From NCBI RefSeq assembly GCF_017313085.1, contig NZ_JAFLNF010000001.1:310001-374000 (forward strand): a stretch of 64,000 bases of DNA, given 5' to 3'. Positions 1-64,000 of the stretch are shown one piece after another. The position numbers and the translations under genes are program-made. The notes under the pieces were generated by a model. It made no database searches. It was not told the DNA's origin and saw only the letters and a list, made by a program, of their open reading frames with translations. How positions within the stretch are numbered: position 1 is the stretch's first letter; each line of letters opens with the position of its first letter. Source of the stretch: Roseibium limicola. Its GTDB lineage: Bacteria > Pseudomonadota > Alphaproteobacteria > Rhizobiales > Stappiaceae.

Positions 1-342
1 CAGGCTCAATGTCCGCGACAGATCGCAAACTGTCGCGGTTGCCGTCACCGCATATCGCCGCTCAGCACGCTTTTCATGTTGAGGATGAACATCCTTGCGG
101 AAGATAACGGTGATATACCCGTGCTTGCGCCCGGTCACCTTGCCCTTCTGAAACTCGTCCGCGCCCTCAAGCTTGACCGCAATATTCCGATTGAGAACAC
201 CGAGCCCAATTCCCGAGAGCCGGCATCCCCAGTCGGAGAAATTCTCCGCAGTCGTCTCGACACACTTCAGCGTGTCGAGGTCCATCGCAAGTACGGACAA
301 AGCGCCTGCCTCAATCGGCTCTGCAATTTTCGCTTGCCTCAT
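1..342 (-). CDS. PilZ-domain-like protein, C-terminus beyond window
   Basis: The frame is open on the minus strand from an ATG at 342 to the window edge (114 residues), with an in-frame TGA 18 bases upstream fixing the start near here. The protein begins MRQAKIAEPIEAG. It contains ENFSDWGCRLSG followed by a short beta-rich stretch (NIAVKLEG, GKVTGRKHGYITVIFRKD), which resembles the PilZ fold of c-di-GMP-responsive proteins. I do not see the canonical RxxxR motif in the visible part, so c-di-GMP binding is not supported. The predicted PilZ relation is a pattern judgement; the rest of the gene lies to the left. The overlapping plus-strand frames look like shadows. Confidence 0.55.
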   Translation of the reverse strand, partial: MRQAKIAEPIEAGALSVLAMDLDTLKCVETTAENFSDWGCRLSGIGLGVLNRNIAVKLEGADEFQKGKVTGRKHGYITVIFRKDVHPQHEKRAERRYAVTATATVCDLSRTLSL

Positions 343-643
343 CGTCTCGCCATCGGTTCAGATAATCTCATCCCGCACCCTATACGGGAGAGGATGAAAA
401 TTACCTTACGTCGCATCCGCATTTTTACCGAGATCGAAGCCTGCAACGGACGACATTCGCTGACCACGCTCTAATCGGCAAGAGATGGAGCGGGAACGAA
501 ACGGCCATTAGAGAATTCACACAAGGGGCTAACTTCCTCAACACCAGACAACGGCGCTATGTTTCTCTGAAGCGCCGTGCCTTATCGCCTCGCAAACGCA
601 TTTCTTCCCCCTCAACTTCTTCCCATCCGGAGTTCGGCACACC
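343..643. other. divergent intergenic region
   Basis: About 300 bases between the minus-strand PilZ-like gene and the plus-strand SLC13 permease. It must hold both promoters. I see no clear hairpin, repeat or small gene. A GGAG about 12 bases before the GTG at 644 is the likely ribosome site of the permease. Confidence 0.4.
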
Positions 644-2419
644 GTGACATTCGACCAGATTGCTCTTTTCAGCCTCTTTGGCACGGTATTCGCTCTCCTT
701 GTCTGGGGACGCATACGTTTCGACCTCGTTGCCTTTGCCGCTCTCATCGTGGCGGCATTGCTCGGCCTCGTTCCCGAGGAGGAGATGTTCTCCGGCTTTT
801 CCAATCCGGCGGTCATCATCATTGCATTGGTGCTGATTGTCTCACGCGGCTTGATGAACTCCGGCGCAGTGGAATTTGCAGCTAAGTATCTGCTGGCCTT
901 TTCCGGACGCCTGTCACTACATCTTGGCGCTCTTGGTCTCTTCGGCGCAGCACTTTCCGCCGTCATCAACAATGTCGCCGCATTAGCCCTCTTGCTCCCT
1001 CTGGATCTGGAGGCCTCAAAGAAGAACGGTCGTGCGCCGGGTGTCAGCCTGATGCCGCTGTCATTTGCAACGATTCTTGGCGGCATGATCACCATGATTG
1101 GTACGCCCCCCAACATCGTCATAGCCCAATATCGTCAGAGTTCGCTTGGTGAGTCGTTTTCGATGTTCGACTTTGCGCCAGTCGGCTTGATCGTTTGCGC
1201 GGCAGGCCTTCTCTATCTGACATTCATCGGCTGGCGCCTGTTGCCGAGCCGTTTGCACACAGCACCGGAAACCTTGGAAAAGTCAGACAGCCTCTATTTG
1301 GCCGAACTCAAGGTTGGCGAAGCTGCAAGTGAAGGCGACATCACGGTGCAGGATCTTTATCCTGCAGCCGACGAGAATGACCTCAATATCCTGGGTGTCA
1401 TCCGGCATGGGCGCCGTCTGCGCGGCTTCGCCCGCCGCGAGGTCCTTCAGCCCGGAGATTATCTCGTGGTCGAAGGCAACCCGAAAGGCATCGAAGCTTT
1501 CATGGGCGCAGCAAAGCTTGATTTTGCCGGTTCTGAGCAGCACAAGGCGGGCTTGACAGGCAACAGCTTGTCCCTGCAGGAGGCCATTGTCCCCGACAGT
1601 GCCCGAATTGCGCACCAGAGCGCGCTCGACCTGTCCCTGCTCTACGGTCATGGCGTGACGCTCCTCGGTATCTCACGTCAGGGCCGCACGTTGCACAGCC
1701 GGGTGCGGCATATGCCCATCCTGCCCGGTGACGTACTTCTGCTTCTGGGGCCATCCGAACGGCTCGCTTCCGCCATCACATGGCTTGGCGTTCTGCCGCT
1801 CGAGGGCCGCACCACTGATGTTCTTCAACGTAACAAGGCCTTCCTGGCCATCGGCAGCTTCGCGGCGGCGATTGCAGCTTCGATAATGGGCTGGATGCAC
1901 CTGGAGCTCGCGCTGGCCATCTGTGTCGGCGTCTTCGCCCTGTCGAAGCTGGTAAGCGGTCGTGAGGTCTATGAAGCGGTCGAGTGGAAGGTGATCGTCT
2001 TGCTTGGCTCTCTCATTCCTCTGGGGCTCGCCTTTGAGCAGTCAGGCAGCGCCCAGCTTGTGGCCAACTCCATTGTGCAGGCAACCGATGGCATGCCCAG
2101 CTGGGTCGCGCTTGCAGCTCTCATGGTCGTGACGATGACCCTCTCGGACTTCCTTAACAACGTCGCAACATGTCTTATCGCGGCACCAATCGCCGTGCAG
2201 GTCGCTACCGCATTGAATGTGAACCCCGACGCCTTCCTGATGGGTGTCGCCGTTGCCGCCTCCTGCGCCTTCCTCACGCCAATCGGCCACAAGAACAACA
2301 CCATCATCATGGGGCCGGGAGGCTATCGATTCGGCGACTACTGGCGAATGGGGCTGCCACTGGAACTTTTGGTTCTGACCCTTTCCATTCCAGCCATCCT
2401 TGTCGTCTGGCCGCTTTGA
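644..2419 (+). CDS. SLC13-family permease with two RCK_C (TrkA-C) domains
   Basis: This is a 591-residue integral membrane transporter of the SLC13/DASS type (divalent anion or dicarboxylate:Na+ symport; substrate not predictable). Two hydrophobic blocks, roughly residues 1-200 and 395-591, flank a soluble segment (about 220-385). That segment has two similar RCK_C-like units around ITVQDLYPAADENDL and ARIAHQSALDLSL, each ending in PGDYLVVEG or PGDVLLLLG. The motifs NNVAA (first half) and LNNVAT plus LTPIGHKNN (second half) match the SLC13 helix-hairpin signatures. The start is GTG with GGAG upstream. It stands alone, 106 bases before the next gene start. Sulfate, citrate or other anions are all possible. 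Confidence 0.85.
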   Translation: MTFDQIALFSLFGTVFALLVWGRIRFDLVAFAALIVAALLGLVPEEEMFSGFSNPAVIIIALVLIVSRGLMNSGAVEFAAKYLLAFSGRLSLHLGALGLFGAALSAVINNVAALALLLPLDLEASKKNGRAPGVSLMPLSFATILGGMITMIGTPPNIVIAQYRQSSLGESFSMFDFAPVGLIVCAAGLLYLTFIGWRLLPSRLHTAPETLEKSDSLYLAELKVGEAASEGDITVQDLYPAADENDLNILGVIRHGRRLRGFARREVLQPGDYLVVEGNPKGIEAFMGAAKLDFAGSEQHKAGLTGNSLSLQEAIVPDSARIAHQSALDLSLLYGHGVTLLGISRQGRTLHSRVRHMPILPGDVLLLLGPSERLASAITWLGVLPLEGRTTDVLQRNKAFLAIGSFAAAIAASIMGWMHLELALAICVGVFALSKLVSGREVYEAVEWKVIVLLGSLIPLGLAFEQSGSAQLVANSIVQATDGMPSWVALAALMVVTMTLSDFLNNVATCLIAAPIAVQVATALNVNPDAFLMGVAVAASCAFLTPIGHKNNTIIMGPGGYRFGDYWRMGLPLELLVLTLSIPAILVVWPL

Positions 2420-2525
2420 GCACGGTCCACAGGGCTAAACACTTTCGCGTCCGAACGAGGCAACGCAGGTAGATATCTCCGCAGAATTACGCATGATGTA
2501 CGCTCATCAAGGAGGAAACCGATTC

Positions 2526-3440
2526 ATGTCAGGCCAAATCCGGCAGTCACCCAAACGCATTCTTTTTACTGGCGGTAGCGGCAAGGCCGGTCGTCATGTG
2601 GTGCCCTATCTGCTGGAGCAGGGCCACCGGGTCGTCAATGTCGACCTGACGCCTCTCGATCATCCTGGCGTCGACAATCTGACTGCCGACATCACTCAGT
2701 CGGGCGAGATGTTCAACGTGATGACCAGCTACGCCAATTTTGACGAATTGGAGCCGGGAACAGGCGTGCCGACGTTTGACGCTGTGGTGCATTTCGCAGC
2801 CGTGCCACGCATCCTCATCAATCCGGATAACAAGACCTTCCAGGTCAACACAGTCGGCACTTACAACGTCATAGAAGCCGCCGTGAAGCTCGGCATCAAG
2901 AAGATCATCATCGCGTCTTCCGAAACCACCTATGGCGTCTGCTTCTCAGATGGAACGACAGACCCGAAAGTCCTGCCGGTCGAGGAGGATTACGATGTCG
3001 ATCCGATGGACAGCTACGGGCTTTCCAAAGTGTGCAACGAGGTCACCGCCCGCGCCTTCCAGAGGCGCTCCGGCTTTGACATCTACGCTCTCAGGATTGG
3101 CAACGTGATAGAGCCGCACGAATACGACATGTTCCCGAGCTTCTTCGAAAATCCGGAAGTCCGTCGCCGTAACATCTTCTGCTACATTGATGCCCGTGAC
3201 CTCGGCCAAATCGTCGATCTATGCCTGGAGAAGGACGGTCTCGGTTTCCAGATCTTCAACGCTGGCAATGACACCAACTCAGTCAACATTCCCAACACGG
3301 AAATCCTCAAGCGCTTTTTCCCCGATGTGCCGCTGTCGCGCGAGTTGGGCGAACACGAGGCGCTGTTTTCAAACAAGAAGATCAAGGACGTCCTTGGTTT
3401 TGAGGAAGAACACGACTGGCGCAAATACGTGAAGGGCTGA
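2526..3440 (+). CDS. NAD(P)-dependent epimerase/dehydratase (extended SDR)
   Basis: A 304-residue cytosolic Rossmann-fold oxidoreductase of the extended SDR family. The N-terminal FTGGSGKAGRH is the TGxxGxxG dinucleotide-binding motif, and SSETTYG plus SYGLSKVCNE supply the catalytic Ser/Tyr/Lys. An ATG lies 33 bases upstream in frame (2493), but AAGGAGG sits 6-7 bases before the ATG at 2526, which decides the start. The substrate is unknown; sugar epimerase, uronate dehydrogenase-like and related activities all share this layout. It is followed 45 bases later by a second dehydrogenase, probably in one operon, which suggests a shared small-molecule catabolic pathway. Confidence 0.85.
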   Translation: MSGQIRQSPKRILFTGGSGKAGRHVVPYLLEQGHRVVNVDLTPLDHPGVDNLTADITQSGEMFNVMTSYANFDELEPGTGVPTFDAVVHFAAVPRILINPDNKTFQVNTVGTYNVIEAAVKLGIKKIIIASSETTYGVCFSDGTTDPKVLPVEEDYDVDPMDSYGLSKVCNEVTARAFQRRSGFDIYALRIGNVIEPHEYDMFPSFFENPEVRRRNIFCYIDARDLGQIVDLCLEKDGLGFQIFNAGNDTNSVNIPNTEILKRFFPDVPLSRELGEHEALFSNKKIKDVLGFEEEHDWRKYVKG

Positions 3441-3485
3441 ACGGGCACCAAACAGACCAACGCGTACTCGGGAGGAGAAAACGCA

Positions 3486-4397
3486 ATGACCAAACCTGTG
3501 ATCGGCTTCATCGGCGTCGGACTGATGGGCCACGGCATGGCCAAGAACATCGTAGAGAAGGGCTATCCGCTCATTGTCATGGGGCACCGCAACCGCAAGC
3601 CCGTCGAGAACCTGATCTCCCTTGGAGCGAAGGAAGCCGCGTCGGCCAGAGAGTTGGCACAGGCCTGCGATATCCTGCATATTTGCGTAACGGGAACGCC
3701 TCAGGTTGAGGCTCTTGTGCGTGGCCCGGAAGGCATTCTCGCCTCGGGAAAGGCCGGACTGACAGTGATCGACTGCTCTACATCGGATCCCGTTTCCACG
3801 CTTCAACTGGCACAGGAGTTTTCGCAAGCAGGCATGCACTTTGCGGATGCGCCCCTATCCCGCACCCCGAAGGAAGCTGAACTCGGCACCCTCGACACAA
3901 TGGTCGGGGCGGACGAAGAGACCTTTGCCCGGATCAAGCCTGTTCTGGAATGCTGGGCCGGGGTAATCAATCACCTGGGAGAAGTCGGCCTGGGCCACAA
4001 GATGAAGCTGATCAACAACTTCATCGCCATGGGTTATGCCTCGCTCTATTCCGAAGCCTTGGCCATTGCCCGCAAATCCGGCTTGAGCCCGGAGCAGGTG
4101 AACGCCGTGATTGCCCCAAGCCGGATGGCCAATGGCTTCTACGAAACTTTCATGAAGTGGACCCTGGAGCAGGATGAGAACGCACATAAGTTCTCGATCA
4201 GCAATGCCCACAAGGACATGCGCTATCTGTCAAGCATGGCCAATGCAGCCGGTGCTCTGAACCCCATGCAGGCGGTCATCAAGAACAACTTCGCCGCAAT
4301 GGAAGCCATCGGCGAAGGCGATCGCTACGTCCCGATGCTGGCGGATTTCGTTGCCGCCCAAAGCGGTCTCACCCTATCTGCTGACAAGAACGACTAG
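3486..4397 (+). CDS. NAD(P)-dependent beta-hydroxyacid dehydrogenase family protein
   Basis: A 303-residue member of the 3-hydroxyisobutyrate/tartronate-semialdehyde reductase family. IGFIGVGLMGHGMAKN is the GxGxMG Rossmann motif; DAPLSRTP is the substrate-binding DxPxS-type motif; GLGHKMKLINNF carries the catalytic lysine region. AGGAG lies 7 bases before the ATG. The gene follows the SDR dehydrogenase closely and is followed by a strong terminator, so the two form a short operon. The exact substrate cannot be told from sequence; a role in reducing or oxidising a C3-C6 hydroxyacid is the family expectation. Confidence 0.85.
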   Translation: MTKPVIGFIGVGLMGHGMAKNIVEKGYPLIVMGHRNRKPVENLISLGAKEAASARELAQACDILHICVTGTPQVEALVRGPEGILASGKAGLTVIDCSTSDPVSTLQLAQEFSQAGMHFADAPLSRTPKEAELGTLDTMVGADEETFARIKPVLECWAGVINHLGEVGLGHKMKLINNFIAMGYASLYSEALAIARKSGLSPEQVNAVIAPSRMANGFYETFMKWTLEQDENAHKFSISNAHKDMRYLSSMANAAGALNPMQAVIKNNFAAMEAIGEGDRYVPMLADFVAAQSGLTLSADKND

Positions 4398-4427
4398 GCG
4401 TCTTTTCTGACGGTGAGCAGACAACAA

Positions 4428-4455
4428 AAAAGGCCGGATTTCCGGCCTTTTTTTA
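4428..4455 (+). terminator. rho-independent terminator after the dehydrogenase pair
   Basis: The perfect stem AAGGCCGG/CCGGCCTT with an ATTT-type loop is followed by a run of T on the plus strand and preceded by a run of A, so it can also end the convergent GNAT gene on the minus strand. Confidence 0.9.
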
Positions 4456-4484
4456 CGTTTCCAAGCTGTGCCCACCCGAACCGA

Positions 4485-4964
4485 TCAAAGCTCGCGAGCG
4501 AACAGGATCTCGTCATGCAGCGGAATGCCATACTCTCCGCGTGTCGGGATCTCCGGCTTTAATTCACGCTCTTCGTCAATCACGCCCTGCGCGATCTTTT
4601 CAAAGCGGAAACCGCGACGCTGATAGAAGCGGAAAGCATCGAGGTTGTCATTGGAAAGACGCACCGTCAGCCGGGTAATACCGGCCTCGCGGGCATCGGC
4701 CACAAGCGCCTCCAGAAGCTCGGTGCCCGTGCCCGCCCAACGGCTGACGGAATCGAGCGTCAGGATTTCCCATTCCCCGTCCCTCTTGACCACTGTGACA
4801 AGACCCGCGATCTCGTCCTTGTTCAGGCCGATAAAGCCAGGCAACTGGGAAGCATCGACAGTTTCTCCTCCCAGAAGAATTTCGGGACCCGCCCACCGTT
4901 CCGTCAGGAACGAGTACATCAGGGAACGGTCTTCCGACGTCAGCGCTCTGATCAGAATGCTCAT
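4485..4964 (-). CDS. GNAT-family N-acetyltransferase
   Basis: A small acyl-CoA-dependent transferase (about 159 residues from the chosen start). The segment ILTLDSVSRWAGTGTELLEAL is GNAT motif A with the R-x-x-G-x-G acetyl-CoA loop, and RLSNDNLDAFRFYQRRGFRFE is the usual motif B region. An in-frame start 14 codons upstream (5006) is possible, but MSILIRALTSED at 4964 looks like the natural N-terminus; GGAGG lies about 16 bases before it, which is far. The acceptor substrate is unknown. It is convergent with the dehydrogenase operon and shares its terminator. Confidence 0.8.
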   Translation of the reverse strand: MSILIRALTSEDRSLMYSFLTERWAGPEILLGGETVDASQLPGFIGLNKDEIAGLVTVVKRDGEWEILTLDSVSRWAGTGTELLEALVADAREAGITRLTVRLSNDNLDAFRFYQRRGFRFEKIAQGVIDEERELKPEIPTRGEYGIPLHDEILFAREL

Positions 4965-5111
4965 GAGATCTTCAAATTCCTCCACTGGGCTCGCCGGACA
5001 TACCAAGGAACTGCCGATGCAAGCGCGTCAGCATACCGCGCTGTCCTTGTTCGGCAAGTTGTCAGATAGGTCAGCCCTAACCGTCCCTGACCAGACACGT
5101 GCCTAATCGAA

Positions 5112-5660
5112 TTAGTGCCCGTCAAAGGCGACGAGTGTGCGAACCGGCACGTTGAGAGCTTCCAGCTTGGAGCGCCCACCGAGCTCCGGAAGATCGACTA
5201 TGAAACACGCGGCAACAATGTCCGCTCCCATAGACTGCAACAGCTTGCAAGCGGCCTCGGCCGTGCCACCGGTCGCAATCAGGTCATCCACCACGATTAC
5301 CTTGTCCCCCGGCTTGATCGCATCCTTGTGCATTTCCATCTCGTCGATCCCGTATTCCAGGGAATAGGCAATTCGGACCGTTTCATACGGCAACTTGCCC
5401 TTCTTTCGGATCGGCACGAAACCGCCGGAGAGCTGGTGTGCGACAGCGCCGCCCAGAATGAACCCACGGGCCTCGATGCCGGCAATCTGATCCACCTTGG
5501 AGCCTGCCCACGGCTGCACCAAAGCATCAACCGCACGGCGGAATGCCCGAGCATCGCCTAGCAGAGTAGAGATGTCGCGGAAAAGAATCCCTTCCTTCGG
5601 ATAGTCCGGGATGGTGCGGATGGCGTCCTTGAGTTCGTCCTGGATGCTTTTGTCACTCAT
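5112..5660 (-). CDS. apt: adenine phosphoribosyltransferase
   Basis: A 182-residue purine-salvage enzyme making AMP from adenine and PRPP in the cytosol. [17 protein letters not shown] is the PRPP-binding motif, and [14 protein letters not shown] and [11 protein letters not shown] are APT-specific signatures. The length is typical for the family. An in-frame start 21 codons upstream exists, but [21 protein letters not shown] matches the usual N-terminus, so 5660 is chosen. It lies downstream of petABC but a terminator separates them, so it is likely its own unit. Confidence 0.95.
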
Positions 5661-5846
5661 GGCTTCGCTCTCTATCGTTGGCGCGAAATGGCCTGAAACG
5701 ACCATAACGCGCAATTTTCTCATGGCATCTGCTTTAGCGGCTTAGGCCATGGGCTGCAATCACATCGGACAGTTGGCAAGCGGCCGCCACATTCGTTCAG
5801 AGAGCAACCCGGGCCTGGCGGCTAGGGTCACATGCCCGCAGAACGC

Positions 5847-5873
5847 AAAAAGGCCGCCGGATTTCGGCGGCCT
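5847..5873 (-). terminator. rho-independent terminator of petABC
   Basis: Stem AGGCCGCC/GGCGGCCT with a short GGATTTC-type loop, followed on the minus strand by TTTTT. It lies 32 bases beyond the cytochrome c1 stop codon and before apt. Confidence 0.85.
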
Positions 5874-5904
5874 CTTCACATTTCACCCCGATCCGGAGAT
5901 CGGC

Positions 5905-6744
5905 TTAATGTTCCACGTTCTTCCAGAGCTTCTTCTTTGTGAAATACAGAAGACCTGCAAAGAAGATCAGGAAGACCATCACGCGGAAGCCAATCTTTTT
6001 ACGGGCTTCCATGTGCGGCTCTGCAGCCCACATCATGAACGCAGAAACATCCTTGGAATATTGCTCAAGGGTCTCTGGCGTACCGTCTTCATACTCCACC
6101 AGCTCGTCAGAGAGCGGCGGAGCCATGCCGATGGCGTTTCCGCTGAGATAATGCGGGTTGTAGTACTTGCCAGCCGGCACTTCCACGCCTTCCGGCGCTT
6201 CTTCGTACCCGGTCAGAAGACCGTAGATATAGTCCGGGCCGAGTTCCTGGTACTGCGTGAAGGCGTCGAAAACGAACCATGGAAAACCACGGTGTGCCGC
6301 ACGGGCCTTCGCCAGCAACGAGAAATCAGGCGGATAGGCACCACCGTTGGATGCACGCGCAGCATTCTCGTTCGGGAACGGTGACGGGAATGCATCCGAG
6401 GAGACAGCCGGACGTTCGAACATGTCACCGGCATCATCCGGGCCATCTTCAACCGTGTACTCGGCGGCAATCGCCTTCACCTGGTCTTCGGAGTAGCCGA
6501 GGCCACCCTCTTCAGCCAGGTTGCGGAATTTCACCAGACGCAGCGAATGACAGGAAGAACAGACTTCACGATAAATCTTGAAGCCGCGTTGCAACTGCGC
6601 ACGGTCGAAGGTGCCAAAGGGTCCAGCGAAGCTCCAGGACTGGCGCTCCACATGCGGGCCTTCGCCAGCGGCGAAGGCCGGGGCAGCAACAGCCAAGGCT
6701 GCTGCTGCTGTAAGAACCCGAACCATTTTGATCATGGTGCTCAT
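5905..6744 (-). CDS. petC: ubiquinol-cytochrome c reductase, cytochrome c1
   Basis: A 279-residue periplasmic c-type haem subunit of the bc1 complex, which passes electrons from the Rieske centre to cytochrome c. The first 25 residues are a Sec signal peptide ending AAPAFA. CSSCHSLRLVKF is the CxxCH haem-attachment motif. GNAIGMAPPLSDELVEYEDGT holds the conserved MAPPL haem-ligand region, and a single C-terminal membrane anchor precedes KKKLWKNVEH. It is the last gene of petABC, 30 bases after petB, and is not fused to cytochrome b, unlike in Bradyrhizobium. Confidence 0.95.
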   Translation of the reverse strand: MSTMIKMVRVLTAAAALAVAAPAFAAGEGPHVERQSWSFAGPFGTFDRAQLQRGFKIYREVCSSCHSLRLVKFRNLAEEGGLGYSEDQVKAIAAEYTVEDGPDDAGDMFERPAVSSDAFPSPFPNENAARASNGGAYPPDFSLLAKARAAHRGFPWFVFDAFTQYQELGPDYIYGLLTGYEEAPEGVEVPAGKYYNPHYLSGNAIGMAPPLSDELVEYEDGTPETLEQYSKDVSAFMMWAAEPHMEARKKIGFRVMVFLIFFAGLLYFTKKKLWKNVEH

Positions 6745-6774
6745 CTTTTCAATAACTCCTGATCCAGCTCGAGG

Positions 6775-8040
6775 TCACTTGATTTCCGGGGCGGCAACCG
6801 CTCCGGCTGGCTTGCCCGATCCGCCTTTCAAGACAGCTTCGGATATCGAAGCCGGTAGCGGCAGCGGTTTTTCCAGAAGTCCAAGCAAGGGCAGGATGAT
6901 CAGGAAGTGCGCAAAGTAGTAGGCGGTGAAGATACGCGACAGGATCACGTAGATGCCTTCCGCCGGCATTGCGCCCAGGTATCCGAGAGCAACAGCGCAA
7001 ATGGCGAAGAGCCAGAAGAACTGCTTGAACAACGGACGGTAAGAACCCGAACGAACCTTTGAAGTGTCCAGCCAAGGCAGAATGAACAGCACCGCAATGG
7101 CACCGAACATGGCCAGAACGCCACCCAGCTTGTCCGGGATTGCGCGCAGGATCGCGTAGAACGGCAGGAAGTACCATTCAGGCACGATGTGCGCCGGCGT
7201 GACCATCGGGTTTGCCTCGATGTAGTTATCCGGATGGCCCATGTAGTTCGGCGCGTAGAAAGCGAACCAGGAGAACAGGATCATGAACACGATAATCGCG
7301 AACAGGTCCTTGATCGTATAATATGGGTGGAACGGAACCGTATCCTGCTTGGACTTCGGCTGCACACCGGTCGGGTTGTTATTACCCGTGGTGTGGAATG
7401 CCCACACATGCAGGATAACAATGCCGACGAGCATGAACGGCAGCAGATAATGCAGCGAGAAGAACCGGTTCAGCGTCGGATTGTCGACCGCAAAACCACC
7501 CCACAACCAGGTGCGGATAGCTTCGCCCACCAGCGGAATGGCGGAGAACAGGTTGGTGATCACGGTGGCGCCCCAGAAGGACATCTGACCCCAAGGCAGA
7601 ACGTAGCCCATGAAGGCAGTTCCCATCATGATCAGGAAGATGATCACGCCGAGGATCCACGAGATTTCGCGCGGAGCCTTGTAGGAGCCATAGTACATCC
7701 CGCGGAAGATATGGATGTAGACGGCGATGAAGAACATCGACGCTCCGTTGGCATGCAGATAGCGCAACATCCAGCCGAAGTTCACATCACGCATGATGTG
7801 CTCAACGCTATCGAAAGCCGCTGCAGTGCTCGGCGTGTAGTGCATCACCAGCACCACCCCGGTTAGGATCTGCGCCACCAGCATGACAGCGAGAATGCCG
7901 CCGAAGGTCCACCAGTAGTTCAGGTTCTTCGGGGTCGGGAAATCCACGAAGGATCCGCGAATAAGGGAAATGACCGGCAGGCGGCTCTCAAGCCACTTGG
8001 CTCCAGCGCTCTGCGGTACGTAAGTTGAATGTCCAGCCAT
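6775..8040 (-). CDS. petB: cytochrome b of the bc1 complex
   Basis: A 421-residue integral membrane subunit carrying haems bL and bH and the Qo/Qi quinone sites. [13 protein letters not shown]... and [20 protein letters not shown] contain the paired histidine ligands; [16 protein letters not shown] includes the PEWY Qo-site motif. About eight hydrophobic helices are visible. AGGAGACAGCC precedes the ATG. The gene follows petA by 24 bases and precedes petC by 30, so it is one operon. Confidence 0.96.
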
Positions 8041-8064
8041 GGCTGTCTCCTCTCAGTCCTGCCG

Positions 8065-8625
8065 TCAGCCGATTTTGATCGTCGTGTCAGACACGAACTC
8101 AAACGGCGGGATGAGCAGATTCTCCGGTGCCGGACCCTTTCGGATACGGCCAGCAGTGTCATAGTGCGAGCCATGACATGGGCAAAACCAACCACCGAAG
8201 TCGCCACTTTCGCCAAGCGGCACACAACCAAGGTGGGTACAGATGCCAACCATCACCAGCCAAGGCTCTTTGCCTTCGGCAGATCGGTTCACGTCGGTCG
8301 CTTCTGCGCCTTCTGGAAGATTGGAATTTCGTGCCTCGGGATCGGGAAGATCTCCGATAGGCACACTGTTTGCCGACTCGATTTCATCCGCATTACGATA
8401 GCGGATGAAAACCGGCTTACCGCGCCACTGCACGGTAATCGACTGTCCCTCTTCGACAGCAGCCACATCGACCTCGATGGACGCCAAAGCCAAAGCAGAG
8501 GCATCCGGGTTCATCTGATCAATAAAGGGCCATGCCAGCGCGCCTGCGCCCACGACGCCGGCGGCGCCGGTCGCTATATAGAGGAATTCGCGGCGAGTGG
8601 GTTCCGCCGTATCCGTATGTGCCAA
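8065..8625 (-). CDS. petA: ubiquinol-cytochrome c reductase Rieske iron-sulfur subunit
   Basis: A 186-residue 2Fe-2S protein that oxidises ubiquinol at the Qo site. CTHLGC and CPCHGSHYD are the two cluster-binding boxes. [20 protein letters not shown] is a twin-arginine signal-anchor, as expected for Tat-exported Rieske proteins. The start codon is TTG at 8625 with GAGGA about 8 bases upstream; no ATG fits the N-terminus better. It leads the petABC operon. Confidence 0.95.
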
Positions 8626-8983
8626 GGTCGCGTCCTCTCGAAACCTGTTAACCCGTACCGAAAGCCCGCCATCGCTCGGCGGACCATTCCAGCTTCGCCG
8701 GAATGATCGTGCAGAACCATGCAGGTCTCAACGGTCACCAGGTGCGGCATCTTCCCGCACCGGCTTGAAAGCAGCTCGTTTTTCCTCTCACCTGCCTACG
8801 CTCGTCTACAAAGCCAGACGGGCACGACTCCTCAGTCGTGTGAAAAAGACAGCCACTCGTCTTGTTTCTGCCCTTTTTTCCCCTCGGAACGCAAGTCAGC
8901 AATTTCGCGAAAGTTTGATTTGCCCCAGCTGGTGGCAGCGGCGCGACACTTTTTACTGGCCGCGCCGCTCGACTCTTGCGCCT
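8626..8983. promoter_or_regulatory. intergenic region upstream of petABC
   Basis: About 360 bases between petA and the end of the ABC exporter, both read on the minus strand. It must contain the petABC promoter. The only clear structure is the inverted repeat at 8937-8969, listed separately. The frames that cross it show no protein-like composition. Confidence 0.5.
8937..8969 (-). terminator. possible hairpin downstream of the ABC exporter
   Basis: Perfect 9-base arms AGCGGCGCG/CGCGCCGCT around a 15-base loop, 15 bases after the exporter stop. There is no T run, so it may be a transcript-stabilising or rho-assisted hairpin rather than a classic terminator. Confidence 0.45.
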
Positions 8984-10825
8984 TTAGGGGTGTTTTAGCG
9001 ATGAATCGAGGAATCCACCTGACTGATGACTCCACAGCTGTGCGTAAAGTTCGCCACGGCCCAGAAGCTCCTCGTGACTGCCTTCCTCAATGATTCGCCC
9101 CTTATCGAGAACGATCAACCGATCCATCGCCGAGATGGTCGACAACCGATGCGCAATGGCGATGACCGTTTTGCCCTTCATCAACTCGAACAGACTTTCC
9201 TGAATGGCCGATTCCACCTCCGAGTCCAGTGCCGAGGTAGCCTCGTCCAGCACGAGAATTGGCGCATCCTTCAAAAGCACTCGGGCAATGGCGATACGCT
9301 GACGCTGACCGCCGGAAAGCTTGACACCTCTTTCACCAACATGCGCCTCCAGCCCGATGCGCCCGACCTGATCGCTCAGGCCTTCGACAAAGTCCCAGGC
9401 ATGCGCCCGCTTGAGGGCCACAACCACCTCTTCGCGTGTGGCATCGGGCTTGCCATAGGCCACGTTTTCGAAAATAGAGCGATGCAGCAACGACGTGTCC
9501 TGGGTGACCACACCAACATTCTGGCGAATCAAGTCCTGTTTGACCTGCGAAATCACCTGACCGTCGATCGTAATCTGCCCCCCTTCCAGATCATAAAAAC
9601 GCAAAAGCAGGTTGACCAAGGTCGACTTGCCCGCACCTGAGCGCCCGATCAGGCCAATCTTTTCCCCCGGACGGATCTTCAGGCTGAGATTATCGATCAC
9701 CCCACTGCTCTTGCCATAGTGGAAACGAATGCCCTCAAAGGCGACTTCCCCATTGGACACGATCAAGTCCTCTGCGGCCGGCTGGTCCTGCACTTCACGT
9801 TCCCGCGCAATCGTACCGATGCCGTCCTGGACAGTTCCGATATTCTCAAACAGTCCCGCCAGCTCCCACAAGATCCAGTGCGACATGCCCTGCAGACGCA
9901 GGACCAACGCAATCGCAATGGCAATCTGTCCGGTACCGACCGCATCCTGATGCCACAAGGCGATAGACAAGGCCCCTGTGCCGAACAGCAAGGCCATGTT
10001 GATTGCCACCAGAACGATATTCAGCTTGGTCACCAAACGCATTTGCCCAAAGACAGTCTGTAGAAAACGGTCCATGGACGACTTGGCATAATCCTCCTCG
10101 CGCGCGGTATGCGCGAAAAGCTTCACCGTGGTGATGTTCGTATAGGCATCCACCACATGCCCGGTCATCAAAGAACGGGCGTCCGCCTGATCCTTGGAGA
10201 TCACACGCAACTTCGGAATGAAGTAGCGAAGGGTCACAAGATAGGCAGCAAACCACCCCATGAACGCAACCCCAAGCCACAAATCTGCCCGAGTCACGAC
10301 GATCACCGCCGCAGTAAAGTAAACGCAGACATACACCAGGATATCGGCGAACTTGCTCACCACCTCTCGCACCGCGAGAGAGGTCTGCATCAGCTTGTTG
10401 GCAATCCGCCCGGCGAAATCATCCTGATAGAATGACACGCTCTGACGCAGGAGATACCGGTGCGCCCGATAGCGCACCGACATTGGAAAAGTTCCCATCA
10501 ACCCCTGATGAAAGAGCAACTGCCAAAGCACTTCGACTGCCGGCCGCAAGATCAACAGCACAAGTGACATGCCAAGCAGCTGCGGCCAGTTCTCCTCCAG
10601 GAAGGTCGCTTTGTCCGCCCCCTCCAGCCAGGTCACCAGATCGCCGATGAACGTGAAGATATAGACCTCAAGCACGGCAATGATGGCGCCCAGGCAAGCA
10701 ACGCCAGCAAGGATCGGCCAGACCGGTTTTGTGTAGTACCAGCAGAACGCCGCAAAGCCCGACGGCGGCACTTCAAGCGGTGTTTCCTCGAAGGGATCCA
10801 TCAGCTTCTCGAAACGTTCAAACAT
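8984..10825 (-). CDS. ABC exporter half-transporter (fused membrane and ATPase domains)
   Basis: A 613-residue inner-membrane exporter of the type that works as a dimer. Residues about 30-330 carry six hydrophobic helices, followed by the nucleotide-binding domain: GRSGAGKST (Walker A), VTQDTSLLHRS (Q-loop), LSGGQRQRIAIAR (signature), ILVLDEATSALD (Walker B), IAHRLST (H-loop). The substrate is unknown; drug, lipid or peptide export are possible. Its start overlaps the stop of the small membrane protein upstream by 8 bases, which implies translational coupling. It is a close paralogue of the exporter at 12270-14141. Confidence 0.88.
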   Translation of the reverse strand: MFERFEKLMDPFEETPLEVPPSGFAAFCWYYTKPVWPILAGVACLGAIIAVLEVYIFTFIGDLVTWLEGADKATFLEENWPQLLGMSLVLLILRPAVEVLWQLLFHQGLMGTFPMSVRYRAHRYLLRQSVSFYQDDFAGRIANKLMQTSLAVREVVSKFADILVYVCVYFTAAVIVVTRADLWLGVAFMGWFAAYLVTLRYFIPKLRVISKDQADARSLMTGHVVDAYTNITTVKLFAHTAREEDYAKSSMDRFLQTVFGQMRLVTKLNIVLVAINMALLFGTGALSIALWHQDAVGTGQIAIAIALVLRLQGMSHWILWELAGLFENIGTVQDGIGTIAREREVQDQPAAEDLIVSNGEVAFEGIRFHYGKSSGVIDNLSLKIRPGEKIGLIGRSGAGKSTLVNLLLRFYDLEGGQITIDGQVISQVKQDLIRQNVGVVTQDTSLLHRSIFENVAYGKPDATREEVVVALKRAHAWDFVEGLSDQVGRIGLEAHVGERGVKLSGGQRQRIAIARVLLKDAPILVLDEATSALDSEVESAIQESLFELMKGKTVIAIAHRLSTISAMDRLIVLDKGRIIEEGSHEELLGRGELYAQLWSHQSGGFLDSSLKHP

Positions 10826-11276
10826 GTCTCACCTTCTCCAGCGTCTCGTGATGCGATGGCTCGCCAAGCGCAAACCTGTCAGGACTGCGATTTCCATAGG
10901 TCCAATGATGCAGCACAACGTCCATATCGCGACCGGCCACCGCAGCAGCCGCCAGGAAACTGACCAGTGCAGCTCCAATAATCAAGCTGCCCATGAACAA
11001 TGCTTCAAGGCTGGCGGCAAACTCTGTCGCAGACTGCTCGCGACCTTCAATGGTGAGAGTTTCAATCCGGGCAAACTCTGACACCAGCACGGGGATAAAG
11101 ATCAGTATCCCCACCCCCAGGGCCGCAGCAATGGAACCCAGAACGGTGACACCCGCACGACGCAGACGTTGCGCCTTGGAATAAGTAACTTTATCGCGCC
11201 GAACTTTGCTCGGCGGAAATGGGATATCTGGCCGCTCGCTCAGGGCAAACGGATCAAAAGGATAGTGCGCCGACAT
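10818..11276 (-). CDS. small two-helix membrane protein
   Basis: 152 residues with two clear hydrophobic segments (about 41-65 and 93-115) and charged ends; I recognise no family. Its last codons overlap the ABC exporter start by 8 bases, so the two are probably co-translated. The product may assist or regulate the exporter; that is inference from position only. The start at 11276 gives MSAHYPFDPFALSERPDIPFP, and no better start is visible. Confidence 0.7.
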   Translation of the reverse strand: MSAHYPFDPFALSERPDIPFPPSKVRRDKVTYSKAQRLRRAGVTVLGSIAAALGVGILIFIPVLVSEFARIETLTIEGREQSATEFAASLEALFMGSLIIGAALVSFLAAAAVAGRDMDVVLHHWTYGNRSPDRFALGEPSHHETLEKVRHV

Positions 11277-11752
11277 GGCACTGCCTCCGTATAAGGCAAG
11301 AAATTTACGGCCTCGAGACGCCCGGGATTCAGACGCAGCTGTGGCAATGCGCGGACTGCCTACGAGCTTAACGAGTGCCTACGAAATAAGTGCAGATAGG
11401 AAAAGGACTCAGTCAGGACTGGCGAGAGAAGCCGGTCAGCACGCAATCTGGTGCGCGGAGAGAAGAGCCACGGTGATACATCGCGATTGTCGTATGCATT
11501 CAAACTCTCCTCTCAGGTTCTGGAGCGAGCGCTCCATGGTGACTGCCCAACCGCACACCAATCCGATGCGCGGACATCGCTGGAGATCAGCGAATAGAGG
11601 GATGCTACAGAATGCCGCAGCGCGCGCAAGATTTGATTTCCTGCAAAATGCCCCTCTCCCCGTCGCGTGACAATTCAGCCACACTCCTGAGGCCAGCACA
11701 TCACAGCGGTAATCTGCGCGTATTGGTCCTATCTCATTGATCGCTCAGAGTT
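11277..11752. other. gene-free intergenic region
   Basis: About 475 bases between the small membrane protein and the DUF2177 gene. Frames cross it on both strands but look compositionally random (many Arg, Cys and Trp, no hydrophobic pattern). It should hold the minus-strand promoter for the two-gene exporter operon. I see no repeat or terminator worth naming. Confidence 0.4.
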
Positions 11753-12160
11753 CTAATGGCTGGTCACAGCGCGGGTCACAATAGTCCCAAGACCTGCCGC
11801 CACACACGTCAGCATCGTTCCCCAGATTACATCCACCACCACAACGACCACAGGCCACCCGCGCAGGGTCGCGTAGTTCGTCATGTCATAGGTCGCATAG
11901 GCGAAGAAACCGAAGAGAGCACCATAGATCAGGGCAGTGCTGATCGTGCCACTGCGCAGTGCCGGGACAACTGCGAAGACCAGAATGCCAACGATATAGA
12001 GTGCGTAAAATCCGCCCGCTGCAACGAAGTTGGGCTTGTCCAGCATCAGATGGCCGATGTTGGAGGAATAGAAATTGGTGGCCACTTTTCCAAGCCATAC
12101 AAAGTCAATTGCGAAAAAAATGACCGCGGTCACTATATAGGCGATGACATATTGCAGCAT
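11753..12160 (-). CDS. DUF2177 family membrane protein
   Basis: About 135 residues with four hydrophobic helices. FAIDFVWLG near the N-terminus and FAYATYDMTNYATLRGWP are the DUF2177 signatures. Function is unknown. The start at 12160 (MLQYVIAYI) is preferred over an in-frame start 8 codons upstream because GAGG lies 6-7 bases before it. It sits between two paralogous ABC exporters read the same way, without overlap, so a functional link is uncertain. Confidence 0.85.
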   Translation of the reverse strand: MLQYVIAYIVTAVIFFAIDFVWLGKVATNFYSSNIGHLMLDKPNFVAAGGFYALYIVGILVFAVVPALRSGTISTALIYGALFGFFAYATYDMTNYATLRGWPVVVVVVDVIWGTMLTCVAAGLGTIVTRAVTSH

Positions 12161-12269
12161 ACTGGACCTCGGATCCGTCGACACCCAGATATGTCAGGCG
12201 TCATGGTGGCATTTACCACTCTACGGAATCGGCCCAAAGACAGATCACCGCATTTGGCAGTCGCCCATT

Positions 12270-14141
12270 CTAGCCGCCAGGACCACCGGTCATCTGATCA
12301 ACCGCCAGAAACCCGCCCGACTGGCGCTGCCAAAGCCGTGCATAAAGGCTGCCCGCCTGCTGCAAGAGCTCATCATGAGTGCCAGTCTGAACAATACGCC
12401 CGTCCTCCATCACGACCAACCGGTCAAGGCGGGAAATGGTTGAAAGCCGATGGGCGATGGCAATGACCGTCTTGCCCTCCATCAGCTCAAGCAGGTTCTC
12501 CTGGATCACCGCCTCAACTTCCGAATCCAGAGCCGAAGTCGCCTCATCCAGCACAAGAACCGGCGCATTTTTCAAAAGCACCCGGGCAATGGCAATCCGC
12601 TGACGCTGCCCCCCAGAGAGTTTAACACCCCGCTCTCCAACCTTCGCCTCGAGCGCTTTGCGGCCCTGAACATCCTCCAGCCCCTCAATGAAGCGAAGTG
12701 CCTGGGTTCTCCGAGCCGCCTCTACGATTTCCTCCTCACTCGCTCCTGGACGGCCATATCCGATATTCTCGCGAATTGAGCGATGCATCAGTGAGGTATC
12801 TTGGGTGACCATGCCGATCTGGCGGCGCAGACTTTCCTGCGTCACTTCACGAATATCGACGCCATCGATTTTAATTCGGCCGTGCTCCACGTCGTAGAAA
12901 CGCAGCAACAGATTGACCAGCGTCGACTTCCCGGCTCCCGACGGCCCGATCAGACCGATGCGTTCGCCCGGAGCAATCTCGAGACTTAGGTCATCGATCA
13001 CGCCACCCTTCTTGCCATAGTGAAAGCCGACATTGCCGAAGGAGATCGCGCCCGTTGCCACCTTGAGCTCAGGCGCTCCCGGCTGGTCCTGAACCGCGAT
13101 CGGCTTGATCACTGTCTCCATGCTGTCCTGAAACGTGCCTATATTGCGGAACAAACCATTCAGCTGTCCCAGCAAGCGGTTGAGCAACATTGCCAGCCGA
13201 AAGACGAGCCCGAGCGTGAAAGCCACATCGCCAGTCGTCAGGGCGCCTGCCTGCCAATAATACAGCGCGCTTCCACCGATCAGCACCATCATTGTGCCGC
13301 TGACAAAACTCATCAGACTGCGCACCGAGGTCAGGAGCCGGGTGAAAACACGTGTCTTGCCGATACTGTTCTCAAAGGCCGCCCGCGCCCCGCTGTCTTC
13401 GCCTCGACGCGACCCGAACAGCTTCACGGATTGAATATTTGTGTAGGTGTCGACGAGATGCCCGGAAACGCCTGAAGCCGCATTCGCCGTGGCTTTTGCC
13501 GCCAAACGTACTCGCGGTACAAAATACCAGGCAATCGCTGAAACCGTTACCAGCCAGGCAGCGACCAGAACCGCAATTCCGACATCCAATTGCCCCAACA
13601 GCACCAGGGCACTCAAGGCATAAATCAGGATGAACCAGACTGTCTGCAGCAGGTTGACCATGAATTCATTCGCCGCCATCCCGCTTTGGGTCACCTTTTG
13701 GGCCAGTCTCCCGGAAAAGTCATTCTGGAAATAGCTGATACTCTGGCGCATGACCTGTTGATGGGACTGCCAGCGCACCAGGTTTATGAAATGCGGCACG
13801 GCTGTCTGCTCTTCCACCAGGGCTGTCAGCGACGTTGCCAGAGTGCGCAACACAATGATGACAAAGGCCATCCCCGCCAACAGCCTCCAATGCGTGACAA
13901 AAAAGCCCTCGCGGTCCGCCGTTGCGATCAGATCGACGATCCATCCCAGGAACACGTAAAGCGAGGTTTCCACTGCAGCGGTCACACCACCCAGGACCAA
14001 CATCAGAACAAAAGCCCAGCGCGCCTGAGTGATAAAATAATATAGCATCGAAAACACGCCGGCTCTAACCGGCTGGGTCTCTGGGCTCCGGAAAGGGTCC
14101 AGCCAGTTTTCGAACCAGCGAAACGGGAGAGGCAAACGCAC
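12270..14141 (-). CDS. ABC exporter half-transporter, paralogue of the 8984-10825 gene
   Basis: A 623-residue fused exporter with six N-terminal helices and a complete ATPase domain: GPSGAGKST (Walker A), VTQDTSLMHRS (Q-loop), LSGGQRQRIAIAR (signature), VLVLDEATSALD (Walker B), IAHRLST (switch). It starts with GTG, with AGGAG about 11 bases upstream. Long stretches of the ATPase domain are nearly identical to its neighbour at 8984-10825. The pair may form homodimers or one heterodimer. Both keep the catalytic Glu after Walker B, so neither half is visibly degenerate. The substrate is unknown. Confidence 0.88.
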   Translation of the reverse strand: MRLPLPFRWFENWLDPFRSPETQPVRAGVFSMLYYFITQARWAFVLMLVLGGVTAAVETSLYVFLGWIVDLIATADREGFFVTHWRLLAGMAFVIIVLRTLATSLTALVEEQTAVPHFINLVRWQSHQQVMRQSISYFQNDFSGRLAQKVTQSGMAANEFMVNLLQTVWFILIYALSALVLLGQLDVGIAVLVAAWLVTVSAIAWYFVPRVRLAAKATANAASGVSGHLVDTYTNIQSVKLFGSRRGEDSGARAAFENSIGKTRVFTRLLTSVRSLMSFVSGTMMVLIGGSALYYWQAGALTTGDVAFTLGLVFRLAMLLNRLLGQLNGLFRNIGTFQDSMETVIKPIAVQDQPGAPELKVATGAISFGNVGFHYGKKGGVIDDLSLEIAPGERIGLIGPSGAGKSTLVNLLLRFYDVEHGRIKIDGVDIREVTQESLRRQIGMVTQDTSLMHRSIRENIGYGRPGASEEEIVEAARRTQALRFIEGLEDVQGRKALEAKVGERGVKLSGGQRQRIAIARVLLKNAPVLVLDEATSALDSEVEAVIQENLLELMEGKTVIAIAHRLSTISRLDRLVVMEDGRIVQTGTHDELLQQAGSLYARLWQRQSGGFLAVDQMTGGPGG

Positions 14142-14305
14142 GGGGGAAGGAACTCCTGACTACCAATCCGGCCTATATCACCAACCGGCAAACTTGCTGA
14201 GCTCTGCAGGCGCGATTTGCAGCGCGGCCTGGCAGTACCTTGCTTTCAAAGGCAGCTCATGCGACCTGCTCAGTCAGACGACAATGTGACACAGAAGAGT
14301 TATTT

Positions 14306-14767
14306 ATGCCGGATCTCGTGCTTTACCAACCGGATATTCCCCAGAACACAGGCACACTGCTCAGGCTGGCCGCCTGCCTCGACAAGACTGTCCACCTGAT
14401 CGAGCCGGCCGGGTTTGTCCTTTCAGACAAGGGCATGAAGCGGGCTGGGATGGATTATCTGGCACAGGCAGCACTCGTCCGCCATCGAAGTCATGAGCAG
14501 TTTGATGCCTGGCGCCGGGAGACCGGTAGGCGAATCGTCCTGCTGACCACCAAGTCCGATAGATTCTACACCGACTTTGAATTCCAGAGTGACGACCTGC
14601 TTCTGCTGGGGCGTGAATCTCTCGGGGTACCAGACGATGTTCACGATGCGGCAGATGCCCGCATCACGATCCCCATGCGCCCAGATACCCGATCCCTGAA
14701 TGTGGCAATCGCCGGGGCGATCGTGCTGGCGGAAGCGCTGCGTCAAACCAAGGGCTTTCCGAATTAG
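14306..14767 (+). CDS. trmL: tRNA (cytidine(34)-2'-O)-methyltransferase
   Basis: A 153-residue SPOUT methyltransferase that modifies the wobble base of tRNA-Leu isoacceptors. YQPDIPQNTGTLLRLAACL near the N-terminus and LLLLGRESLGVP plus RSLNVAIAGAIVLAEALRQ near the C-terminus form the trefoil-knot AdoMet site. The ATG at 14306 follows AGAAGAG and gives the normal family length; the in-frame start at 14240 would add 22 poorly fitting residues. Confidence 0.92.
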   Translation: MPDLVLYQPDIPQNTGTLLRLAACLDKTVHLIEPAGFVLSDKGMKRAGMDYLAQAALVRHRSHEQFDAWRRETGRRIVLLTTKSDRFYTDFEFQSDDLLLLGRESLGVPDDVHDAADARITIPMRPDTRSLNVAIAGAIVLAEALRQTKGFPN

Positions 14768-14790
14768 GCGCAGCAGCATCTTCCGCCACA

Positions 14791-14818
14791 TTTCCAACAT
14801 GGGTGGCCTCCGTTGGAA
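14791..14818. repeat. inverted repeat between trmL and hemF
   Basis: Perfect 8-base arms TTTCCAAC/GTTGGAAA around a 12-base spacer, 23 bases beyond the trmL stop. There is no T run. It could be a weak terminator or processing hairpin. Confidence 0.4.
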
Positions 14819-14907
14819 AAACCGCTTAAAACCTCAGCAAAATATCCTGGCGCGAGATACACAGGTCAGAAGCTGACTTGCGATCAGGCGAACCCACAGG
14901 CGACAAC

Positions 14908-15834
14908 ATGAGTGCAGACGACAAGTCCACGCGCGGCGGCCCAGTCCCCGCAGATATCGAGACCAAGAAAGAAACAGCCACGACCTGGTTTGCAAGTCTG
15001 CGCGACCAGATCTGTGCGGCCTTCGAAGGCCTAGAGGATGAAATCGGCGCAAAAGACGGCCCCTATGCCGACAGATCCGCCGGCCGGTTTGAGCGCACCC
15101 CCTGGGAACGCACAGATTCCAGTGGCGCCAAAGGCGGCGGCGGCGTCATGTCGATGATGAAGGGCCGTGTCTTTGAAAAAGTCGGCGTCCATATATCCAG
15201 CGTACACGGCGAATTTTCGCCGGAGTTTCGCGGTCAGATCCCTGGAGCCAACGAGGATCCACGGTTCTGGGCGTCAGGCATCAGCCTCATCGCCCATCCC
15301 CACAATCCGCATGTCCCGGCAGTGCATATGAACACCCGCATGGTGGTGACCACGCGCCAGTGGTTTGGCGGTGGAGCCGACCTGACACCCGTACTGGCCG
15401 CCAGACGCACACAGGAAGATCCGGACACCGTTGCATTTCACGCCGCCATGCAAAATGTCTGTGATGCCCATGAGGTCGCCGATTACCCCGCCTACAAGGC
15501 CTGGTGCGAGGATTACTTTTTTCTGAAGCACCGGAATGAAGCGCGCGGCGTCGGCGGCATCTTCTATGATTATCTCCACAGCGGAAATTGGGACGCGGAT
15601 TTCGCCTATACTCAGGATGTCGGCAGGACATTTCTCGACATCTATCCGAAGCTAGTCCGAGGCAATTTCGAAAAGCCCTGGACGGAGGATGAGCGGGAAG
15701 AACAGCTGGTGCGCCGCGGCCGCTATGTGGAATACAATCTGCTTTACGACCGTGGAACGATATTCGGCCTGAAAACTGGCGGCAACGTCTCGTCGATCCT
15801 GTCGTCCATGCCGCCTGTCGTGAAGTGGCCGTAA
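14908..15834 (+). CDS. hemF: oxygen-dependent coproporphyrinogen III oxidase
   Basis: A 308-residue cytosolic enzyme of haem synthesis that oxidatively decarboxylates coproporphyrinogen III to protoporphyrinogen IX using O2. [39 protein letters not shown] and [17 protein letters not shown] are the strongly conserved blocks. The ATG at 14908 is preferred; an in-frame start 10 codons upstream is also possible. It stands alone on the plus strand, convergent with the HD-GYP genes. Confidence 0.95.
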
Positions 15835-15886
15835 GACAGCAGAAAAGCCAAGCCCATAAAACGGAAGGCCGCGCCAGACAGATTTT

Positions 15887-16996
15887 CTAGGCGCGCGCCC
15901 GTTTGGCATAGAGCAAGGCTGGAGACGACGTTTCCGGGACAGACAGTATAAAATCCCTGAAGCGTCCCAATAGATCCATATCCAGCTTGCCCTTCCCCTG
16001 CGACAAGGACTCAAGCGCCTGCTCTGGAGACAGCCCCTCCTTGCCTGAATGGGTATCAATCAGATTGGCGTATGCGTTGCAGATGGAAAGCAAGCGGACC
16101 CAGCGAGAAATCTCGTCGCCTTTCAGGCCGTAAGGATATCCCGTGCCGTCAAGATTCTCATGATGATAGACCGCCATATCCCGCACGATGTGGGGCAGTT
16201 CCGGATACTCGTCGAGGATCGCCTGAGCATATTCAGGATGCAGGCTAACAAGGTTTTGTTCCATCTCCGACAGCGGTCCAGGCTTGTCCAGAATCGACAG
16301 GGGAAGTTTTACTTTGCCGAGATCATGCAAGAGAGCCCCGACACCCAGAAGGTTCTGCTCCCCTTCAGGAATGTCTAGAAACTCTGCAAACTGAACCACC
16401 AAGCCACTCACCATAAGACAGTGACAGAACGTGGCGCTGTGATGATCCTGAATGGCGCTGAGCCACACGCTCAACCCGTCCATTCGGAGAGCTTCCGCAA
16501 TGCCGAAAGCAGCATCTCTCACCTGACGAAAAGGCAAAGCTCGGCTTAATGCATTGGCAAGAACGACGCCCTCATAGGCGATGCACGCCTCCATCACTCC
16601 TTTGCGCGTAGCGTCAGGCACGTTGGCATGGAGTTCCGGTGCACCATAGGCCTTAAGGCTGGAGCGAAGCTTCCTCAGGATGATGTGACCTGAAGTCGAC
16701 TTGTCCCAGTGCTCTGTCAGCCCGAGAGACCCTGCCTGAACAACCTGTTGCGACTTGTAGGGGTCGACCAACGCAGCCCGTGGGACATCATGGACCTGAC
16801 TGAACACCTCTCGGAGGCGTTCGGCGTCGTCCCTCTCCACCAAAGCCATGCTCACGACCACGAAGGCGCAGTCTGACACAAGTTCAGGAGTAAAACCGGC
16901 AAAGCCAACTGTGTCCAGTTTAAAGGCAACGCCAACTTCTTCCAGACACCTGGGCAAGGGTGTGTCGGCCTGGGAAACGAATAGTATGGGCTTCAT
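15887..16996 (-). CDS. HD-GYP domain protein, variant metal site
   Basis: 369 residues. The N-terminal ~120 look like a degenerate receiver-type alpha/beta domain; the C-terminal half is an HD-GYP c-di-GMP phosphodiesterase domain with LHDLGKVKLP (HD), HP, and HHENLDGTGYPYGLKGDEI (GYP box). At the place where the family has the metal ligand Asp (the aDxxDA segment) this protein has ICNAYANL, i.e. Asn. The tandem paralogue downstream in the window (17159-18259) keeps the Asp. Reduced or altered catalysis is therefore possible. It would act in cyclic di-GMP signalling, plausibly on motility, but no direct link is shown. Confidence 0.88.
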   Translation of the reverse strand: MKPILFVSQADTPLPRCLEEVGVAFKLDTVGFAGFTPELVSDCAFVVVSMALVERDDAERLREVFSQVHDVPRAALVDPYKSQQVVQAGSLGLTEHWDKSTSGHIILRKLRSSLKAYGAPELHANVPDATRKGVMEACIAYEGVVLANALSRALPFRQVRDAAFGIAEALRMDGLSVWLSAIQDHHSATFCHCLMVSGLVVQFAEFLDIPEGEQNLLGVGALLHDLGKVKLPLSILDKPGPLSEMEQNLVSLHPEYAQAILDEYPELPHIVRDMAVYHHENLDGTGYPYGLKGDEISRWVRLLSICNAYANLIDTHSGKEGLSPEQALESLSQGKGKLDMDLLGRFRDFILSVPETSSPALLYAKRARA

Positions 16997-17158
16997 GGCA
17001 GCAGCATAAGTTCCATTTAGACAGAAAAGGAACTTACAACAACAATGTAAAAATTAGTTTTACAGGCGCAAAATTAATGTATAGGCAGATTTATCAATAA
17101 TAATACTAACCATTCAAAAAGTAACGGCATACAATCCACTCAAATCGACTACGCCTAA

Positions 17159-18259
17159 TCAGACAGCCTCATAACTCTGATTTTTAACGGCGCCTACATC
17201 GACGCTCAGAATAAGATCTTTAAAAGCAGAGAGCAGCGACCGATCCAGTTTATCGCCCATTTCCCACAATATCCCAAAGGCCTGACGCGGTGACATTGGT
17301 TCCTTGTACGAGCGTTTTTCGCTGAGAGCCGAAAAGATGTCGCAGATGGTCAGCAAGCGGACAGGTCGAGAAATCGCATCACCAGACAGCCCGTTCGGAT
17401 AGCCTGTGCCATCCAGGAATTCGTGGTGGTTGAGCGTCATGGCTCTCACGACCGGAGGAACCTCCGGATGTTGTTCCAGAATCTCTTCGCCGTACTTCGG
17501 GTGCATGTTGATCAGAGCCCGCTCGTCCGGCGTCAGTGCCCCGGGTTTGTCAAGCACAGCCAACGGTATCTTGAGCTTGCCGAGATCATGATACAGCGCG
17601 CCCAGCCCCAGCAGAAGTCGCTCGACATCCGTCAGGGCCAGCATTTTACTGAACTGCACAACCAGCCCCATGACGCTCAAGCTATGGCAGATGGTCTGAC
17701 TATGGTGACCTTCAACAGCATCGAGCCACGCGGCAAGGCCATCCATGTTGATCGCCCCGATCACCGATTCAATCGCATTGCCGGCCGCCTTTAGCGGCAA
17801 AGGCTTTCCGAGTGCATAGGCGATTGAAAGCCGCTCATACACCTGGCAAACATCTTCGATGGCTTTGGCCGTCGCTTCGGGAACAGAAGGCTCAAGCTGC
17901 GGCATTCCGTAGCTGCCAAACTGCTTCTTGATATCTGCGATGATAGTTTCTTCAGACGTGCCGCGATCCCAGAAAGTCGGAATTCCGAGTGCCTTCATCT
18001 GAACCACCTCTTGACGCTTGAACACATTGATCAAGGCAGCAGAGGGCGTGTCAGGATTAAAAGGGAGAAGCGCGCGCAAGCGGTCGAGAGAGCTTTCGCG
18101 CATCTCCGCAAGGTCGATCAAAAGGAACCCGGACTGTTTCAGATCATCCGCAGTCACTTTCGCAACGCTTATTTCTTCAATCACGTAAAGAGAGTTCAGG
18201 GCCTGGAGAACCCGTGACCCAGCCCCTTGAGACTCCGTGAGATAGACGAGTGATTTCAT
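17159..18259 (-). CDS. HD-GYP domain protein
   Basis: About 366 residues, with the same layout as its tandem neighbour: a degenerate receiver-like N-terminal domain and an HD-GYP phosphodiesterase domain (YHDLGKLKIP, HHEFLDGTGYPNGLSGDAI, ICDIFSALSEKRSYKE). All visible metal-binding positions match the family, so hydrolysis of cyclic di-GMP to pGpG/GMP is likely. The start at 18259 (MKSLVYLTES) aligns with the neighbour's start and follows GGAAAAGC; an in-frame ATG 14 codons upstream looks spurious. It is read before the variant copy, 162 bases apart. Confidence 0.88.
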   Translation of the reverse strand: MKSLVYLTESQGAGSRVLQALNSLYVIEEISVAKVTADDLKQSGFLLIDLAEMRESSLDRLRALLPFNPDTPSAALINVFKRQEVVQMKALGIPTFWDRGTSEETIIADIKKQFGSYGMPQLEPSVPEATAKAIEDVCQVYERLSIAYALGKPLPLKAAGNAIESVIGAINMDGLAAWLDAVEGHHSQTICHSLSVMGLVVQFSKMLALTDVERLLLGLGALYHDLGKLKIPLAVLDKPGALTPDERALINMHPKYGEEILEQHPEVPPVVRAMTLNHHEFLDGTGYPNGLSGDAISRPVRLLTICDIFSALSEKRSYKEPMSPRQAFGILWEMGDKLDRSLLSAFKDLILSVDVGAVKNQSYEAV

Positions 18260-18383
18260 GCTTTTCCGGCAATGCGATGTACGTAGAAGATGCATTATCA
18301 AAGAGCGCTGATTAAACTAATATTAAAAAAATTATTGTTAACTGAAATGTAACTAGTGGAAAATACATAGTAAATTTGATAAT

Positions 18384-19598
18384 CTACTTAATATTTAGCA
18401 GCTTAGCTTTTTCGGTCAAAAAATCGCTTTTTATCCACTCGGCTTCCAGGATTTTCAGCCTGCGCCCCACTTCGGGTCCAGCAGCAAGCCCCTCGGCAAG
18501 CAGGTCCCTGCCTGAGAGCGGCATCACCGGTACCTGCGTTTCTTTCACAAGCTTCAGCATCCCGGCAAAAATTGACGTGTCACCACTGATTTTGGCCAGA
18601 ATCAGTCCGTCCGCCGAAGCCTGCCGCCCATAACGATACAGGCTCAGCTTCACCCCATGCGCAAAGGCGTTGGCATTCTCAGCCTGTCGCAGGACGTCTG
18701 AGGCCTCCACAGCCAATCGGGCGCGCTTTTCGAACGCATTCGAAAGCCTTAGCCGTTCAGCCAACCGCCCAGCCTCGCCGGGCTTGTCGATGGCCAAGAC
18801 GATCAGGCCGAGCTCCGGGTCACAAGGGAACGATGTGCCCTCAAGAAGACGGCTCGCACATTCCAGTTCAGCGACCCGCAAACGTCGGCCGAAAAGCGCC
18901 TGCAGAATGCCATCCTCCTCCATCATTGTGAGACACGCCACAGCTCCTGCTCCAGACAGCAGCTTCAGAATCTCCTTGGAGATCCGCTCCGCCGACAGCT
19001 GTTCAAGGCCGTCCTTCAGTTTTGCGCATGCAGAACGCCCCTCCGCGTCAGGCGCGCCTGCCCCGTAATGTGCATGAAACCGATAGAACCGAAGAATCCG
19101 CAGATAGTCTTCGCGAATGCGGGTTTCCGCGTTTCCAATGAAGGTCACCCGCCGGGCCAGACAATCATCCAGCCCGCCCAGCGGATCGTGCAGCTGGCCG
19201 TGGCGATCGAGATAGAGGGCATTGAGTGTGAAATCGCGCCGCTGTGCGTCATGGCTCCAATCGCGGCCAAAGCGGACCGTCGCCTTGCGGCCAAAGGTTT
19301 CAACGTCCTCTCGCAAGGTGGTCACTTCAAATGGCCGGCCCTCGATGACCAGCGTCACAGTGCCATGCTCAACTCCTGTACCGACGGCCTTGACGCTATG
19401 CTCTGCCGCCTGTGCCATGACCATCTGCGGCGTCGCAGTCGTGGCTATATCAATATCATCAACAGGCTCGCCAAGGAGACTGTTGCGCACGGCGCCCCCC
19501 ACAACACGGGCCTCCTGCCCGGCCTGCTCCAACACATCAAAGACACGCTGCACCGACGACAGACGCAACCAGCTTCGGTCAAACTCCGGGTGAACCAT
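18384..19598 (-). CDS. cca: CCA tRNA nucleotidyltransferase / poly(A) polymerase family
   Basis: A 404-residue class II nucleotidyltransferase that adds or repairs the 3' CCA of tRNAs. VVGGAVRNSLLGEPVDDIDIATTATP is the G-x-x-R and DxD catalytic core; RRDFTLNALYLD and YLRILRFYRFHAHYG are the next conserved motifs. Its ATG overlaps the DUF6111 stop by one base (TAATG). It is the last gene of the DUF1285-NUDIX-DUF6111-cca operon, an order I recall as common in Hyphomicrobiales. Confidence 0.93.
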   Translation of the reverse strand: MVHPEFDRSWLRLSSVQRVFDVLEQAGQEARVVGGAVRNSLLGEPVDDIDIATTATPQMVMAQAAEHSVKAVGTGVEHGTVTLVIEGRPFEVTTLREDVETFGRKATVRFGRDWSHDAQRRDFTLNALYLDRHGQLHDPLGGLDDCLARRVTFIGNAETRIREDYLRILRFYRFHAHYGAGAPDAEGRSACAKLKDGLEQLSAERISKEILKLLSGAGAVACLTMMEEDGILQALFGRRLRVAELECASRLLEGTSFPCDPELGLIVLAIDKPGEAGRLAERLRLSNAFEKRARLAVEASDVLRQAENANAFAHGVKLSLYRYGRQASADGLILAKISGDTSIFAGMLKLVKETQVPVMPLSGRDLLAEGLAAGPEVGRRLKILEAEWIKSDFLTEKAKLLNIK

Positions 19599-19861
19599 TA
19601 TTCAAATCCGCCGGGCACGAAAACCCCGTTCTCCAGTCGTGAGGGGCGATAATCTGCGTCTTTCGACGCTTGCTCGAAGCTGGAGAAAAACACCAGGCTA
19701 ACAATCACCATGACCGTTCCGGCAAGGGCAAGATGCAGCATCGGCCCTTGTCTCCAGGTTTCTGAGGTCTGCGTCTTGTTCTTTATCCATAGCCAGATCG
19801 CATAGCCGATGAAGGGGAGAAGAAAGAGAGCAGCGTGAGATAGAATAACCCTAAGCATCAA
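19598..19861 (-). CDS. DUF6111 family small membrane protein
   Basis: 87 residues with two hydrophobic helices (about 5-25 and 42-62) and the C-terminal motif YRPSRLENGVFVPGGFE that marks this alphaproteobacterial family. Function is unknown. Its ATG overlaps the NUDIX stop by 4 bases and its stop overlaps the cca start by one, so translation is coupled. Confidence 0.88.
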   Translation of the reverse strand: MMLRVILSHAALFLLPFIGYAIWLWIKNKTQTSETWRQGPMLHLALAGTVMVIVSLVFFSSFEQASKDADYRPSRLENGVFVPGGFE

Positions 19862-20529
19862 CCGTATACCGTTTCAAAAAGAGAGCGGAGAATTCCAGCG
19901 GTTACGCCCCAGATGTACCTGTTCTCAAAGGGCATGGCATAGAAATAGCGCTCCTGCCCTTCCCATGGGCGACTTTTCTTTTGGTGGTTCTCTGGATTCA
20001 TCAGAAAACTCAGCGGGACTTCGAAGACATCCGCCACCTCGGCAGGATTGGCGACAAGCCGCACATCGCTGACAACTTCGCCAAGAACCGGAACAATGTG
20101 ATAGCCGGACCCGGTGCGATAAGGCGCCAGCTCACCCAAGACCGCGACCCGTGCCGGCGCCAGTCCGATCTCCTCATGCGCCTCGCGCAAGGCAGCCGCC
20201 GTCGGGTTGGCATCCTCTGGATCGATTTTGCCACCGGGAAAGGCAATCTGCCCCGCATGAGAGCGCAGATGCGGCGTGCGAAGGGTCAGGATGACATACG
20301 CCTCGTTTCGGCGCTCGATTAACGGAATCAAAACGGCCGCTCGTCGAGGTTCCCCTTTCCATGCCGCATAGGGCGGCAAGTCGGGATTGAACACATGATC
20401 TCCCGTGTCGCGCTCAAGCTGCAAAGACGCACGCTCGACAAACCGCCGTTTAAACCCCTGATAAGAGACCGTACCGTCAGGCCCATTTTCCCTCACCATG
20501 GCAAGCCTATCGTCCAGATGGTCAGACAC
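19858..20529 (-). CDS. CoA pyrophosphatase-type NUDIX hydrolase
   Basis: 223 residues. The segment from GGKIDPEDANPTAAALREAH into EEIGL is a full NUDIX box (GxxxE-type helix with REAHEEIGL), and SHAGQIAFPGGKID just before it is the UPF0035/CoA-diphosphatase signature seen in NudL-like enzymes. The expected reaction is cleavage of CoA or acyl-CoA to 3',5'-ADP and phosphopantetheine. It overlaps DUF1285 upstream by 8 bases and DUF6111 downstream by 4. Confidence 0.9.
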   Translation of the reverse strand: MSDHLDDRLAMVRENGPDGTVSYQGFKRRFVERASLQLERDTGDHVFNPDLPPYAAWKGEPRRAAVLIPLIERRNEAYVILTLRTPHLRSHAGQIAFPGGKIDPEDANPTAAALREAHEEIGLAPARVAVLGELAPYRTGSGYHIVPVLGEVVSDVRLVANPAEVADVFEVPLSFLMNPENHQKKSRPWEGQERYFYAMPFENRYIWGVTAGILRSLFETVYG

Positions 20530-21103
20530 CGGCCAAAACCTCCTCAGGAAGCGCGAAGAACGTTCCGTCGCTCCACACGCCTTCTTGCTGGACAGTGTCT
20601 GTCTGTCGCTCTTCGAAGAGTTCGGCCAGATCGTAAAGCAACGGGCGGGACAATTTTGCTAGAAGGCGGCCCCGAACCAGAACATAGGGCTTCAGACCGT
20701 TGTTTTCCGGATCGAGATGAAAACTCAAGGGATGCCCCTTTCCCGCGTCGACCACGTCACCGACATTCGTTCGAAACGTAAGTTGCTGCGCCTCACCGGA
20801 ACCCTCCACATGCATTTCCACAGCTAGAAATGGTGCGTCATCGACCCGAATTCTGATTTTTTCCACAGGGGTCACGAGATAGTGAGATCCGTCCTCGTCC
20901 TTGCGCAGAACCGTGGAGAACAATTGCACAAGCTTTTCCCGACCAATCGGCGAGCCCAGATAGGACCAGCGCGCTTCGGCATCGATGTGAATATCCAGGT
21001 CCCCGCAAAACGGTGGATTCCAGCGCTCGACCGGCGGAATCCCACGCGAAATCGGCTCGGCGCGCTTCATAAGTGCAGCCAAGCCTTCCGGCATGGATGT
21101 CAT
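20522..21103 (-). CDS. DUF1285 family protein
   Basis: About 193 residues. PPFCGDLDIHIDAEARWSYLGSPIGR and KIRIRVDDAPFLAVEM are the DUF1285 signatures. Structures of the family are known but its function is not. The ATG at 21103 (MTSMPEGLAAL) follows GGAAACGGAC and is preferred; an in-frame start 37 codons upstream would add residues that do not fit the family. It leads the four-gene overlapping operon ending in cca. Confidence 0.87.
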   Translation of the reverse strand: MTSMPEGLAALMKRAEPISRGIPPVERWNPPFCGDLDIHIDAEARWSYLGSPIGREKLVQLFSTVLRKDEDGSHYLVTPVEKIRIRVDDAPFLAVEMHVEGSGEAQQLTFRTNVGDVVDAGKGHPLSFHLDPENNGLKPYVLVRGRLLAKLSRPLLYDLAELFEERQTDTVQQEGVWSDGTFFALPEEVLAGV

Positions 21104-21493
21104 GTCCGTTTCCGACACAAAAGCCTCCCAATTGATCGTGGTTATCCTGTTATGTCGTCCCGCCCGGCTGTGAATCAAGCGATAGTCTGGATAAAGACCC
21201 CTGACCGGGTTCAAGATTACCTATGGACATATTTTCCGGCTTATCTAGCTCTCCCAGACCTGCCACACTGAATGTGGGTGTCCTTCATTTGGCCAAAGTA
21301 CCTTGAAAAGCTGAAGGACATGAGACGCGAACACAGGGCTCGAGGAACTTGAAAACTTATGTTTTTCAGAACCTTGAGGGAGAAGATATCGCAGACCGGA
21401 GCCACGCCTATATCTTGGCATGTGATTCTGACGCAGTGATGCCCTTTGGTGCCGCGCCTGAATAGATGGTTTTAACGGAAGCGAAGGTGAAGA
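21104..21493. promoter_or_regulatory. divergent promoter region between DUF1285 and moxR
   Basis: About 390 bases holding the promoters of two divergent four-gene operons. A long minus-strand frame (21245-22474) enters it, but that is an antisense shadow of moxR. I see no convincing operator or small gene. Confidence 0.5.
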
Positions 21494-22519
21494 ATGAGCA
21501 TCATCAGCCCTCCCCCAACCAGCCCGGGCGAAACGGACCTGGAAGCCATCGCCGAACTGGCTGAAAAGGCACTTGAACGCATCACGGCTGCGAAGGCAGA
21601 CGTTGCCCGCATCATCTTCGGTCAGGAAAAAGTCGTTGATCTGACTTTGGTCACCGTACTCGCTGGCGGCCACGGCCTGCTCGTCGGCGTCCCGGGCCTG
21701 GCCAAGACCAAACTGGTGGAGACACTCGGCACAGTGCTTGGACTGGACGCACGGCGCATTCAGTTCACGCCCGACCTGATGCCCTCCGATATTCTCGGCG
21801 CTGAAGTGATGGAACAGTCTGCAGACGGCGGTCGGGCCTTTCGCTTTATCCAGGGGCCAATCTTCTCCCAGCTGCTGATGGCAGACGAAATCAACCGCGC
21901 CAGCCCACGCACTCAGTCCGCTCTGCTGCAAGCCATGCAGGAATATCATGTGACCGTTGCTGGTCAGGCCTACAATCTGCCGCGTCCTTTCCACGTCCTG
22001 GCAACACAGAACCCGTTGGAGCAGGAAGGCACTTACCCGCTGCCCGAGGCTCAGCTTGACCGGTTTCTGATGCAGATCGACGTGCATTATCCGGACATGG
22101 AGGCGGAACGGCGCATTTTGCTGGAAACAACAGGCGCTCATCAGGCCGAACCGCAGACCACGATGACACCGGACGAGCTGATCAAATATCAGCAACTGGT
22201 TCGGCAGATGCCGATCGGTGAATCCGTCGTTGATGCCATCCTCAAGCTGGTTCGGGCCGCACGTCCTGATCCGGTAAGTGCAGGTGATCCGGTCAAGGAC
22301 ATGATTGCCTGGGGCCCAGGGCCTCGCGCCAGTCAGGCCCTGATGCTGACCGTCAGGGCCCGTGCCCTCGTTGAAGGGCGTCTGGCGCCCTCTGTTGATG
22401 ACGTTCTGGCTCTGGCTGAGCCGATCCTGCAGCACCGCATGGCGCTGACGTTTGCCGCACGTGCCGATGGGCACACCGTCCGCGACATCATCCGTCGGGT
22501 GAAGGAGACCCTGGCCTGA
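21494..22519 (+). CDS. MoxR-family AAA+ ATPase
   Basis: A 341-residue cytosolic MoxR chaperone-like ATPase. GVPGLAKT is Walker A, LLMADEINRASPRTQSALLQAM carries Walker B and sensor-type residues, and LATQNPLEQEGTYPLPEAQLDRF is the MoxR signature with the Arg finger region. GAAGGTGAAGA precedes the ATG. The family helps mature metal- or VWA-domain proteins, and here the downstream DUF58, DUF4159 and large membrane proteins form the classic Bat-like set. Confidence 0.93.
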   Translation: MSIISPPPTSPGETDLEAIAELAEKALERITAAKADVARIIFGQEKVVDLTLVTVLAGGHGLLVGVPGLAKTKLVETLGTVLGLDARRIQFTPDLMPSDILGAEVMEQSADGGRAFRFIQGPIFSQLLMADEINRASPRTQSALLQAMQEYHVTVAGQAYNLPRPFHVLATQNPLEQEGTYPLPEAQLDRFLMQIDVHYPDMEAERRILLETTGAHQAEPQTTMTPDELIKYQQLVRQMPIGESVVDAILKLVRAARPDPVSAGDPVKDMIAWGPGPRASQALMLTVRARALVEGRLAPSVDDVLALAEPILQHRMALTFAARADGHTVRDIIRRVKETLA

Positions 22520-22540
22520 CGCTGAAGGGAGCGCCTGCCT

Positions 22541-23500
22541 ATGACTGCACCTGAAAGCAAGCCGGGGGCCGCTCCGGAAACATTTGGCGGCAATGCTTCC
22601 ATACAGTCCGATGCCTGGCCGACGATTGTTGGCGAGGCGCGTACGGTTTCCGATGCACTGCCGGATCTACTGGTCGCCGCCAGTCATATCGCAGCCTCCA
22701 TCACCTCAGGTTGGCATGGTCGTCGTCGCGCCGGTCCGGGCGAAAGCTTCTGGCAATTCCGCCCTTTCAACATGGGAGAACCCGCCAAGCGCATCGACTG
22801 GCGTCGATCTGCCCGCGACGATCATCTCTATGTTCGCGAACGTGAATGGGAAGCAGCGCACACGGTCTGGCTCTGGGCAGACCTGTCCGCCTCCATGGCC
22901 TACCGCTCCCGGCTCGCCCCCAGTTCCAAGAGAGACCGCGCCCTGATACTGCTTTTGGCCTTGGCTGAGTTGCTGGCCTATTCCGGCGAGCGCATCGGCT
23001 TGCCCGGCATAACGCGGCCATTTTCGGATCGCCAGGCTGCCGAGCGTCTGGCAGATTCGCTTGCGCATATGTCTTCAGCCGAGCCATTCCCAGACACCAC
23101 TGGCGTCAAGCGTTTCTCTGACGTGGTGCTGTTCGCCGATTTGCTCGATCCGGCCGACGACCTGCGAAGTTGGGTTGCCAGTGTCGCCAGCACCGGTGCG
23201 CGTGGTCACATCGTTCAAATCCTAGACCCTATCGAAGAGACCTTTCCATTTGGCGGCCGTGTCGAGTTCAACGACCCGGAAAGCGGTATGAAACTGACCG
23301 CCGGACGAGCGGAAAGCTGGCGTGCCGCATATCAGGACAGACTCGAGCGGCACAAGGCGGAAATCCGCGACATCGCCCGCAAGGCTGGCTGGACTTACAC
23401 CTTGCACCATACGGATCAATCGGCCTCCACGCCCCTGTTGGTGCTCCACGCCGCCCTAAGCACCTCACAAGAAGCTCTAGGTTTTGGAGGTGTTGTGTGA
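22541..23500 (+). CDS. DUF58 domain-containing protein
   Basis: 319 residues. GRRRAGPGESFWQFRPFNMGEPAKRIDWRRSARDDHLYVRERE is the DUF58 core (conserved Rx(4-5)GE...D-R-x-I-DW pattern), followed by a VWA-like alpha/beta region starting at VWLWADLSASM. It is a predicted partner of the MoxR ATPase, probably at the inner membrane face. GGGAG lies ahead of the ATG. Its stop codon overlaps the GTG start of the next gene (GTGA). Confidence 0.9.
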   Translation: MTAPESKPGAAPETFGGNASIQSDAWPTIVGEARTVSDALPDLLVAASHIAASITSGWHGRRRAGPGESFWQFRPFNMGEPAKRIDWRRSARDDHLYVREREWEAAHTVWLWADLSASMAYRSRLAPSSKRDRALILLLALAELLAYSGERIGLPGITRPFSDRQAAERLADSLAHMSSAEPFPDTTGVKRFSDVVLFADLLDPADDLRSWVASVASTGARGHIVQILDPIEETFPFGGRVEFNDPESGMKLTAGRAESWRAAYQDRLERHKAEIRDIARKAGWTYTLHHTDQSASTPLLVLHAALSTSQEALGFGGVV

Positions 23501-26361
23501 GCAGCCTTCTGCCTCTCGCCTTCACCGCACCCTGGGTGCTCACGGGCCTGCTACTTTTGCCGGGTATCTGGTGGCTCTTGCGGCTGACACCGCCGCGCCC
23601 TCAGGAAATCTCTTTCCCGCCGCTACGCTTGCTGTTCGATATCAACAAGCACGAGGAGATGCCACAGCGCAGCCCCTGGTGGCTGACATTGCTGCGTCTG
23701 CTGCTGGCAGCTCTGATCATTCTCGCCGTCTCTGGGCCTGTCTGGCACCCTGCCAACAGCCTGCCGGAGAGCGACGAGACACTTTATCTGGTCATCGACA
23801 ATGGCTGGACCAGTGCCGCAGGATGGGACGGCCAAAGAGAACTCGCGACCGACCTGCTGCAGCAAGCTGAGCGCATCGGGCAACCTGTGGTTTTTGCCGC
23901 CACCGCGGAGGGCACCGCTCAGCCTTTGGCCCCCTCTTCTGCGGGAGAGGCTCTGGAGCGCCTGCGGGCGCTCGAGCCCCGCCCCTGGTCACCCGATCGT
24001 ACAGAGCTTCTGGAAGGGCTTGCTAAGACCGCTTCGTCCAATCCTCCAGGCACAGTGATCTGGCTTTCCGACAACACTACTCCGCAGGGCCTGTTGGATG
24101 CCGCCGATACGTCATCTTTTGCCCAAAGCCTTGTAGAGCTTGGCGCGGCAACGCCGCTGCGGGTCTATACGGGGCTTGAGGTCCCACTCGGCCTGAAGGG
24201 CATCAACAACAATGCAGAAGCGCTCAGCGTCACGGTCGTTCGCCATCCGGACCGCGCAATCACCAATGCCCGCATTCGCGCAAGCGATCTCAAGGGCCTG
24301 GTACTTGGCGAGGCAGAAGTCAGTTTTTCACCCGGAGCAACCGAGGCGATTGCAACCTTCAACCTGCCTAGCGAACTGCGCAATGACATTGCCCGTTTGG
24401 ACATCTTGGGCGAACGGGCAGCAGGCGCCGTGCAACTGGTTGACGACAGCTGGCGCCGTCGGGTCGTAGGGTTGGTATCAGGTCAGTCTTCAAGCGCCCG
24501 AGCGCAACCTCTGTTATCGCCTTTGTATTATCTCCGAAGGGCCCTCGGCCCCTTCGCCGATTTACGCGAGCCCAGAGAGGCCGATCTGGATGACGCCATC
24601 CCGAATCTGATTGACCAGGGGATTTCGGTACTGGTTCTGGCTGATGTTGGCCGCCTCCCTCCTGATTCTGTCGAGAAGATCGGCGAATGGGTTCGCAATG
24701 GAGGAACGCTGTTGCGCTTCTCCGGCCCCCGCACTGCTGGCGGAACGGACGACCTGATCCCGGTGCGCCTGCGCAGCGGTGGTCGCTCCCTCGGTGGAGC
24801 CCTGTCGTGGAAGCAACCGCAAAAACTGGCGCCTTTTTTGCCTGACAGTCCGTTTGCCGGAATTCCGATCCCCGATGAGGCAACAGTCACCCGCCAGGTG
24901 CTGGCCGAACCCTCCACTGACCTGCCGGACCGGACCTGGGCCATGCTGGAAGATGGCACCCCATTGGTGACCGCCCGCGCACTCGGCCTGGGCAGCGTGG
25001 TGCTCTTCCATGTCACAGCAGGCACCGAATGGTCCAACCTGCCGTTGTCCGGCGTCTTCCTCGACATGCTGCGCCGGGTGCTGAATGTATCCAATGCCTT
25101 TGCAGCGGCAACCGCATCCAACGAGACGATCGAAGATCCAACCAACCTGACGACAGAGCGCAATGTCCTTCCGCCCCTGCGCCTGCTCGATGGTCGGGGC
25201 AGTTTTGCCAGCCCGCCTGCCGACATCTCGCCGGTTCAGGCTGTCCGCTTCGATCTCATCCAGGCTTCGCGCATTTCCCCACCCGGACTTTACGGCACCG
25301 ATGATGGTTTCCGCGCTCTGAACCTGCTCAGGCCCGAGGCTACTTTGTCACCACTGGAGCTGGAAGCGCTTGGTTCTCAGGTCGAAAGACTGTCTTACCC
25401 AACACAGGAAAGTACGGATTTGTGCGCGTCGATTTTCACCATCGCCTTCCTGCTTGCCTGTCTCGATGCTCTGGCAATCATTCTCCTTGCCGGTGGACTA
25501 AGCCGTTTGAAGCAGCGCAGCAGCGCGGCGCAACGCCTGGTTCCGGTGTTCTTGATCGGTATGCTTGCCCTGTCACCTCTCTGGCAGGCGCAACCAGCCT
25601 TCGCTCAAGCCTCCTCAACCGAGCTGCGGGACATGGAAGCCAGCCTGGAAACCCATCTGGCCTATGTGGTCACCGGCAAGCCCGAGATCGACACAACCAG
25701 CGATTCCGGCCTTTACGGCCTCAGCCGTTATCTCTCCGACAGAACCGCGCTGGAGCCCGGCGCGCCAATCGGCGTAGACATCACACGGGATGAACTGGCG
25801 TTTTATTCACTGCTCTACTGGCCGATCGATCCCACGGCCCAGAAACCTGACGCCAGGACCATGTCACGCATTGATACCTTTATGCGCAATGGCGGCACCA
25901 TCCTGTTCGATACCAAGGACCAGATCACCGCCGGAACCAACCTTGGCACCTCGCCTGCGACCCTGAAGCTGCGGGAAATCCTCGATGGCCTGGACATTCC
26001 ACCGCTGCAACCGGTGCCGCCAGACCATGTTCTGACGAAAGCCTTTTACATCCTCGACAGTTTTCCCGGACGCTACGCCTCAAGCCCGCTCTGGGTGGAA
26101 AGTCTGGAAGAGACTGGCACCGGTCGTCCGGTACGCGCCGGCGATGGAGTGACCCCGTTGTTGATCAGCGGGAACGATTTCGCTGCGGCCTGGGCGATGG
26201 ATCAGGAGGGGCGCTATCTGTATCCCACCGTGCCCGACGACCCCATGCAGCGTGAATATGCCTTCCGCTCTGGCGTCAACATGGTGATGTACTCCCTGAC
26301 CGGGAACTACAAGGCCGATCAGGTGCACATTCCGGCTTTGCTCGAGCGGCTCGGCCAATAA
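23497..26361 (+). CDS. DUF4159 domain-containing BatA-like membrane protein
   Basis: A 954-residue protein. The GTG at 23497 overlaps the DUF58 stop and has GGAGG 5 bases upstream, so the extra open frame before it is not used. The N-terminus is a BatA-type double membrane anchor (WVLTGLLLLPGIWWLLRLTPP, then SPWWLTLLRLLLAALIILAV). A large periplasmic or cytosolic alpha/beta region follows, then a mid-protein helix near residue 650-670, a signal-like segment ending QPAFAQ, and the DUF4159 domain (AFYSLLYWPIDPTA ... FMRNGGTILFDTKD). It is part of the MoxR/Bat-like envelope module; the biochemical role is unknown. Confidence 0.88.
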   Translation: MSSLLPLAFTAPWVLTGLLLLPGIWWLLRLTPPRPQEISFPPLRLLFDINKHEEMPQRSPWWLTLLRLLLAALIILAVSGPVWHPANSLPESDETLYLVIDNGWTSAAGWDGQRELATDLLQQAERIGQPVVFAATAEGTAQPLAPSSAGEALERLRALEPRPWSPDRTELLEGLAKTASSNPPGTVIWLSDNTTPQGLLDAADTSSFAQSLVELGAATPLRVYTGLEVPLGLKGINNNAEALSVTVVRHPDRAITNARIRASDLKGLVLGEAEVSFSPGATEAIATFNLPSELRNDIARLDILGERAAGAVQLVDDSWRRRVVGLVSGQSSSARAQPLLSPLYYLRRALGPFADLREPREADLDDAIPNLIDQGISVLVLADVGRLPPDSVEKIGEWVRNGGTLLRFSGPRTAGGTDDLIPVRLRSGGRSLGGALSWKQPQKLAPFLPDSPFAGIPIPDEATVTRQVLAEPSTDLPDRTWAMLEDGTPLVTARALGLGSVVLFHVTAGTEWSNLPLSGVFLDMLRRVLNVSNAFAAATASNETIEDPTNLTTERNVLPPLRLLDGRGSFASPPADISPVQAVRFDLIQASRISPPGLYGTDDGFRALNLLRPEATLSPLELEALGSQVERLSYPTQESTDLCASIFTIAFLLACLDALAIILLAGGLSRLKQRSSAAQRLVPVFLIGMLALSPLWQAQPAFAQASSTELRDMEASLETHLAYVVTGKPEIDTTSDSGLYGLSRYLSDRTALEPGAPIGVDITRDELAFYSLLYWPIDPTAQKPDARTMSRIDTFMRNGGTILFDTKDQITAGTNLGTSPATLKLREILDGLDIPPLQPVPPDHVLTKAFYILDSFPGRYASSPLWVESLEETGTGRPVRAGDGVTPLLISGNDFAAAWAMDQEGRYLYPTVPDDPMQREYAFRSGVNMVMYSLTGNYKADQVHIPALLERLGQ

Positions 26362-26382
26362 ACGGAAAGGGATACTGACAAG

Positions 26383-28458
26383 ATGACATGGTCTCTTTCC
26401 TTCGACCCGCTCGTTCCCCTCTGGGCTCTGGGTTTATGCGGTGGCGTCATCGTTCTCGTGGCCATCATCACCGGAATGATGGGATTGCGCGGCTGGCCGC
26501 TGCGGGTCCTTACCATGCTTGCCTTGACGGCCGCACTTGCCAACCCGGCGGTCGAGCGTGAGGACAAAGAACCACTTTCCTCCGTCGTGGCACTGGTGAC
26601 GGACAGAAGCCAAAGTCAGACATTCGGCGACAGAGCAGAGCTGACGGAAACCGCGACAGAGCAACTGGCCACCCGTCTCGCCGGCCTGCCTGGATTTGAA
26701 ATCCGCCGCATTGAGGTTCGAAACGACGGATCCGGCAATGGCACAGAGCTGTTTCGCGCGCTCAGCGATGGCTTGTCCGACGTACCGCCTGACCGGGTAG
26801 GCGGCGCGGTCGTGATTACCGACGGTCAAGTGCATGACGTGCCGGAGAAGGCAGCCAATCTCGGCTTTGATGCACCTGTGCATGCCCTAATCACCGGACA
26901 CTCTGTCGAGGTTGACCGGCGGCTGATCCTGCACAAAACCCCACGTTTCGGTCTGGTTGGCTCCGAACAGATGATCCGCATTGAAGTCCGCGACCAGGGA
27001 CCGTCGACCCGGGCTGGAGCCCAGGTCGCATTGGAGGTTCACCGGGACGGAACACTCGTTTCCAAACGCAATGTGGTTGCAGGAGAGAAGCTGGATCTAC
27101 CTGTCGAGATCGACCACGGTGGCGACAATATCTTTGAGATTTCTGCTGCTCCGCTTGAAGACGAGCTAACCCTTTTGAACAATCGTGCGGTCGTGACCAT
27201 CGATGGCATTCGCGAAAACCTGCGCGTCCTGCTGGTGTCCGGTTCGCCTCATGCGGGCGAGCGGACCTGGAGAAATCTGCTGAAGTCCGACGCCTCTGTC
27301 GATCTGGTGCATTTTACCATCCTGCGTCCGCCGGAAAAGCAGGATGGAACCCCGATCAATGAGCTCTCGCTGATCGCCTTCCCGACCCGTGAACTTTTCT
27401 CCGTCAAGATCGACGAGTTCGACCTCATTATCTTCGACCGCTATGAGCGGCGCGGTGTTTTGCCGATGCTCTACTTCGACAACATTGCTCGCTATGTCGA
27501 GGATGGCGGCGCTGTTCTGCTTGCCGGCGGCCCGGATTACGCTCAGGGCGGCAGCCTTTATCGCACGCCCCTGGCGCAAATCCTTCCGGCCGAACCCACC
27601 GGAAATATTCTGGAAACCCCGTTTCGGGCAGAACTCGCAGAACTGGGCAAGCGCCACCCGGTCACACGAGGTCTGCCCGGGGCAGAAAGCGAACCGCCAA
27701 ACTGGAGCCGATGGTTCCGCCTGGTGGAAACAGAATTGACCGCCGGTCAGACTCTCATGTCTGGTCCACAAGACATGCCCCTCCTCGTTCTCAACCGCGA
27801 GGGAAAGGGTCGTGTGGCACTGTTCCTGTCTGACCATGTCTGGTTGTGGGCGCGCGGTTTTGAAGGTGGAGGTCCTCATGTCCCGCTGCTGCGGCGTTTG
27901 GCCCACTGGTTGATGCAAGAACCCGATCTGGAAGAAGAAGCGCTCAGGCTGTCCCAGCGCGGTGACGTTCTCACTGTGGAACGTCAAACCCTGAATGAGA
28001 CCATTTCTGACGTCACACTGACGGCGCCGTCCGGAGAAAGCCAAAACCTGACACTCGGTGAAAGCGATCCAGGCCTGTGGCGAGGCGAAGTTAAAACCGA
28101 CCAGACCGGCCTTTACACCGCAACTGAGGGGGACAAGACCGCTCTCATTCACATCGGTCCGCAGAACCCACGCGAATTCCAGGATGTTCTGTCCACCACT
28201 GCCAAGATCGAGCCACTAGTTGCCCAGACCGGCGGAACCGCACGCCGGCTATCCGATACCGCTGGGGACATATCCCTGCCTCGCGTGTCGGCCTTGAAAA
28301 ATGCTGCAACCTACGCCGGAAATGGCTGGATAGGATTGAAACAGACGGATGCCAGCATCCTCAATGGCATAGATCGATATCCGTTGCTGACCGGCCTGCT
28401 GGGACTGGCTCTGCTGCTCGGTGTCTTGTCTCTGACCTGGTACAGGGAGGGCCGCTAA
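26383..28458 (+). CDS. large membrane protein with GATase1-like domain, MoxR/DUF58 module
   Basis: 691 residues: two N-terminal helices (about 10-50), a VWA-like region (VVALVTDRSQSQTF ... GGAVVITDGQVHD), a CARDB-like beta region, then a class I glutamine-amidotransferase-like fold (VLLVSGSPHAGERTW ... YVEDGGAVLLAGGPDYA) and one C-terminal helix (YPLLTGLLGLALLLGVLSL). I see no intact catalytic Cys-His pair in the GATase-like part, so it is probably a binding or structural domain. It ends the moxR operon, 21 bases after DUF4159. Confidence 0.85.
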   Translation: MTWSLSFDPLVPLWALGLCGGVIVLVAIITGMMGLRGWPLRVLTMLALTAALANPAVEREDKEPLSSVVALVTDRSQSQTFGDRAELTETATEQLATRLAGLPGFEIRRIEVRNDGSGNGTELFRALSDGLSDVPPDRVGGAVVITDGQVHDVPEKAANLGFDAPVHALITGHSVEVDRRLILHKTPRFGLVGSEQMIRIEVRDQGPSTRAGAQVALEVHRDGTLVSKRNVVAGEKLDLPVEIDHGGDNIFEISAAPLEDELTLLNNRAVVTIDGIRENLRVLLVSGSPHAGERTWRNLLKSDASVDLVHFTILRPPEKQDGTPINELSLIAFPTRELFSVKIDEFDLIIFDRYERRGVLPMLYFDNIARYVEDGGAVLLAGGPDYAQGGSLYRTPLAQILPAEPTGNILETPFRAELAELGKRHPVTRGLPGAESEPPNWSRWFRLVETELTAGQTLMSGPQDMPLLVLNREGKGRVALFLSDHVWLWARGFEGGGPHVPLLRRLAHWLMQEPDLEEEALRLSQRGDVLTVERQTLNETISDVTLTAPSGESQNLTLGESDPGLWRGEVKTDQTGLYTATEGDKTALIHIGPQNPREFQDVLSTTAKIEPLVAQTGGTARRLSDTAGDISLPRVSALKNAATYAGNGWIGLKQTDASILNGIDRYPLLTGLLGLALLLGVLSLTWYREGR

Positions 28459-28505
28459 GGCTCTTTGCTGCCGCTATAAAGGACACCTACCGAGCAGCGC
28501 TTGGC

Positions 28506-29006
28506 TCAAGACCGACCGCCAGCCCGAACCATGCCTGACGGCATGTCGCTGTCATCCAGTTGCAGAATGAGAAGCCGCGCCGGATCAACGGGGCCAGGAA
28601 GCCTGATCCGTCCAAATGGCACTGGTTTGTAGCCGGAGGAGGCATAATAGGGCGCATCGCCAACCAGCAGGATGGCGGTTTCCCCCTGCGACCGGGCCAT
28701 GTCGGAAACCGTCTGCAACAACAATTTTCCAAGGCCCCGGTTCTTGAAAGCAGGATCGACCGTCAAAGGACCAAGCAATTGCGCTTGCGTCTCACCGATC
28801 ATAACCGGGGTCAGCCGAACAGATCCTGCGATCTTTTCGCCCGACAGTCCGACCAGGCTGAGATTGGAACAATGGGCGACGCCCTCGCGCACCTTGAATG
28901 CAGTCCGCGCAAAACGGCCAGGCCCGAAGGCCTCCGCCTGCATGACTTCAACCACCGCAGCATCCGCAGCGTTTTCCAGACGAACAAACCAATTGGAGGG
29001 TTTCAT
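28506..29006 (-). CDS. GNAT-family N-acetyltransferase
   Basis: About 166 residues, similar in layout to YhbS-type acetyltransferases: LGPLTVDPAFKNRGLGKLLLQTV is motif A with the acetyl-CoA loop (R-G-L-G), and ILLVGDAPYYASSGYKPVPFG is the C-terminal motif. The ATG at 29006 (MKPSNWFVRLEN) is preferred with AGG 7 bases upstream; starts 3 and 14 codons earlier exist. It is convergent with the moxR operon, 47 bases from its end. The acceptor is unknown. Confidence 0.82.
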   Translation of the reverse strand: MKPSNWFVRLENAADAAVVEVMQAEAFGPGRFARTAFKVREGVAHCSNLSLVGLSGEKIAGSVRLTPVMIGETQAQLLGPLTVDPAFKNRGLGKLLLQTVSDMARSQGETAILLVGDAPYYASSGYKPVPFGRIRLPGPVDPARLLILQLDDSDMPSGMVRAGGRS

Positions 29007-29462
29007 ATCAGGCATCCTGTCAAGCGTGTATTTCGAGCGCTTGACCAAATCCCATTGTCTTTCAATCTTTCAGGGAAACATCAATCATGCGCGTGCAAGC
29101 AGACGAGAGATTTCTCGTCGGATGCTTCGTCGTCGCAATGTGACCGGCAGAGCCATGCTCATTCATACCCTGGAAGGTGGACAAAGATCCTGGTTCGACT
29201 GTCTGTCGACAAGACCTGCTAAGGCGATAGCAGGCTTGATTAAAAAGGTAAAGTCGGTTTTTCCGCTCATCGGCCTTCTGCACTTGAGTACCTCCAACCG
29301 GGCCGAAACTGTCAAACTGAGGTGAACAGTGCATTCAGGCGATTGCTCTGGTGTCCGGAACGCCCATCTGCTGAAGAGAGTTGAAAAACAAAGGCCTGTC
29401 TCTTTCCGACACGATGCGGGAACCATACGCAGGCCTGCAAAGCAAAATGCAAGGAGAAACCC
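29007..29462. promoter_or_regulatory. divergent intergenic region
   Basis: About 455 bases between the GNAT gene (minus) and the glutathione-transferase gene (plus). An AGGCCTG word is repeated (29391 and 29431 areas). The frames crossing it look random. AAGGAG 7 bases before 29463 is the ribosome site of the next gene. Confidence 0.4.
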
Positions 29463-30437
29463 ATGGGACTTCTGGTCGACGGAAAATGGCAGGACAAATG
29501 GTACGACACGGAAGGTAATGGCGGAAAGTTCAAGCGTGAGGATGCCGCATTTCGCAACTGGATTACCGCCGACGGGTCGGCAGGGCCGTCCGGCATGGAC
29601 GGTTTCAAGGCTGAAGCCGACCGCTATCATCTCTATGTTTCCTATGCCTGTCCCTGGGCCCACCGCAGCCTGATCTTTCGCAAGTTGAAGAAGCTGGAGG
29701 ACATCATTCCCGTCACTGCAGTCGAGCCGCTCATGCTGGAGAACGGCTGGGAGTTTAGTGATCCCGATCCGGTGAATGGCGCCAACTATGCCTGGCATCT
29801 CTACAAAAAGGCCAAGGGCGACTACACCGGTCGCGCGACTGTTCCGATCCTCTGGGACAAGAAACGCGAGACCATCGTCAGCAATGAGTCTGCCGAAATC
29901 ATCCGGATGTTCAACTCGGCCTTTGACCAGCTGACCGGTTCAAAACTGGACTTCTACCCGGAAGAGCTGCGCCCCGAGATCGACGAGATCAACGAGCGCG
30001 TCTACCACACGGTGAACAATGGCGTTTACAAGTCCGGCTTTGCCACAACGCAAAAAGCCTACGAAGAGGCTGTCACGGCCCTGTTTGAAACCCTCGATGA
30101 TCTGGAAGAACGTCTCGCTGCCAATCGCTACTTGCTCGGCGCAAGCTTGACGGAAGCAGACTGGCGTCTGTTCACCACACTGATCCGGTTTGATCCGGTC
30201 TATTTCGGCCACTTCAAGTGCAACATCCGCCGCATTGCCGACTTTCCGAACCTTCACGGCTTCATGCGCGAGCTCTACCAGATGCCCGGGATTGCCGAAA
30301 CCGTACAGTTCAACACGATCAAGACCCACTACTACGGGTCTCACGCCGAGGTTAACCCGACAAGGATCATCCCTGTCGGGCCGGAGCAGGATCTCTGGCA
30401 AGACCATGGCAGGGAGCGCCTGACGTCCACCGGATGA
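29463..30437 (+). CDS. yqjG: glutathionyl-hydroquinone reductase (Xi-class GST)
   Basis: A 324-residue cytosolic enzyme that reduces glutathionyl-hydroquinones to hydroquinones with glutathione. SYACPWAHRSLIFRKLKKLE contains the CPWAH catalytic cysteine that marks the class. TVPILWDKK ... SNESAEIIRMFN is the GSH-binding thioredoxin-fold part, and YLLGASLTEADWRLFTTLIRFDPVY is the C-terminal helical domain typical of Ecm4/YqjG. The length matches the family. AAGGAGAAACCC precedes the ATG. Confidence 0.93.
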   Translation: MGLLVDGKWQDKWYDTEGNGGKFKREDAAFRNWITADGSAGPSGMDGFKAEADRYHLYVSYACPWAHRSLIFRKLKKLEDIIPVTAVEPLMLENGWEFSDPDPVNGANYAWHLYKKAKGDYTGRATVPILWDKKRETIVSNESAEIIRMFNSAFDQLTGSKLDFYPEELRPEIDEINERVYHTVNNGVYKSGFATTQKAYEEAVTALFETLDDLEERLAANRYLLGASLTEADWRLFTTLIRFDPVYFGHFKCNIRRIADFPNLHGFMRELYQMPGIAETVQFNTIKTHYYGSHAEVNPTRIIPVGPEQDLWQDHGRERLTSTG

Positions 30438-30459
30438 GCGCACCAACGTCAGGAAACAC

Positions 30460-30996
30460 TCAAGGCGCCCTGTCCACTGCTGGATTCCATTCTCCCATCT
30501 TCGTCTGCCCACCTGCAAAGGCCCCGGATCGATAAGCTTCGATCCGGGCACGGCTTGCTGGAGACAAATCCTCCGGCAGACCATTCAAAGAGAAAACGCG
30601 TGCTTCGGCGATTTCCTCGTTGGCTTCGAGATACTTGTTTCCCGACGCCCAGGAGGATGCCAAGAGCAAGGCAACATGATCCCGGCCCAGGCCCTTGCGG
30701 TTGAGATATATCCCCATCAGGTCAGGAGCCCCGCTCAGGTTGACACCCAGTTCTTCGCGCACTTCACGCACTGCCGCCTCGGCAATTGTCTCACCGCGCT
30801 CAACACCACCTCCGGGAAGATACCAGCCTCTCAGATAAGTGTGCCTCACCAGCAGGATCTCCTGTCGCTCAGAATCAACCACCAGCACACGCACGCCCAG
30901 AGTGTGGCCGTTTCGTACCAGCGCCAGCATCTGCGACAGGCCATGCACCAAACCTGTGGGGAGTATGGAGAACAGCTTCAATAGAAAACCCTGCAT
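30460..30996 (-). CDS. NUDIX hydrolase
   Basis: About 178 residues. [25 protein letters not shown] is a complete NUDIX box, so it hydrolyses a nucleoside diphosphate linked to some moiety; the substrate is not predictable. The N-terminus ([22 protein letters not shown]) is hydrophobic and amphipathic. The ATG at 30996 is preferred over one 8 codons upstream. It is convergent with the glutathionyl-hydroquinone reductase gene. Confidence 0.85.
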
Positions 30997-31246
30997 CGTA
31001 GCCCGCTCACAATTGCTCAAAAATAGGTCACGCCATCATTTCACCCACCCCTGCTCCTAACGCAGGGCTGCCAAGCCAAAACAACACTCCTCAATCACAT
31101 GGAGAAGATCTATATCCTGACTGCCTAGCTGAATTGCACAAATATGCGCCTGTGTTTGACGCAAAAATATGCAGTCCCTGGTGCATTCAAATCGGCCTGT
31201 CGGTCAGTCCGGTGCAGAATCAGATCTCTAGATATCGAGTAAATCC

Positions 31247-31360
31247 ATGTTCAAGTCCTTCTTTGCACGTCGCCTGCGTCCCAGCTTTCAGTGGAAGCCT
31301 GCTCTGGACCTCAGCAACCCTCGCGTTGTCGCTACCCTGACCACCTTTGCTGGCAACTAA
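31247..31360 (+). CDS. candidate 37-residue small protein
   Basis: An ATG at 31247 opens a 37-codon frame: MFKSFFARRLRPSF, then QWKPALDLSNPRVVATL and TTFAGN, stop TAA at 31358. The N-terminus is amphipathic and basic. A rho-independent terminator begins 39 bases after the stop, so this stretch is probably a transcribed unit of its own. The ribosome site is weak (GAG about 10 bases upstream). I recognise no family. It may be a real small protein or a leader peptide for the metallophosphoesterase gene that begins just past the terminator. Confidence 0.5.
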   Translation: MFKSFFARRLRPSFQWKPALDLSNPRVVATLTTFAGN

Positions 31361-31399
31361 GGGCACATTGCCCCTTCCAGACTTCCATCGACATTCGAC

Positions 31400-31434
31400 A
31401 AGGCGCCGCAATTTCACTTGACGCGGCGCTTTTT
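31400..31434 (+). terminator. rho-independent terminator before the metallophosphoesterase
   Basis: Stem GCGCCGC/GCGGCGC with a 13-base loop followed by TTTTT. It lies between the 37-codon frame and the next gene, 17 bases before that gene's ATG. Confidence 0.85.
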
Positions 31435-31451
31435 CATTTGATGATGCCGCC

Positions 31452-32381
31452 ATGTTTAAGCTCGCACATCTTTCCGACCCTCATCTCGGCCCCCTTCCCT
31501 CCCCGAAGTTTCTTCAGCTGCTTTCCAAGCGCTTCATCGGGTATCTGAACTGGAAGCGAAATCGCTCCGGCGACATGAAGGGCACAATTCTCGATCAGCT
31601 TGTCGACGACATGAAGGCGAATTCCCCTGATCATGTCGCCGTCACCGGGGACCTGGTCAATATCGCTCTTCCATTGGAAATCATCGGTGCCCGCCAGTGG
31701 CTCGACGACGTCGGCAGCCCCGACTGGGTTTCCCTGGTTCCCGGCAATCACGATGCCTATGTTCCAGGCGCGCTCAAGAAGGCCCGGCAGGCCTGGCGGC
31801 CCTATATGATCGGTGACCACGCAGCACAGCGCGAAGGGACCTCCCCGACCGATGACGACCCGACATTCCCTTATGTGCGTCGGCGCGGGAATATCGCCTT
31901 GGTCGGCGTTTCCACCGCCCGTGCGTCTGGTCCCTGGTTTGCCACAGGCCGCGTAGGCAGCAAACAGACCAAAAGGCTCCGCCGCGTGCTTGAAGAGTTG
32001 GGAAAAGAAGACCTCTTTCGGGTCGTGATGATCCATCATCCCCCTTTCCATCGCGCTACACACTGGAACAAGCGTCTCTCAGATGCCTCTCGCTTTCGTG
32101 CCGCAATCAAATGGGCCGGGGCGGAACTTATCCTGCATGGGCACACGCACATCGACAGTCGCGCCCAGGTCGAAGGCCCAAACGGCCCTGTGCCGGTTAT
32201 CGGCGTCCCCTCGGCCACCAATTCTCCAGGCGGCAAAAAGCCTGGCGCACGCTACAATCTCTTTTCAATCGCCAGGAAAGACGACGGCTGGACGTGTGAA
32301 CTGGAGGAACGTGGTTTTACCGAAGCCGACCAGCCACCGGAAACCATAAACCGCGCGTCCATTGTCATTCCTGCGGGCTGA
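31452..32381 (+). CDS. metallophosphoesterase (CpdA-like)
   Basis: A 309-residue calcineurin-like phosphoesterase. LSDPHLG (DxH), VAVTGDLVN (GD), VPGNHD (GNHD), IHHPPF and LHGHTH (GHxH) are all present, so the dinuclear metal site is complete. The layout fits the class III cyclic nucleotide phosphodiesterase/CpdA group, but other phosphoesters are possible. The gene begins 17 bases after a terminator; it is either expressed by readthrough or from a promoter inside the hairpin region. Confidence 0.88.
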   Translation: MFKLAHLSDPHLGPLPSPKFLQLLSKRFIGYLNWKRNRSGDMKGTILDQLVDDMKANSPDHVAVTGDLVNIALPLEIIGARQWLDDVGSPDWVSLVPGNHDAYVPGALKKARQAWRPYMIGDHAAQREGTSPTDDDPTFPYVRRRGNIALVGVSTARASGPWFATGRVGSKQTKRLRRVLEELGKEDLFRVVMIHHPPFHRATHWNKRLSDASRFRAAIKWAGAELILHGHTHIDSRAQVEGPNGPVPVIGVPSATNSPGGKKPGARYNLFSIARKDDGWTCELEERGFTEADQPPETINRASIVIPAG

Positions 32382-32482
32382 CAAAGCAATCCAGACAGGG
32401 AACCATCGGCATCGCAAAAAAAGGGGGCTCAGCGAATTGGCTGCAGCGCCTTTTTGAATTTCAAGCACGAAATCCGGCGGTT

Positions 32483-33067
32483 TTAGAGAGGGTTTGCGAA
32501 CCAGGCATAGCCAAGCAGCCCAAGTGCCCCGGTCAGCAGACCAACCAAAAAGGTCGCGAAGAAAGACAGCCAAAAACTACCGCTTTCGCCGCGCGATGAT
32601 GTTCGCTGGGTTTCGGCACCAGCCTGGCTCAAACGCGCATTGAGCCAATCGCCTTCCATCGCCTTTTCACGCTCCAGAATGCGCTCGGCAATATACTCGG
32701 TCAGACAATCGGCCATGTCATCCACCTCGGCCGTCTCCAGAATGACAACCCGACCGAGCCGGGTATCCTTGAGAAAGCGATAGGTGCGACGGTCCCCGCC
32801 CACGACAACATGACTGGTCACATCGATCCAGAACCGGGAAGTCGAGCCCTTGGCAATCTGCAGAGTAAACTGGTCATCATCATCCGGAATCTCACGGAAG
32901 ACGTCCTTCATCTCCTCGGCAAGCAGTTCAAGGCGCGCCTTTTCGGTATCTTGCAGCTCAATCACCACATCGGTCCGCTCGACTTCACCCAGCTGCACCT
33001 TGCGGATGGCGTCACGCAGCGAACGCATCTTGGTGTGGGGCACAATATTGTCAGGCATCTCAGACAT
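32483..33067 (-). CDS. C-terminal-anchored protein of unknown function
   Basis: About 194 residues. The soluble N-terminal part (MRSLRDAIRKVQLGEVERTDVVIELQDTE ... FWIDVTSHVVVGGDRRTYRFLKDTR) is alpha/beta; residues about 165-190 form a single membrane helix (SFWLSFFATFLVGLLTGALGLLGYAW), so the domain faces the cytosol. I do not recognise the family. Starts at 33067 and 33058 are both possible. It is convergent with the metallophosphoesterase. Confidence 0.7.
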   Translation of the reverse strand: MSEMPDNIVPHTKMRSLRDAIRKVQLGEVERTDVVIELQDTEKARLELLAEEMKDVFREIPDDDDQFTLQIAKGSTSRFWIDVTSHVVVGGDRRTYRFLKDTRLGRVVILETAEVDDMADCLTEYIAERILEREKAMEGDWLNARLSQAGAETQRTSSRGESGSFWLSFFATFLVGLLTGALGLLGYAWFANPL

Positions 33068-33400
33068 AGGTCTCAGGCTCCTCAATCTTCTCCGAGTCGG
33101 GGCTGCGCGCCACCGACAGTGGACTCAGACCCGTCAGCTTGGCTGATCGAATCAAGCCTGCGCGCGCAAAAAGAACGTTAATCAAATCTTACTCCGAACA
33201 CATCCCGGACCGACCGCGCGATGCCGATCATCCACCAGGATTCCAAGAGCGATGGTTAACGAAGGTTAAGACAAACAGTTAAAGGTTTCCAGATCTCTCT
33301 TGAAAATCGCCTGAGATTGGCCGGCGGAACCTTAACGCCGAAAGCAGGACTGCGACCGCCCATGCAAAAAGCACACTGGGCAGTCGCAACAAGGGCTGCA
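33068..33400. promoter_or_regulatory. intergenic region with TTAA boxes and a hairpin
   Basis: About 330 bases upstream of the tail-anchored protein gene. It has TTAA words near 33257, 33267 and 33280 with spacings of 6 and 9 bases, close to but not the CtrA spacing of 7, and the inverted repeat at 33351-33388. No gene is visible. Confidence 0.4.
33351..33388 (-). repeat. imperfect inverted repeat downstream of GNAT gene
   Basis: Arms TGCGACCGCCCA and TGGGCAGTCGCA pair over 12 bases with one mismatch, around a 14-base A-rich spacer. It lies 12 bases after the stop of the minus-strand GNAT gene. No T run follows, so it is a stem-loop of uncertain role. Confidence 0.45.
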
Positions 33401-34021
33401 TCAGACTCCCAGATAGGGAACATGACGTGCTGTTTCCGTAGAGAAGAGCCCGTCGTTGCGCGGATCATCGACCACCTCGATCGCTCGCTTGTATGGCTTG
33501 AAGCCACAAGCTTGATAGAAGTGAACGGCCTGCGGACTATCGCCTGTACAAGTGTGCAACCAGACACGTTCGATACCCGGGCGAGACCAGGCCATTTCCA
33601 ACCCGGTCATCATGAGCCAGCGGCCCAGCCCATCACCGATGGCATCGGGAACCAGACCGAAGAAAGAAATCTCAATCTCGCCATCCACCGCAGTATTGAT
33701 CTCGAGGATCCCAAGGCGTCGCCCGTCGCGAACCGGGGAATAGATCTCCGTCACTGGCGCATCCAGGATGGTGTGAAGCTTCTCAGAAGACAGCTGAAGC
33801 CGCGAAAACCAAAGCCACTCGGCGCCGATCTCCCGATAGAGGCTGCGGTAAGCAGCAATGTCCACCTCGTCCCATCGCTCCATGGTGATGTCACCACGCG
33901 GCTTGGCCGCAACTTTCGGCGGCTCCAGCATCTCCAGATAGGTGACCACATAGGCGACCTTCTCGTTCGGAATATCTGTGTAACCGTTAAGGGAAAGGCT
34001 GATCATCGAGAGTCCATCCAT
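33401..34021 (-). CDS. GNAT-family N-acetyltransferase
   Basis: 206 residues. EISFFGLVPDAIGDGLGRWLMMTGLEMAW is motif A with the G-x-G loop, and RVWLHTCTGDSPQAVHFYQACGFKPYKR is the motif B region. The acceptor is unknown. The start at 34021 (MDGLSMISLSLNG) is the longest and could also be 34006. It is divergent from the small gene at 34153. Confidence 0.83.
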   Translation of the reverse strand: MDGLSMISLSLNGYTDIPNEKVAYVVTYLEMLEPPKVAAKPRGDITMERWDEVDIAAYRSLYREIGAEWLWFSRLQLSSEKLHTILDAPVTEIYSPVRDGRRLGILEINTAVDGEIEISFFGLVPDAIGDGLGRWLMMTGLEMAWSRPGIERVWLHTCTGDSPQAVHFYQACGFKPYKRAIEVVDDPRNDGLFSTETARHVPYLGV

Positions 34022-34152
34022 GACTGTTTTCCCTCAGCTACCCGGTCCGCATGATGCCCGTCAATCACTGCTGCCGAAAACCCGTACCCCGGCTTTCCAA
34101 ATTGCGACAAATTTACCTTACGTTAACCGTCTTGACACAGAATATTTTCATC

Positions 34153-34401
34153 ATGGCAGCAGTTGGCAATTATCGATCCCGAGAAGAGCGAACGTCGTTG
34201 AAGGACTTCAACGAGAACTGGTCGGCACGCCGGCGTCAGGCAATCGATAATGGCAAAGCCCTGCGGCAAAACGCAGTTCAGGGTGTTTTCGGAACCAATA
34301 TGTTTGCGGTTCAGCGACAGGTGGTCAATTCCATCCAGAATGGAGCAGGCGCCTATAGCTCCAACGCCTCGGCCATGGCACGGATCAATCTGCTGGTTTG
34401 A
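34153..34401 (+). CDS. small hypothetical protein convergent with flhA
   Basis: 82 residues from the ATG at 34153: MAAVGNYRSREERTSLKDFN and onward, rich in Asn, Gln, Arg and Ala, no membrane helix, ending ASAMARINLLV. The frame stays open further upstream but the added residues are unlike protein. A TTTA-N7-TTAA pair sits just upstream (34111-34125), close to the CtrA half-site pattern, so it may be a flagellar or cell-cycle gene. Function is unknown. Confidence 0.65.
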   Translation: MAAVGNYRSREERTSLKDFNENWSARRRQAIDNGKALRQNAVQGVFGTNMFAVQRQVVNSIQNGAGAYSSNASAMARINLLV

Positions 34402-34405
34402 TCCC

Positions 34406-34426
34406 GAGCATCATCCTTTGATGCTC
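34406..34426. terminator. hairpin between convergent small gene and flhA
   Basis: Perfect 8-base arms GAGCATCA/TGATGCTC around a 5-base loop, placed in the 29-base gap between two convergent stops. There is no T run on either side, but its position suggests a shared transcript end. Confidence 0.55.
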
Positions 34427-34430
34427 AAAG

Positions 34431-36602
34431 TCAGATTGACCCGACCGTCTTCAGCTTGACCCGCGGATGCACTTCCGACTGGCTCATCACCGTGGTGTGG
34501 GCGCGGAACCGCTCGACGATCGACCGTACGAAGGGCCGGGTCTGCGGCGACGTCAAAAGCACAGGAACCTCGCCCTTCTGAGCGGCGGATTCAAATCCGT
34601 CGCGGACTTTCGTGACAAACTCCTGCAGCTTGCTAGGCTGCATCGCGAGCTGCTTGTCATCGCCTTCCCCGACAATCGATTCCAGGAATGCCTGCTCCCA
34701 TTGCGGTGACAAGGCGATCAACGGCAGATAGCCACCCGGTGCGAGATTGGCGGCGCAAATCTGACGCCCCAGTCGCGAACGAACATGCTCGGCAATCGTA
34801 TTGGTGTTGCGGGTAAAGCCGGACGCCTCCGAAACACCCTCCAGGATGGTTCCGAGATCGCGCACGGAAACCCGTTCAGCAAGCAGCGTTTGCAAGACGC
34901 GCTGTATCCCGGAAACGGAAATTTGCGACGGAATAAGATCGTCGACCAGCTTGGCTTGCTCACCCTCCAGTTCCTTCAGCAACTTCTGAACATCGCCGTA
35001 TGTCAGGAGCTCAGATACATTTGCCTTGATCGTTTCGGTCAGGTGGGTCGATAGAACCGTCGCCGGGTCCACCACCGTGTAGCCGCGCAGGGATGCATCT
35101 TCGCGATACTGGGCATCCACCCAGGTCGCGGGCAAGCCAAAGGTCGGCTCAGTCGTATGCGTGCCCGGCAGTTTGACCTGCCCGCCCGCCGGATCCATCA
35201 CCATGAAGTGGTTCGGGTAGAGGATCCCCTTACCGGCTTCGACTTCCTTGACCTTGATGATGTAATCGTTGGCACCAAGCTGAATGTTATCGAGGATGCG
35301 CACTGGCGGCATGATAACACCCATATCTCCGGCAATCTGGCGCCGCAACGCCTTGATCTGCTCGGTGAGCTGATCGCCGCCGCTCGGATCCTTGCCGTTG
35401 ATCAACGGTAGAAGCGCGTAGCCCAGCTCAATGCGCAATTCATCCATTTTCAGCGCATCGGTGATAGGCGGTTCGGACGGCGGTTTCGGCGCATCCTTAA
35501 CCGCTTGCTTCTGTGCAACGACTGCAGCCTCGCCCTGCTTGCGATCATCAGCCCGATAAGCAAGCCAACCGGCGATTCCGGCCAGACCGAGAAACGGAAC
35601 CATCGGAATACCAGGCAGGAACGACAGGACCACCATGACGGCCGAAGACATGCCCAGTGCTTTGGGGTAGCCGGTAAACTGGGCAGCCAGGGCTTTGTCA
35701 GCAGCCCCTTGAACACCAGCCTTCGACACAAGAATACCGGCGGCCGTGGAGACAATCAGCGCAGGGATCTGGGAGACCAGACCATCCCCGATGGTCAGCA
35801 AAGTGTAATTGTTGGCGGCTTCCATGAAGCTGAGCTCCATCTGCGCCACGCCGATAATGATACCCGCAAGGATGTTGATGAAGGTGATCAGCAGCCCGGC
35901 GATCGCATCGCCCCGAACGAACTTCGACGCACCATCCATGGCCCCGAAGAAGGCACTTTCGCCTTCAAGCTCCTTGCGTCGTGCTCGCGCCGTGTCCTCG
36001 TCGATCAGTCCGGCCGACAGATCGGCATCAATCGCCATCTGCTTGCCCGGCATTGCATCAAGCGTAAATCGGGCTGCGACCTCCGCAATACGGCCAGAAC
36101 CTTTTGTAATAACAATGAAATTCACGATCACAAGGATGGCGAAAACGATAATTCCAATGACAAAGTTGCCCCCCATCACCAGATTTCCGAAGGACTGAAT
36201 GACATTGCCGGCGGCGGCAGTCCCCTCATGCCCGCGTGACAGGATCAGCCGGGTCGAGGAGATGTTCAGCCCCAACCGCAACATGGTGGAAATCAGCAAG
36301 ACCGTCGGAAAGGACGAGAACTCCAGAGGTTTCTGGATGAACAGTCCGGTCATCAGGATCAACACCGAGAAGATGATCGAGAACGCCAGAAAAACGTCCA
36401 GAAGCACTGCCGGCATCGGCAGGATCATGAGGGTCAGAATGACCAGAACGCCGACGGCAAGCCCCGTATCGCCCCGCCGCAGCGAGTCGAGCAGACTTTG
36501 GAACGTCGGCTTGGTGCTACTCCCAGCCGCAGATGCGCCTGCCCCCCCTACGGGAACGGGAACGCCACCTGTTTCCGAATTATCGACTGCCGTATCCGCC
36601 AT
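34431..36602 (-). CDS. flhA: flagellar biosynthesis protein FlhA
   Basis: A 723-residue export-gate component of the flagellar type III secretion apparatus. The N-terminal half has eight membrane helices starting near residue 45 (VGVLVILTLMILPMP, LDVFLAFSIIFSVLIL), the FHIPEP-region signature appears as VTKGSGRIAEVAARFTLDAMPGKQMAID, and the C-terminal half is the cytosolic FlhA-C nonamer domain (ELRIELGYALLPLIN ... PSQISVSGIQRVLQTLL). It is the last gene of the fliF operon, 28 bases after flbD. Confidence 0.96.
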   Translation of the reverse strand: MADTAVDNSETGGVPVPVGGAGASAAGSSTKPTFQSLLDSLRRGDTGLAVGVLVILTLMILPMPAVLLDVFLAFSIIFSVLILMTGLFIQKPLEFSSFPTVLLISTMLRLGLNISSTRLILSRGHEGTAAAGNVIQSFGNLVMGGNFVIGIIVFAILVIVNFIVITKGSGRIAEVAARFTLDAMPGKQMAIDADLSAGLIDEDTARARRKELEGESAFFGAMDGASKFVRGDAIAGLLITFINILAGIIIGVAQMELSFMEAANNYTLLTIGDGLVSQIPALIVSTAAGILVSKAGVQGAADKALAAQFTGYPKALGMSSAVMVVLSFLPGIPMVPFLGLAGIAGWLAYRADDRKQGEAAVVAQKQAVKDAPKPPSEPPITDALKMDELRIELGYALLPLINGKDPSGGDQLTEQIKALRRQIAGDMGVIMPPVRILDNIQLGANDYIIKVKEVEAGKGILYPNHFMVMDPAGGQVKLPGTHTTEPTFGLPATWVDAQYREDASLRGYTVVDPATVLSTHLTETIKANVSELLTYGDVQKLLKELEGEQAKLVDDLIPSQISVSGIQRVLQTLLAERVSVRDLGTILEGVSEASGFTRNTNTIAEHVRSRLGRQICAANLAPGGYLPLIALSPQWEQAFLESIVGEGDDKQLAMQPSKLQEFVTKVRDGFESAAQKGEVPVLLTSPQTRPFVRSIVERFRAHTTVMSQSEVHPRVKLKTVGSI

Positions 36603-36630
36603 AATTGACCTTCAAGACCTAACTCACGGC

Positions 36631-37986
36631 TTAAGCCGAGCGCACTTCACCCGGACCAGGCACGACAACACCCTCGTCCGTATACTGGTTCAGCTTGTTG
36701 CGTAGCGTGCGAATGGAGATACCAAGGATCTTGGCCGCGTGCGTCCGATTTCCCAGGCAGTGATCAAGCGTGTCGAGAATGAGATCCTGCTCAACATCCG
36801 CCACAGTACGCCCGACGAAGGCGCGCGTTACTGCTTCAGCTGCAGCAGCGGCACGTTCAGCAGGCCCCTTGCCTGACGTAATAGGCGACCCATCCGGCAT
36901 CAGGATGGCTTCCACCCCGATCTCATCTCCCTGTGCCAGCAGCACAGCCCGGTGCATGGTGTTTTCCAGCTCCCGCACATTGCCAGGCCAAGGATTGACA
37001 GTAAGCGCTTGCCGCGCAGCCACCGAGAGCATTCGAGAGGCCATGCCATTGGCCTCAGAATAATGCTCGATAAAGAAACTCGCGAGCTCAAGAATGTCTG
37101 CCGGGCGTTCCCGCAGAGGCGGCAGCTTCAAATTGACCACGTTAAGGCGGAAGAGCAGATCCTCCCGGAAATGTCCCTGTCGGACACTTTCGGCCAGATC
37201 CCGGTTGGAGGTCGCCAGAATACGGATATTCACCGGAACGGGACGAGAGCCTCCGACCCGGTCGATCACCCGCTCCTGAATGGCCCGCAGAAGCTTGGCC
37301 TGCAGGCGCACTTCCATTTCCGAAATTTCGTCCAACAGCAACGTGCCGCCGTCCGCTTCCTCGAACTTGCCGATACGGCGGGCAACAGCGCCAGTGAACG
37401 CGCCTTTCTCGTGACCAAAAAGCTCTGACTCCAGCAGGTGCTCGGGGATCGCGGCGCAATTGATGGAAATGAACGGCTTGTTGGCCCGGCTGGAACTCCG
37501 ATGCACGTGCCGTGCAATCACTTCCTTACCGGTTCCCGATTCACCGGTAATCAGAACACTGGCATCGGACGGCGCCACCTGCTCCGCCAGTTTGACGACT
37601 GCCGCCATGGAATCATCACGGTAGATCAGATCTCCGCGTTCCAGAGCTACCGCAGACAGAACCGCCGCGATCAGCTCAGGATCAGGCGGAAGCGGAATAT
37701 ATTCTTTTGCACCGGCACGAATGGCTGCAACGGCGGCCTGCGCGTCGGCCTCCACCCCGCAGGCCACGATGGGTACATGTATCCGTTCGCTCTGCAACTG
37801 ATCGAGGAAAGCACTGATGTCCAGGGAGACATCAACCATAACCAGGTCCGCACCCCGACCGGAGCGCAACACCTTCATCCCACCTTCGATATCCTCCGCG
37901 TGAGTTACCTGCGCGCCGCGCTGCATGGCAATTTTGGAGGCGGTGATTAGCTGTCCGCCGAGAGAACCAACAATCAAGAGTCTCAT
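36631..37986 (-). CDS. flbD: sigma-54-dependent flagellar regulator FlbD
   Basis: A 451-residue NtrC-type activator. Residues 1-120 are a receiver-like domain that lacks the acidic pair at its start ([11 protein letters not shown]) though VMVDVSLD keeps an Asp; residues 130-370 form the AAA+ domain with GESGTGKE (Walker A), [13 protein letters not shown] (sigma-54 contact loop), [12 protein letters not shown] (Walker B); the C-terminus ends in a Fis-type helix-turn-helix ([20 protein letters not shown]). The degenerate receiver and location beside fliN match Caulobacter FlbD, which is controlled by FliX rather than by phosphorylation. It would activate late flagellar genes. Confidence 0.93.
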
Positions 37987-38003
37987 GGCCGTGTCCTACT
38001 TTC

Positions 38004-38342
38004 CTAGCGATCCGTCTTGATGATTTCCGTCATGGTCACCCCAAGCTTGTCCTCTACCAGGACAACCTCCCCACGGGCGACCAGACGGTCATTCACATAT
38101 ATATCAATGGCTTCGCCGACTTTTCGGTCGAGTTCCAGAACCGTGCCCGAGGCCAGTTTCAACAGATCGGATACATGCATTTTTGAATGGCCGAGAATGG
38201 CGGAGATCCGCACCGGCACATCGAAGACAGCCTCAAGATCTGCCGCAGACTGAGCCACATGCTGTTCGTCCTGTTCGCTCGCATGGCCCGGCGCCTCGAG
38301 TTCATCGAGAGGAATACCACCGCGTCCCTTTTCTTCACTCAT
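38004..38342 (-). CDS. fliN: flagellar motor switch protein FliN
   Basis: 112 residues: a short acidic N-terminus and the SpoA domain LEAVFDVPVRISAILGHSKMHVSDLLKLASGTVLELDRKVGEAIDIYVNDRLVARGEVVLVEDKLGV, which builds the C-ring. Its ATG overlaps the stop of the FliH gene by 4 bases and it ends 17 bases before flbD. Confidence 0.95.
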   Translation of the reverse strand: MSEEKGRGGIPLDELEAPGHASEQDEQHVAQSAADLEAVFDVPVRISAILGHSKMHVSDLLKLASGTVLELDRKVGEAIDIYVNDRLVARGEVVLVEDKLGVTMTEIIKTDR

Positions 38343-39052
38343 TGTGCCTTATCCTCTTTGTCGGCACCGGCAGGCTCTGTGGCCGGGCGGGTCTGCGCGC
38401 GTCCCTGAGAACGGGCCTGCAGATATCCGCGAATACTGGTATCGATCTGTTTTTCCAAAGCCTTTCGGTCCCGCAGGATACCGCCTTCAGCCCATTCAAT
38501 CCGGCAATCTCCGCGGGCGATTTCCGCCTCGCCCAGGATCACCAGTTTACCCTCGAAGCCCTTCTCCAGAACGATCGGATCGACCTTCGCCTTCAAGGGG
38601 TCCACATCCTGAGGCGCCACACGCACCACCAGATGCGGCGCCCGCCGCAAAGGACCCAGACACTCAGAGAACAGGGCGACAGTTTCAGCCAGAGGCTGCC
38701 GGGCCAACAGATGCGCACACAACCGCCGAGCAACCAGGAAAGCCAGACTGATGGCATCATTTTCCTGGGCATCCATTTGGGTCTGTGCGTCCGACAAGAT
38801 CTGCTCGCTCATGGCAACGAGCTCATGCACTGCTTCTGTCAGCCGCAGTTCCTGCGAGCTGCCAAGCTCCTTGGCAGCAGCAGCCCGCCCGTCTTCAAAG
38901 GCAATCTTCTTTGCGGTTGCCAGCGCCGCCTTGTGATCGGCAACCGACATCATGGGAATTTCCGGCTCCATCGGCACCTCGACTTCCGGTACATCCGGTT
39001 CAGTGAAGTCCGTATCAAACAGGAATTTGGATGGACTTGTCATATGCCCCAT
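38339..39052 (-). CDS. fliH: FliH/FlbE-like flagellar export regulator
   Basis: About 237 residues. An acidic N-terminus (EPDVPEVEVPMEPEIP), a long helical region (KKIAFEDGRAAAAKELG ... DAQTQMDAQENDAISLAFLVARRLCAHLLA) and a C-terminal domain with LVVRVAPQDVDPLKAKV and GDCRIEWAEGGI follow the FliH plan; in Caulobacter the equivalent is called FlbE. It would regulate the FliI ATPase in flagellar export. The start is ambiguous (39052 or 39043; 39082 would overlap fliG). Divergent sequence is usual for this family. Confidence 0.8.
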   Translation of the reverse strand: MGHMTSPSKFLFDTDFTEPDVPEVEVPMEPEIPMMSVADHKAALATAKKIAFEDGRAAAAKELGSSQELRLTEAVHELVAMSEQILSDAQTQMDAQENDAISLAFLVARRLCAHLLARQPLAETVALFSECLGPLRRAPHLVVRVAPQDVDPLKAKVDPIVLEKGFEGKLVILGEAEIARGDCRIEWAEGGILRDRKALEKQIDTSIRGYLQARSQGRAQTRPATEPAGADKEDKAQ

Positions 39053-39078
39053 GGAGTTTGCTCTAAGGTCTTGCCACA

Positions 39079-40128
39079 TCAATAGATGATCTCGTCATCG
39101 CCCTTGGACTTGGTGATCATGATTTCACCCTTGGCCGCCAGGTCCTTGGCCATATTTACCATTCCGGTTTGCGCATCATCCACATCGCGCAGTCGTACCG
39201 GCCCCAATGCATCCATGTCATCCTGCAGCATCTTTGCCGCACGCGATGACATGTTGCCGAAGAAAAACTCGCGCGCAGCATCTGTCGAGCCCTTGAGCGC
39301 GATCGCAAGGCGATCCTTCTCCACGCTCCGCAGAAGGGTCTGACAGCTGGCTGCATCAAGCTTCAACAGATCGTCGAAGGTGAACATCAGTGTCTTGATG
39401 CGATCAGCGGCTTCGCGATTGTCTTCTTCCAGTGCAGCCAGGAACCGTGCTTCGGTCTGACGGTCAAAGTTATTGAAGATATCAGCCATCATCTCATGGC
39501 TGTCGCGGCGCGACGTGTTTGTCAGGTTCGACATGAATTCAACACGCAGGGTCTGCTCGACTTTCTCCAGAACTTCCTTCTGTACCGCATCCATCCGAAG
39601 CATGCGGCTCACTACTTCCAGCGCCAGTTCTTCCGGCAAGATACCCAAAACCTTGGCGGCGTGATTGGAATCGATTTTGGACAAAACCACGGCCACCGTC
39701 TGCGGATACTCGTTCTTCAAGTAGTTAGCGAGAACGTTCTCCTGCACGTTCGACAGCTTTTCCCACATGTTGCGGCCCGCAGGACCGCGGATCTCTTCCA
39801 TGATGATCGCAACGCGGTCACCGGGAAGGAAATTGGTCAGCAGGCGTTCAGTCGCATCCACATTCCCGGTCAAAGAACCGCGAGACGAAATCTTGCGAAC
39901 GAAATCAACAAACAGTCCCTCGAGCATGCCTGGCGTAACCGGCCCAAGATTGGCCATAGCGGTCGAGACCTGCCGAACTTCAATTTCATCCAGCCGTTCC
40001 CAGATCGCCTTCCCATGCTCTTCACCCAACGCAAGCAGCAGAACGGCGGCCCGTTCTGCTCCCTTAAGCTCGCGCTCTTGACCGTTCTCCTGAACGCTCA
40101 GTTGTGTCTGTAGTTTGTCTGCCGCCAT
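39079..40128 (-). CDS. fliG: flagellar motor switch protein FliG
   Basis: A 349-residue C-ring rotor protein that contacts MotA. The N-terminal [22 protein letters not shown], the middle HPQ/EHPQ-like region ([28 protein letters not shown]) and the C-terminal charged segment ([30 protein letters not shown]) all match FliG. It follows fliF by 3 bases. Confidence 0.95.
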
Positions 40129-40131
40129 GTC

Positions 40132-41748
40132 TTACGCTGCCTCGTCCAGCCAACCGCGGACAATCGTCGCGGCTTCGGTCGGATGGTCATTGATCATTGC
40201 CCCGACTTTCGAGATTGAGCTCGCCTGCATCGCCCCTGCGGCTTTCGCCTCTTCAAGCCATTCGATATGGATCTCGTCTTCTACATCGTCAGCATCGACC
40301 GAGGCTTCGCTATCGGCGATCAGGGTCCCATCCGGACCAATCACGAGTTCCTGTGCCACCTGTTCTTCAGGCGTCACGATCCGGCGAAGGAGCGGGCGAA
40401 CCACGAAGAACAGCAGCAGGACCGAGATCAGAAGCAACACGCCCAATTCAGCGAAGCGCATGATATCGGCACGGGTAAACTCGAACAGCCCATTGCCCTG
40501 AACATCCAGTTCTGGCTGCGGAGCTGTTGCGAACTGGAGGTTTACGACTTCCACCACGTCACCGCGGGTCTCATCGAAGCCGACAGCCGAGCGAACCAGG
40601 AGCGCGATTCGATCCAATGCTTCCTGCGCACGAGGAGTGTATATCATATCCCCATCCTCATTGGGGACATAGGTACCATCCACCAGCACCGCCACTGACA
40701 AGCGCTTGACGGCTCCGGCTTCAATAATCTGGGTGCGGGTAGCACGAGAGATTTCGTAGTTCACGACTTCTTCGGTCAGGCTGCTGTCATCACGATCACC
40801 TTGACCGGGGTTGTTCTGCTGCGCGTTCGGCAGCTGGTTTCCAACGGTAACTTCATCCTGATTGTCAATGCTTGAGGTAACCTCTTCCTTCGACTGGGTC
40901 GACCGCACGACCTGCCCATCAGGATCAAAGGTTTCCGTGGTTTCCGTGATCTTGTTGTGGTCCAGATCAGCAGCAACACGAACACGAGCACGGCCCGGAC
41001 CAACGATGCTGTTGAGGATTTCCTCAACCTGGTTGCGCAGACGGCTCTCGATAGCAACTTCACGCGCCTGCATGGAGGCGGAGATCACGCCTTCTTCGCC
41101 AGCATCTGATCCTGAAGCCAGCAACCGGCCGCTTTCGTCGACAATTGAAACATGATCCGGCGTAAGGCCATCCACTGCAGCAGCCACAAGATGCTGGACA
41201 GAACGAATTTCACCCTCGCCAAGCGCCCCGCGCACATTCAGCACGATCGAGGCTGACGGCGGACGCTGGTCTCTCTGAAACAACTGGCGTTCGGGAATGA
41301 CGAGATGCACACGGGCAGAGCGAATGCGCGAGATCGAGGAAATCGTACGAGCCAGCTCCCCTTCCATTGCGCGCAGCTTGTTGATGTTCTGAACGAAGCT
41401 GGTAGCACCCAGCGTATCAGAACGGTCAAAGATCTCGTAACCGATGGAGCCGCCGGTCGGCAGACCTTCCTCAGCAAGCCGCATTCTCAATCGGGCGACC
41501 TGATCACTCGGAACCAGAACAGCTGCACCGTCATTGCGCAATTCATACTGGACACCCAGAGATTCCAGCTGGTTCACGATTGCCCCGGAATCCTCCAGGG
41601 TCAATTCGCTGTAGAGCTGCGTCATCTGCGGCGCGGTTACTCGGAAGATAATGAAGGCAAAGGCCCCAACGAGGATTGCCGCCACAGCACCCATGGCCGC
41701 TATCCGCGTTGGTCCCATGGTCTTGATGAATTCGATTAGCCCGTTCAC
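40132..41748 (-). CDS. fliF: flagellar MS-ring protein FliF
   Basis: 538 residues from the GTG at 41748 (NGLIEFIKTMGPTRIAAMG), the usual family N-terminus; the open frame runs 20 codons further upstream. Two membrane helices (near residues 15-35 and 425-445) flank the periplasmic ring-building region (MRLAEEGLPTGGSIGYEIFD, RTISSISRIRSARVHLVIPER). The C-terminal tail EAATIVRGWLDE is the FliG-binding motif. It leads the fliF-fliG-fliH-fliN-flbD-flhA operon and has two overlapping CtrA-type boxes about 96 bases upstream. Confidence 0.93.
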   Translation of the reverse strand: MNGLIEFIKTMGPTRIAAMGAVAAILVGAFAFIIFRVTAPQMTQLYSELTLEDSGAIVNQLESLGVQYELRNDGAAVLVPSDQVARLRMRLAEEGLPTGGSIGYEIFDRSDTLGATSFVQNINKLRAMEGELARTISSISRIRSARVHLVIPERQLFQRDQRPPSASIVLNVRGALGEGEIRSVQHLVAAAVDGLTPDHVSIVDESGRLLASGSDAGEEGVISASMQAREVAIESRLRNQVEEILNSIVGPGRARVRVAADLDHNKITETTETFDPDGQVVRSTQSKEEVTSSIDNQDEVTVGNQLPNAQQNNPGQGDRDDSSLTEEVVNYEISRATRTQIIEAGAVKRLSVAVLVDGTYVPNEDGDMIYTPRAQEALDRIALLVRSAVGFDETRGDVVEVVNLQFATAPQPELDVQGNGLFEFTRADIMRFAELGVLLLISVLLLFFVVRPLLRRIVTPEEQVAQELVIGPDGTLIADSEASVDADDVEDEIHIEWLEEAKAAGAMQASSISKVGAMINDHPTEAATIVRGWLDEAA

Positions 41749-42061
41749 GAGTGCCCGCTCATTTTTGCCCCTGGTTCCGGCACGGTCTTCGAAAAGCCGT
41801 AGAACCAAATTTAGTCACTGGGCAAAATTTGCCGCCCTGAGGGTTAACAAGTGGTTAATGACTTATTAACAATCTGGTGGATACCGCTGAATTCCGCCAT
41901 TCTTGGCAATGCAAATTGCAACGAAGGTGGGGAAAAGCTGCCCAAGACGTTAACCCTTTAAGCACGATATGTGAGTCACCACGGAACCGCACCCGGCGTT
42001 ATTGCGTTAACCCCAGCCAATTTGACTCGGTTGAAGGCGCCAGCGGGCGCAAGAGCCTTCC
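41749..42061 (-). promoter_or_regulatory. fliF promoter region
   Basis: About 310 bases between the sciP terminator and fliF, without a gene. It is rich in TTAA words; besides the triple box at 41844-41869 there are TTAACC words near 41949 and 42006. It should hold the main promoter of the six-gene flagellar operon. Confidence 0.7.
41844..41869 (-). promoter_or_regulatory. duplicated CtrA binding site (TTAA-N7-TTAA-N7-TTAA)
   Basis: TTAA at 41844, 41855 and 41866; the gaps are exactly 7 bases both times (CAAGTGG and TGACTTA). TTAA-N7-TTAA is the CtrA consensus in alphaproteobacteria. It stands upstream of fliF, a known class II flagellar target of CtrA in Caulobacter. Confidence 0.75.
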
Positions 42062-42094
42062 AAAAACGAAAAAGGGGCGGCTACCAGCCACCCC
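42062..42094 (-). terminator. rho-independent terminator of sciP
   Basis: On the minus strand a stem GGGGTGGCT/AGCCGCCCC (one G-U pair) with a 3-base loop, followed by TTTTTCGTTTTT. It lies 50 bases after the sciP stop and isolates sciP from fliF. Confidence 0.88.
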
Positions 42095-42143
42095 AGCCCG
42101 GATTACCGGTCTGATCAAGATAATCAGTAAAGCATTTCAGGCA

Positions 42144-42419
42144 TCAGTTACGATACTGTTGAACCCGAGTTGCTCGCAGACCTGCAAGTCCGTGCTTCTC
42201 AATAGAACTCTGCCACGAGAGGAATTCTTCAACGGTCAACGTATAACGCTGACACGCCTCCTCCAGGGACAAGAGACCCCCTCGAACCGCTGCAACGACT
42301 TCCGCCTTTCGGCGAATGACCCACCGCTTCGTAGAAGTCGGCGGCAGATCGGCAATCGTTAAAGGGCTCCCATCGGGGCCGATGACATATTTAACGCGCG
42401 AACGAATTTGTTCGGTCAT
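42144..42419 (-). CDS. sciP: CtrA inhibitor SciP (DUF1153)
   Basis: 91 residues. The segment KYVIGPDGSPLTIADLPP, then TKRWVIRRKAEVVAAVRGGLLSLEEACQRYTLTVEEFLSW, is the DUF1153 fold with a helix-turn-helix. In Caulobacter SciP binds DNA-bound CtrA and blocks transcription, and restricts flagellar gene expression to the right cell-cycle phase. Here it lies directly upstream of fliF and its duplicated CtrA site. GAGAG precedes the ATG. It has its own terminator. Confidence 0.93.
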   Translation of the reverse strand: MTEQIRSRVKYVIGPDGSPLTIADLPPTSTKRWVIRRKAEVVAAVRGGLLSLEEACQRYTLTVEEFLSWQSSIEKHGLAGLRATRVQQYRN

Positions 42420-42708
42420 TGTACTCTCACACTAACCATGACCAAGGCTGATTTTGAGAGTACTGGTACCTGCTTAAAATTTAACTAAGCCACTAGTGAC
42501 GTTACATTAACTATAAAAGCCCTTGAATCTGAATTCAAATTAAGAAAATGCGACGTGAATACTGACAATTTGCAAAAGTTTTCTCAATTTCCATTAACCA
42601 TCTGCGATATCCGAGGCAAAATGCGAATTTGAGACAGGAGAACACTCACGTGCTTCCCATCCTCACCCGGAAATACGGGTAATCGCCTTATTTTTATCGC
42701 TTTTTCGC
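42420..42708. promoter_or_regulatory. AT-rich region upstream of sciP
   Basis: About 290 bases of unusually AT-rich sequence downstream of flgD and upstream of sciP. It has the small inverted repeat GCTTA/TAAGC around 42473-42491 and several TTAA words (42474, 42481, about 42507 and 42546), with spacings that are not exactly 7. It probably holds the sciP promoter and CtrA half-sites. Confidence 0.5.
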
Positions 42709-43368
42709 TCAGGAAGGGGTTCGGACTGACGTTACAGAGGTAACAGGCACCTCAACATCGCCGATTTTCAACGATGCCGACGTCTCCCCCATGTTGACCT
42801 TGTCGACCACACCGGTGATCTCCGTGGTCACTCGCTCAGCGTTCCCGGCAGCATCAAACACTTCAAAGGAAAGCGTATAGGCCCCTTCAGGCGCAGTTCC
42901 GCCGCCGTTGGTTGTGCCATTCCACGCCCAGGAGCCTTTTCCGGCAGTCAGTGAGACATCTTCGCCATAAACAACGGCACCTAGCGCGTTGCGCACTTCC
43001 ACACGCCCACCTGCCCCTTCCTGGACTGAGTACTGCCAATTGGCATTGCCATCGCGCAGCATGGTCGTCGCGCCGGACGCAGTTACCTCCTCGCCCAGAT
43101 AGCTAACGTAGGACGATGCCCGGCTGCTCTCAAAGCTGGCGAGCAAATCCTCCAGGTACGAATTCGTTTGGATAGACTGTTCAACTGCAGAATATTGCAC
43201 CAGCTGGTTGGTGTATTCAGCTGAGTCCAAGGGATCCAGAGGGTCCTGATGGGTCACCTGCGTGGTCAGAAGAGACAAAAACAACTCATAGTTTGCCGTC
43301 AGACCCGTTGTGGCCGCATTTGGCTTACTGGCGGAGTTCGTCGAAGAGGTCGCTGTTACTTCAGTCAT
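42709..43368 (-). CDS. flgD: flagellar hook capping protein FlgD
   Basis: 219 residues. NYELFLSLLTTQVTHQDPLDPLDSAEYTNQLVQYSAVEQ is the conserved N-terminal FlgD segment that targets export and hook capping; the C-terminal half contains a FlgD Ig-like/Tudor region (WAWNGTTNGGGTAPEGAYTLSFEVFDAAGN). The ATG at 43368 follows GGAG; a TTG three codons upstream is less likely. It is downstream of fliK, the usual pairing of hook-length control with hook cap. Confidence 0.93.
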   Translation of the reverse strand: MTEVTATSSTNSASKPNAATTGLTANYELFLSLLTTQVTHQDPLDPLDSAEYTNQLVQYSAVEQSIQTNSYLEDLLASFESSRASSYVSYLGEEVTASGATTMLRDGNANWQYSVQEGAGGRVEVRNALGAVVYGEDVSLTAGKGSWAWNGTTNGGGTAPEGAYTLSFEVFDAAGNAERVTTEITGVVDKVNMGETSASLKIGDVEVPVTSVTSVRTPS

Positions 43369-43486
43369 TTTACTCAAGGCTCCTTAATCGCCCTAAATTG
43401 CTGCCGGCTGATGCCGGTCCAGCCCCGCTTCTGGTGACGTCCCCGCCCGAATTCCCCAAATTCCAGAATTTATACATTCACTGACA

Positions 43487-43507
43487 TGCGGCACTGCGTC
43501 GTGCCGC
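43487..43507 (-). repeat. hairpin between fliK and flgD
   Basis: Perfect 7-base arms GCGGCAC/GTGCCGC around a 6-base loop just after the fliK stop. There is no T run; it may set the relative levels of fliK and flgD message. Confidence 0.5.
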
Positions 43508-43513
43508 TGCGCA

Positions 43514-45892
43514 TTAGATGCGGATATCCAACCCGCTGGAGGCCGCCCCCGAATAACGGGCAGCCATTTCTGCCGATGCGTCGATTTCGGCACTTTCGTC
43601 CCCGGAGCCGCCACTCCAACCGCCACCGAACTGCCCTTCATCTTCGTTGCGACCCTCGGCAAAGCCTTGCCCGCCCTGGTCCTGAAGCGAGAACTGAAGG
43701 TTATCCATATCAGCCTTCAAACCAGCCTCCTGAAAAGCCCGCTCCAGCCCACGCTGATCGCGAAGGAACATATCCAGTGTCTCTGGGCGATCGACGACAA
43801 GATGCGCCTGCACTGACCCATCGGATGCCACTTTAAGGTGCACATCAACGCGCCCCAGCTCTGGTGGATCGAACCGCATCTGGAAGCTTGTGCTTCCATT
43901 GCTCAGGTTTCGTGCCATTGCAGTGGCGACCTGTGTTGCCACCTGGCCAGAATGCGCCTGGCTTGGAGATGGCAGATTGACGGTCTTTCCGCTGGCCAAG
44001 GCTTCACCGCTCGTCACGGGCTGAGCTGACAGCGAGAACGGCAGCTCGCCGTCACTGTCATCAGTGTGGGCTTTCGCCGCACCTACGGCCGCAGCAGCAC
44101 CCGCCACACCAGCAGCACCAGATGTTTCGGCAGAAGCAGGCGCCCCACCACCGGTCAACGCCTCAACGCCAGCCCCCAGGCCTGTGGTTTGAGTGCCAGC
44201 TGCCGAGCCGCCGTTGACGGCCCCGCCAGCAATACCCGCGGTTGCGCCCGGCCTGTTATCCTCAATCAAGGGAGCCACCGGGATAAGTCCCTCATTCGTC
44301 CTGCGAAGCACCACACCATCATCAGATGAAACGTCACCCTCATCGGCCTGTCCAACGACGGAGGCTGGCGAAGTGGCCTGATCGGACCTCGTGGTTCCGG
44401 TTTGCGACTGCAAAGTCTTTCCCTGCCCCGCCCCAGCGACAGCAACCTGTGCAGCTGCTTGCGGCTGGTCCGTCACAGTGAGCACCGCAGACTGCTGATT
44501 AATCGATTGATTGATTGCTGCCGATGCACTGTCACGATGCATGACAATCTTTTCCAGACCAGCCGCATCGGCAGCGTCAGCCAGATCAGAAAGAGTTGCT
44601 GTAGCGCCCGCAGGCCTGGAAACAGCAACCTCTGTTGTGTGATTATCCCCTGTGCCCTGCAGGACCGCAGTCGCAGCAGAGGCGCGAACTTGCGCATCAG
44701 CGCCATTGCCCGCCAACTGCCCAACTGCCGCAGCACCTGCTTCATTGGCGCCAGCAGCGCTAACGGCTGAACCATCAACAGCCGACACAAGTGGCAACGG
44801 CAACTCGGGAGTCTGCCCCTTAACGGGGACCGGAGCGTCTTCAGATGCAATGGGAGAAGCAGCTGGAGCAACGTTTAGAGAAGCCGATGCAACCGCACTG
44901 ACAGCCCCACCAGCCTGCGCATCACCAACGACAGGCTCAGCCCCCAGGAGCTCACCAGAAGCACGACCGACCCCGGCCTGCGCTGAACCAGCACGTGCCT
45001 CGACAGGCAAACCTGCACGCCAGCGGCGCTCACCACCGGCCGGATCCGTGACAGAGGCCGTCGAAAGCGCACCAACACCGGACACAGCACCTGCCGAAGT
45101 CACTTCAGCAGCTGGCGCAGCCTTAGGAGATGAGCCCGAGGCAGCTTCAGTCGCAGACGATTTCAGCTCTGCCGAATCCATGCCAATCGATGAGCCATTA
45201 ACTGGAGCACCTGAACCCGAAGCAGCCGCCTGCACCGAAACCGAACCAGCAGCCGGAACCTCATCCTGCCCGCCAGCAGCACCAGTCGACAGACCAGCGC
45301 CAGGCACCGGGGCCCCTGCGGCCCGACCGAGACCCGAAGGAGGAACATCACCCGCCTCACCTTGCTCCGGAGAAAAAGCCGGCACATCAGAACCATCAAC
45401 AGAGCCAGCTGAGGCACCAAGCAAGGCCGAGGACTGAGCCGAGGCAACCGGCGGCGTGACGGACACAGCCACGACACCGGCAAGCATTGCCGCAGCTTCT
45501 TGCGCAGCAGCGTCGCCCTGCAGAGCCGCCTCTGCGTCGTCCAGACCCGGAACCCCGGAACCTTCAACACCTTCCAGCTCGACAGACGATCCTGCCGAAC
45601 CAGCAGCTAAATCACCAGGTACGACTGGCTGAGCGTCAGAACCTGCTCCCTTGCCCCCCTGCCCTGCACTTAGATCAAGAGCCGGCGCACCACCTTGGTT
45701 GACAGCAACAGGTGCCGACGCGTCTGCTGCTGTCACCACGCCAAGCGCAGCCTGAAAAGCCCCAGACACAGCAGAACCACCGCTGGCGGCCAAACCACCA
45801 CCTGCATTCAAGCCCGCTCCAGATACTCCTGACAAAAGACTGACCGGCACCACGTTTGCATTCCTCACAGAAAGCCACCATTCAGGAGGCAC
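43514..45892 (-). CDS. fliK: flagellar hook-length control protein FliK
   Basis: About 792 residues. The long N-terminal part is low complexity, rich in Ala, Gly, Ser, Val and Pro, as in other FliK rulers but larger than most (E. coli about 375). The C-terminal Flg_hook domain is clear: FQMRFDPPELGRVDVHLKVASDGSVQAHLVVDRPETLDMFLRDQRGLERAFQEAGL. The GTG at 45892 follows AGGGAG; 45934 (ATG), 45853 and 45850 (GTG) are alternatives. FliK would measure hook length and switch export specificity. Confidence 0.9.
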   Translation of the reverse strand: MPPEWWLSVRNANVVPVSLLSGVSGAGLNAGGGLAASGGSAVSGAFQAALGVVTAADASAPVAVNQGGAPALDLSAGQGGKGAGSDAQPVVPGDLAAGSAGSSVELEGVEGSGVPGLDDAEAALQGDAAAQEAAAMLAGVVAVSVTPPVASAQSSALLGASAGSVDGSDVPAFSPEQGEAGDVPPSGLGRAAGAPVPGAGLSTGAAGGQDEVPAAGSVSVQAAASGSGAPVNGSSIGMDSAELKSSATEAASGSSPKAAPAAEVTSAGAVSGVGALSTASVTDPAGGERRWRAGLPVEARAGSAQAGVGRASGELLGAEPVVGDAQAGGAVSAVASASLNVAPAASPIASEDAPVPVKGQTPELPLPLVSAVDGSAVSAAGANEAGAAAVGQLAGNGADAQVRASAATAVLQGTGDNHTTEVAVSRPAGATATLSDLADAADAAGLEKIVMHRDSASAAINQSINQQSAVLTVTDQPQAAAQVAVAGAGQGKTLQSQTGTTRSDQATSPASVVGQADEGDVSSDDGVVLRRTNEGLIPVAPLIEDNRPGATAGIAGGAVNGGSAAGTQTTGLGAGVEALTGGGAPASAETSGAAGVAGAAAAVGAAKAHTDDSDGELPFSLSAQPVTSGEALASGKTVNLPSPSQAHSGQVATQVATAMARNLSNGSTSFQMRFDPPELGRVDVHLKVASDGSVQAHLVVDRPETLDMFLRDQRGLERAFQEAGLKADMDNLQFSLQDQGGQGFAEGRNEDEGQFGGGWSGGSGDESAEIDASAEMAARYSGAASSGLDIRI

Positions 45893-46248
45893 AAAATCTC
45901 CCTGTAGTTTAGCAATCAACGGGCCAAACCCCATGCAATTGAAAAGTCAGGGCATTTCGAAGCCCACACAGGCAAATGCGGAATCTGATTCCGCCCAAAC
46001 CCGGCACAGTTTACCGCTTCGGCAAAACCTGCCGGGCAACCCCTAGCAATGATTGGCGCTGCGAGGTGATTTCTGTATAGTGCCACCAAATTTGAACACA
46101 GCCTGCGCAAAAGCTCTTTCACGGCACACCAGCCGCAATGACCGAAGCTGAGCAGCAAGTCCCCCCTACAGCCGTCTCCCCTCCCGGAAACACGGCTCAG
46201 GGCCTGGTCCATCGGACCTGCAGGCAAGACGCACCCAAGGTGAATAGA
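45893..46248. promoter_or_regulatory. divergent region between fliK and mnmA
   Basis: About 355 bases with both promoters. An open frame continues upstream of mnmA (to 46138) but the residues added do not fit the family. I looked for a sigma-54 -24/-12 element ahead of fliK and found none I trust. Confidence 0.4.
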
Positions 46249-47445
46249 ATGCTGAACAGCCTCGGCCTGCCGGGCCGCCCGCAAGATACCCGTGTCGTTG
46301 TCGCCATGTCCGGCGGCGTCGACAGCTCGGTGGTCGCCGCACTTCTCGCCGATCAAGGCTATGAAGTGATTGGTGTGACACTGCAGCTCTACGATCATGG
46401 CGCCATGGTCTCCAAGGCAAAGTCCTGCTGCGCCGGCGTCGACATTCACGATGCCCGCAGCGCTGCAGAGAAGATCGGCATTCCACATTATGTCCTGGAC
46501 TACGAAAGCCGCTTCAAGGAGCAGGTAATGGACCGTTTCGCCGACAGCTATATGGCTGGCGAAACCCCGATCCCATGTGTCTCCTGCAATCAGACCGTCA
46601 AGTTCAAGGACCTGCTGCAGACCGCCAAGGATCTCGGCGCCGACGTTCTGGCAACAGGCCACTATGTGCGCTCGGAGGCGACCGGCAACAAGCGCGGCCT
46701 GTATCGCCCTGTAGATCAGGACCGCGATCAGAGCTATTTCCTTTTCGCCACCACCCAGGAGCAGTTGGACTTCATCCGCTTTCCGCTGGGCGCGATGTCG
46801 AAGCCTGAAGTGCGGGAGATGGCCGCCCATTATGGCCTGTCCGTCGCCAACAAGCCTGACAGTCAGGATATTTGCTTCGTTCCCAATGGCGACTATGCCG
46901 AGGTGATCAAGAAGCTGCGACCCAACGCCGCCGCACCGGGCGACATTGTTCATATGGATGGCCAGGTTCTCGGCCGTCATGAAGGCATCATCCACTACAC
47001 CATCGGCCAGCGCCGTGGCCTGGGCGTGGCGACCGGCGAACCGCTTTATGTCGTCCGCCTTGATCCTGACCTGAAGCGCGTGATTGTCGGTTCGCGAGAA
47101 GCTCTCGCCACACGCAGCGTCGTTCTCCGGGAAGTCAACTGGATCGGAGACCTCCCTCTGGATGAAAACGACACGCTGGAGATCTTTGCCAAGGTGCGTT
47201 CCACCCGCCCTCCAGCTCCGGCTAGACTGACTTGCAAAGACGGCACGGTGACTGTCGAACTAACGTCCGGCGAACGAGGCGTCGCTCCCGGACAGGCCTG
47301 CGTCTTCTTTGACAACGACGGCGCCAATGCACGGGTTTTGGGAGGTGGCTGGATCGCCCGCACCGAGCGCGACGGCACATGGGCAGTCGACCAGGTACAG
47401 TCTCACGACACACCGGCAGCGCGCACGGCCCCAGCAAGCGCCTGA
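46249..47445 (+). CDS. mnmA: tRNA-specific 2-thiouridylase
   Basis: A 398-residue enzyme that thiolates U34 of Lys, Glu and Gln tRNAs. [18 protein letters not shown] is the PP-loop ATP motif; [14 protein letters not shown] holds the first catalytic Cys, and [15 protein letters not shown] the second; [16 protein letters not shown] is the C-terminal signature. The ATG at 46249 has AGGTGA 7 bases upstream. The gene is divergent from fliK. Confidence 0.95.
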
Positions 47446-47858
47446 TCGCCAACAACACGAAACCGGTCAGTCAGGTTCGCCAGCAGGCTCGACACGACCC
47501 AATCACCCGCAACAAAGGCCCGGGCTCCAGCTGGCAGCCCGGGCCCTTGTATTTGAAGCCCTCAACGCCAGTCGGCTCCGTTCTGCAACATCCGGATGCC
47601 GGCTCGTCCCGGCCAGGCGCCCCCCTCTCCATCGTCTGACAAAACTTTTTCCGCAAGCCATCAGACCGGGGCTGATCCGCACTGAAAATTCAGGCGGCAA
47701 CGCTCAGCCCTCAGGTCCTATCCACAGCCAGCGCAAGGCATTTCAGCGGGTTTGAAAAATTTCCACACCACTGCGGGAAAGGCCGCTTGACAGCCCGCCC
47801 GTCCGCTCCCTATAAGCACCCCACATTCGCCGCAGCCAAGCGCTGCAGGCCAACGGAT
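47446..47858. other. intergenic region between mnmA and tRNA-Met
   Basis: About 410 bases. It holds the mnmA terminator hairpin (47515-47552) and then about 300 bases with no gene, presumably the tRNA promoter. Nothing else is recognisable. Confidence 0.5.
47515..47552 (+). terminator. strong hairpin after mnmA
   Basis: Arms GGCCCGGGCT/AGCCCGGGCC pair perfectly over 10 bases around a 9-base loop, followed by CTTGTATTTG, a poor T run. It is GC-rich and likely stops transcription 70 bases after mnmA. Confidence 0.65.
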
Positions 47859-47935
47859 GGCGGAGTAGCTCAGCCGGTTAGAGCAGCGGAATCATAATCC
47901 GCGTGTCGGGGGTTCGAGTCCCTCCTCCGCTACCA
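47859..47935 (+). tRNA. tRNA-Met(CAU), elongator type
   Basis: A 77-base cloverleaf with encoded CCA. Acceptor arms GGCGGAG/CTCCGCT (first pair G-U), D arm with AGCTCAGCCGGTTAGAGC, anticodon stem GCGGA/TCCGC around loop ATCATAA (anticodon CAT), T arm GGGGGTTCGAGTCCCTC. The first base pair and D arm fit elongator tRNA-Met rather than tRNA-Ile2. It is the integration point of the island to its right. Confidence 0.95.
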
Positions 47936-48025
47936 TTTTTCTTTCTTCAATAAAATCAGCATGTTACGCAAGATGGGATACCCTCGTTTTGTGATACGTC
48001 TCACGCCCTTGTACGCGGAGAGACC

Positions 48026-49972
48026 ATGGCACGTGCATCCTATATCCAGCGCCGCGACGGCCGTTATCACCTGCAAATCCGGCTTTCGAAAAGCCTCGGC
48101 CATATGCTTGGCAAGTCTACCTATAGAAAGTCTTTAGGGACCAGCCAGTACGGTGTCGCCCAATACCGACTACGGGAATGCCTTGGCTGGATCTACAGTA
48201 TGAACGAGAGCACCGATTACCCTCACCTCATCGAGATGAACCTGTTCACTCTTCGAGAGTACGTGTCAGACACCTGGCCGCTCTCCGACGAACGCCTGTT
48301 CTCGCGCAGAACCTACGAGGAGATGTTCAAAAACTTCAAGCATCGCGCGATCGCCGCAGGCTTCGATCCGACGGTGTACGCTCCGGACATCAATGCGCTC
48401 TTTGCGGCATTCGTTCAGCAGAACCTTGATGCCGAAGCTCACGAGCAAAACATCATTCGACAACAGCACTATGAGCGTGGGCGGCAGGACGCCCTGAGCA
48501 GTATGGCAAACGCGAGTGCGCCTTCAAGCTTTCAGATGAATATGCCAGTCGTTGGGTTCGCTACATCCGAGAGCCTTGAAATGGAAACTCAAGGCAATGA
48601 TATGGGCTCCGAGTCTGCACCCGATGAGCAGCAGTTCCAGCACGGGCATCAATCGCTCTTGCCCAGCTCCTCCGGCGGGGTCACGCTACAATCTAAAACT
48701 TCACATCCAGAGCTGGTGAAGCAAGCAAAACCAGTCCGGTTTTCGAATGCTCTCAGCCGTTTCCTGGACGAGACCGGCGGCAACAAGGACGCCAAATCAA
48801 CTACCCGCCTGATCGTGAATTTCCTGATCGACAAGCTGAACGATCCAATTGTTGCCGACTTCGACGCCGAGGCTGTCAGAACATTGGACAGGATGATCCC
48901 GGACATCCCGAACAAGAAAGGTGTCCCCGGAGTCCACTCTACATCGTTGGCTGCACGCCACGATTATGCGCAGCAATTCGGTTGGGACAATCTGACCCGC
49001 CTTACGGCTGCCCGGATCCAGAACGGTTATCACAACGAGCTTTCCAAGTTCTTCGGCTGGATGATCGATGAGGGAATTTACCCGCACGAAAAGCCCGTCT
49101 TCAAAACCCTCAGTCCGAAAAATCTCGTATCCATTTCAAGAGACGCATTCGACGACGATGAGGTAACCAGAATTTTCGCGCAGCCGCTCTTTACCGGATG
49201 CAGCAGCGTCAAACGCATCTGGCGGCCGGGCGACTATCTGATCCAGAACCACCTCTATTGGGCGTACCTCATTCTGCTTCTGACTGGAACCAGGCCGGGA
49301 GAGCTGGGTCAGCTCGATCTGAATGACATTCAGGAACGCGACGGTATCTCCTACCTGTTTCTACGCCCGTTCGACCCTCGAAACGGTCAAGTCGCGCTAG
49401 AGGATGTCAAACGCTTCAAGACCGAAAGCTCGCAGCGCGTTATCCCCCTGCACCCACTACTCTTCGATCTTGGCCTTCAGGAACGCATCGAAGAACTCCG
49501 CGAGATCGACTGCCCAGTCCTATTTCCGGAATGGGAACCCTATCCCAAACCTGACGGGGAAATCCGTTGGGGTCAGCCGATCACCAAGAGCTGGCAATAT
49601 CTCAAGAAAAACATCGAGATCGACCGTTCGGACGTCACTCTTTATTCAACCCGCCACTGGTTTGCTGACCTCATCGACAACACCGACATCAAGCACGCAA
49701 CCCGTACGCGCGTGATGGGGCATAAGAACAAGGATGACATCCCCTCCCGCTACGGCTCGAAGAGCCGGCTGACAACTCGGGATCTGGAGCTCCTCACCGA
49801 TATCCGCTCCCCGGTTATCGACAAGATTTCTGGGCCGCTCATCGCTGCCAAAGCGCTTGCCGATCAGGGCAAGCTGAAGGTTGTCAAACCCTGGCTGCAA
49901 CAGACGAACTGGTCGAAATACTACCGGAACAAGTTTCTCGGAAAGTCGGCCGGGAAAGCGAGCCTACCTTAA
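48026..49972 (+). CDS. tyrosine recombinase / phage-type integrase
   Basis: 648 residues. The N-terminus (YIQRRDGRYHLQIRLSKSLG) resembles the arm-binding domain of this integrase group (DUF6538-like). The C-terminal catalytic domain has TGTRPGE (Arg I), RFKTESSQRVIPLHP (Lys), LYSTRHWFAD (Arg II; the usual HxxR His is Tyr), MGHKNKDD (His) and PSRYG (nucleophile Tyr). It lies 90 bases from tRNA-Met and reads away from it, as usual for a tRNA-targeted integrase. It is long for the family because of a Gln/Ser-rich middle segment near residues 150-240. Confidence 0.9.
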   Translation: MARASYIQRRDGRYHLQIRLSKSLGHMLGKSTYRKSLGTSQYGVAQYRLRECLGWIYSMNESTDYPHLIEMNLFTLREYVSDTWPLSDERLFSRRTYEEMFKNFKHRAIAAGFDPTVYAPDINALFAAFVQQNLDAEAHEQNIIRQQHYERGRQDALSSMANASAPSSFQMNMPVVGFATSESLEMETQGNDMGSESAPDEQQFQHGHQSLLPSSSGGVTLQSKTSHPELVKQAKPVRFSNALSRFLDETGGNKDAKSTTRLIVNFLIDKLNDPIVADFDAEAVRTLDRMIPDIPNKKGVPGVHSTSLAARHDYAQQFGWDNLTRLTAARIQNGYHNELSKFFGWMIDEGIYPHEKPVFKTLSPKNLVSISRDAFDDDEVTRIFAQPLFTGCSSVKRIWRPGDYLIQNHLYWAYLILLLTGTRPGELGQLDLNDIQERDGISYLFLRPFDPRNGQVALEDVKRFKTESSQRVIPLHPLLFDLGLQERIEELREIDCPVLFPEWEPYPKPDGEIRWGQPITKSWQYLKKNIEIDRSDVTLYSTRHWFADLIDNTDIKHATRTRVMGHKNKDDIPSRYGSKSRLTTRDLELLTDIRSPVIDKISGPLIAAKALADQGKLKVVKPWLQQTNWSKYYRNKFLGKSAGKASLP

Positions 49973-50133
49973 AGAGGTTTGACCGGAACTCCATGGAACC
50001 ACACCCTGTCTAATGTCAGATTCGAGTCCCAATTACGGCCATCCCAAGGCTCGTTGCCTTCGCCCGGAAGCAGACATCCCGCTTCATCACTTCCCCGTTG
50101 CGCAAGATGGGGCCATCAAATGCATGCAGTGCC

Positions 50134-50673
50134 CTATGGCAGTGCCGTCCACCCAAGGTCGGCTTCGATCCTCCGCCTGTACGGGGTGTCGATCTGCCGG
50201 GGCGCATGGCGGATATAGCGTTCGGCCTCGTCTTTCTTTGCACCTTTGAGCCCCTGTAAGTAGGAGACGACCTGTTCAATGGTCGGGACCACCACTTGTC
50301 CGTCGAACTGCGGGGGCAGTGCCGTCCACACCACGCCTTCCACGCCATGCGCCAAGGCCCAGCCCGGTAGGCCCGGCAGCGCCTCCGGCGCGGCTCCCCC
50401 CTGCGACCAGGTCGCCACCCAGTCAACGTTCTTCGTCCCCTCGCGCACCATCAGCTGTCGTTTCGCGAGCCCCAAATCGTCCGTGTCCATAATGGCCCAG
50501 AACGATCGCACCTCTGGTGCTGTCGGCTCCAGCACCAGAGTTATGCGCCCGTTTTGCGACTGGCGCGTGAGTTCCACCCTCAGTAGCGGCCCATCGTCAA
50601 ACCACTCGCGGCGGATAGGAAGCTCGCGTGGATCCCAGATCAACGATCCCCAACCTAAGCATGCAATCGCCAT
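50134..50673 (-). CDS. GGCT-like hypothetical protein
   Basis: About 179 residues. It starts with MAIACLGWGSLIWDPRELPI, close to the YGSL-type glycine loop of gamma-glutamylcyclotransferase/ChaC proteins, but the rest does not show a clear catalytic Glu. The start 14 codons upstream (50715) is possible. It is divergent from the large ATPase at 50851 and convergent with the integrase, so any pairing is only positional. Function is unknown. Confidence 0.65.
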   Translation of the reverse strand: MAIACLGWGSLIWDPRELPIRREWFDDGPLLRVELTRQSQNGRITLVLEPTAPEVRSFWAIMDTDDLGLAKRQLMVREGTKNVDWVATWSQGGAAPEALPGLPGWALAHGVEGVVWTALPPQFDGQVVVPTIEQVVSYLQGLKGAKKDEAERYIRHAPRQIDTPYRRRIEADLGWTALP

Positions 50674-50850
50674 TTCTCTTGCCCTCTCCTCAACGCCCCT
50701 GAATATGTCCCACATTCCAACCTTGCCTACCCCCCAAAGGCAGCGGCGGTACTGCTGCGAGCTGTAAAGTATTACCCAAATACCTTTGAGGTTCGCTGAT
50801 ATATTTAAGGTTTCTGTTGCGCAAAATACGCTTTTCCCGCTAATTTCTCA

Positions 50851-53622
50851 GTGAAACAACCGGGGGGTAGGGACGTGGCGGTTACGGCAGCCTTTGGCTT
50901 CGATGAAAACGCTGACCTGGAGAGCAACCTCACCAAGCTAAAAACGCATCTCGGGTTGCATGACGCGGCCCTGAGCGCACAGCTCGCGACCTTCTACCCG
51001 GTCCTCCGCGATGAAACCTATACGCCCTCGCCCGTTTGGAATGCTATGTTCCAAGCGATCCATGATGCGGAAGCCGCCGCCGCACAGCAAACCACTGCGC
51101 CCACGCCTGCGGCAACTGGCCCAACCGCAGCTGCGGCAGTTCCGCCGGTTGCCGGTCCCACTGGCTGGTTTTTGGAAGGTCTGAGCATTGAGGGTTTCCG
51201 TGGCATAAACAATGAGGGTAAGCCGCTTCAATTGAAGTTCAAGTCCGACAAGGTCAACAGCGTCTCCGCCGTAAACGGCGTAGGCAAAACATCCGTTTAT
51301 GATGCCATTCGGTATGCGATATCCGGGAGGCTGCCGTGGTTAGAAGAACTCCCTCTGGGTGATCGTGACGGTGAGTATTACCTCAACCGGTTCCATCCTG
51401 CCCAGGCGGCGACTATCAAGCTCTCGCTCCGCGAAATGGTGACGAACCAATCTTGTGAAATCGAGGTCAAGCGGGACAGCTTGGGAACTCGAACGGTATC
51501 CGCATCCGGCACTTGGGATGGCAACGCCATCCTCCAGTCCCTCAATCGTGAGTTTGTGCTGCTCGACGGGCCGACCTTCCAAAATTTCATCGCGGCCAAA
51601 CCCCAAGCGCGGGGTCGCACGTTCGCGGGTCTGCTGGGACTCTCAGATTATAGCAGGATGCGCCAAGCCCTTGCGGCACTGTCAAATACGCGGGCGTTCA
51701 ACAACCACTTCGGCTTGCAAGCCCATACACAAGCCCAAGCCCACGCGCAGAAAGGAGTCAATGACGCGAGGGATGCCCTGAAACGCGACTATCTGATCCT
51801 GACGAGCGACGAATGGGGCATGATGCCGCTCGCCGATGGCCTCGCCAAGTGTTTCTCGGCGCTGGAGCAGATCGGCCCGCTGACGGCACTCTGCGCAGGC
51901 AGGACGTTCCGCGAGATCGACGTGGACGCCTGTATCGAGGCCGTCAAGGCTGCCGAGGGCGGCCCGCAACGAGAGCGCCTCGGGGAATGTGTCCGGCTCC
52001 GGCAGGAGCTGGTCACGCTGAACGTGCAGGTTCCCGATGCTGAGCGCACGAATCAGCTGGCGAATGTCGCGAAGAACCGCGAAGAGGCCGTCGTCAAGAC
52101 GGCCGGCGATGTCATCCTCCAGCTCTATCAGGCAGGGGCCAAGGCTCTTGAGCTGCCTGAGTGGGCGAACGCTGGTATATGCCCGCTGTGTGACAGTGCA
52201 GTTGCCCATGACCTTCACAGCCATGTCGGCACAAAGCTCTCCGCATTCACCGCACTCGACGAAGCAACCCAGGCGGTGGGCCTCGAATGGAACGAGGGGG
52301 GCTGGGCTGACCTGACAGGACTTGAGAAGCTGTTGGAGCCCGATGCCACCAAGCGCCCGATCGCTGCCCTGTCGGATACGGCGCAAAAGGGGGTGCTTAC
52401 CGAGGCGCAGGCCAAGGACCTTGCCGTCTGGCTGCGGACGTTGCGCGAGCGCGCGGCCGCCCGGGACAAGGCGCTGGAGAAAGAGCAGCGTGAGCTGGAG
52501 AAGATCCTTCCCCAGTCTTCAGTTGAGGTGACGAAGAAGGTTGAGGCGGCCCGCCGGATGCAAGAGAGCCTTGGCAAACTCGACGCCGCACAGACTGACC
52601 TTGACCGGGAGAAGGTCCGCGCCGACCGCGTGTCGCGCTTGAAGACATTTCTGGACCGGGCCTCGGACGATTTCGGGGTTGCAGAGGCGGGAATCAGCAA
52701 GGCCCGTCTGGCCGCGGTGGAACCCGTATTCAAGACCAACTTCGCGGAAATGTCGTTTTTCGGTGTCACGCCGGAGGTCGTCAAACGGGCTAATAGTGAG
52801 GATCTTCAGCTCCGCTTGCAGGAGTTCCACGGGCTGGCCGACCTGTCACCTCAGGCGCTGTTGTCGGAAAGCTACCGCAATGCCTTCGCCATCGCGCTCT
52901 ACCTCGCCGCAGCGTCACTTTACGGCGGGATGCCCAAGTTTATCGTGCTCGATGATGTGACCTCCAGCTTTGATGCAGGCCACCAGCTCTATCTCGTGGA
53001 ATTGCTCCGGAAAAGCTTTGCCCGGCCGGCCAACCCGAACGGGCTGCAGGTGATCCTGCTGAGCCACGACACCATGTTGGAAAAACTCTTCAACAAGCAC
53101 ACTGGTTCGGGTGTCTGGTGGCACCAGCGGCTCGAAGGCAACCCTCAGTTTGCGGTGCTGCCGCAAGCCGGCGCGGTGAACAAGGTGCGTGATCTTACAA
53201 TTTCAATGCTGCAGGCCGGACAAGCTGACTTCGCCAAAGAGGGAGTCCGGCAGTATCTCGAATACCGGCTGAGCGATCTCATTAGCAAGCTGCGCATCCC
53301 CGTTCCTGTGGACGTCGCCTTCAATGACAACAAGCAGCTGGCGGGGGAATTCCTCGGTGCGATCGACGCCGCCGTGAAACTCCACAAGGCGGGGGGATCT
53401 CTTATTCTCGAACCCGCTCAGGAGGCAGGCTTGAACGCCAACATGGCGACGATCGTTGGTAACTTCACCAGTCACTGGGGAACAGGCCAGGCTCTGGCCT
53501 TCACAGCGCCGGCGCTGCTCGGCATCATGAACGCGATCGACCAGTATTGCGACTGCTTTACTTTCATCCCGAATCCCGGGGATCCTCGGAAATTCTACAA
53601 ATCTCTTAGCCAGAAGCTGTGA
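50851..53622 (+). CDS. Rad50/SMC-like ATPase with zinc-hook motif
   Basis: 923 residues starting at GTG. Residues 1-105 are a separate N-terminal domain ending in an Ala/Pro/Thr linker (TTAPTPAATGPTAAAAVPP). Walker A is SAVNGVGKTS at about 139-148; two coiled-coil regions surround a CPLC motif at about 444-447, like the Rad50 zinc hook; Walker B is KFIVLDDVTSSFD near 692-705 and a switch-type LLSHDTM follows. The C-terminal ~170 residues are extra. It is probably a DNA-acting conflict or repair ATPase. It is not RloC-like in layout because the nucleotide-binding motif is not near the N-terminus. No obvious partner gene is adjacent. Confidence 0.8.
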   Translation: MKQPGGRDVAVTAAFGFDENADLESNLTKLKTHLGLHDAALSAQLATFYPVLRDETYTPSPVWNAMFQAIHDAEAAAAQQTTAPTPAATGPTAAAAVPPVAGPTGWFLEGLSIEGFRGINNEGKPLQLKFKSDKVNSVSAVNGVGKTSVYDAIRYAISGRLPWLEELPLGDRDGEYYLNRFHPAQAATIKLSLREMVTNQSCEIEVKRDSLGTRTVSASGTWDGNAILQSLNREFVLLDGPTFQNFIAAKPQARGRTFAGLLGLSDYSRMRQALAALSNTRAFNNHFGLQAHTQAQAHAQKGVNDARDALKRDYLILTSDEWGMMPLADGLAKCFSALEQIGPLTALCAGRTFREIDVDACIEAVKAAEGGPQRERLGECVRLRQELVTLNVQVPDAERTNQLANVAKNREEAVVKTAGDVILQLYQAGAKALELPEWANAGICPLCDSAVAHDLHSHVGTKLSAFTALDEATQAVGLEWNEGGWADLTGLEKLLEPDATKRPIAALSDTAQKGVLTEAQAKDLAVWLRTLRERAAARDKALEKEQRELEKILPQSSVEVTKKVEAARRMQESLGKLDAAQTDLDREKVRADRVSRLKTFLDRASDDFGVAEAGISKARLAAVEPVFKTNFAEMSFFGVTPEVVKRANSEDLQLRLQEFHGLADLSPQALLSESYRNAFAIALYLAAASLYGGMPKFIVLDDVTSSFDAGHQLYLVELLRKSFARPANPNGLQVILLSHDTMLEKLFNKHTGSGVWWHQRLEGNPQFAVLPQAGAVNKVRDLTISMLQAGQADFAKEGVRQYLEYRLSDLISKLRIPVPVDVAFNDNKQLAGEFLGAIDAAVKLHKAGGSLILEPAQEAGLNANMATIVGNFTSHWGTGQALAFTAPALLGIMNAIDQYCDCFTFIPNPGDPRKFYKSLSQKL

Positions 53623-53637
53623 CGAGGACCGTAGCGT

Positions 53638-53817
53638 CTAGTACTGACCGTCAAACAGGTCGACCAGCGCCCGGGTCATGAGGAAGACCAGTCGTCGGCG
53701 CCGCAAATGCTCGGGCCGTTCATAGATGTGGCACCGCTGGCAGAGCGCCCGGAGATTCCGCTGGTCATTATAAGCGAGCGAGCACGTATCGTCGGGATGG
53801 TAGCAAACGGCAAGGAT
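53638..53817 (-). pseudogene. HNH endonuclease-like gene fragment, 5' end lost at IS
   Basis: The minus strand encodes ILAVCYHPDDTC, SLAYNDQRNLRALCQRCHIY, then ERPEHLRRRRLVFLMTRALVDLFDGQY and a TAG stop. The H...N...H spacing with CxxC-like cysteines fits an HNH nuclease tail. The frame stops making sense at the IS left end (53818), and the sequence beyond the IS right end does not continue it recognisably. So this is a truncated gene. Confidence 0.6.
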
Positions 53818-53851
53818 TGAGCTGCTGCCGGTTTCGTGGACACCGAGTTAA
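53818..53851. repeat. IS left inverted repeat
   Basis: Begins TGAGCTGCTGCCGGTTT and ends GACACCGAGTTAA; pairs with 54936-54969 at 31 of 34 positions. Confidence 0.88.
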
Positions 53852-53861
53852 GGTGCTTGCA

Positions 53862-54147
53862 ATGAAGGAAGTTCAGCCGCGAATACAAGCTTGAGGCGGT
53901 GAAATTGGTGCGGGAGCGCGGCGTCAGTGTTGCGCAAGCAGCCCGCGATCTGGATGTCCATGAGAATGTGCTGCGCAAGTGGGTTAAGGACTATGGCTCT
54001 GACCCGGCGCAGGCTTTTCCTGGCCACGGGCAGATGAAGCCTGAGCAGCTCGAAATCGTGAGGTTGCGCAAGGAAATCGCCAAACTTAAGGCGGAGCGTG
54101 ACATCCTAAAAAAGGCCGCCGCCTACTTTGCCAAGGACGTGATATGA
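53862..54147 (+). pseudogene. IS3-family transposase orfA, frameshifted near its start
   Basis: The frame encodes RKFSREYKLEAVKLVRERGV, SVAQAARDLDVHENVLRKWV and RLRKEIAKLKAERDILKKAA, the helix-turn-helix plus leucine-zipper of IS3 orfA. The natural ATG at 53862 is out of frame with it (ATGAAGGAAGTTC; about two bases are missing relative to the usual MK[R/K]KF start), and an in-frame TGA precedes the good frame. A GTG at 53899 could still start a shortened protein. Confidence 0.75.
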
Positions 54148-54939
54148 AGTTCGCGTTCCGGCTTCCATGCCTGGCTTAATGGTTCTCCGAGCCAACATGC
54201 CCGGTATGACGAGGTTCTGCTCGACAAGATCAAAGGCAGATTCAAGGACAGTGACCGCACCTACGGCGCCCGGCGTGTCTGGCATGACCTCCTTGCCGAA
54301 GGGCTCTTCTGTGGTCTGCATCGTGTCGAGCAGCTCATGCGCGGCAATGCATTGAGAGCAAGGCCGAGACGGCGTGGCTTGCCGAAGGATGGTGGTGAGC
54401 GTTCGCTCATTATACCGAATATTCTGGATCGTCAGTTTGCAGCAGACCGACCGAACCAGAAGTGGGTGGCCGACTTTACCTATCTATGGACGGCTGAGGG
54501 CTGGCTCTATGTGGCCGCCGTCATCGACCTGTTCTCTCGCCGTGTCGTGGGTTGGTCAATGAACAACAGCATGACCTCTCAGCTCGTGACCGACGCGCTG
54601 ATCATGGCCATCTGGCGCAGAGGCAAGCCGGATGCGCTGCTGCATCACTCGGATCAGGGCACCCAATACACCAGCGAGCAATTCCAGCGCCTCATGGCCG
54701 ACCATGGTATCGCCTGCTCGATGAGCCGGTCTGACAATGTCTGGGATAACGCTGCGATGGAAAGCTTCTTCTCATCTCTGAAAACTGAAAGGACAGCCCG
54801 CAAGATCTACAGAACTCGAGACCACGCCAGGGCAGACGTGTTCGACTACATCGAGCGCTTCTACAATCCAAAGCGTCGACACTCGACACTGGGGTATCTC
54901 AGCCAGATGGAATTTGAAAACAAGGTCGGATTAGCTTAA
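54144..54939 (+). pseudogene. IS3-family transposase orfB, internal deletion and frameshift
   Basis: ATGA overlap with orfA. It begins MKFAF, then changes frame; the frame resumes at FHAWLNGSPSQHARYDEVLL, so about 20 codons around the start (roughly IAKHRG...VSRSG in relatives) are deleted. The catalytic core is intact: WVADFTYLWT (first D), HHSDQGTQYTS (second D), SDNVWDNAAMESFFSSLK (E). The stop codon lies inside the right inverted repeat. Confidence 0.8.
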
Positions 54940-54969
54940 CTCGGTGTCCGAAAAACCGGCAGCAGCTCA
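54936..54969. repeat. IS right inverted repeat
   Basis: Complement of the left repeat with 3 differences in the central four bases; ends AGCAGCTCA. Confidence 0.88.
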
Positions 54970-55136
54970 ACACCGCCAATAACGTTAGCTGCAAGCTCAA
55001 AGAGCGAGATAACGCCAACGGTACGAGCATATCTTCAGTCGCGTGAACAGGTACGCCTCGCCCGCAACCCGGCACCTTGACATGCTGGGGCAACGGCGGT
55101 TTCATTTTTTGATGATTGGACCTCGCAGACTCAAAC

Positions 55137-55688
55137 ATGACCACCAAACAAAACGCTATCGAGTATCTAAAAGACCACATCGGCATTCTTGCCACTGATG
55201 AGAAGCGATTTGGGCCTCACCGAGCTATGCAACAATTCGGCTCTGAGTTTCGCCCCAGATTGGATGCTTCGTCTCGGCTACCTCGCGGCGCGACCAAGTC
55301 ATGTTACGCCAACGCCACTGCTTATGCCGTCACTCATCGCAATCTGTTCTATTCTGAGGGATATGCCCTCGATCCCGAATTCTCACTACCGTTTCAGCAT
55401 GCTTGGCTTGTTGATGAAGCCGGCGAAGTGATTGACCCGACTTGGAAGGACGCAGAACAACACGTCTATTTCGGCATCACGTTCAGAGCGGACTTTCTTA
55501 CCGAAATGCTGAAACACAGTGAGGACGAGTGCGGACTACTCGCGAACCAGAGGCTTATGCGAAAGCATTATTCCACCCCAGAGCTCCTGAGCGCTGGTGT
55601 GCTGCCGAAGTCTGAACTGCCTATCGCTGGTTCTTCTTGCCCCAATTTAAAAGCACCACTCTCGCTTCAGAATCTGAGCCAGCGCTAG
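55137..55688 (+). CDS. phage-type protein with Cys-His-Asp hydrolase pattern
   Basis: 183 residues from the ATG at 55137 (MTTKQNAIEYLKDHIG). KSCYANATAYAVTHRNLFYSEGYAL, then PFQHAWLVDEAGEVIDPTW, gives a Cys, His and Asp in the order of transglutaminase-like or papain-like cysteine hydrolases. I recall the pattern (CxxNA ... EGYA ... HAW ... DPTW) from phage and island proteins of unknown function. No partner is evident. It follows the IS remnant by 167 bases. Confidence 0.65.
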   Translation: MTTKQNAIEYLKDHIGILATDEKRFGPHRAMQQFGSEFRPRLDASSRLPRGATKSCYANATAYAVTHRNLFYSEGYALDPEFSLPFQHAWLVDEAGEVIDPTWKDAEQHVYFGITFRADFLTEMLKHSEDECGLLANQRLMRKHYSTPELLSAGVLPKSELPIAGSSCPNLKAPLSLQNLSQR

Positions 55689-56147
55689 AAAGATTTCGGG
55701 GACACTCCCCGTCGCGGAGTAGATGGGAGAAAGGCGGGCAGAAACGTTTTCGCGGTCTGCAGGAATGACAGGAATGCGCCGGAAACAGACTGTAGGCTAC
55801 GCGACGCCGAACATCACAGTTCTTAACGTCTAGGTCTGAGTTCCAAAGCAGCGGTCCACCATGCAGAGCGGTACAAGTGCGGTGCGGAAGAGGTGTTGCT
55901 CGAGATCATCCGAGAGCGGTAACCCACCCGCAGGCATGTGCGCAAACACCAATAAAAAGAGCGCCTGAATGGTCAAGACTTCCGGCTGTGGCTATTCATC
56001 TCGGGAAACGGATCGAAGCGGCTGGTTTGGATAACGTTCTGTTGATCCGAGCTCCGATGCCGGTCGCAAAAAAATTGTAACAACAACCCTAAGCTGCTAT
56101 GTGTCCGGTTTAATAATCGCATGTTTCACGGATATTGCGGGTAGGCC
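55689..56147. other. gene-poor stretch before the ABC-3C operon
   Basis: About 460 bases with several short, unpersuasive frames. A small hairpin GGGGA/TCCCC lies at about 55698-55710. The last 60 bases, AT-rich, probably contain the ABC-3C promoter. Confidence 0.45.
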
Positions 56148-57362
56148 ATGAGCGGAAAGTCGCGGGTCGATACGACAAATGCAGCTGATAAATCTATCGG
56201 TTTCGATTACCAATACTATTACTTTCTCAATGAACTGTTGAACCTCAAAACCGGTCAAATGGTAGGTCTGGAGTTCCTGGACGACGTCCACGTTCGACGC
56301 CCCGATGGCTCAAATATGCTTATCCAGGTCAAGCACACCGTCCAGAAAAACGCACAGGGTCAGGCCATCAATCTTACGACGATGGATCATGATCTCTGGA
56401 AGTCGATTTCGAACTGGTGCAAGCTCATCACCGACCCTTTGGACGGGCGCAAGGACGTTGCGCCGCAACTGGCCTTCCTCAAGCAGACCAGCTTTCTCCT
56501 CGCATCCAACAAGTTGGGGAACGGCAACAACACCTTCCTGGCTTCATTCGAGGCCTTCTCGGCCAGCACCAAAAGCCACGCCGAGCTCGTGGCTGATATC
56601 GAGACGCTAAAAGGCAAAAGCAAGGACATTGTGCTTCAAGCCTACATGGCCGAGTTGCTGCTACTCGATGTAAATGTTTCCAAGGCATTTTTCGAGCGTT
56701 TAGCGTTTGCTTTGGGGAAGGACGAGATCATCGACCTGTGCAAGGCCTCCATCGCTGAAAAGCAGATACATCCGAAACGCGTCGACGACGTTTTCAGCGT
56801 CGTCGACTCCGAGGTCCGACAGCACTCCTTCGCCACGGTCAAGGCGGGGGACAAGATCGAGATTAGTTTCGACGAATTCAACCGGAGATACCGGCGTCAT
56901 TTCGACAGGGGCCGGAGCGGCGAACTGATCTTTAGAGACTTCAATCCGGTCCTGCCGGACCATCTATCTGACCAGACTTTCATTAGGCAACTTGTTGACA
57001 TCGAGGACATCGACGCGGACGCCATCGAGTCCCATTCTGCGTTCACTACGCGTCGATTGAATTTCCGTAACAACCTCGAACGACTTCGCAATGACGGAGA
57101 GATTGGGCAGCCGGACATCGACGCCATGGAGGATGAAGCAGGTCTCATGTGGGAAAACCAGTTCCGGCATGCGCATTCTGGTCAATTAGCTCCCCCTGAC
57201 GAACGTGTGCCTGCCCGCGCTATTCTAGGTGACCTACGCTCGAGAAAGCTGAAGCTCGCATCGCAAGAACTTCCACTCGCCTTGAGCAACGGCGGGTTCT
57301 ACGAGCTCTCCGACCGCCCGGTGATCGGCTGGCTGAAGAACTGGAAAGATCGCTACAAGTGA
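56148..57362 (+). CDS. ABC-3C system nuclease/effector component
   Basis: 404 residues. The N-terminal domain has the CAP4-like PD-(D/E)xK nuclease layout: GFDYQYYYFLNELL, Glu42, Asp45/46 (LEFLDDV) and IQVKH at 59-63. The C-terminal part, after about residue 250, ends in a domain (DDFNPVLPDHL-like FRDFNPVLPDHL ... GFYELSDRPVIGWLKNWKDRYK) that fits the C-terminal partner domain of ABC-three-component systems. It would cut DNA once the system is triggered. Its TGA overlaps the GTG of the next gene, the first of two 4-base overlaps. Confidence 0.82.
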   Translation: MSGKSRVDTTNAADKSIGFDYQYYYFLNELLNLKTGQMVGLEFLDDVHVRRPDGSNMLIQVKHTVQKNAQGQAINLTTMDHDLWKSISNWCKLITDPLDGRKDVAPQLAFLKQTSFLLASNKLGNGNNTFLASFEAFSASTKSHAELVADIETLKGKSKDIVLQAYMAELLLLDVNVSKAFFERLAFALGKDEIIDLCKASIAEKQIHPKRVDDVFSVVDSEVRQHSFATVKAGDKIEISFDEFNRRYRRHFDRGRSGELIFRDFNPVLPDHLSDQTFIRQLVDIEDIDADAIESHSAFTTRRLNFRNNLERLRNDGEIGQPDIDAMEDEAGLMWENQFRHAHSGQLAPPDERVPARAILGDLRSRKLKLASQELPLALSNGGFYELSDRPVIGWLKNWKDRYK

Positions 57363-57805
57363 AATTGGATTCGCATTACAACAACCTGGCAATCAATGCG
57401 TTCGCCATCTCTTCCATACTGAACGAAGCCCGCTTCCTGACCATTCCAGAGATCGCGCTGATCCTTCCCATTGTCGCCCATCGCGATACGATGAGGAAGC
57501 TTTCCAACCGCTCCTTTCGCTTCGTGAGCTTCGAGCAATACCTGATCGACAACATCGACCATTTCTACAATTTCAACGATAGGTTTTTGGCCGCCCTCAC
57601 GCCGACGATTAACGCCCTGCAGTTCTTGCTTGAAATTGAAGTTCTCCAATTGGAGGAGAACGGTGCGGCAATCGTGTCCGCATTGCCATTTGATGCTTCC
57701 ATGGGGAGGCGCGCCAAACGCGTTCATCGGGCGTCGGCGAACATCGCTGCCATGATTTCCGGCAATGCCAAGGTTTTCTACCTCAATGCGAGGATCGAAT
57801 TATGA
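57359..57805 (+). CDS. ABC-3C system middle component
   Basis: 148 residues from GTG. It is a small all-alpha/winged-helix-like protein: NNLAINAFAISSILNEARFLTIPEIALILPIVAH ... RRAKRVHRASANIAAMISG. It matches the small middle component that links the ATPase and the effector in ABC-3C operons; the general role is known only from computational work. It overlaps both neighbours by 4 bases (GTGA and ATGA). Confidence 0.8.
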   Translation: MKLDSHYNNLAINAFAISSILNEARFLTIPEIALILPIVAHRDTMRKLSNRSFRFVSFEQYLIDNIDHFYNFNDRFLAALTPTINALQFLLEIEVLQLEENGAAIVSALPFDASMGRRAKRVHRASANIAAMISGNAKVFYLNARIEL

Positions 57806-59661
57806 AATTCTACATCGAAAGCCTTCAGCTCTGGCTGAAGAGCGGTCGACGGCGCACCGTTTCATTTCTGCCGAACAAGGTCAACGTTATCACTGGCGAC
57901 AGCCACACCGGCAAGACGGCGATCTTGGACATCTTCGACTACTGCTTCTTCGCTAGCAAGCATCGGATCTCCGAGAGCATCATCAACGAGAACGTCGCTT
58001 GGTATGGCCTGCGTATCCATCTGGACGACAAGGTCTACCTAATTGCGAGACGTGCGCCGACCGGGACGACACCGTCTACCAACTACCATTTCTCGGCAAC
58101 GGGCGAAATACCTGAAACTCAGCCAAGCGCGAATATCAGCGAAAGCGTATTGAAGAAGTTGTTGAGCGCCGATTTCGGTATCGACCAAGACGTGAAAATC
58201 CCGTTTGGCGGAAGGACACTCAGGGCGAATTCCCGGGTTTCGCTCAGATACTTCCTGCTCTTCAACACGATCTCTCAGGACATCATCACGCATAGCGACC
58301 AGTTCTTCGACAAACAGAACCAGTCCCGCTACCAGGAAGCGTTGCCACGCATCTTCGACATGGCTGTGGGAATCGACACTGTCGAGAACATATTAAAACG
58401 GGAGAAACGGACAGAACTGGAGCGTAGTCTCGCCCGCCAACAAAGACTGCTGGCGAAAACGGAGGAAAAGCGGGTGCAGTTCAACGCGCAGTTAACCGAA
58501 ACAGTCGCCCGAGCCAAAGGTTTCGGTTTGATAGCCGACGATCCTGACGTCGATGCGTCAGTCGTTGCCTTGCGGCATATCGTGAGAGATGGCGATAGCG
58601 GCAGTGACTTGCATGTGTCGGCGAAACACGAGGAGCTTTCCTCCGAGATTTATCGCATCGCCCGAAAGATCAAAGGGCTCACACGGTTCATTGCGGAATA
58701 TGAGAGCCACAAGTCGACCCTTAAGGAGACAGAGGACAGCCTGCGGCCCGTTGAATACCTGATCAGTAATTTCGAGGAGACGGTTAGGACGTCGGTATTC
58801 GATGAAATCCTCGCAAACCTCTCCCTGGGACTCAGGGAAATTAAAGCAGCAACTGTCGCGAAGACGCCCCTGGACAGCAATATTACCGAGATCCTGAAGG
58901 GGCTGAGAGCTCAGCACGATAACCTGATAAATCAGCTAAAAGCCCTGCCTGCCGAGATGGAAGGCTTAGAGAACGATAAGGCGAAATATCTCTTCATTGG
59001 CGAGACAAAGGCAAAGCTAGAGCTCTACGGCGACGTAGAGGCCGATGCGATCTCCGACAACAGCGATCTGATCGCAAGCTTGGAATCTCAAATCGAAGAC
59101 CTGATTGTCGAATCCGTCGAGGAACGGAAAGAGCTGTTTATCAAGGCCTTGGATGAAGCGATTCAGGACTACATTTCTTTGACTAAGGCGGCGCTCGGGA
59201 ACTACGGAAACTATCGTTCCGCATTCAACTACTCGGAAAAGAAGCTTCACCTTCGCAAACCCAAGACAACTTCGACCGAAAATGTTGGTAGTAGCTCTAA
59301 CCATATGTTCCTCCACCTCTTCCTGTTCCTGGGTTTGCATGAACTGATATTACGGAATGGTGGAAGCCACGTGGCTCCGTTTCTTATCATCGACCAGTTC
59401 TCCCGACCTTACTGGGGCGAGGATGATCAGGCAGAGCAGGCCGCGAAAGAGGATGTTGCCGAAAGTGACGTTGCGAAGGTCAAGCTCGCATTGGAGCTTC
59501 TGGACAGCTTCATCGGCGTCGCGAACGAAATGGACAAAGAATTCCAGATGATCGTTTTCGAGCACATCAAACCGCGATACTGGGATGGTTTGGAGAATGT
59601 ACACCTTGTTGAAGTCTTTCGTGACGGAAACGCCTTGCTCCCCCTCTCTGAGCTGGGCTAG
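57802..59661 (+). CDS. ABC-3C system ATPase (DUF3732, Rad50-like)
   Basis: 619 residues. Walker A GDSHTGKT at 32-39 begins after a Rad50-like N-terminal strand; a long coiled coil runs about 190-500 (ERSLARQQRLLAKTEEKRVQ, EELSSEIYRIARKIKGL); Walker B is FLIIDQFSRPYW near residue 525, the DUF3732 signature, and a final FEHIKPRYW precedes the end. It would sense nucleic-acid structures and gate the nuclease component. The ATG overlaps the stop of the middle component by 4 bases. Confidence 0.88.
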   Translation: MKFYIESLQLWLKSGRRRTVSFLPNKVNVITGDSHTGKTAILDIFDYCFFASKHRISESIINENVAWYGLRIHLDDKVYLIARRAPTGTTPSTNYHFSATGEIPETQPSANISESVLKKLLSADFGIDQDVKIPFGGRTLRANSRVSLRYFLLFNTISQDIITHSDQFFDKQNQSRYQEALPRIFDMAVGIDTVENILKREKRTELERSLARQQRLLAKTEEKRVQFNAQLTETVARAKGFGLIADDPDVDASVVALRHIVRDGDSGSDLHVSAKHEELSSEIYRIARKIKGLTRFIAEYESHKSTLKETEDSLRPVEYLISNFEETVRTSVFDEILANLSLGLREIKAATVAKTPLDSNITEILKGLRAQHDNLINQLKALPAEMEGLENDKAKYLFIGETKAKLELYGDVEADAISDNSDLIASLESQIEDLIVESVEERKELFIKALDEAIQDYISLTKAALGNYGNYRSAFNYSEKKLHLRKPKTTSTENVGSSSNHMFLHLFLFLGLHELILRNGGSHVAPFLIIDQFSRPYWGEDDQAEQAAKEDVAESDVAKVKLALELLDSFIGVANEMDKEFQMIVFEHIKPRYWDGLENVHLVEVFRDGNALLPLSELG

Positions 59662-60522
59662 CGAAAATGACGCGGCCACTCCTTTGCGGACGCCAAAGAC
59701 CACACTCGGATCAGTCCTCAATACGCCTCTATTGGTTTAGCCAGGTAAGCGAAGTTGAGTTCCCGGGCTATCCGGGACTACTGCATGGCTTCGGACCCAG
59801 CACTCGCAAGGCCGCCAACGGATAGGTGGCGAATTCGGTTGACTTCTGGGCGAGGCAATGAAGCGAGAACCCAAAGGATATCCCCGCACACCTCCTTTTG
59901 GCCACCGGCGACGAGGCCCCACCACGAGGAAGGTCTGCTCTTGGGTGCACGCCACGACGGCATTCACGTCTGAATGAGGGCGCTTAGGGGGAATAATGTC
60001 GGCTGTGCGCGCCGGAGATTCAATCATCTTCAACCCGGATGTGTTCGCGACTTCGACGACGAATCTCGATGGGCGAGTGGATGAAAACATCAGGTGGATC
60101 TCCGAGTTTGCGCGGGTGAAGCCCACTTAGAAAAGGCGATGGTGTTCGATGATGTCCCTTGGTGTCGGATTGGATCAAACAAAGTCCCACCAATATTAAC
60201 CTGGCGGCACAGCAACGATTGGCTTTGGTCGTGAACGATGCTAGCCGATGTCCGCTCCTGGGAGGCGACTAGGATGCGAGCAATGACCAGATTGGGAACG
60301 CAAAGAGGTTACTCGCTTGGCGAAGAACATACGACGGAACCCAGTCGCAATTGGGCACTCTATCCGAATTGTTTTGAACCGAAGCCTTCCCCGCCCGGGT
60401 TTCTCATAACGTACCATTCGGAACCTGCCTAGCACCTGGATTTATTTGTCCAAGTGGCCGACCAGCGGTCTATAAGAGGTTTTTACTCTGCCGAGGCTAA
60501 ACTGATGCAAGGAACTTTGCAT
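59662..60522. other. 860-base gene-poor stretch between two conflict systems
   Basis: Frames run through on both strands (one of 129 residues on the minus strand at 59737-60126), but none has a convincing ribosome site, domain or length. A stretch around 60165-60270 reads like protein (SDWIKQSPTNINLAAQQRLALVVNDASR) without a proper start. It may be decayed coding sequence. No repeats or RNA genes seen. Confidence 0.5.
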
Positions 60523-62460
60523 TCACACCGCCTTCTGAAGGTCTTGGCCGTTCGCGGAAATAATCTCCAGCACCTCCCTACCCTCAAGTTTGTGTTTTTG
60601 CATCAGGGCGTCGGCGAGCGCGTGATGTGCAGATACGTTCTCCTCCAGAACCGCGCGTGCATCTTCGTAAGCCGTTACCAGCGTATTCTCGACCCGTCGG
60701 CGCAGGGCGTGATCCGTGAGCAGGATTTCACGAACTTGTCGGGACCCACTCGAAACCAGGTGCAAAAGGTTGCCTCCAAAACCGAAGCTGGCTTCCATCT
60801 CGGTCGCGACCTTCGTAGCTGAAGCCAGATCGGACCCTATGGATCCACCACCCCCGTCAGCGATTTCACCTAAGATCAACTCTTCGGCAGCAAGACCCGC
60901 CAGATGCACCATCAGCTGTGCCTCATAGTCACTGCGTGTCCGAGCCTTCAACGTCGAGCTCAACACCTCCAGAGCTCCAGCCTCACGCCGCGCTTTAGAT
61001 TCTGAAAGCTTTGGTTCAATCCGGAGCCGCACAATTTCGCCATCTCCGACCTTGGCTTGCAGGATGGCATGTCCTGCTTCGTGGACAGCAATTCGCCGTA
61101 GGTCTTCCTGTCTGAATGCAAATTGTTTGGGAAGTCTGGAGGCAAGGTCACCAAATTTAAGGTGCCTTTTTTCCTTACGAGCTGCCCGGCGGGCATCACG
61201 CACAAACTTTTCGATGTCCGCTCCCGAAAATCCTTCTAGACGGCCAGCGATGTCAGACAGGCAATCGTCCGCCAGCGCACCCTTCAAATGCCAACGCAAA
61301 ATCTGCTCGCACGCCGAACGGTCGGGCAGCGGGATGTAGATTGTCTGTTCCAAACGTCCCGGTCTCAGGAAAGCGGGGTCGATAAGCTCTGGGTGATTGC
61401 ACGCGGCAATGACAACGATGCCTTCCCGGCCCTCAACACCGTCGAGGCACTCAAGCAGTCCGTTGATTTTCTCTACGACGTAAAGAGCATTATCTCCACG
61501 GACGGTCCCGCGATCACCGACAGAATCGAATTCATCGAGAAACAGAATGCACGGCGCTTTTTTTCGTGCGTCGGAAAATGTTCGTCGCATGGCTTTCAGA
61601 AGGTCCCCCAAATGACCCGCCGCCTGCCATTGAGCAAGTGAGGTGGCTACAAGCTCTATGCCGCAGCTGCGAGCAAGCGCCTTGGCATACGTTGTCTTGC
61701 CTGTCCCCGGAGGTCCGGCGACGAGTACTCCGCGATTCACCTCCGACCATGGCAGCTCTCCAGCGCTCCAATCTTTAAGATCAGCCGCAAGCTCTCTGCC
61801 CCAGTCTCCAGCTTCGCCAAGACCTGCAAGGCTTTCAAGCGAGAACATGTCACCAGACTGACTGCGATTGCACTTGGAGTCGTCTGAGGAGATAGCGTCC
61901 AGAACCCTTCTCCAAGACTTGCCTCGAGAAGCAGCCAAGGACAGGTCTAACAGACTGTAGCTCGTCAAGTGCTCGGCTTCTTGAATACTGATGTCTATGC
62001 CGACACAGTAATCAAAAGCGGCTTGGATTTGCCGTGGTGTCGGACCTTCCAGATAAATAATCGCATCAGCGATCTTACGGAGGAGATCAGGAAGATCTTC
62101 TTCTGCCTTCGCAACTGCAAAGATCGCCTTCTTGCCTTGGAGAGCCACTAAAAAACTATCATCGGTGCGTTCACGCTGTCTGTACCTTCCGGCCCCTACC
62201 GGCTCACACTCAAGGACGACTGTGACGGCATTAGAGAACCGGTCTCTTAGCCCTCTCAGGTCAGGGAGACGTAGAAGTGTAAGAGCCTCATCAATTTCAT
62301 CGACAGATGCTTTCTGACCAGAAACGATACCGACCACGGGCGGGAAGGACAGCTTCATCTCTGGCACTTTACGCAAAGCACGGCGAACGATGCAGTGCGT
62401 AAGAAACTGATTGAAACTTGGCTTTTTCTGCCGGAAATAGCAGCGTAGGACGTTGGACAT
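60523..62460 (-). CDS. soluble FtsH-like AAA ATPase with M41 metalloprotease domain
   Basis: 645 residues. The N-terminal ~230 are unlike FtsH and contain no membrane helix. Then AAA: GPPGTGKTT (about 247-255), ILFLDEFDS (about 305), DPAFLRPGRLEQTIYIPLP (Arg fingers). Then M41: VHEAGHAIL (zinc ligands, about 458-466), LAGLAAEELILGEI and GSDLASATKVATEME, where the Asp is the third ligand. All catalytic positions are present. GGAGAG precedes the ATG. It lies 175 bases after the nuclease-like gene on the same strand, and probably unfolds or digests a protein target within that pair. Confidence 0.85.
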   Translation of the reverse strand: MSNVLRCYFRQKKPSFNQFLTHCIVRRALRKVPEMKLSFPPVVGIVSGQKASVDEIDEALTLLRLPDLRGLRDRFSNAVTVVLECEPVGAGRYRQRERTDDSFLVALQGKKAIFAVAKAEEDLPDLLRKIADAIIYLEGPTPRQIQAAFDYCVGIDISIQEAEHLTSYSLLDLSLAASRGKSWRRVLDAISSDDSKCNRSQSGDMFSLESLAGLGEAGDWGRELAADLKDWSAGELPWSEVNRGVLVAGPPGTGKTTYAKALARSCGIELVATSLAQWQAAGHLGDLLKAMRRTFSDARKKAPCILFLDEFDSVGDRGTVRGDNALYVVEKINGLLECLDGVEGREGIVVIAACNHPELIDPAFLRPGRLEQTIYIPLPDRSACEQILRWHLKGALADDCLSDIAGRLEGFSGADIEKFVRDARRAARKEKRHLKFGDLASRLPKQFAFRQEDLRRIAVHEAGHAILQAKVGDGEIVRLRIEPKLSESKARREAGALEVLSSTLKARTRSDYEAQLMVHLAGLAAEELILGEIADGGGGSIGSDLASATKVATEMEASFGFGGNLLHLVSSGSRQVREILLTDHALRRRVENTLVTAYEDARAVLEENVSAHHALADALMQKHKLEGREVLEIISANGQDLQKAV

Positions 62461-62635
62461 AACTCTCCTGCTCCCGCTGAAGGATCTCCAGGCGGGATTA
62501 AATGGTTCAAAATATTTTGGGCTATTGGCCTACCGAGTTTCGTCCGGCGTCAGGCCGTTTGATCATTCCAGCGTTCTCAAACTAGAAACATTCGTCACGC
62601 CCAGAATAGCGGCTTTTAGCCGCGAGCTCCTCAGC

Positions 62636-63562
62636 TTAGGCGCCGACGCTTTGCATCTGACGGCCTTGACGCCGAAGCGGAAGAACCGACAAACACTCGG
62701 CAAGTGAAGGCCGTACATCGGCGGTTTCAGCAGAAGCCTCAGCTCTGACTTCGGGAAGAGAGCCAGTGTTCTCAACCTGTCCATCGGTGTCCGCCTGGCG
62801 GCAGTTATTGCCGATTGCCGCCAGAAGGCGCGGCACCATACGCTCTGCGATGCCGGACTTCATATAAGCGGACATCACCTCGACAGTTTCGGCGATCGGA
62901 AGCCCAAAATAAGCGTCTACCGTTTCACGCGTGACGGTCTTTCGGGCAACAATTCCGGAACGTCCATACCAATCGATGAGCACCTTCTTGACGGAAAGCA
63001 CGGGAAGACCTTTTCGTAGCATTAGGTTCTTCAGCATGAGACCGGCTGCGGTGAGATCCTTACGCGCATCTCGCGCCGCCTGTCCGCCTTGTGCACCGCC
63101 TCCTCGTTTGACGGAAATAACATGCAAGTCACCGGTAGTATGATCAAAGGCCAAAATGTCGATAATCACGCGCTTTCCATGAGAGCCGCCGACTGGAAGA
63201 TTCAGATCGTCAAGCTTGTCGATTTGGTTGCTCTCAACCAGCGCCATAGCTTCCTTGGAAACAACCAACGAGACCTGAGTCGACACTTCGTAGCGGTCTC
63301 CGGCAGCGGCAAATGCGTGCGCAATGGCATCTTCCAGCAGCAGACCGTGGCGCTTGGACAGGCTGTCGAGTGGTCCTCTCAATTGCGTGAGCTTGTTTCC
63401 CAATAGCTCGTCCGAACAGTAGATCTTGTCAAAGCACTCCTGCAACGCGGCATCAACCGCTTCGCGGAGCTCCACGGGGAGATGTGTGGTTTCAGGTGTA
63501 TAAGTGCTTTGGGCGCTAGCACATGTGGCTGATACGCTAGAAATGGAATTGTGGTTATGCAT
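62636..63562 (-). CDS. putative PD-(D/E)xK nuclease, partner of the AAA protease
   Basis: 308 residues. A low-complexity Ser/Thr N-terminus, a helical region with LLLEDAIAHAF (Glu77), then KRVIIDILAFD (Asp135), HVISVKRGGG (Lys152) in a strand-turn-strand setting. E...D...xxK with VKRG is the restriction-endonuclease-like pattern. The C-terminal half (KKVLIDWYGRSGIVARKTVTRETVDAYF) is unrecognised. AAGGAT lies 7 bases before the ATG. I know no named family for it. It is upstream of the protease gene and divergent from an XRE regulator. Confidence 0.65.
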   Translation of the reverse strand: MHNHNSISSVSATCASAQSTYTPETTHLPVELREAVDAALQECFDKIYCSDELLGNKLTQLRGPLDSLSKRHGLLLEDAIAHAFAAAGDRYEVSTQVSLVVSKEAMALVESNQIDKLDDLNLPVGGSHGKRVIIDILAFDHTTGDLHVISVKRGGGAQGGQAARDARKDLTAAGLMLKNLMLRKGLPVLSVKKVLIDWYGRSGIVARKTVTRETVDAYFGLPIAETVEVMSAYMKSGIAERMVPRLLAAIGNNCRQADTDGQVENTGSLPEVRAEASAETADVRPSLAECLSVLPLRRQGRQMQSVGA

Positions 63563-63648
63563 GAGTGATCCTTATCGTTAGATGACGAGAACCAAAAGCG
63601 CACTTTTAATGCACACATGCAATCTGATTCATCAATTATGGTTAACTA
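63563..63648. promoter_or_regulatory. divergent promoter between nuclease-like gene and XRE gene
   Basis: 86 AT-rich bases. TGCACACATGCA at about 63612-63623 is an imperfect palindrome and a candidate operator for the XRE protein; no direct proof. Confidence 0.45.
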
Positions 63649-63894
63649 ATGATAAATGCAAAGCAATGTCGCGCTACCCGAGCTTGGCTATCTTGGTCAC
63701 AAGATGAGCTTGCCAGAAGGTCTCAGGTGTCCAAGAGAGCGATAGCTGGATTCGAGCTGGAAAAAACAGTTCCGCACGACCGTACCCTGCGTGATCTACA
63801 GCGGGCTTTTGAAGACGCCGGGATTACGTTCCTCATGGAAGGGGCAAAAGGAATTGGGTTGAGAGAAAGTCAGGAAAACTCGGCGAGCGACTAA
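63649..63894 (+). CDS. XRE-family transcriptional regulator
   Basis: 81 residues. LSWSQDELARRSQVSKRAIAGFELEKTVPHDRTLRDLQRAFEDAG is a complete XRE helix-turn-helix with the following helix. The start at 63649 is ATG after TAACTA. It is divergent from the nuclease-like gene and likely represses that operon. Nothing else is visible after it; 63895-64000 shows no gene. Confidence 0.85.
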   Translation: MINAKQCRATRAWLSWSQDELARRSQVSKRAIAGFELEKTVPHDRTLRDLQRAFEDAGITFLMEGAKGIGLRESQENSASD

Positions 63895-64000
63895 ACCCGG
63901 TTACCGGAGAGACAACGCTTTACGTTCTGGGTTGCCTGCGCCGAGTATTGCGGTCGCTCGGGTTAAGCTTTGTTGATTCAGCCACTCAATTTTGCTTCTC

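Follow-up and report, generated by a model that had tools for sequence, protein, structure and literature searches.

Three adjacent genes of Roseibium limicola, encoding an XRE-family repressor, a putative nuclease of 308 residues (P308) and a soluble FtsH-like protease, may constitute an undescribed, mobile immune module in which proteolysis controls a nuclease. We assign a probability of roughly 0.45 to a mobile anti-phage module in which P308, a nuclease with a predicted restriction fold, would be controlled by the dedicated FtsH-type protease via a C-terminal tail. FtsH is best known for quality control at the membrane; if this reading is correct, an ATP-driven, processive metalloprotease would be a different kind of nuclease switch, and FtsH would gain an immune role. 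The P308 tail, the DUF6634 gene, the island ends and the wider soluble FtsH family are new beyond a sequence-only reading of the same DNA. The stretch analysed here (64,000 nucleotides, the window) carries the module on a 21-kb island inserted at a tRNA gene, with the following features:

47908..47935 (+): left end of the integrative island, the 3' 28 bp of tRNA-Met (CAT); an identical 28-bp copy lies at 69160-69187, beyond the window
48026..49972 (+): island integrase, 648 aa (DUF6538 and a weak Phage_integrase match)
56148..59661 (+): ABC-3C / Lamassu-like defence operon (LmuA, MC3/LmuC, LmuB with DUF3732), context outside the module
60523..62460 (-): soluble FtsH-like AAA+/M41 metalloprotease, 645 aa; N-domain ~1-207, AAA+ ~208-445, M41 ~450-635; HEAGH 460-464, D544
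62461..62635 (-): 175-bp gap between the P308 and FtsH-like genes, without a DUF6634 gene
62636..63562 (-): P308, a 308-residue putative nuclease of PD-(D/E)XK fold, with its core at 29-250, a variable linker (251-284) and a conserved C-terminal tail (285-304)
62648..62710 (-): codons of P308 tail residues 285-305, PSLAECLSVLPLRRQGRQMQS, a docking or processing tag proposed from conservation
63598..63614 (no strand): imperfect palindrome GCGCACTTTTAATGCAC in the divergent promoter region, candidate XRE operator
63649..63894 (+): XRE-family repressor, 81 aa, divergent from P308 (Pfam HTH_3, E 2.8e-6)

Gene layout and the P308 tail

The sequence-only reading had described three adjacent open reading frames (645 aa, 308 aa and an XRE regulator), and all are present as described. 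In the ORF list the P308 and FtsH-like genes are consecutive on one strand, and the XRE gene points away from P308. Chance open reading frames are ruled out because relatives at 50-79% identity keep the same layout. XRE adjoins P308 in all 11 tail-bearing loci and stands divergently outside the P308/FtsH-like operon. A type II toxin-antitoxin system with an XRE antitoxin would be a co-transcribed pair in which the antitoxin binds the toxin; the XRE protein reaches 24.1 bits against TIGR03070, for which the cut-off is 71.65. The palindrome is kept in L014, L015 and L016 and partly in L019, where XRE is 75-89% identical, and is not kept in L012, L013, L017 or L018 (XRE 65-68% identical). It came from a terminator scan that found no more sites than in shuffled sequence. 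No Rfam family reached its gathering score within positions 50000-64000.

An E...D...VKRG pattern had suggested a nuclease, and it corresponds to E77, D135 and S150-V-K152-R153-G154 of P308. A structure without a nuclease fold would have counted against that reading, but in a structure model and fold search of moderate quality P308 has a restriction-type PD-(D/E)XK fold, with the alpha-beta-beta-beta-alpha-beta restriction core present. D135, K152 and R153 are kept in all 27 relatives and E77 in 20 of them. At position 150, 11 of the 27 carry E or D, 12 carry S and 4 carry N; L040 and L067 are examples of relatives with an ExK motif. The window's protein has Ser, and E77 could stand in for the missing acidic residue. 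On the modelled fold, P308 is a putative DNA-cutting enzyme. It has no Pfam, PADLOC or NCBIfam match at E 1, and its model is of the restriction type instead of a metallo-beta-lactamase fold. The best match of the P308 profile among PDB sequences, MboA (E 0.016 over 65 positions), was not accepted as kin.

The tail (residues 285-304) shows 79% mean pairwise identity among 11 sequences, against 14% for the linker and 61% for the core, and 504 of its 868 identical residue pairs are encoded by different codons. Behind its variable linker, the conserved tail is restricted to one FtsH-linked clade of P308, and could be a protease-docking tag. A pattern for RRQGRQM matched in 17 of 87 family genomes (reversed-pattern control, 0); nine of the matches are P308 genes. 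We rejected a general tag shared with other proteins: four of the eight non-P308 matches fall within ORFs, which are 75-693 aa long, the other four lie outside any ORF of at least 60 aa, the ORFs matched in L185 and L186 are antisense to longer ones, and no P308- or FtsH-like-labelled ORF is among those listed in the eight regions. An AECL motif may be common to the tail and a TnsA-like partner found beside other soluble FtsH-likes, a weak lead (profile E 1.8; hhalign over 9 columns, E 0.00087, probability 23%); homology of the TnsA-like partner to P308 was not supported (hhalign E 0.2).

The soluble FtsH-like protease and its relatives

Pfam assigns AAA (E 1.3e-30) and Peptidase_M41 (E 2.1e-15) domains to the 645-residue protein, both above cut-offs. 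K255 of Walker A, D309 and E310 of Walker B, H460, E461 and H464 of the HExGH motif, and D544 are invariant in a nine-row alignment (A3), and Kyte-Doolittle means over 19 residues peak at 0.80 within residues 1-235 and at 1.41 in the whole protein, in agreement with the earlier description of a catalytically complete AAA/M41 protease with no membrane helix. Among 34 other FtsH-like ORFs the maximum reaches 1.96, with L072 (1.96 at 503) and L020 (1.92 at 103) borderline. HEXXH is kept in 42 of 46 FtsH-like ORFs, so proteolysis itself seems to be selected; this set excludes identical copies, L075 and ORFs below 400 aa and includes some truncated ORFs. The cell's own FtsH is encoded elsewhere and is 32% identical.

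The N-terminus had been called unfamiliar, and the first 207 residues indeed have no Pfam match at E 0.1 and, with a 17-row profile, no PDB sequence match. That it is a degenerate AAA+ domain is suggestive only: N-domain rows of the window's type alone reach E 0.017 against AAA, and N-domain E-values over the 46 FtsH-like ORFs are biased because tail-bearing rows helped to build the profile. The model of the full protein is poor (pLDDT 54, with residues 1-140 under 50). Across 385 genomes of the class the N-domain profile gave two matches, the window's included, a count that is not taken as a frequency because this first look scored at most eight candidates per genome.

In the order, 12 of the 199 genomes searched, counting that of the window, have a soluble FtsH-like gene (E <= 1e-60; 16 matches, of which 14 added loci to our set and two were already in it), and such genes are also on 33 plasmid records, 18 of which were looked at. 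On alphaproteobacterial plasmids their partners vary (phosphoesterase, DUF6634, TnsA-like), and 33 of 34 loci found through the FtsH-like gene, a set that includes L075, lack P308. TnsB or TnsA relatives are present in L043, L080, L138, L156, L161, L163, L164 and L166-L168, and a TnsA-like protein is encoded directly upstream of six FtsH-likes. Searched with A3, viral contigs gave at least 32 loci at 23-35% identity, a few of which reach into M41. We entertain, tentatively and with distinctly less confidence than the module itself, the idea that membrane-free FtsH-type proteins are a mobile immune family of Alphaproteobacteria. Its members would combine an AAA+/M41 core and a client-selecting, possibly degenerate AAA+ N-domain with swapped partners (P308, calcineurin-like phosphoesterase, TnsA-like, DnaQ exonuclease, DUF6634), and the P308 tail would be the first recognised client tag. 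If so, ATP-driven proteolysis would be a general switch for immune effectors, a counterpart of trypsin and caspase pairs, and the wider family would offer natural variants with other partners.

Linkage, DUF6634 and the defence setting

Within the window's family, nine genomes (the window's included) carry a close P308 relative, and in each the XRE and FtsH-like genes adjoin it, with one FtsH-like gene broken; two further, more distant genomes also match. The survey covered 9 of 11 matching genomes besides the window's, with G684 and G387 left out. Co-occurrence, proposed earlier as a check on the pairing, is thus seen in 9 of 9 close family loci and in 16 of 27 P308 loci overall, the FtsH-like gene being absent at the other 11 (L068 and L069, with no P308 ORF by profile, and L075, which repeats L060, are excluded). 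The genes keep their order and orientation even as P308 identity falls from 100% to 39-40%. On the tree the paired loci group together, the pairing appears again in a separate group (L060-L062), and the linkage label switches at least twice. The P308-linked FtsH-like form is present in 10 of 87 family genomes and is therefore dispensable.

In six of the ten other tail-bearing loci a fourth gene, encoding DUF6634 (PF20339), a family of unknown function, lies between P308 and the protease. It is intact in L013-L016, L036 and L037, an internally deleted remnant is found in L012, and the window has no match. The Roseibium hamelinense locus (L024) is an example of a sister module with this gene. 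Other members stand beside other soluble FtsH-likes, and DUF6634 is not named in the literature searched.

Known defence systems are represented by hallmark genes in the vicinity of seven of the 11 tail-bearing loci, in a scan of a minority of neighbours whose ORFs were picked by eye; a 'mad3' match in L016 was taken as a transporter ATPase and left uncounted. The neighbouring system differs by locus (Gabija, SIR2-HerA, CRISPR, Mza, ZorA, DrmD). We rejected a Lamassu accessory role because the defence neighbour changes in this way from locus to locus. The P308 lineage lies near hallmark genes of at least seven different defence systems, and P308 is absent from 50,697 phage records, with none confirmed in viral contigs. 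The defence setting is better supported than in the sequence-only reading.

Proposed switch, competing readings and known systems

In our working model, XRE would keep the divergent operon low, and an FtsH-like hexamer would hold P308 through the conserved tail on its disordered linker. Upon infection, the AAA+/M41 machine would engage the tail and alter the state of the nuclease. Most likely the tail and linker would be trimmed, so that the folded core is released or activated and not destroyed; the m-AAA maturation of MrpL32 is a precedent for such M41 processing. The freed nuclease would then cut phage or cell DNA. Candidate sensors in this scheme include the protease N-domain and DUF6634. 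Because of the tail, we consider P308 itself a likelier client than an inhibitor or a phage protein.

The tail could instead be a degron, with P308 continuously destroyed until infection inhibits the protease, drains ATP or brings in a phage protein, whereupon the nuclease would accumulate and kill the cell. C-terminal tails are common degrons of AAA+ proteases, and both the conservation of the tail and the consecutive placement of the two genes on one strand fit this idea. We nevertheless consider it unlikely, since G007 (the Pannonibacter carbonis locus) and G283 keep an intact tail-bearing P308 although their protease genes are interrupted. The G007 protease is divided between two contigs, with residues 1-122 and 116-643 encoded close to contig ends, and the G283 gene loses its frame within M41. 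A lethal nuclease left without restraint would not be expected to persist there, except where the interruption arose only very lately, the assembly is in error or XRE suffices to silence P308. The same loci weaken a toxin-antitoxin reading with FtsH as antitoxin. In our judgement it is quite unlikely that the tail serves only to anchor P308 to an AAA+ ring that powers or scaffolds the nuclease, as McrB does for McrC, with the M41 site reserved for other substrates such as a phage protein: the conservation of HEXXH, the many restriction folds that score equal to McrC and the marginal AAA score of the window-type N-domain all speak against it.

In another account the set is not defensive at all: it would serve the maintenance or regulation of plasmids, islands and Tn7-like transposons, whose DNA processing would be governed by the protease together with its varying DNA-acting partners. 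The plasmid records and the TnsA and TnsB relatives, including those directly upstream of FtsH-likes, point that way. The varied defence neighbours of the P308 lineage argue against it, although such elements commonly carry defence genes, as does the absence of P308 from phage records, and we regard this account as improbable. That the genes are chance neighbours in a gene-dense island, working separately, is close to refuted: P308 relatives without the protease and FtsH-like loci without P308 speak for it, yet order and orientation persist at low identity and the pairing both clusters and recurs.

A system with this layout is named neither in the family libraries nor among the best-ranked literature matches, as the sequence-only reading had supposed. 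Bacterial immunity is now known to use nucleases switched by proteases, a recent finding that concerns trypsin- and caspase-type enzymes (PMC12799240). In Hachiman, AVAST, Lamassu, DRT and canu (Tuck et al., 2025, PMC12799240), nuclease and protease genes are likewise paired recurrently, near transposases and in defence islands, and the idea of a nuclease switched by proteolysis is shared. Those pairs (HamM/Avs1a/CanC) differ in having a metallo-beta-lactamase nuclease gated by two insertions, where P308 has a predicted restriction fold and a C-terminal tail, and a trypsin- or caspase-like protease in place of an ATP-driven M41 enzyme; the words FtsH, AAA, metalloprotease, Lon and M41 are absent from that main text.

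The 645-residue protein has AAA+ and M41 domains, catalytic motifs and an FtsH-like ATPase fold in common with FtsH (TIGR01241) and the mitochondrial i- and m-AAA proteases. It scores only 199.3 bits against the TIGR01241 cut-off of 600, however, and has its own N-domain and no transmembrane helix where FtsH has an N-terminal transmembrane anchor. IetAS, an AAA ATPase with an S8 protease, likewise couples an AAA+ ATPase to proteolysis in defence, and the PADLOC IetA model matches the AAA part of our protein; against the NCBIfam model the score is 99.5 bits, with a cut-off of 510. There the subtilisin IetS is separate and adjoining, whereas here M41 is fused and the neighbours are P308 and LmuB. 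Unlike in McrBC, the ATPase here carries an M41 protease. Finally, the protein has HLG where Cdc48-type chains have (W)VG and FtsH has FVG.

The gene set and its conservation

The features discussed, in window coordinates (310001-374000 of contig 1 of the 4.5-Mb genome), are:

47908-47935, 28-bp 3' end of tRNA-Met, left end of the island (tRNA and repeat searches)
48026-49972, island integrase, 648 aa
50851-53622, SMC/AAA_23-type ATPase, 923 aa, similar to LmuB (2e-20) and mad3 (7.5e-17)
60523-62460 (-), soluble FtsH-like AAA+/M41 protease, 645 aa
62636-63562 (-), putative nuclease P308, 308 aa
63649-63894 (+), XRE regulator, 81 aa
64606-65439 (807-1640 of locus L120), DUF5983-containing protein with an RQRAYRARQK-type N-terminus
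69160-69187 (G000:C1:379160-379187), exact 28-bp att-like repeat, right end of the island, beyond the window (repeat search)

The protease, P308 and XRE genes were found as the sequence-only reading described them when ORFs and DNA were checked, and its observation as a whole was right. The 645-aa protein carries AAA and M41 domains (Pfam search). Its catalytic residues are intact, as claimed (K255, D309/E310, H460/E461/H464 and D544 are invariant across nine relatives), and a hydropathy scan found no membrane helix. It is not the cell's FtsH: the host encodes its own on contig 16, 32% identical over the AAA/M41 part. The FtsH pore loop is FVG. Alignment with PDB chains places HLG in the pore-loop region of the 645-aa protein, in contrast to (W)VG in Cdc48-type proteins. 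P308 had zero matches at E 1 across Pfam, PADLOC and NCBIfam, and nothing better than E 0.5 among PDB sequences; structural modelling agrees with the nuclease-type fold proposed for it, predicting a restriction fold.

P308 relatives occur in 10/87 family, 8/297 order, 12/385 class-sample and 4/299 phylum-sample genomes (the window's genome counted each time, with some repeats in the last two), and in one of 72,556 plasmid records. Close relatives of the module come from Roseibium, Labrenzia and Pannonibacter records. In nine of the ten family genomes with P308 (50-100% identity), the gene stands between a divergently transcribed XRE gene and a gene for an FtsH-like protein, the latter shortened in genome G007. 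Beside the tenth P308 (28% identity) is the gene of a 758-aa FtsH-like protein with 41% identity in the AAA/M41 part; this locus gave no XRE match. Among the eight order genomes, loci L036 and L037 hold the full set with a DUF6634 gene in between. Of the 27 P308 loci examined (from the four taxonomic samples and the plasmid match), 16 have an FtsH-like gene within about 1.5 kb and 11 lack one. On a tree of these P308s, whose deep order is unsure because of the long branches of L065, L020 and L063, the FtsH label needs three changes, against a shuffled mean of 8.9 (0/500 as low). Its starred branches force at least two changes; a minimum of two would fit a gain that happened twice or one gain plus one loss. 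Nested within an otherwise FtsH-less clade, the Niveispirillum-type pairs (L060-L062) look like a separate gain. In L065, two overlapping genes encode the AAA and M41 parts.

Defence setting and known systems

The att-like repeats enclose a 21.3-kb island that contains the module and several defence genes. Further island genes are an ABC-3C/Lamassu-like operon, an AbiD-type gene, an AbiJ_NTD4 gene and the 923-aa ATPase, which is possibly a further defence gene. Seven of the 11 loci whose P308 bears a conserved C-terminal tail, the window included, lie near defence genes. Within about 6 kb of the module are GajA/GajB (L012), SIR2-HerA (L013), MzaCDE (L019), RT-Cas1/Cas2 and ZorA (L036), DrmD of DISARM (L037) and, in L018, CRISPR I-C genes (Cas1/Cas7, with Cas7 at about 7 kb). 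The neighbouring ORFs scanned in L014-L017 gave no credible defence match. The distant L020 has a short pAgo set and an Mrr-type gene nearby, and L043 adjoins CBASS.

No system of this kind was found among the matches listed from titles and abstract starts in the open-licence PubMed Central literature. The nearest published idea is that of nuclease-protease pairs (PMC12799240), which are built from protein families other than those of this module; a word search of the paper's main text found no mention of FtsH, AAA or M41. We consider this a probable undescribed defence module, one that probably works like the known nuclease-protease pairs but is not a member of them. The interpretation first offered is supported in part, by the conserved pairing, the modelled restriction fold and the defence setting; protease control of DNA cutting is inferred.

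The P308 tail and the direction of the proposed control

Over 11 P308s, 100% down to 39% identical to that of the window, mean identity is 79% in the tail (residues 285-304), 14% in the preceding linker and 61% in the core. Identical tail residue pairs differ in codon in 504 of 868 cases, and the conservation is therefore of protein, not DNA. The tail is absent from the 16 other P308s, 11 FtsH-less and five FtsH-linked (L020, L060, L061, L062, L065). A profile of the protease N-domain (about residues 1-207) matches the tail-bearing loci at E 5e-46 or better, while each of these five gives either no match or one no stronger than E 3e-7, a contrast that is partly circular because tail-bearing rows helped build the profile. 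This co-occurrence, a correlation within one clade, suggests that the tail may be read by that N-domain type. A DNA pattern for the tail motif RRQGRQM was found in 17/87 family genomes. Nine of these hits are the P308 genes themselves, and the remaining eight regions contain no ORF labelled FtsH-like.

The analysis shows the conserved neighbourhood, the restriction fold (by modelling), the intact protease motifs, the tail and the defence setting. In the proposed mechanism the FtsH-like protease would bind the tail and trim P308, a trigger would set the module off, P308 would cut DNA, and the XRE protein would repress the module. Trimming is the step by which m-AAA modifies MrpL32. A review (PMC9020784) describes MrpL32 as soluble and as modified by m-AAA, an M41 enzyme. 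Tail trimming could free the nuclease, or the tail could only dock P308 on the protease; alternatively, the protease could restrain P308 by destroying it. Two broken proteases bear on this choice. In G007 the gene is divided between two contig ends at residues 116-122, the pattern expected of an insertion, and in genome G283 the reading frame breaks within M41; P308 retains core and tail in both. Persistence of an intact, tail-bearing P308 beside a broken protease mildly favours activation or tethering over restraint.

The wider protease family and neighbouring genes

FtsH-like relatives occur in 33 plasmid records (E <= 1e-50) and in 12/199 order genomes (E <= 1e-60, the window's counted), and 42/46 FtsH-like ORFs retain HEXXH. 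Within 4 kb, 34 loci found through the protease have a calcineurin-like phosphoesterase (11), DUF6634 (8), XRE (6), a DnaQ-type exonuclease (2) or P308 (1). Open-licence PubMed Central literature yielded no paper on DUF6634 or on the Rhizobium soluble-FtsH neighbourhood. In six loci (L070, L072, L073, L082, L083, L156) a TnsA-like protein of ~200 aa is encoded immediately upstream; its profile also matches TnsA-type proteins (E 4e-6 to 1e-5), with no Pfam match in four tested. Judged by eye, its catalytic Lys is seemingly missing. Other FtsH-like genes (L163, L164, L166, L167, L168, L161, L080) have transposition genes of the TnsA/TnsB type a few kb away, which suggests that they are cargo of Tn7-like elements.

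The window and Rhizobium types share the N-domain (hhalign E 4.5e-23). Taken together, the N-domains of the two types resemble the lid half of their own AAA domain (score 29.4; at most 18.4 in 60 shuffles, 16.5 reversed; with just the window-type rows, no better than E 0.017 against AAA), a resemblance that hints at a degenerate AAA+ origin.

In L038 (4330-8885), P308 and XRE occur with DUF6634, a metallophosphoesterase, a protein of 177 aa and an AAA protein that lacks M41: the partners recur, the protease does not. L041 (2478-7334) and L042 (3470-8370) share a set in which a short P308-like protein is divergent from an HSP90-type ATPase and a helicase with an apparent N-terminal restriction-type domain, perhaps another undescribed defence system. 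Proteins of ~360-480 aa, alike by eye only, are found repeatedly next to the module, of which they may be another component; three tested (L012, L036, L156) had no Pfam match:

L012, 11682-12809
L015, 11335-12429
L036, 9934-11217
L037, 9969-11417
L156, 8822-9889

Small proteins similar by eye to the DUF5983-containing one are encoded near the module in L014, L019, L036 and L037.
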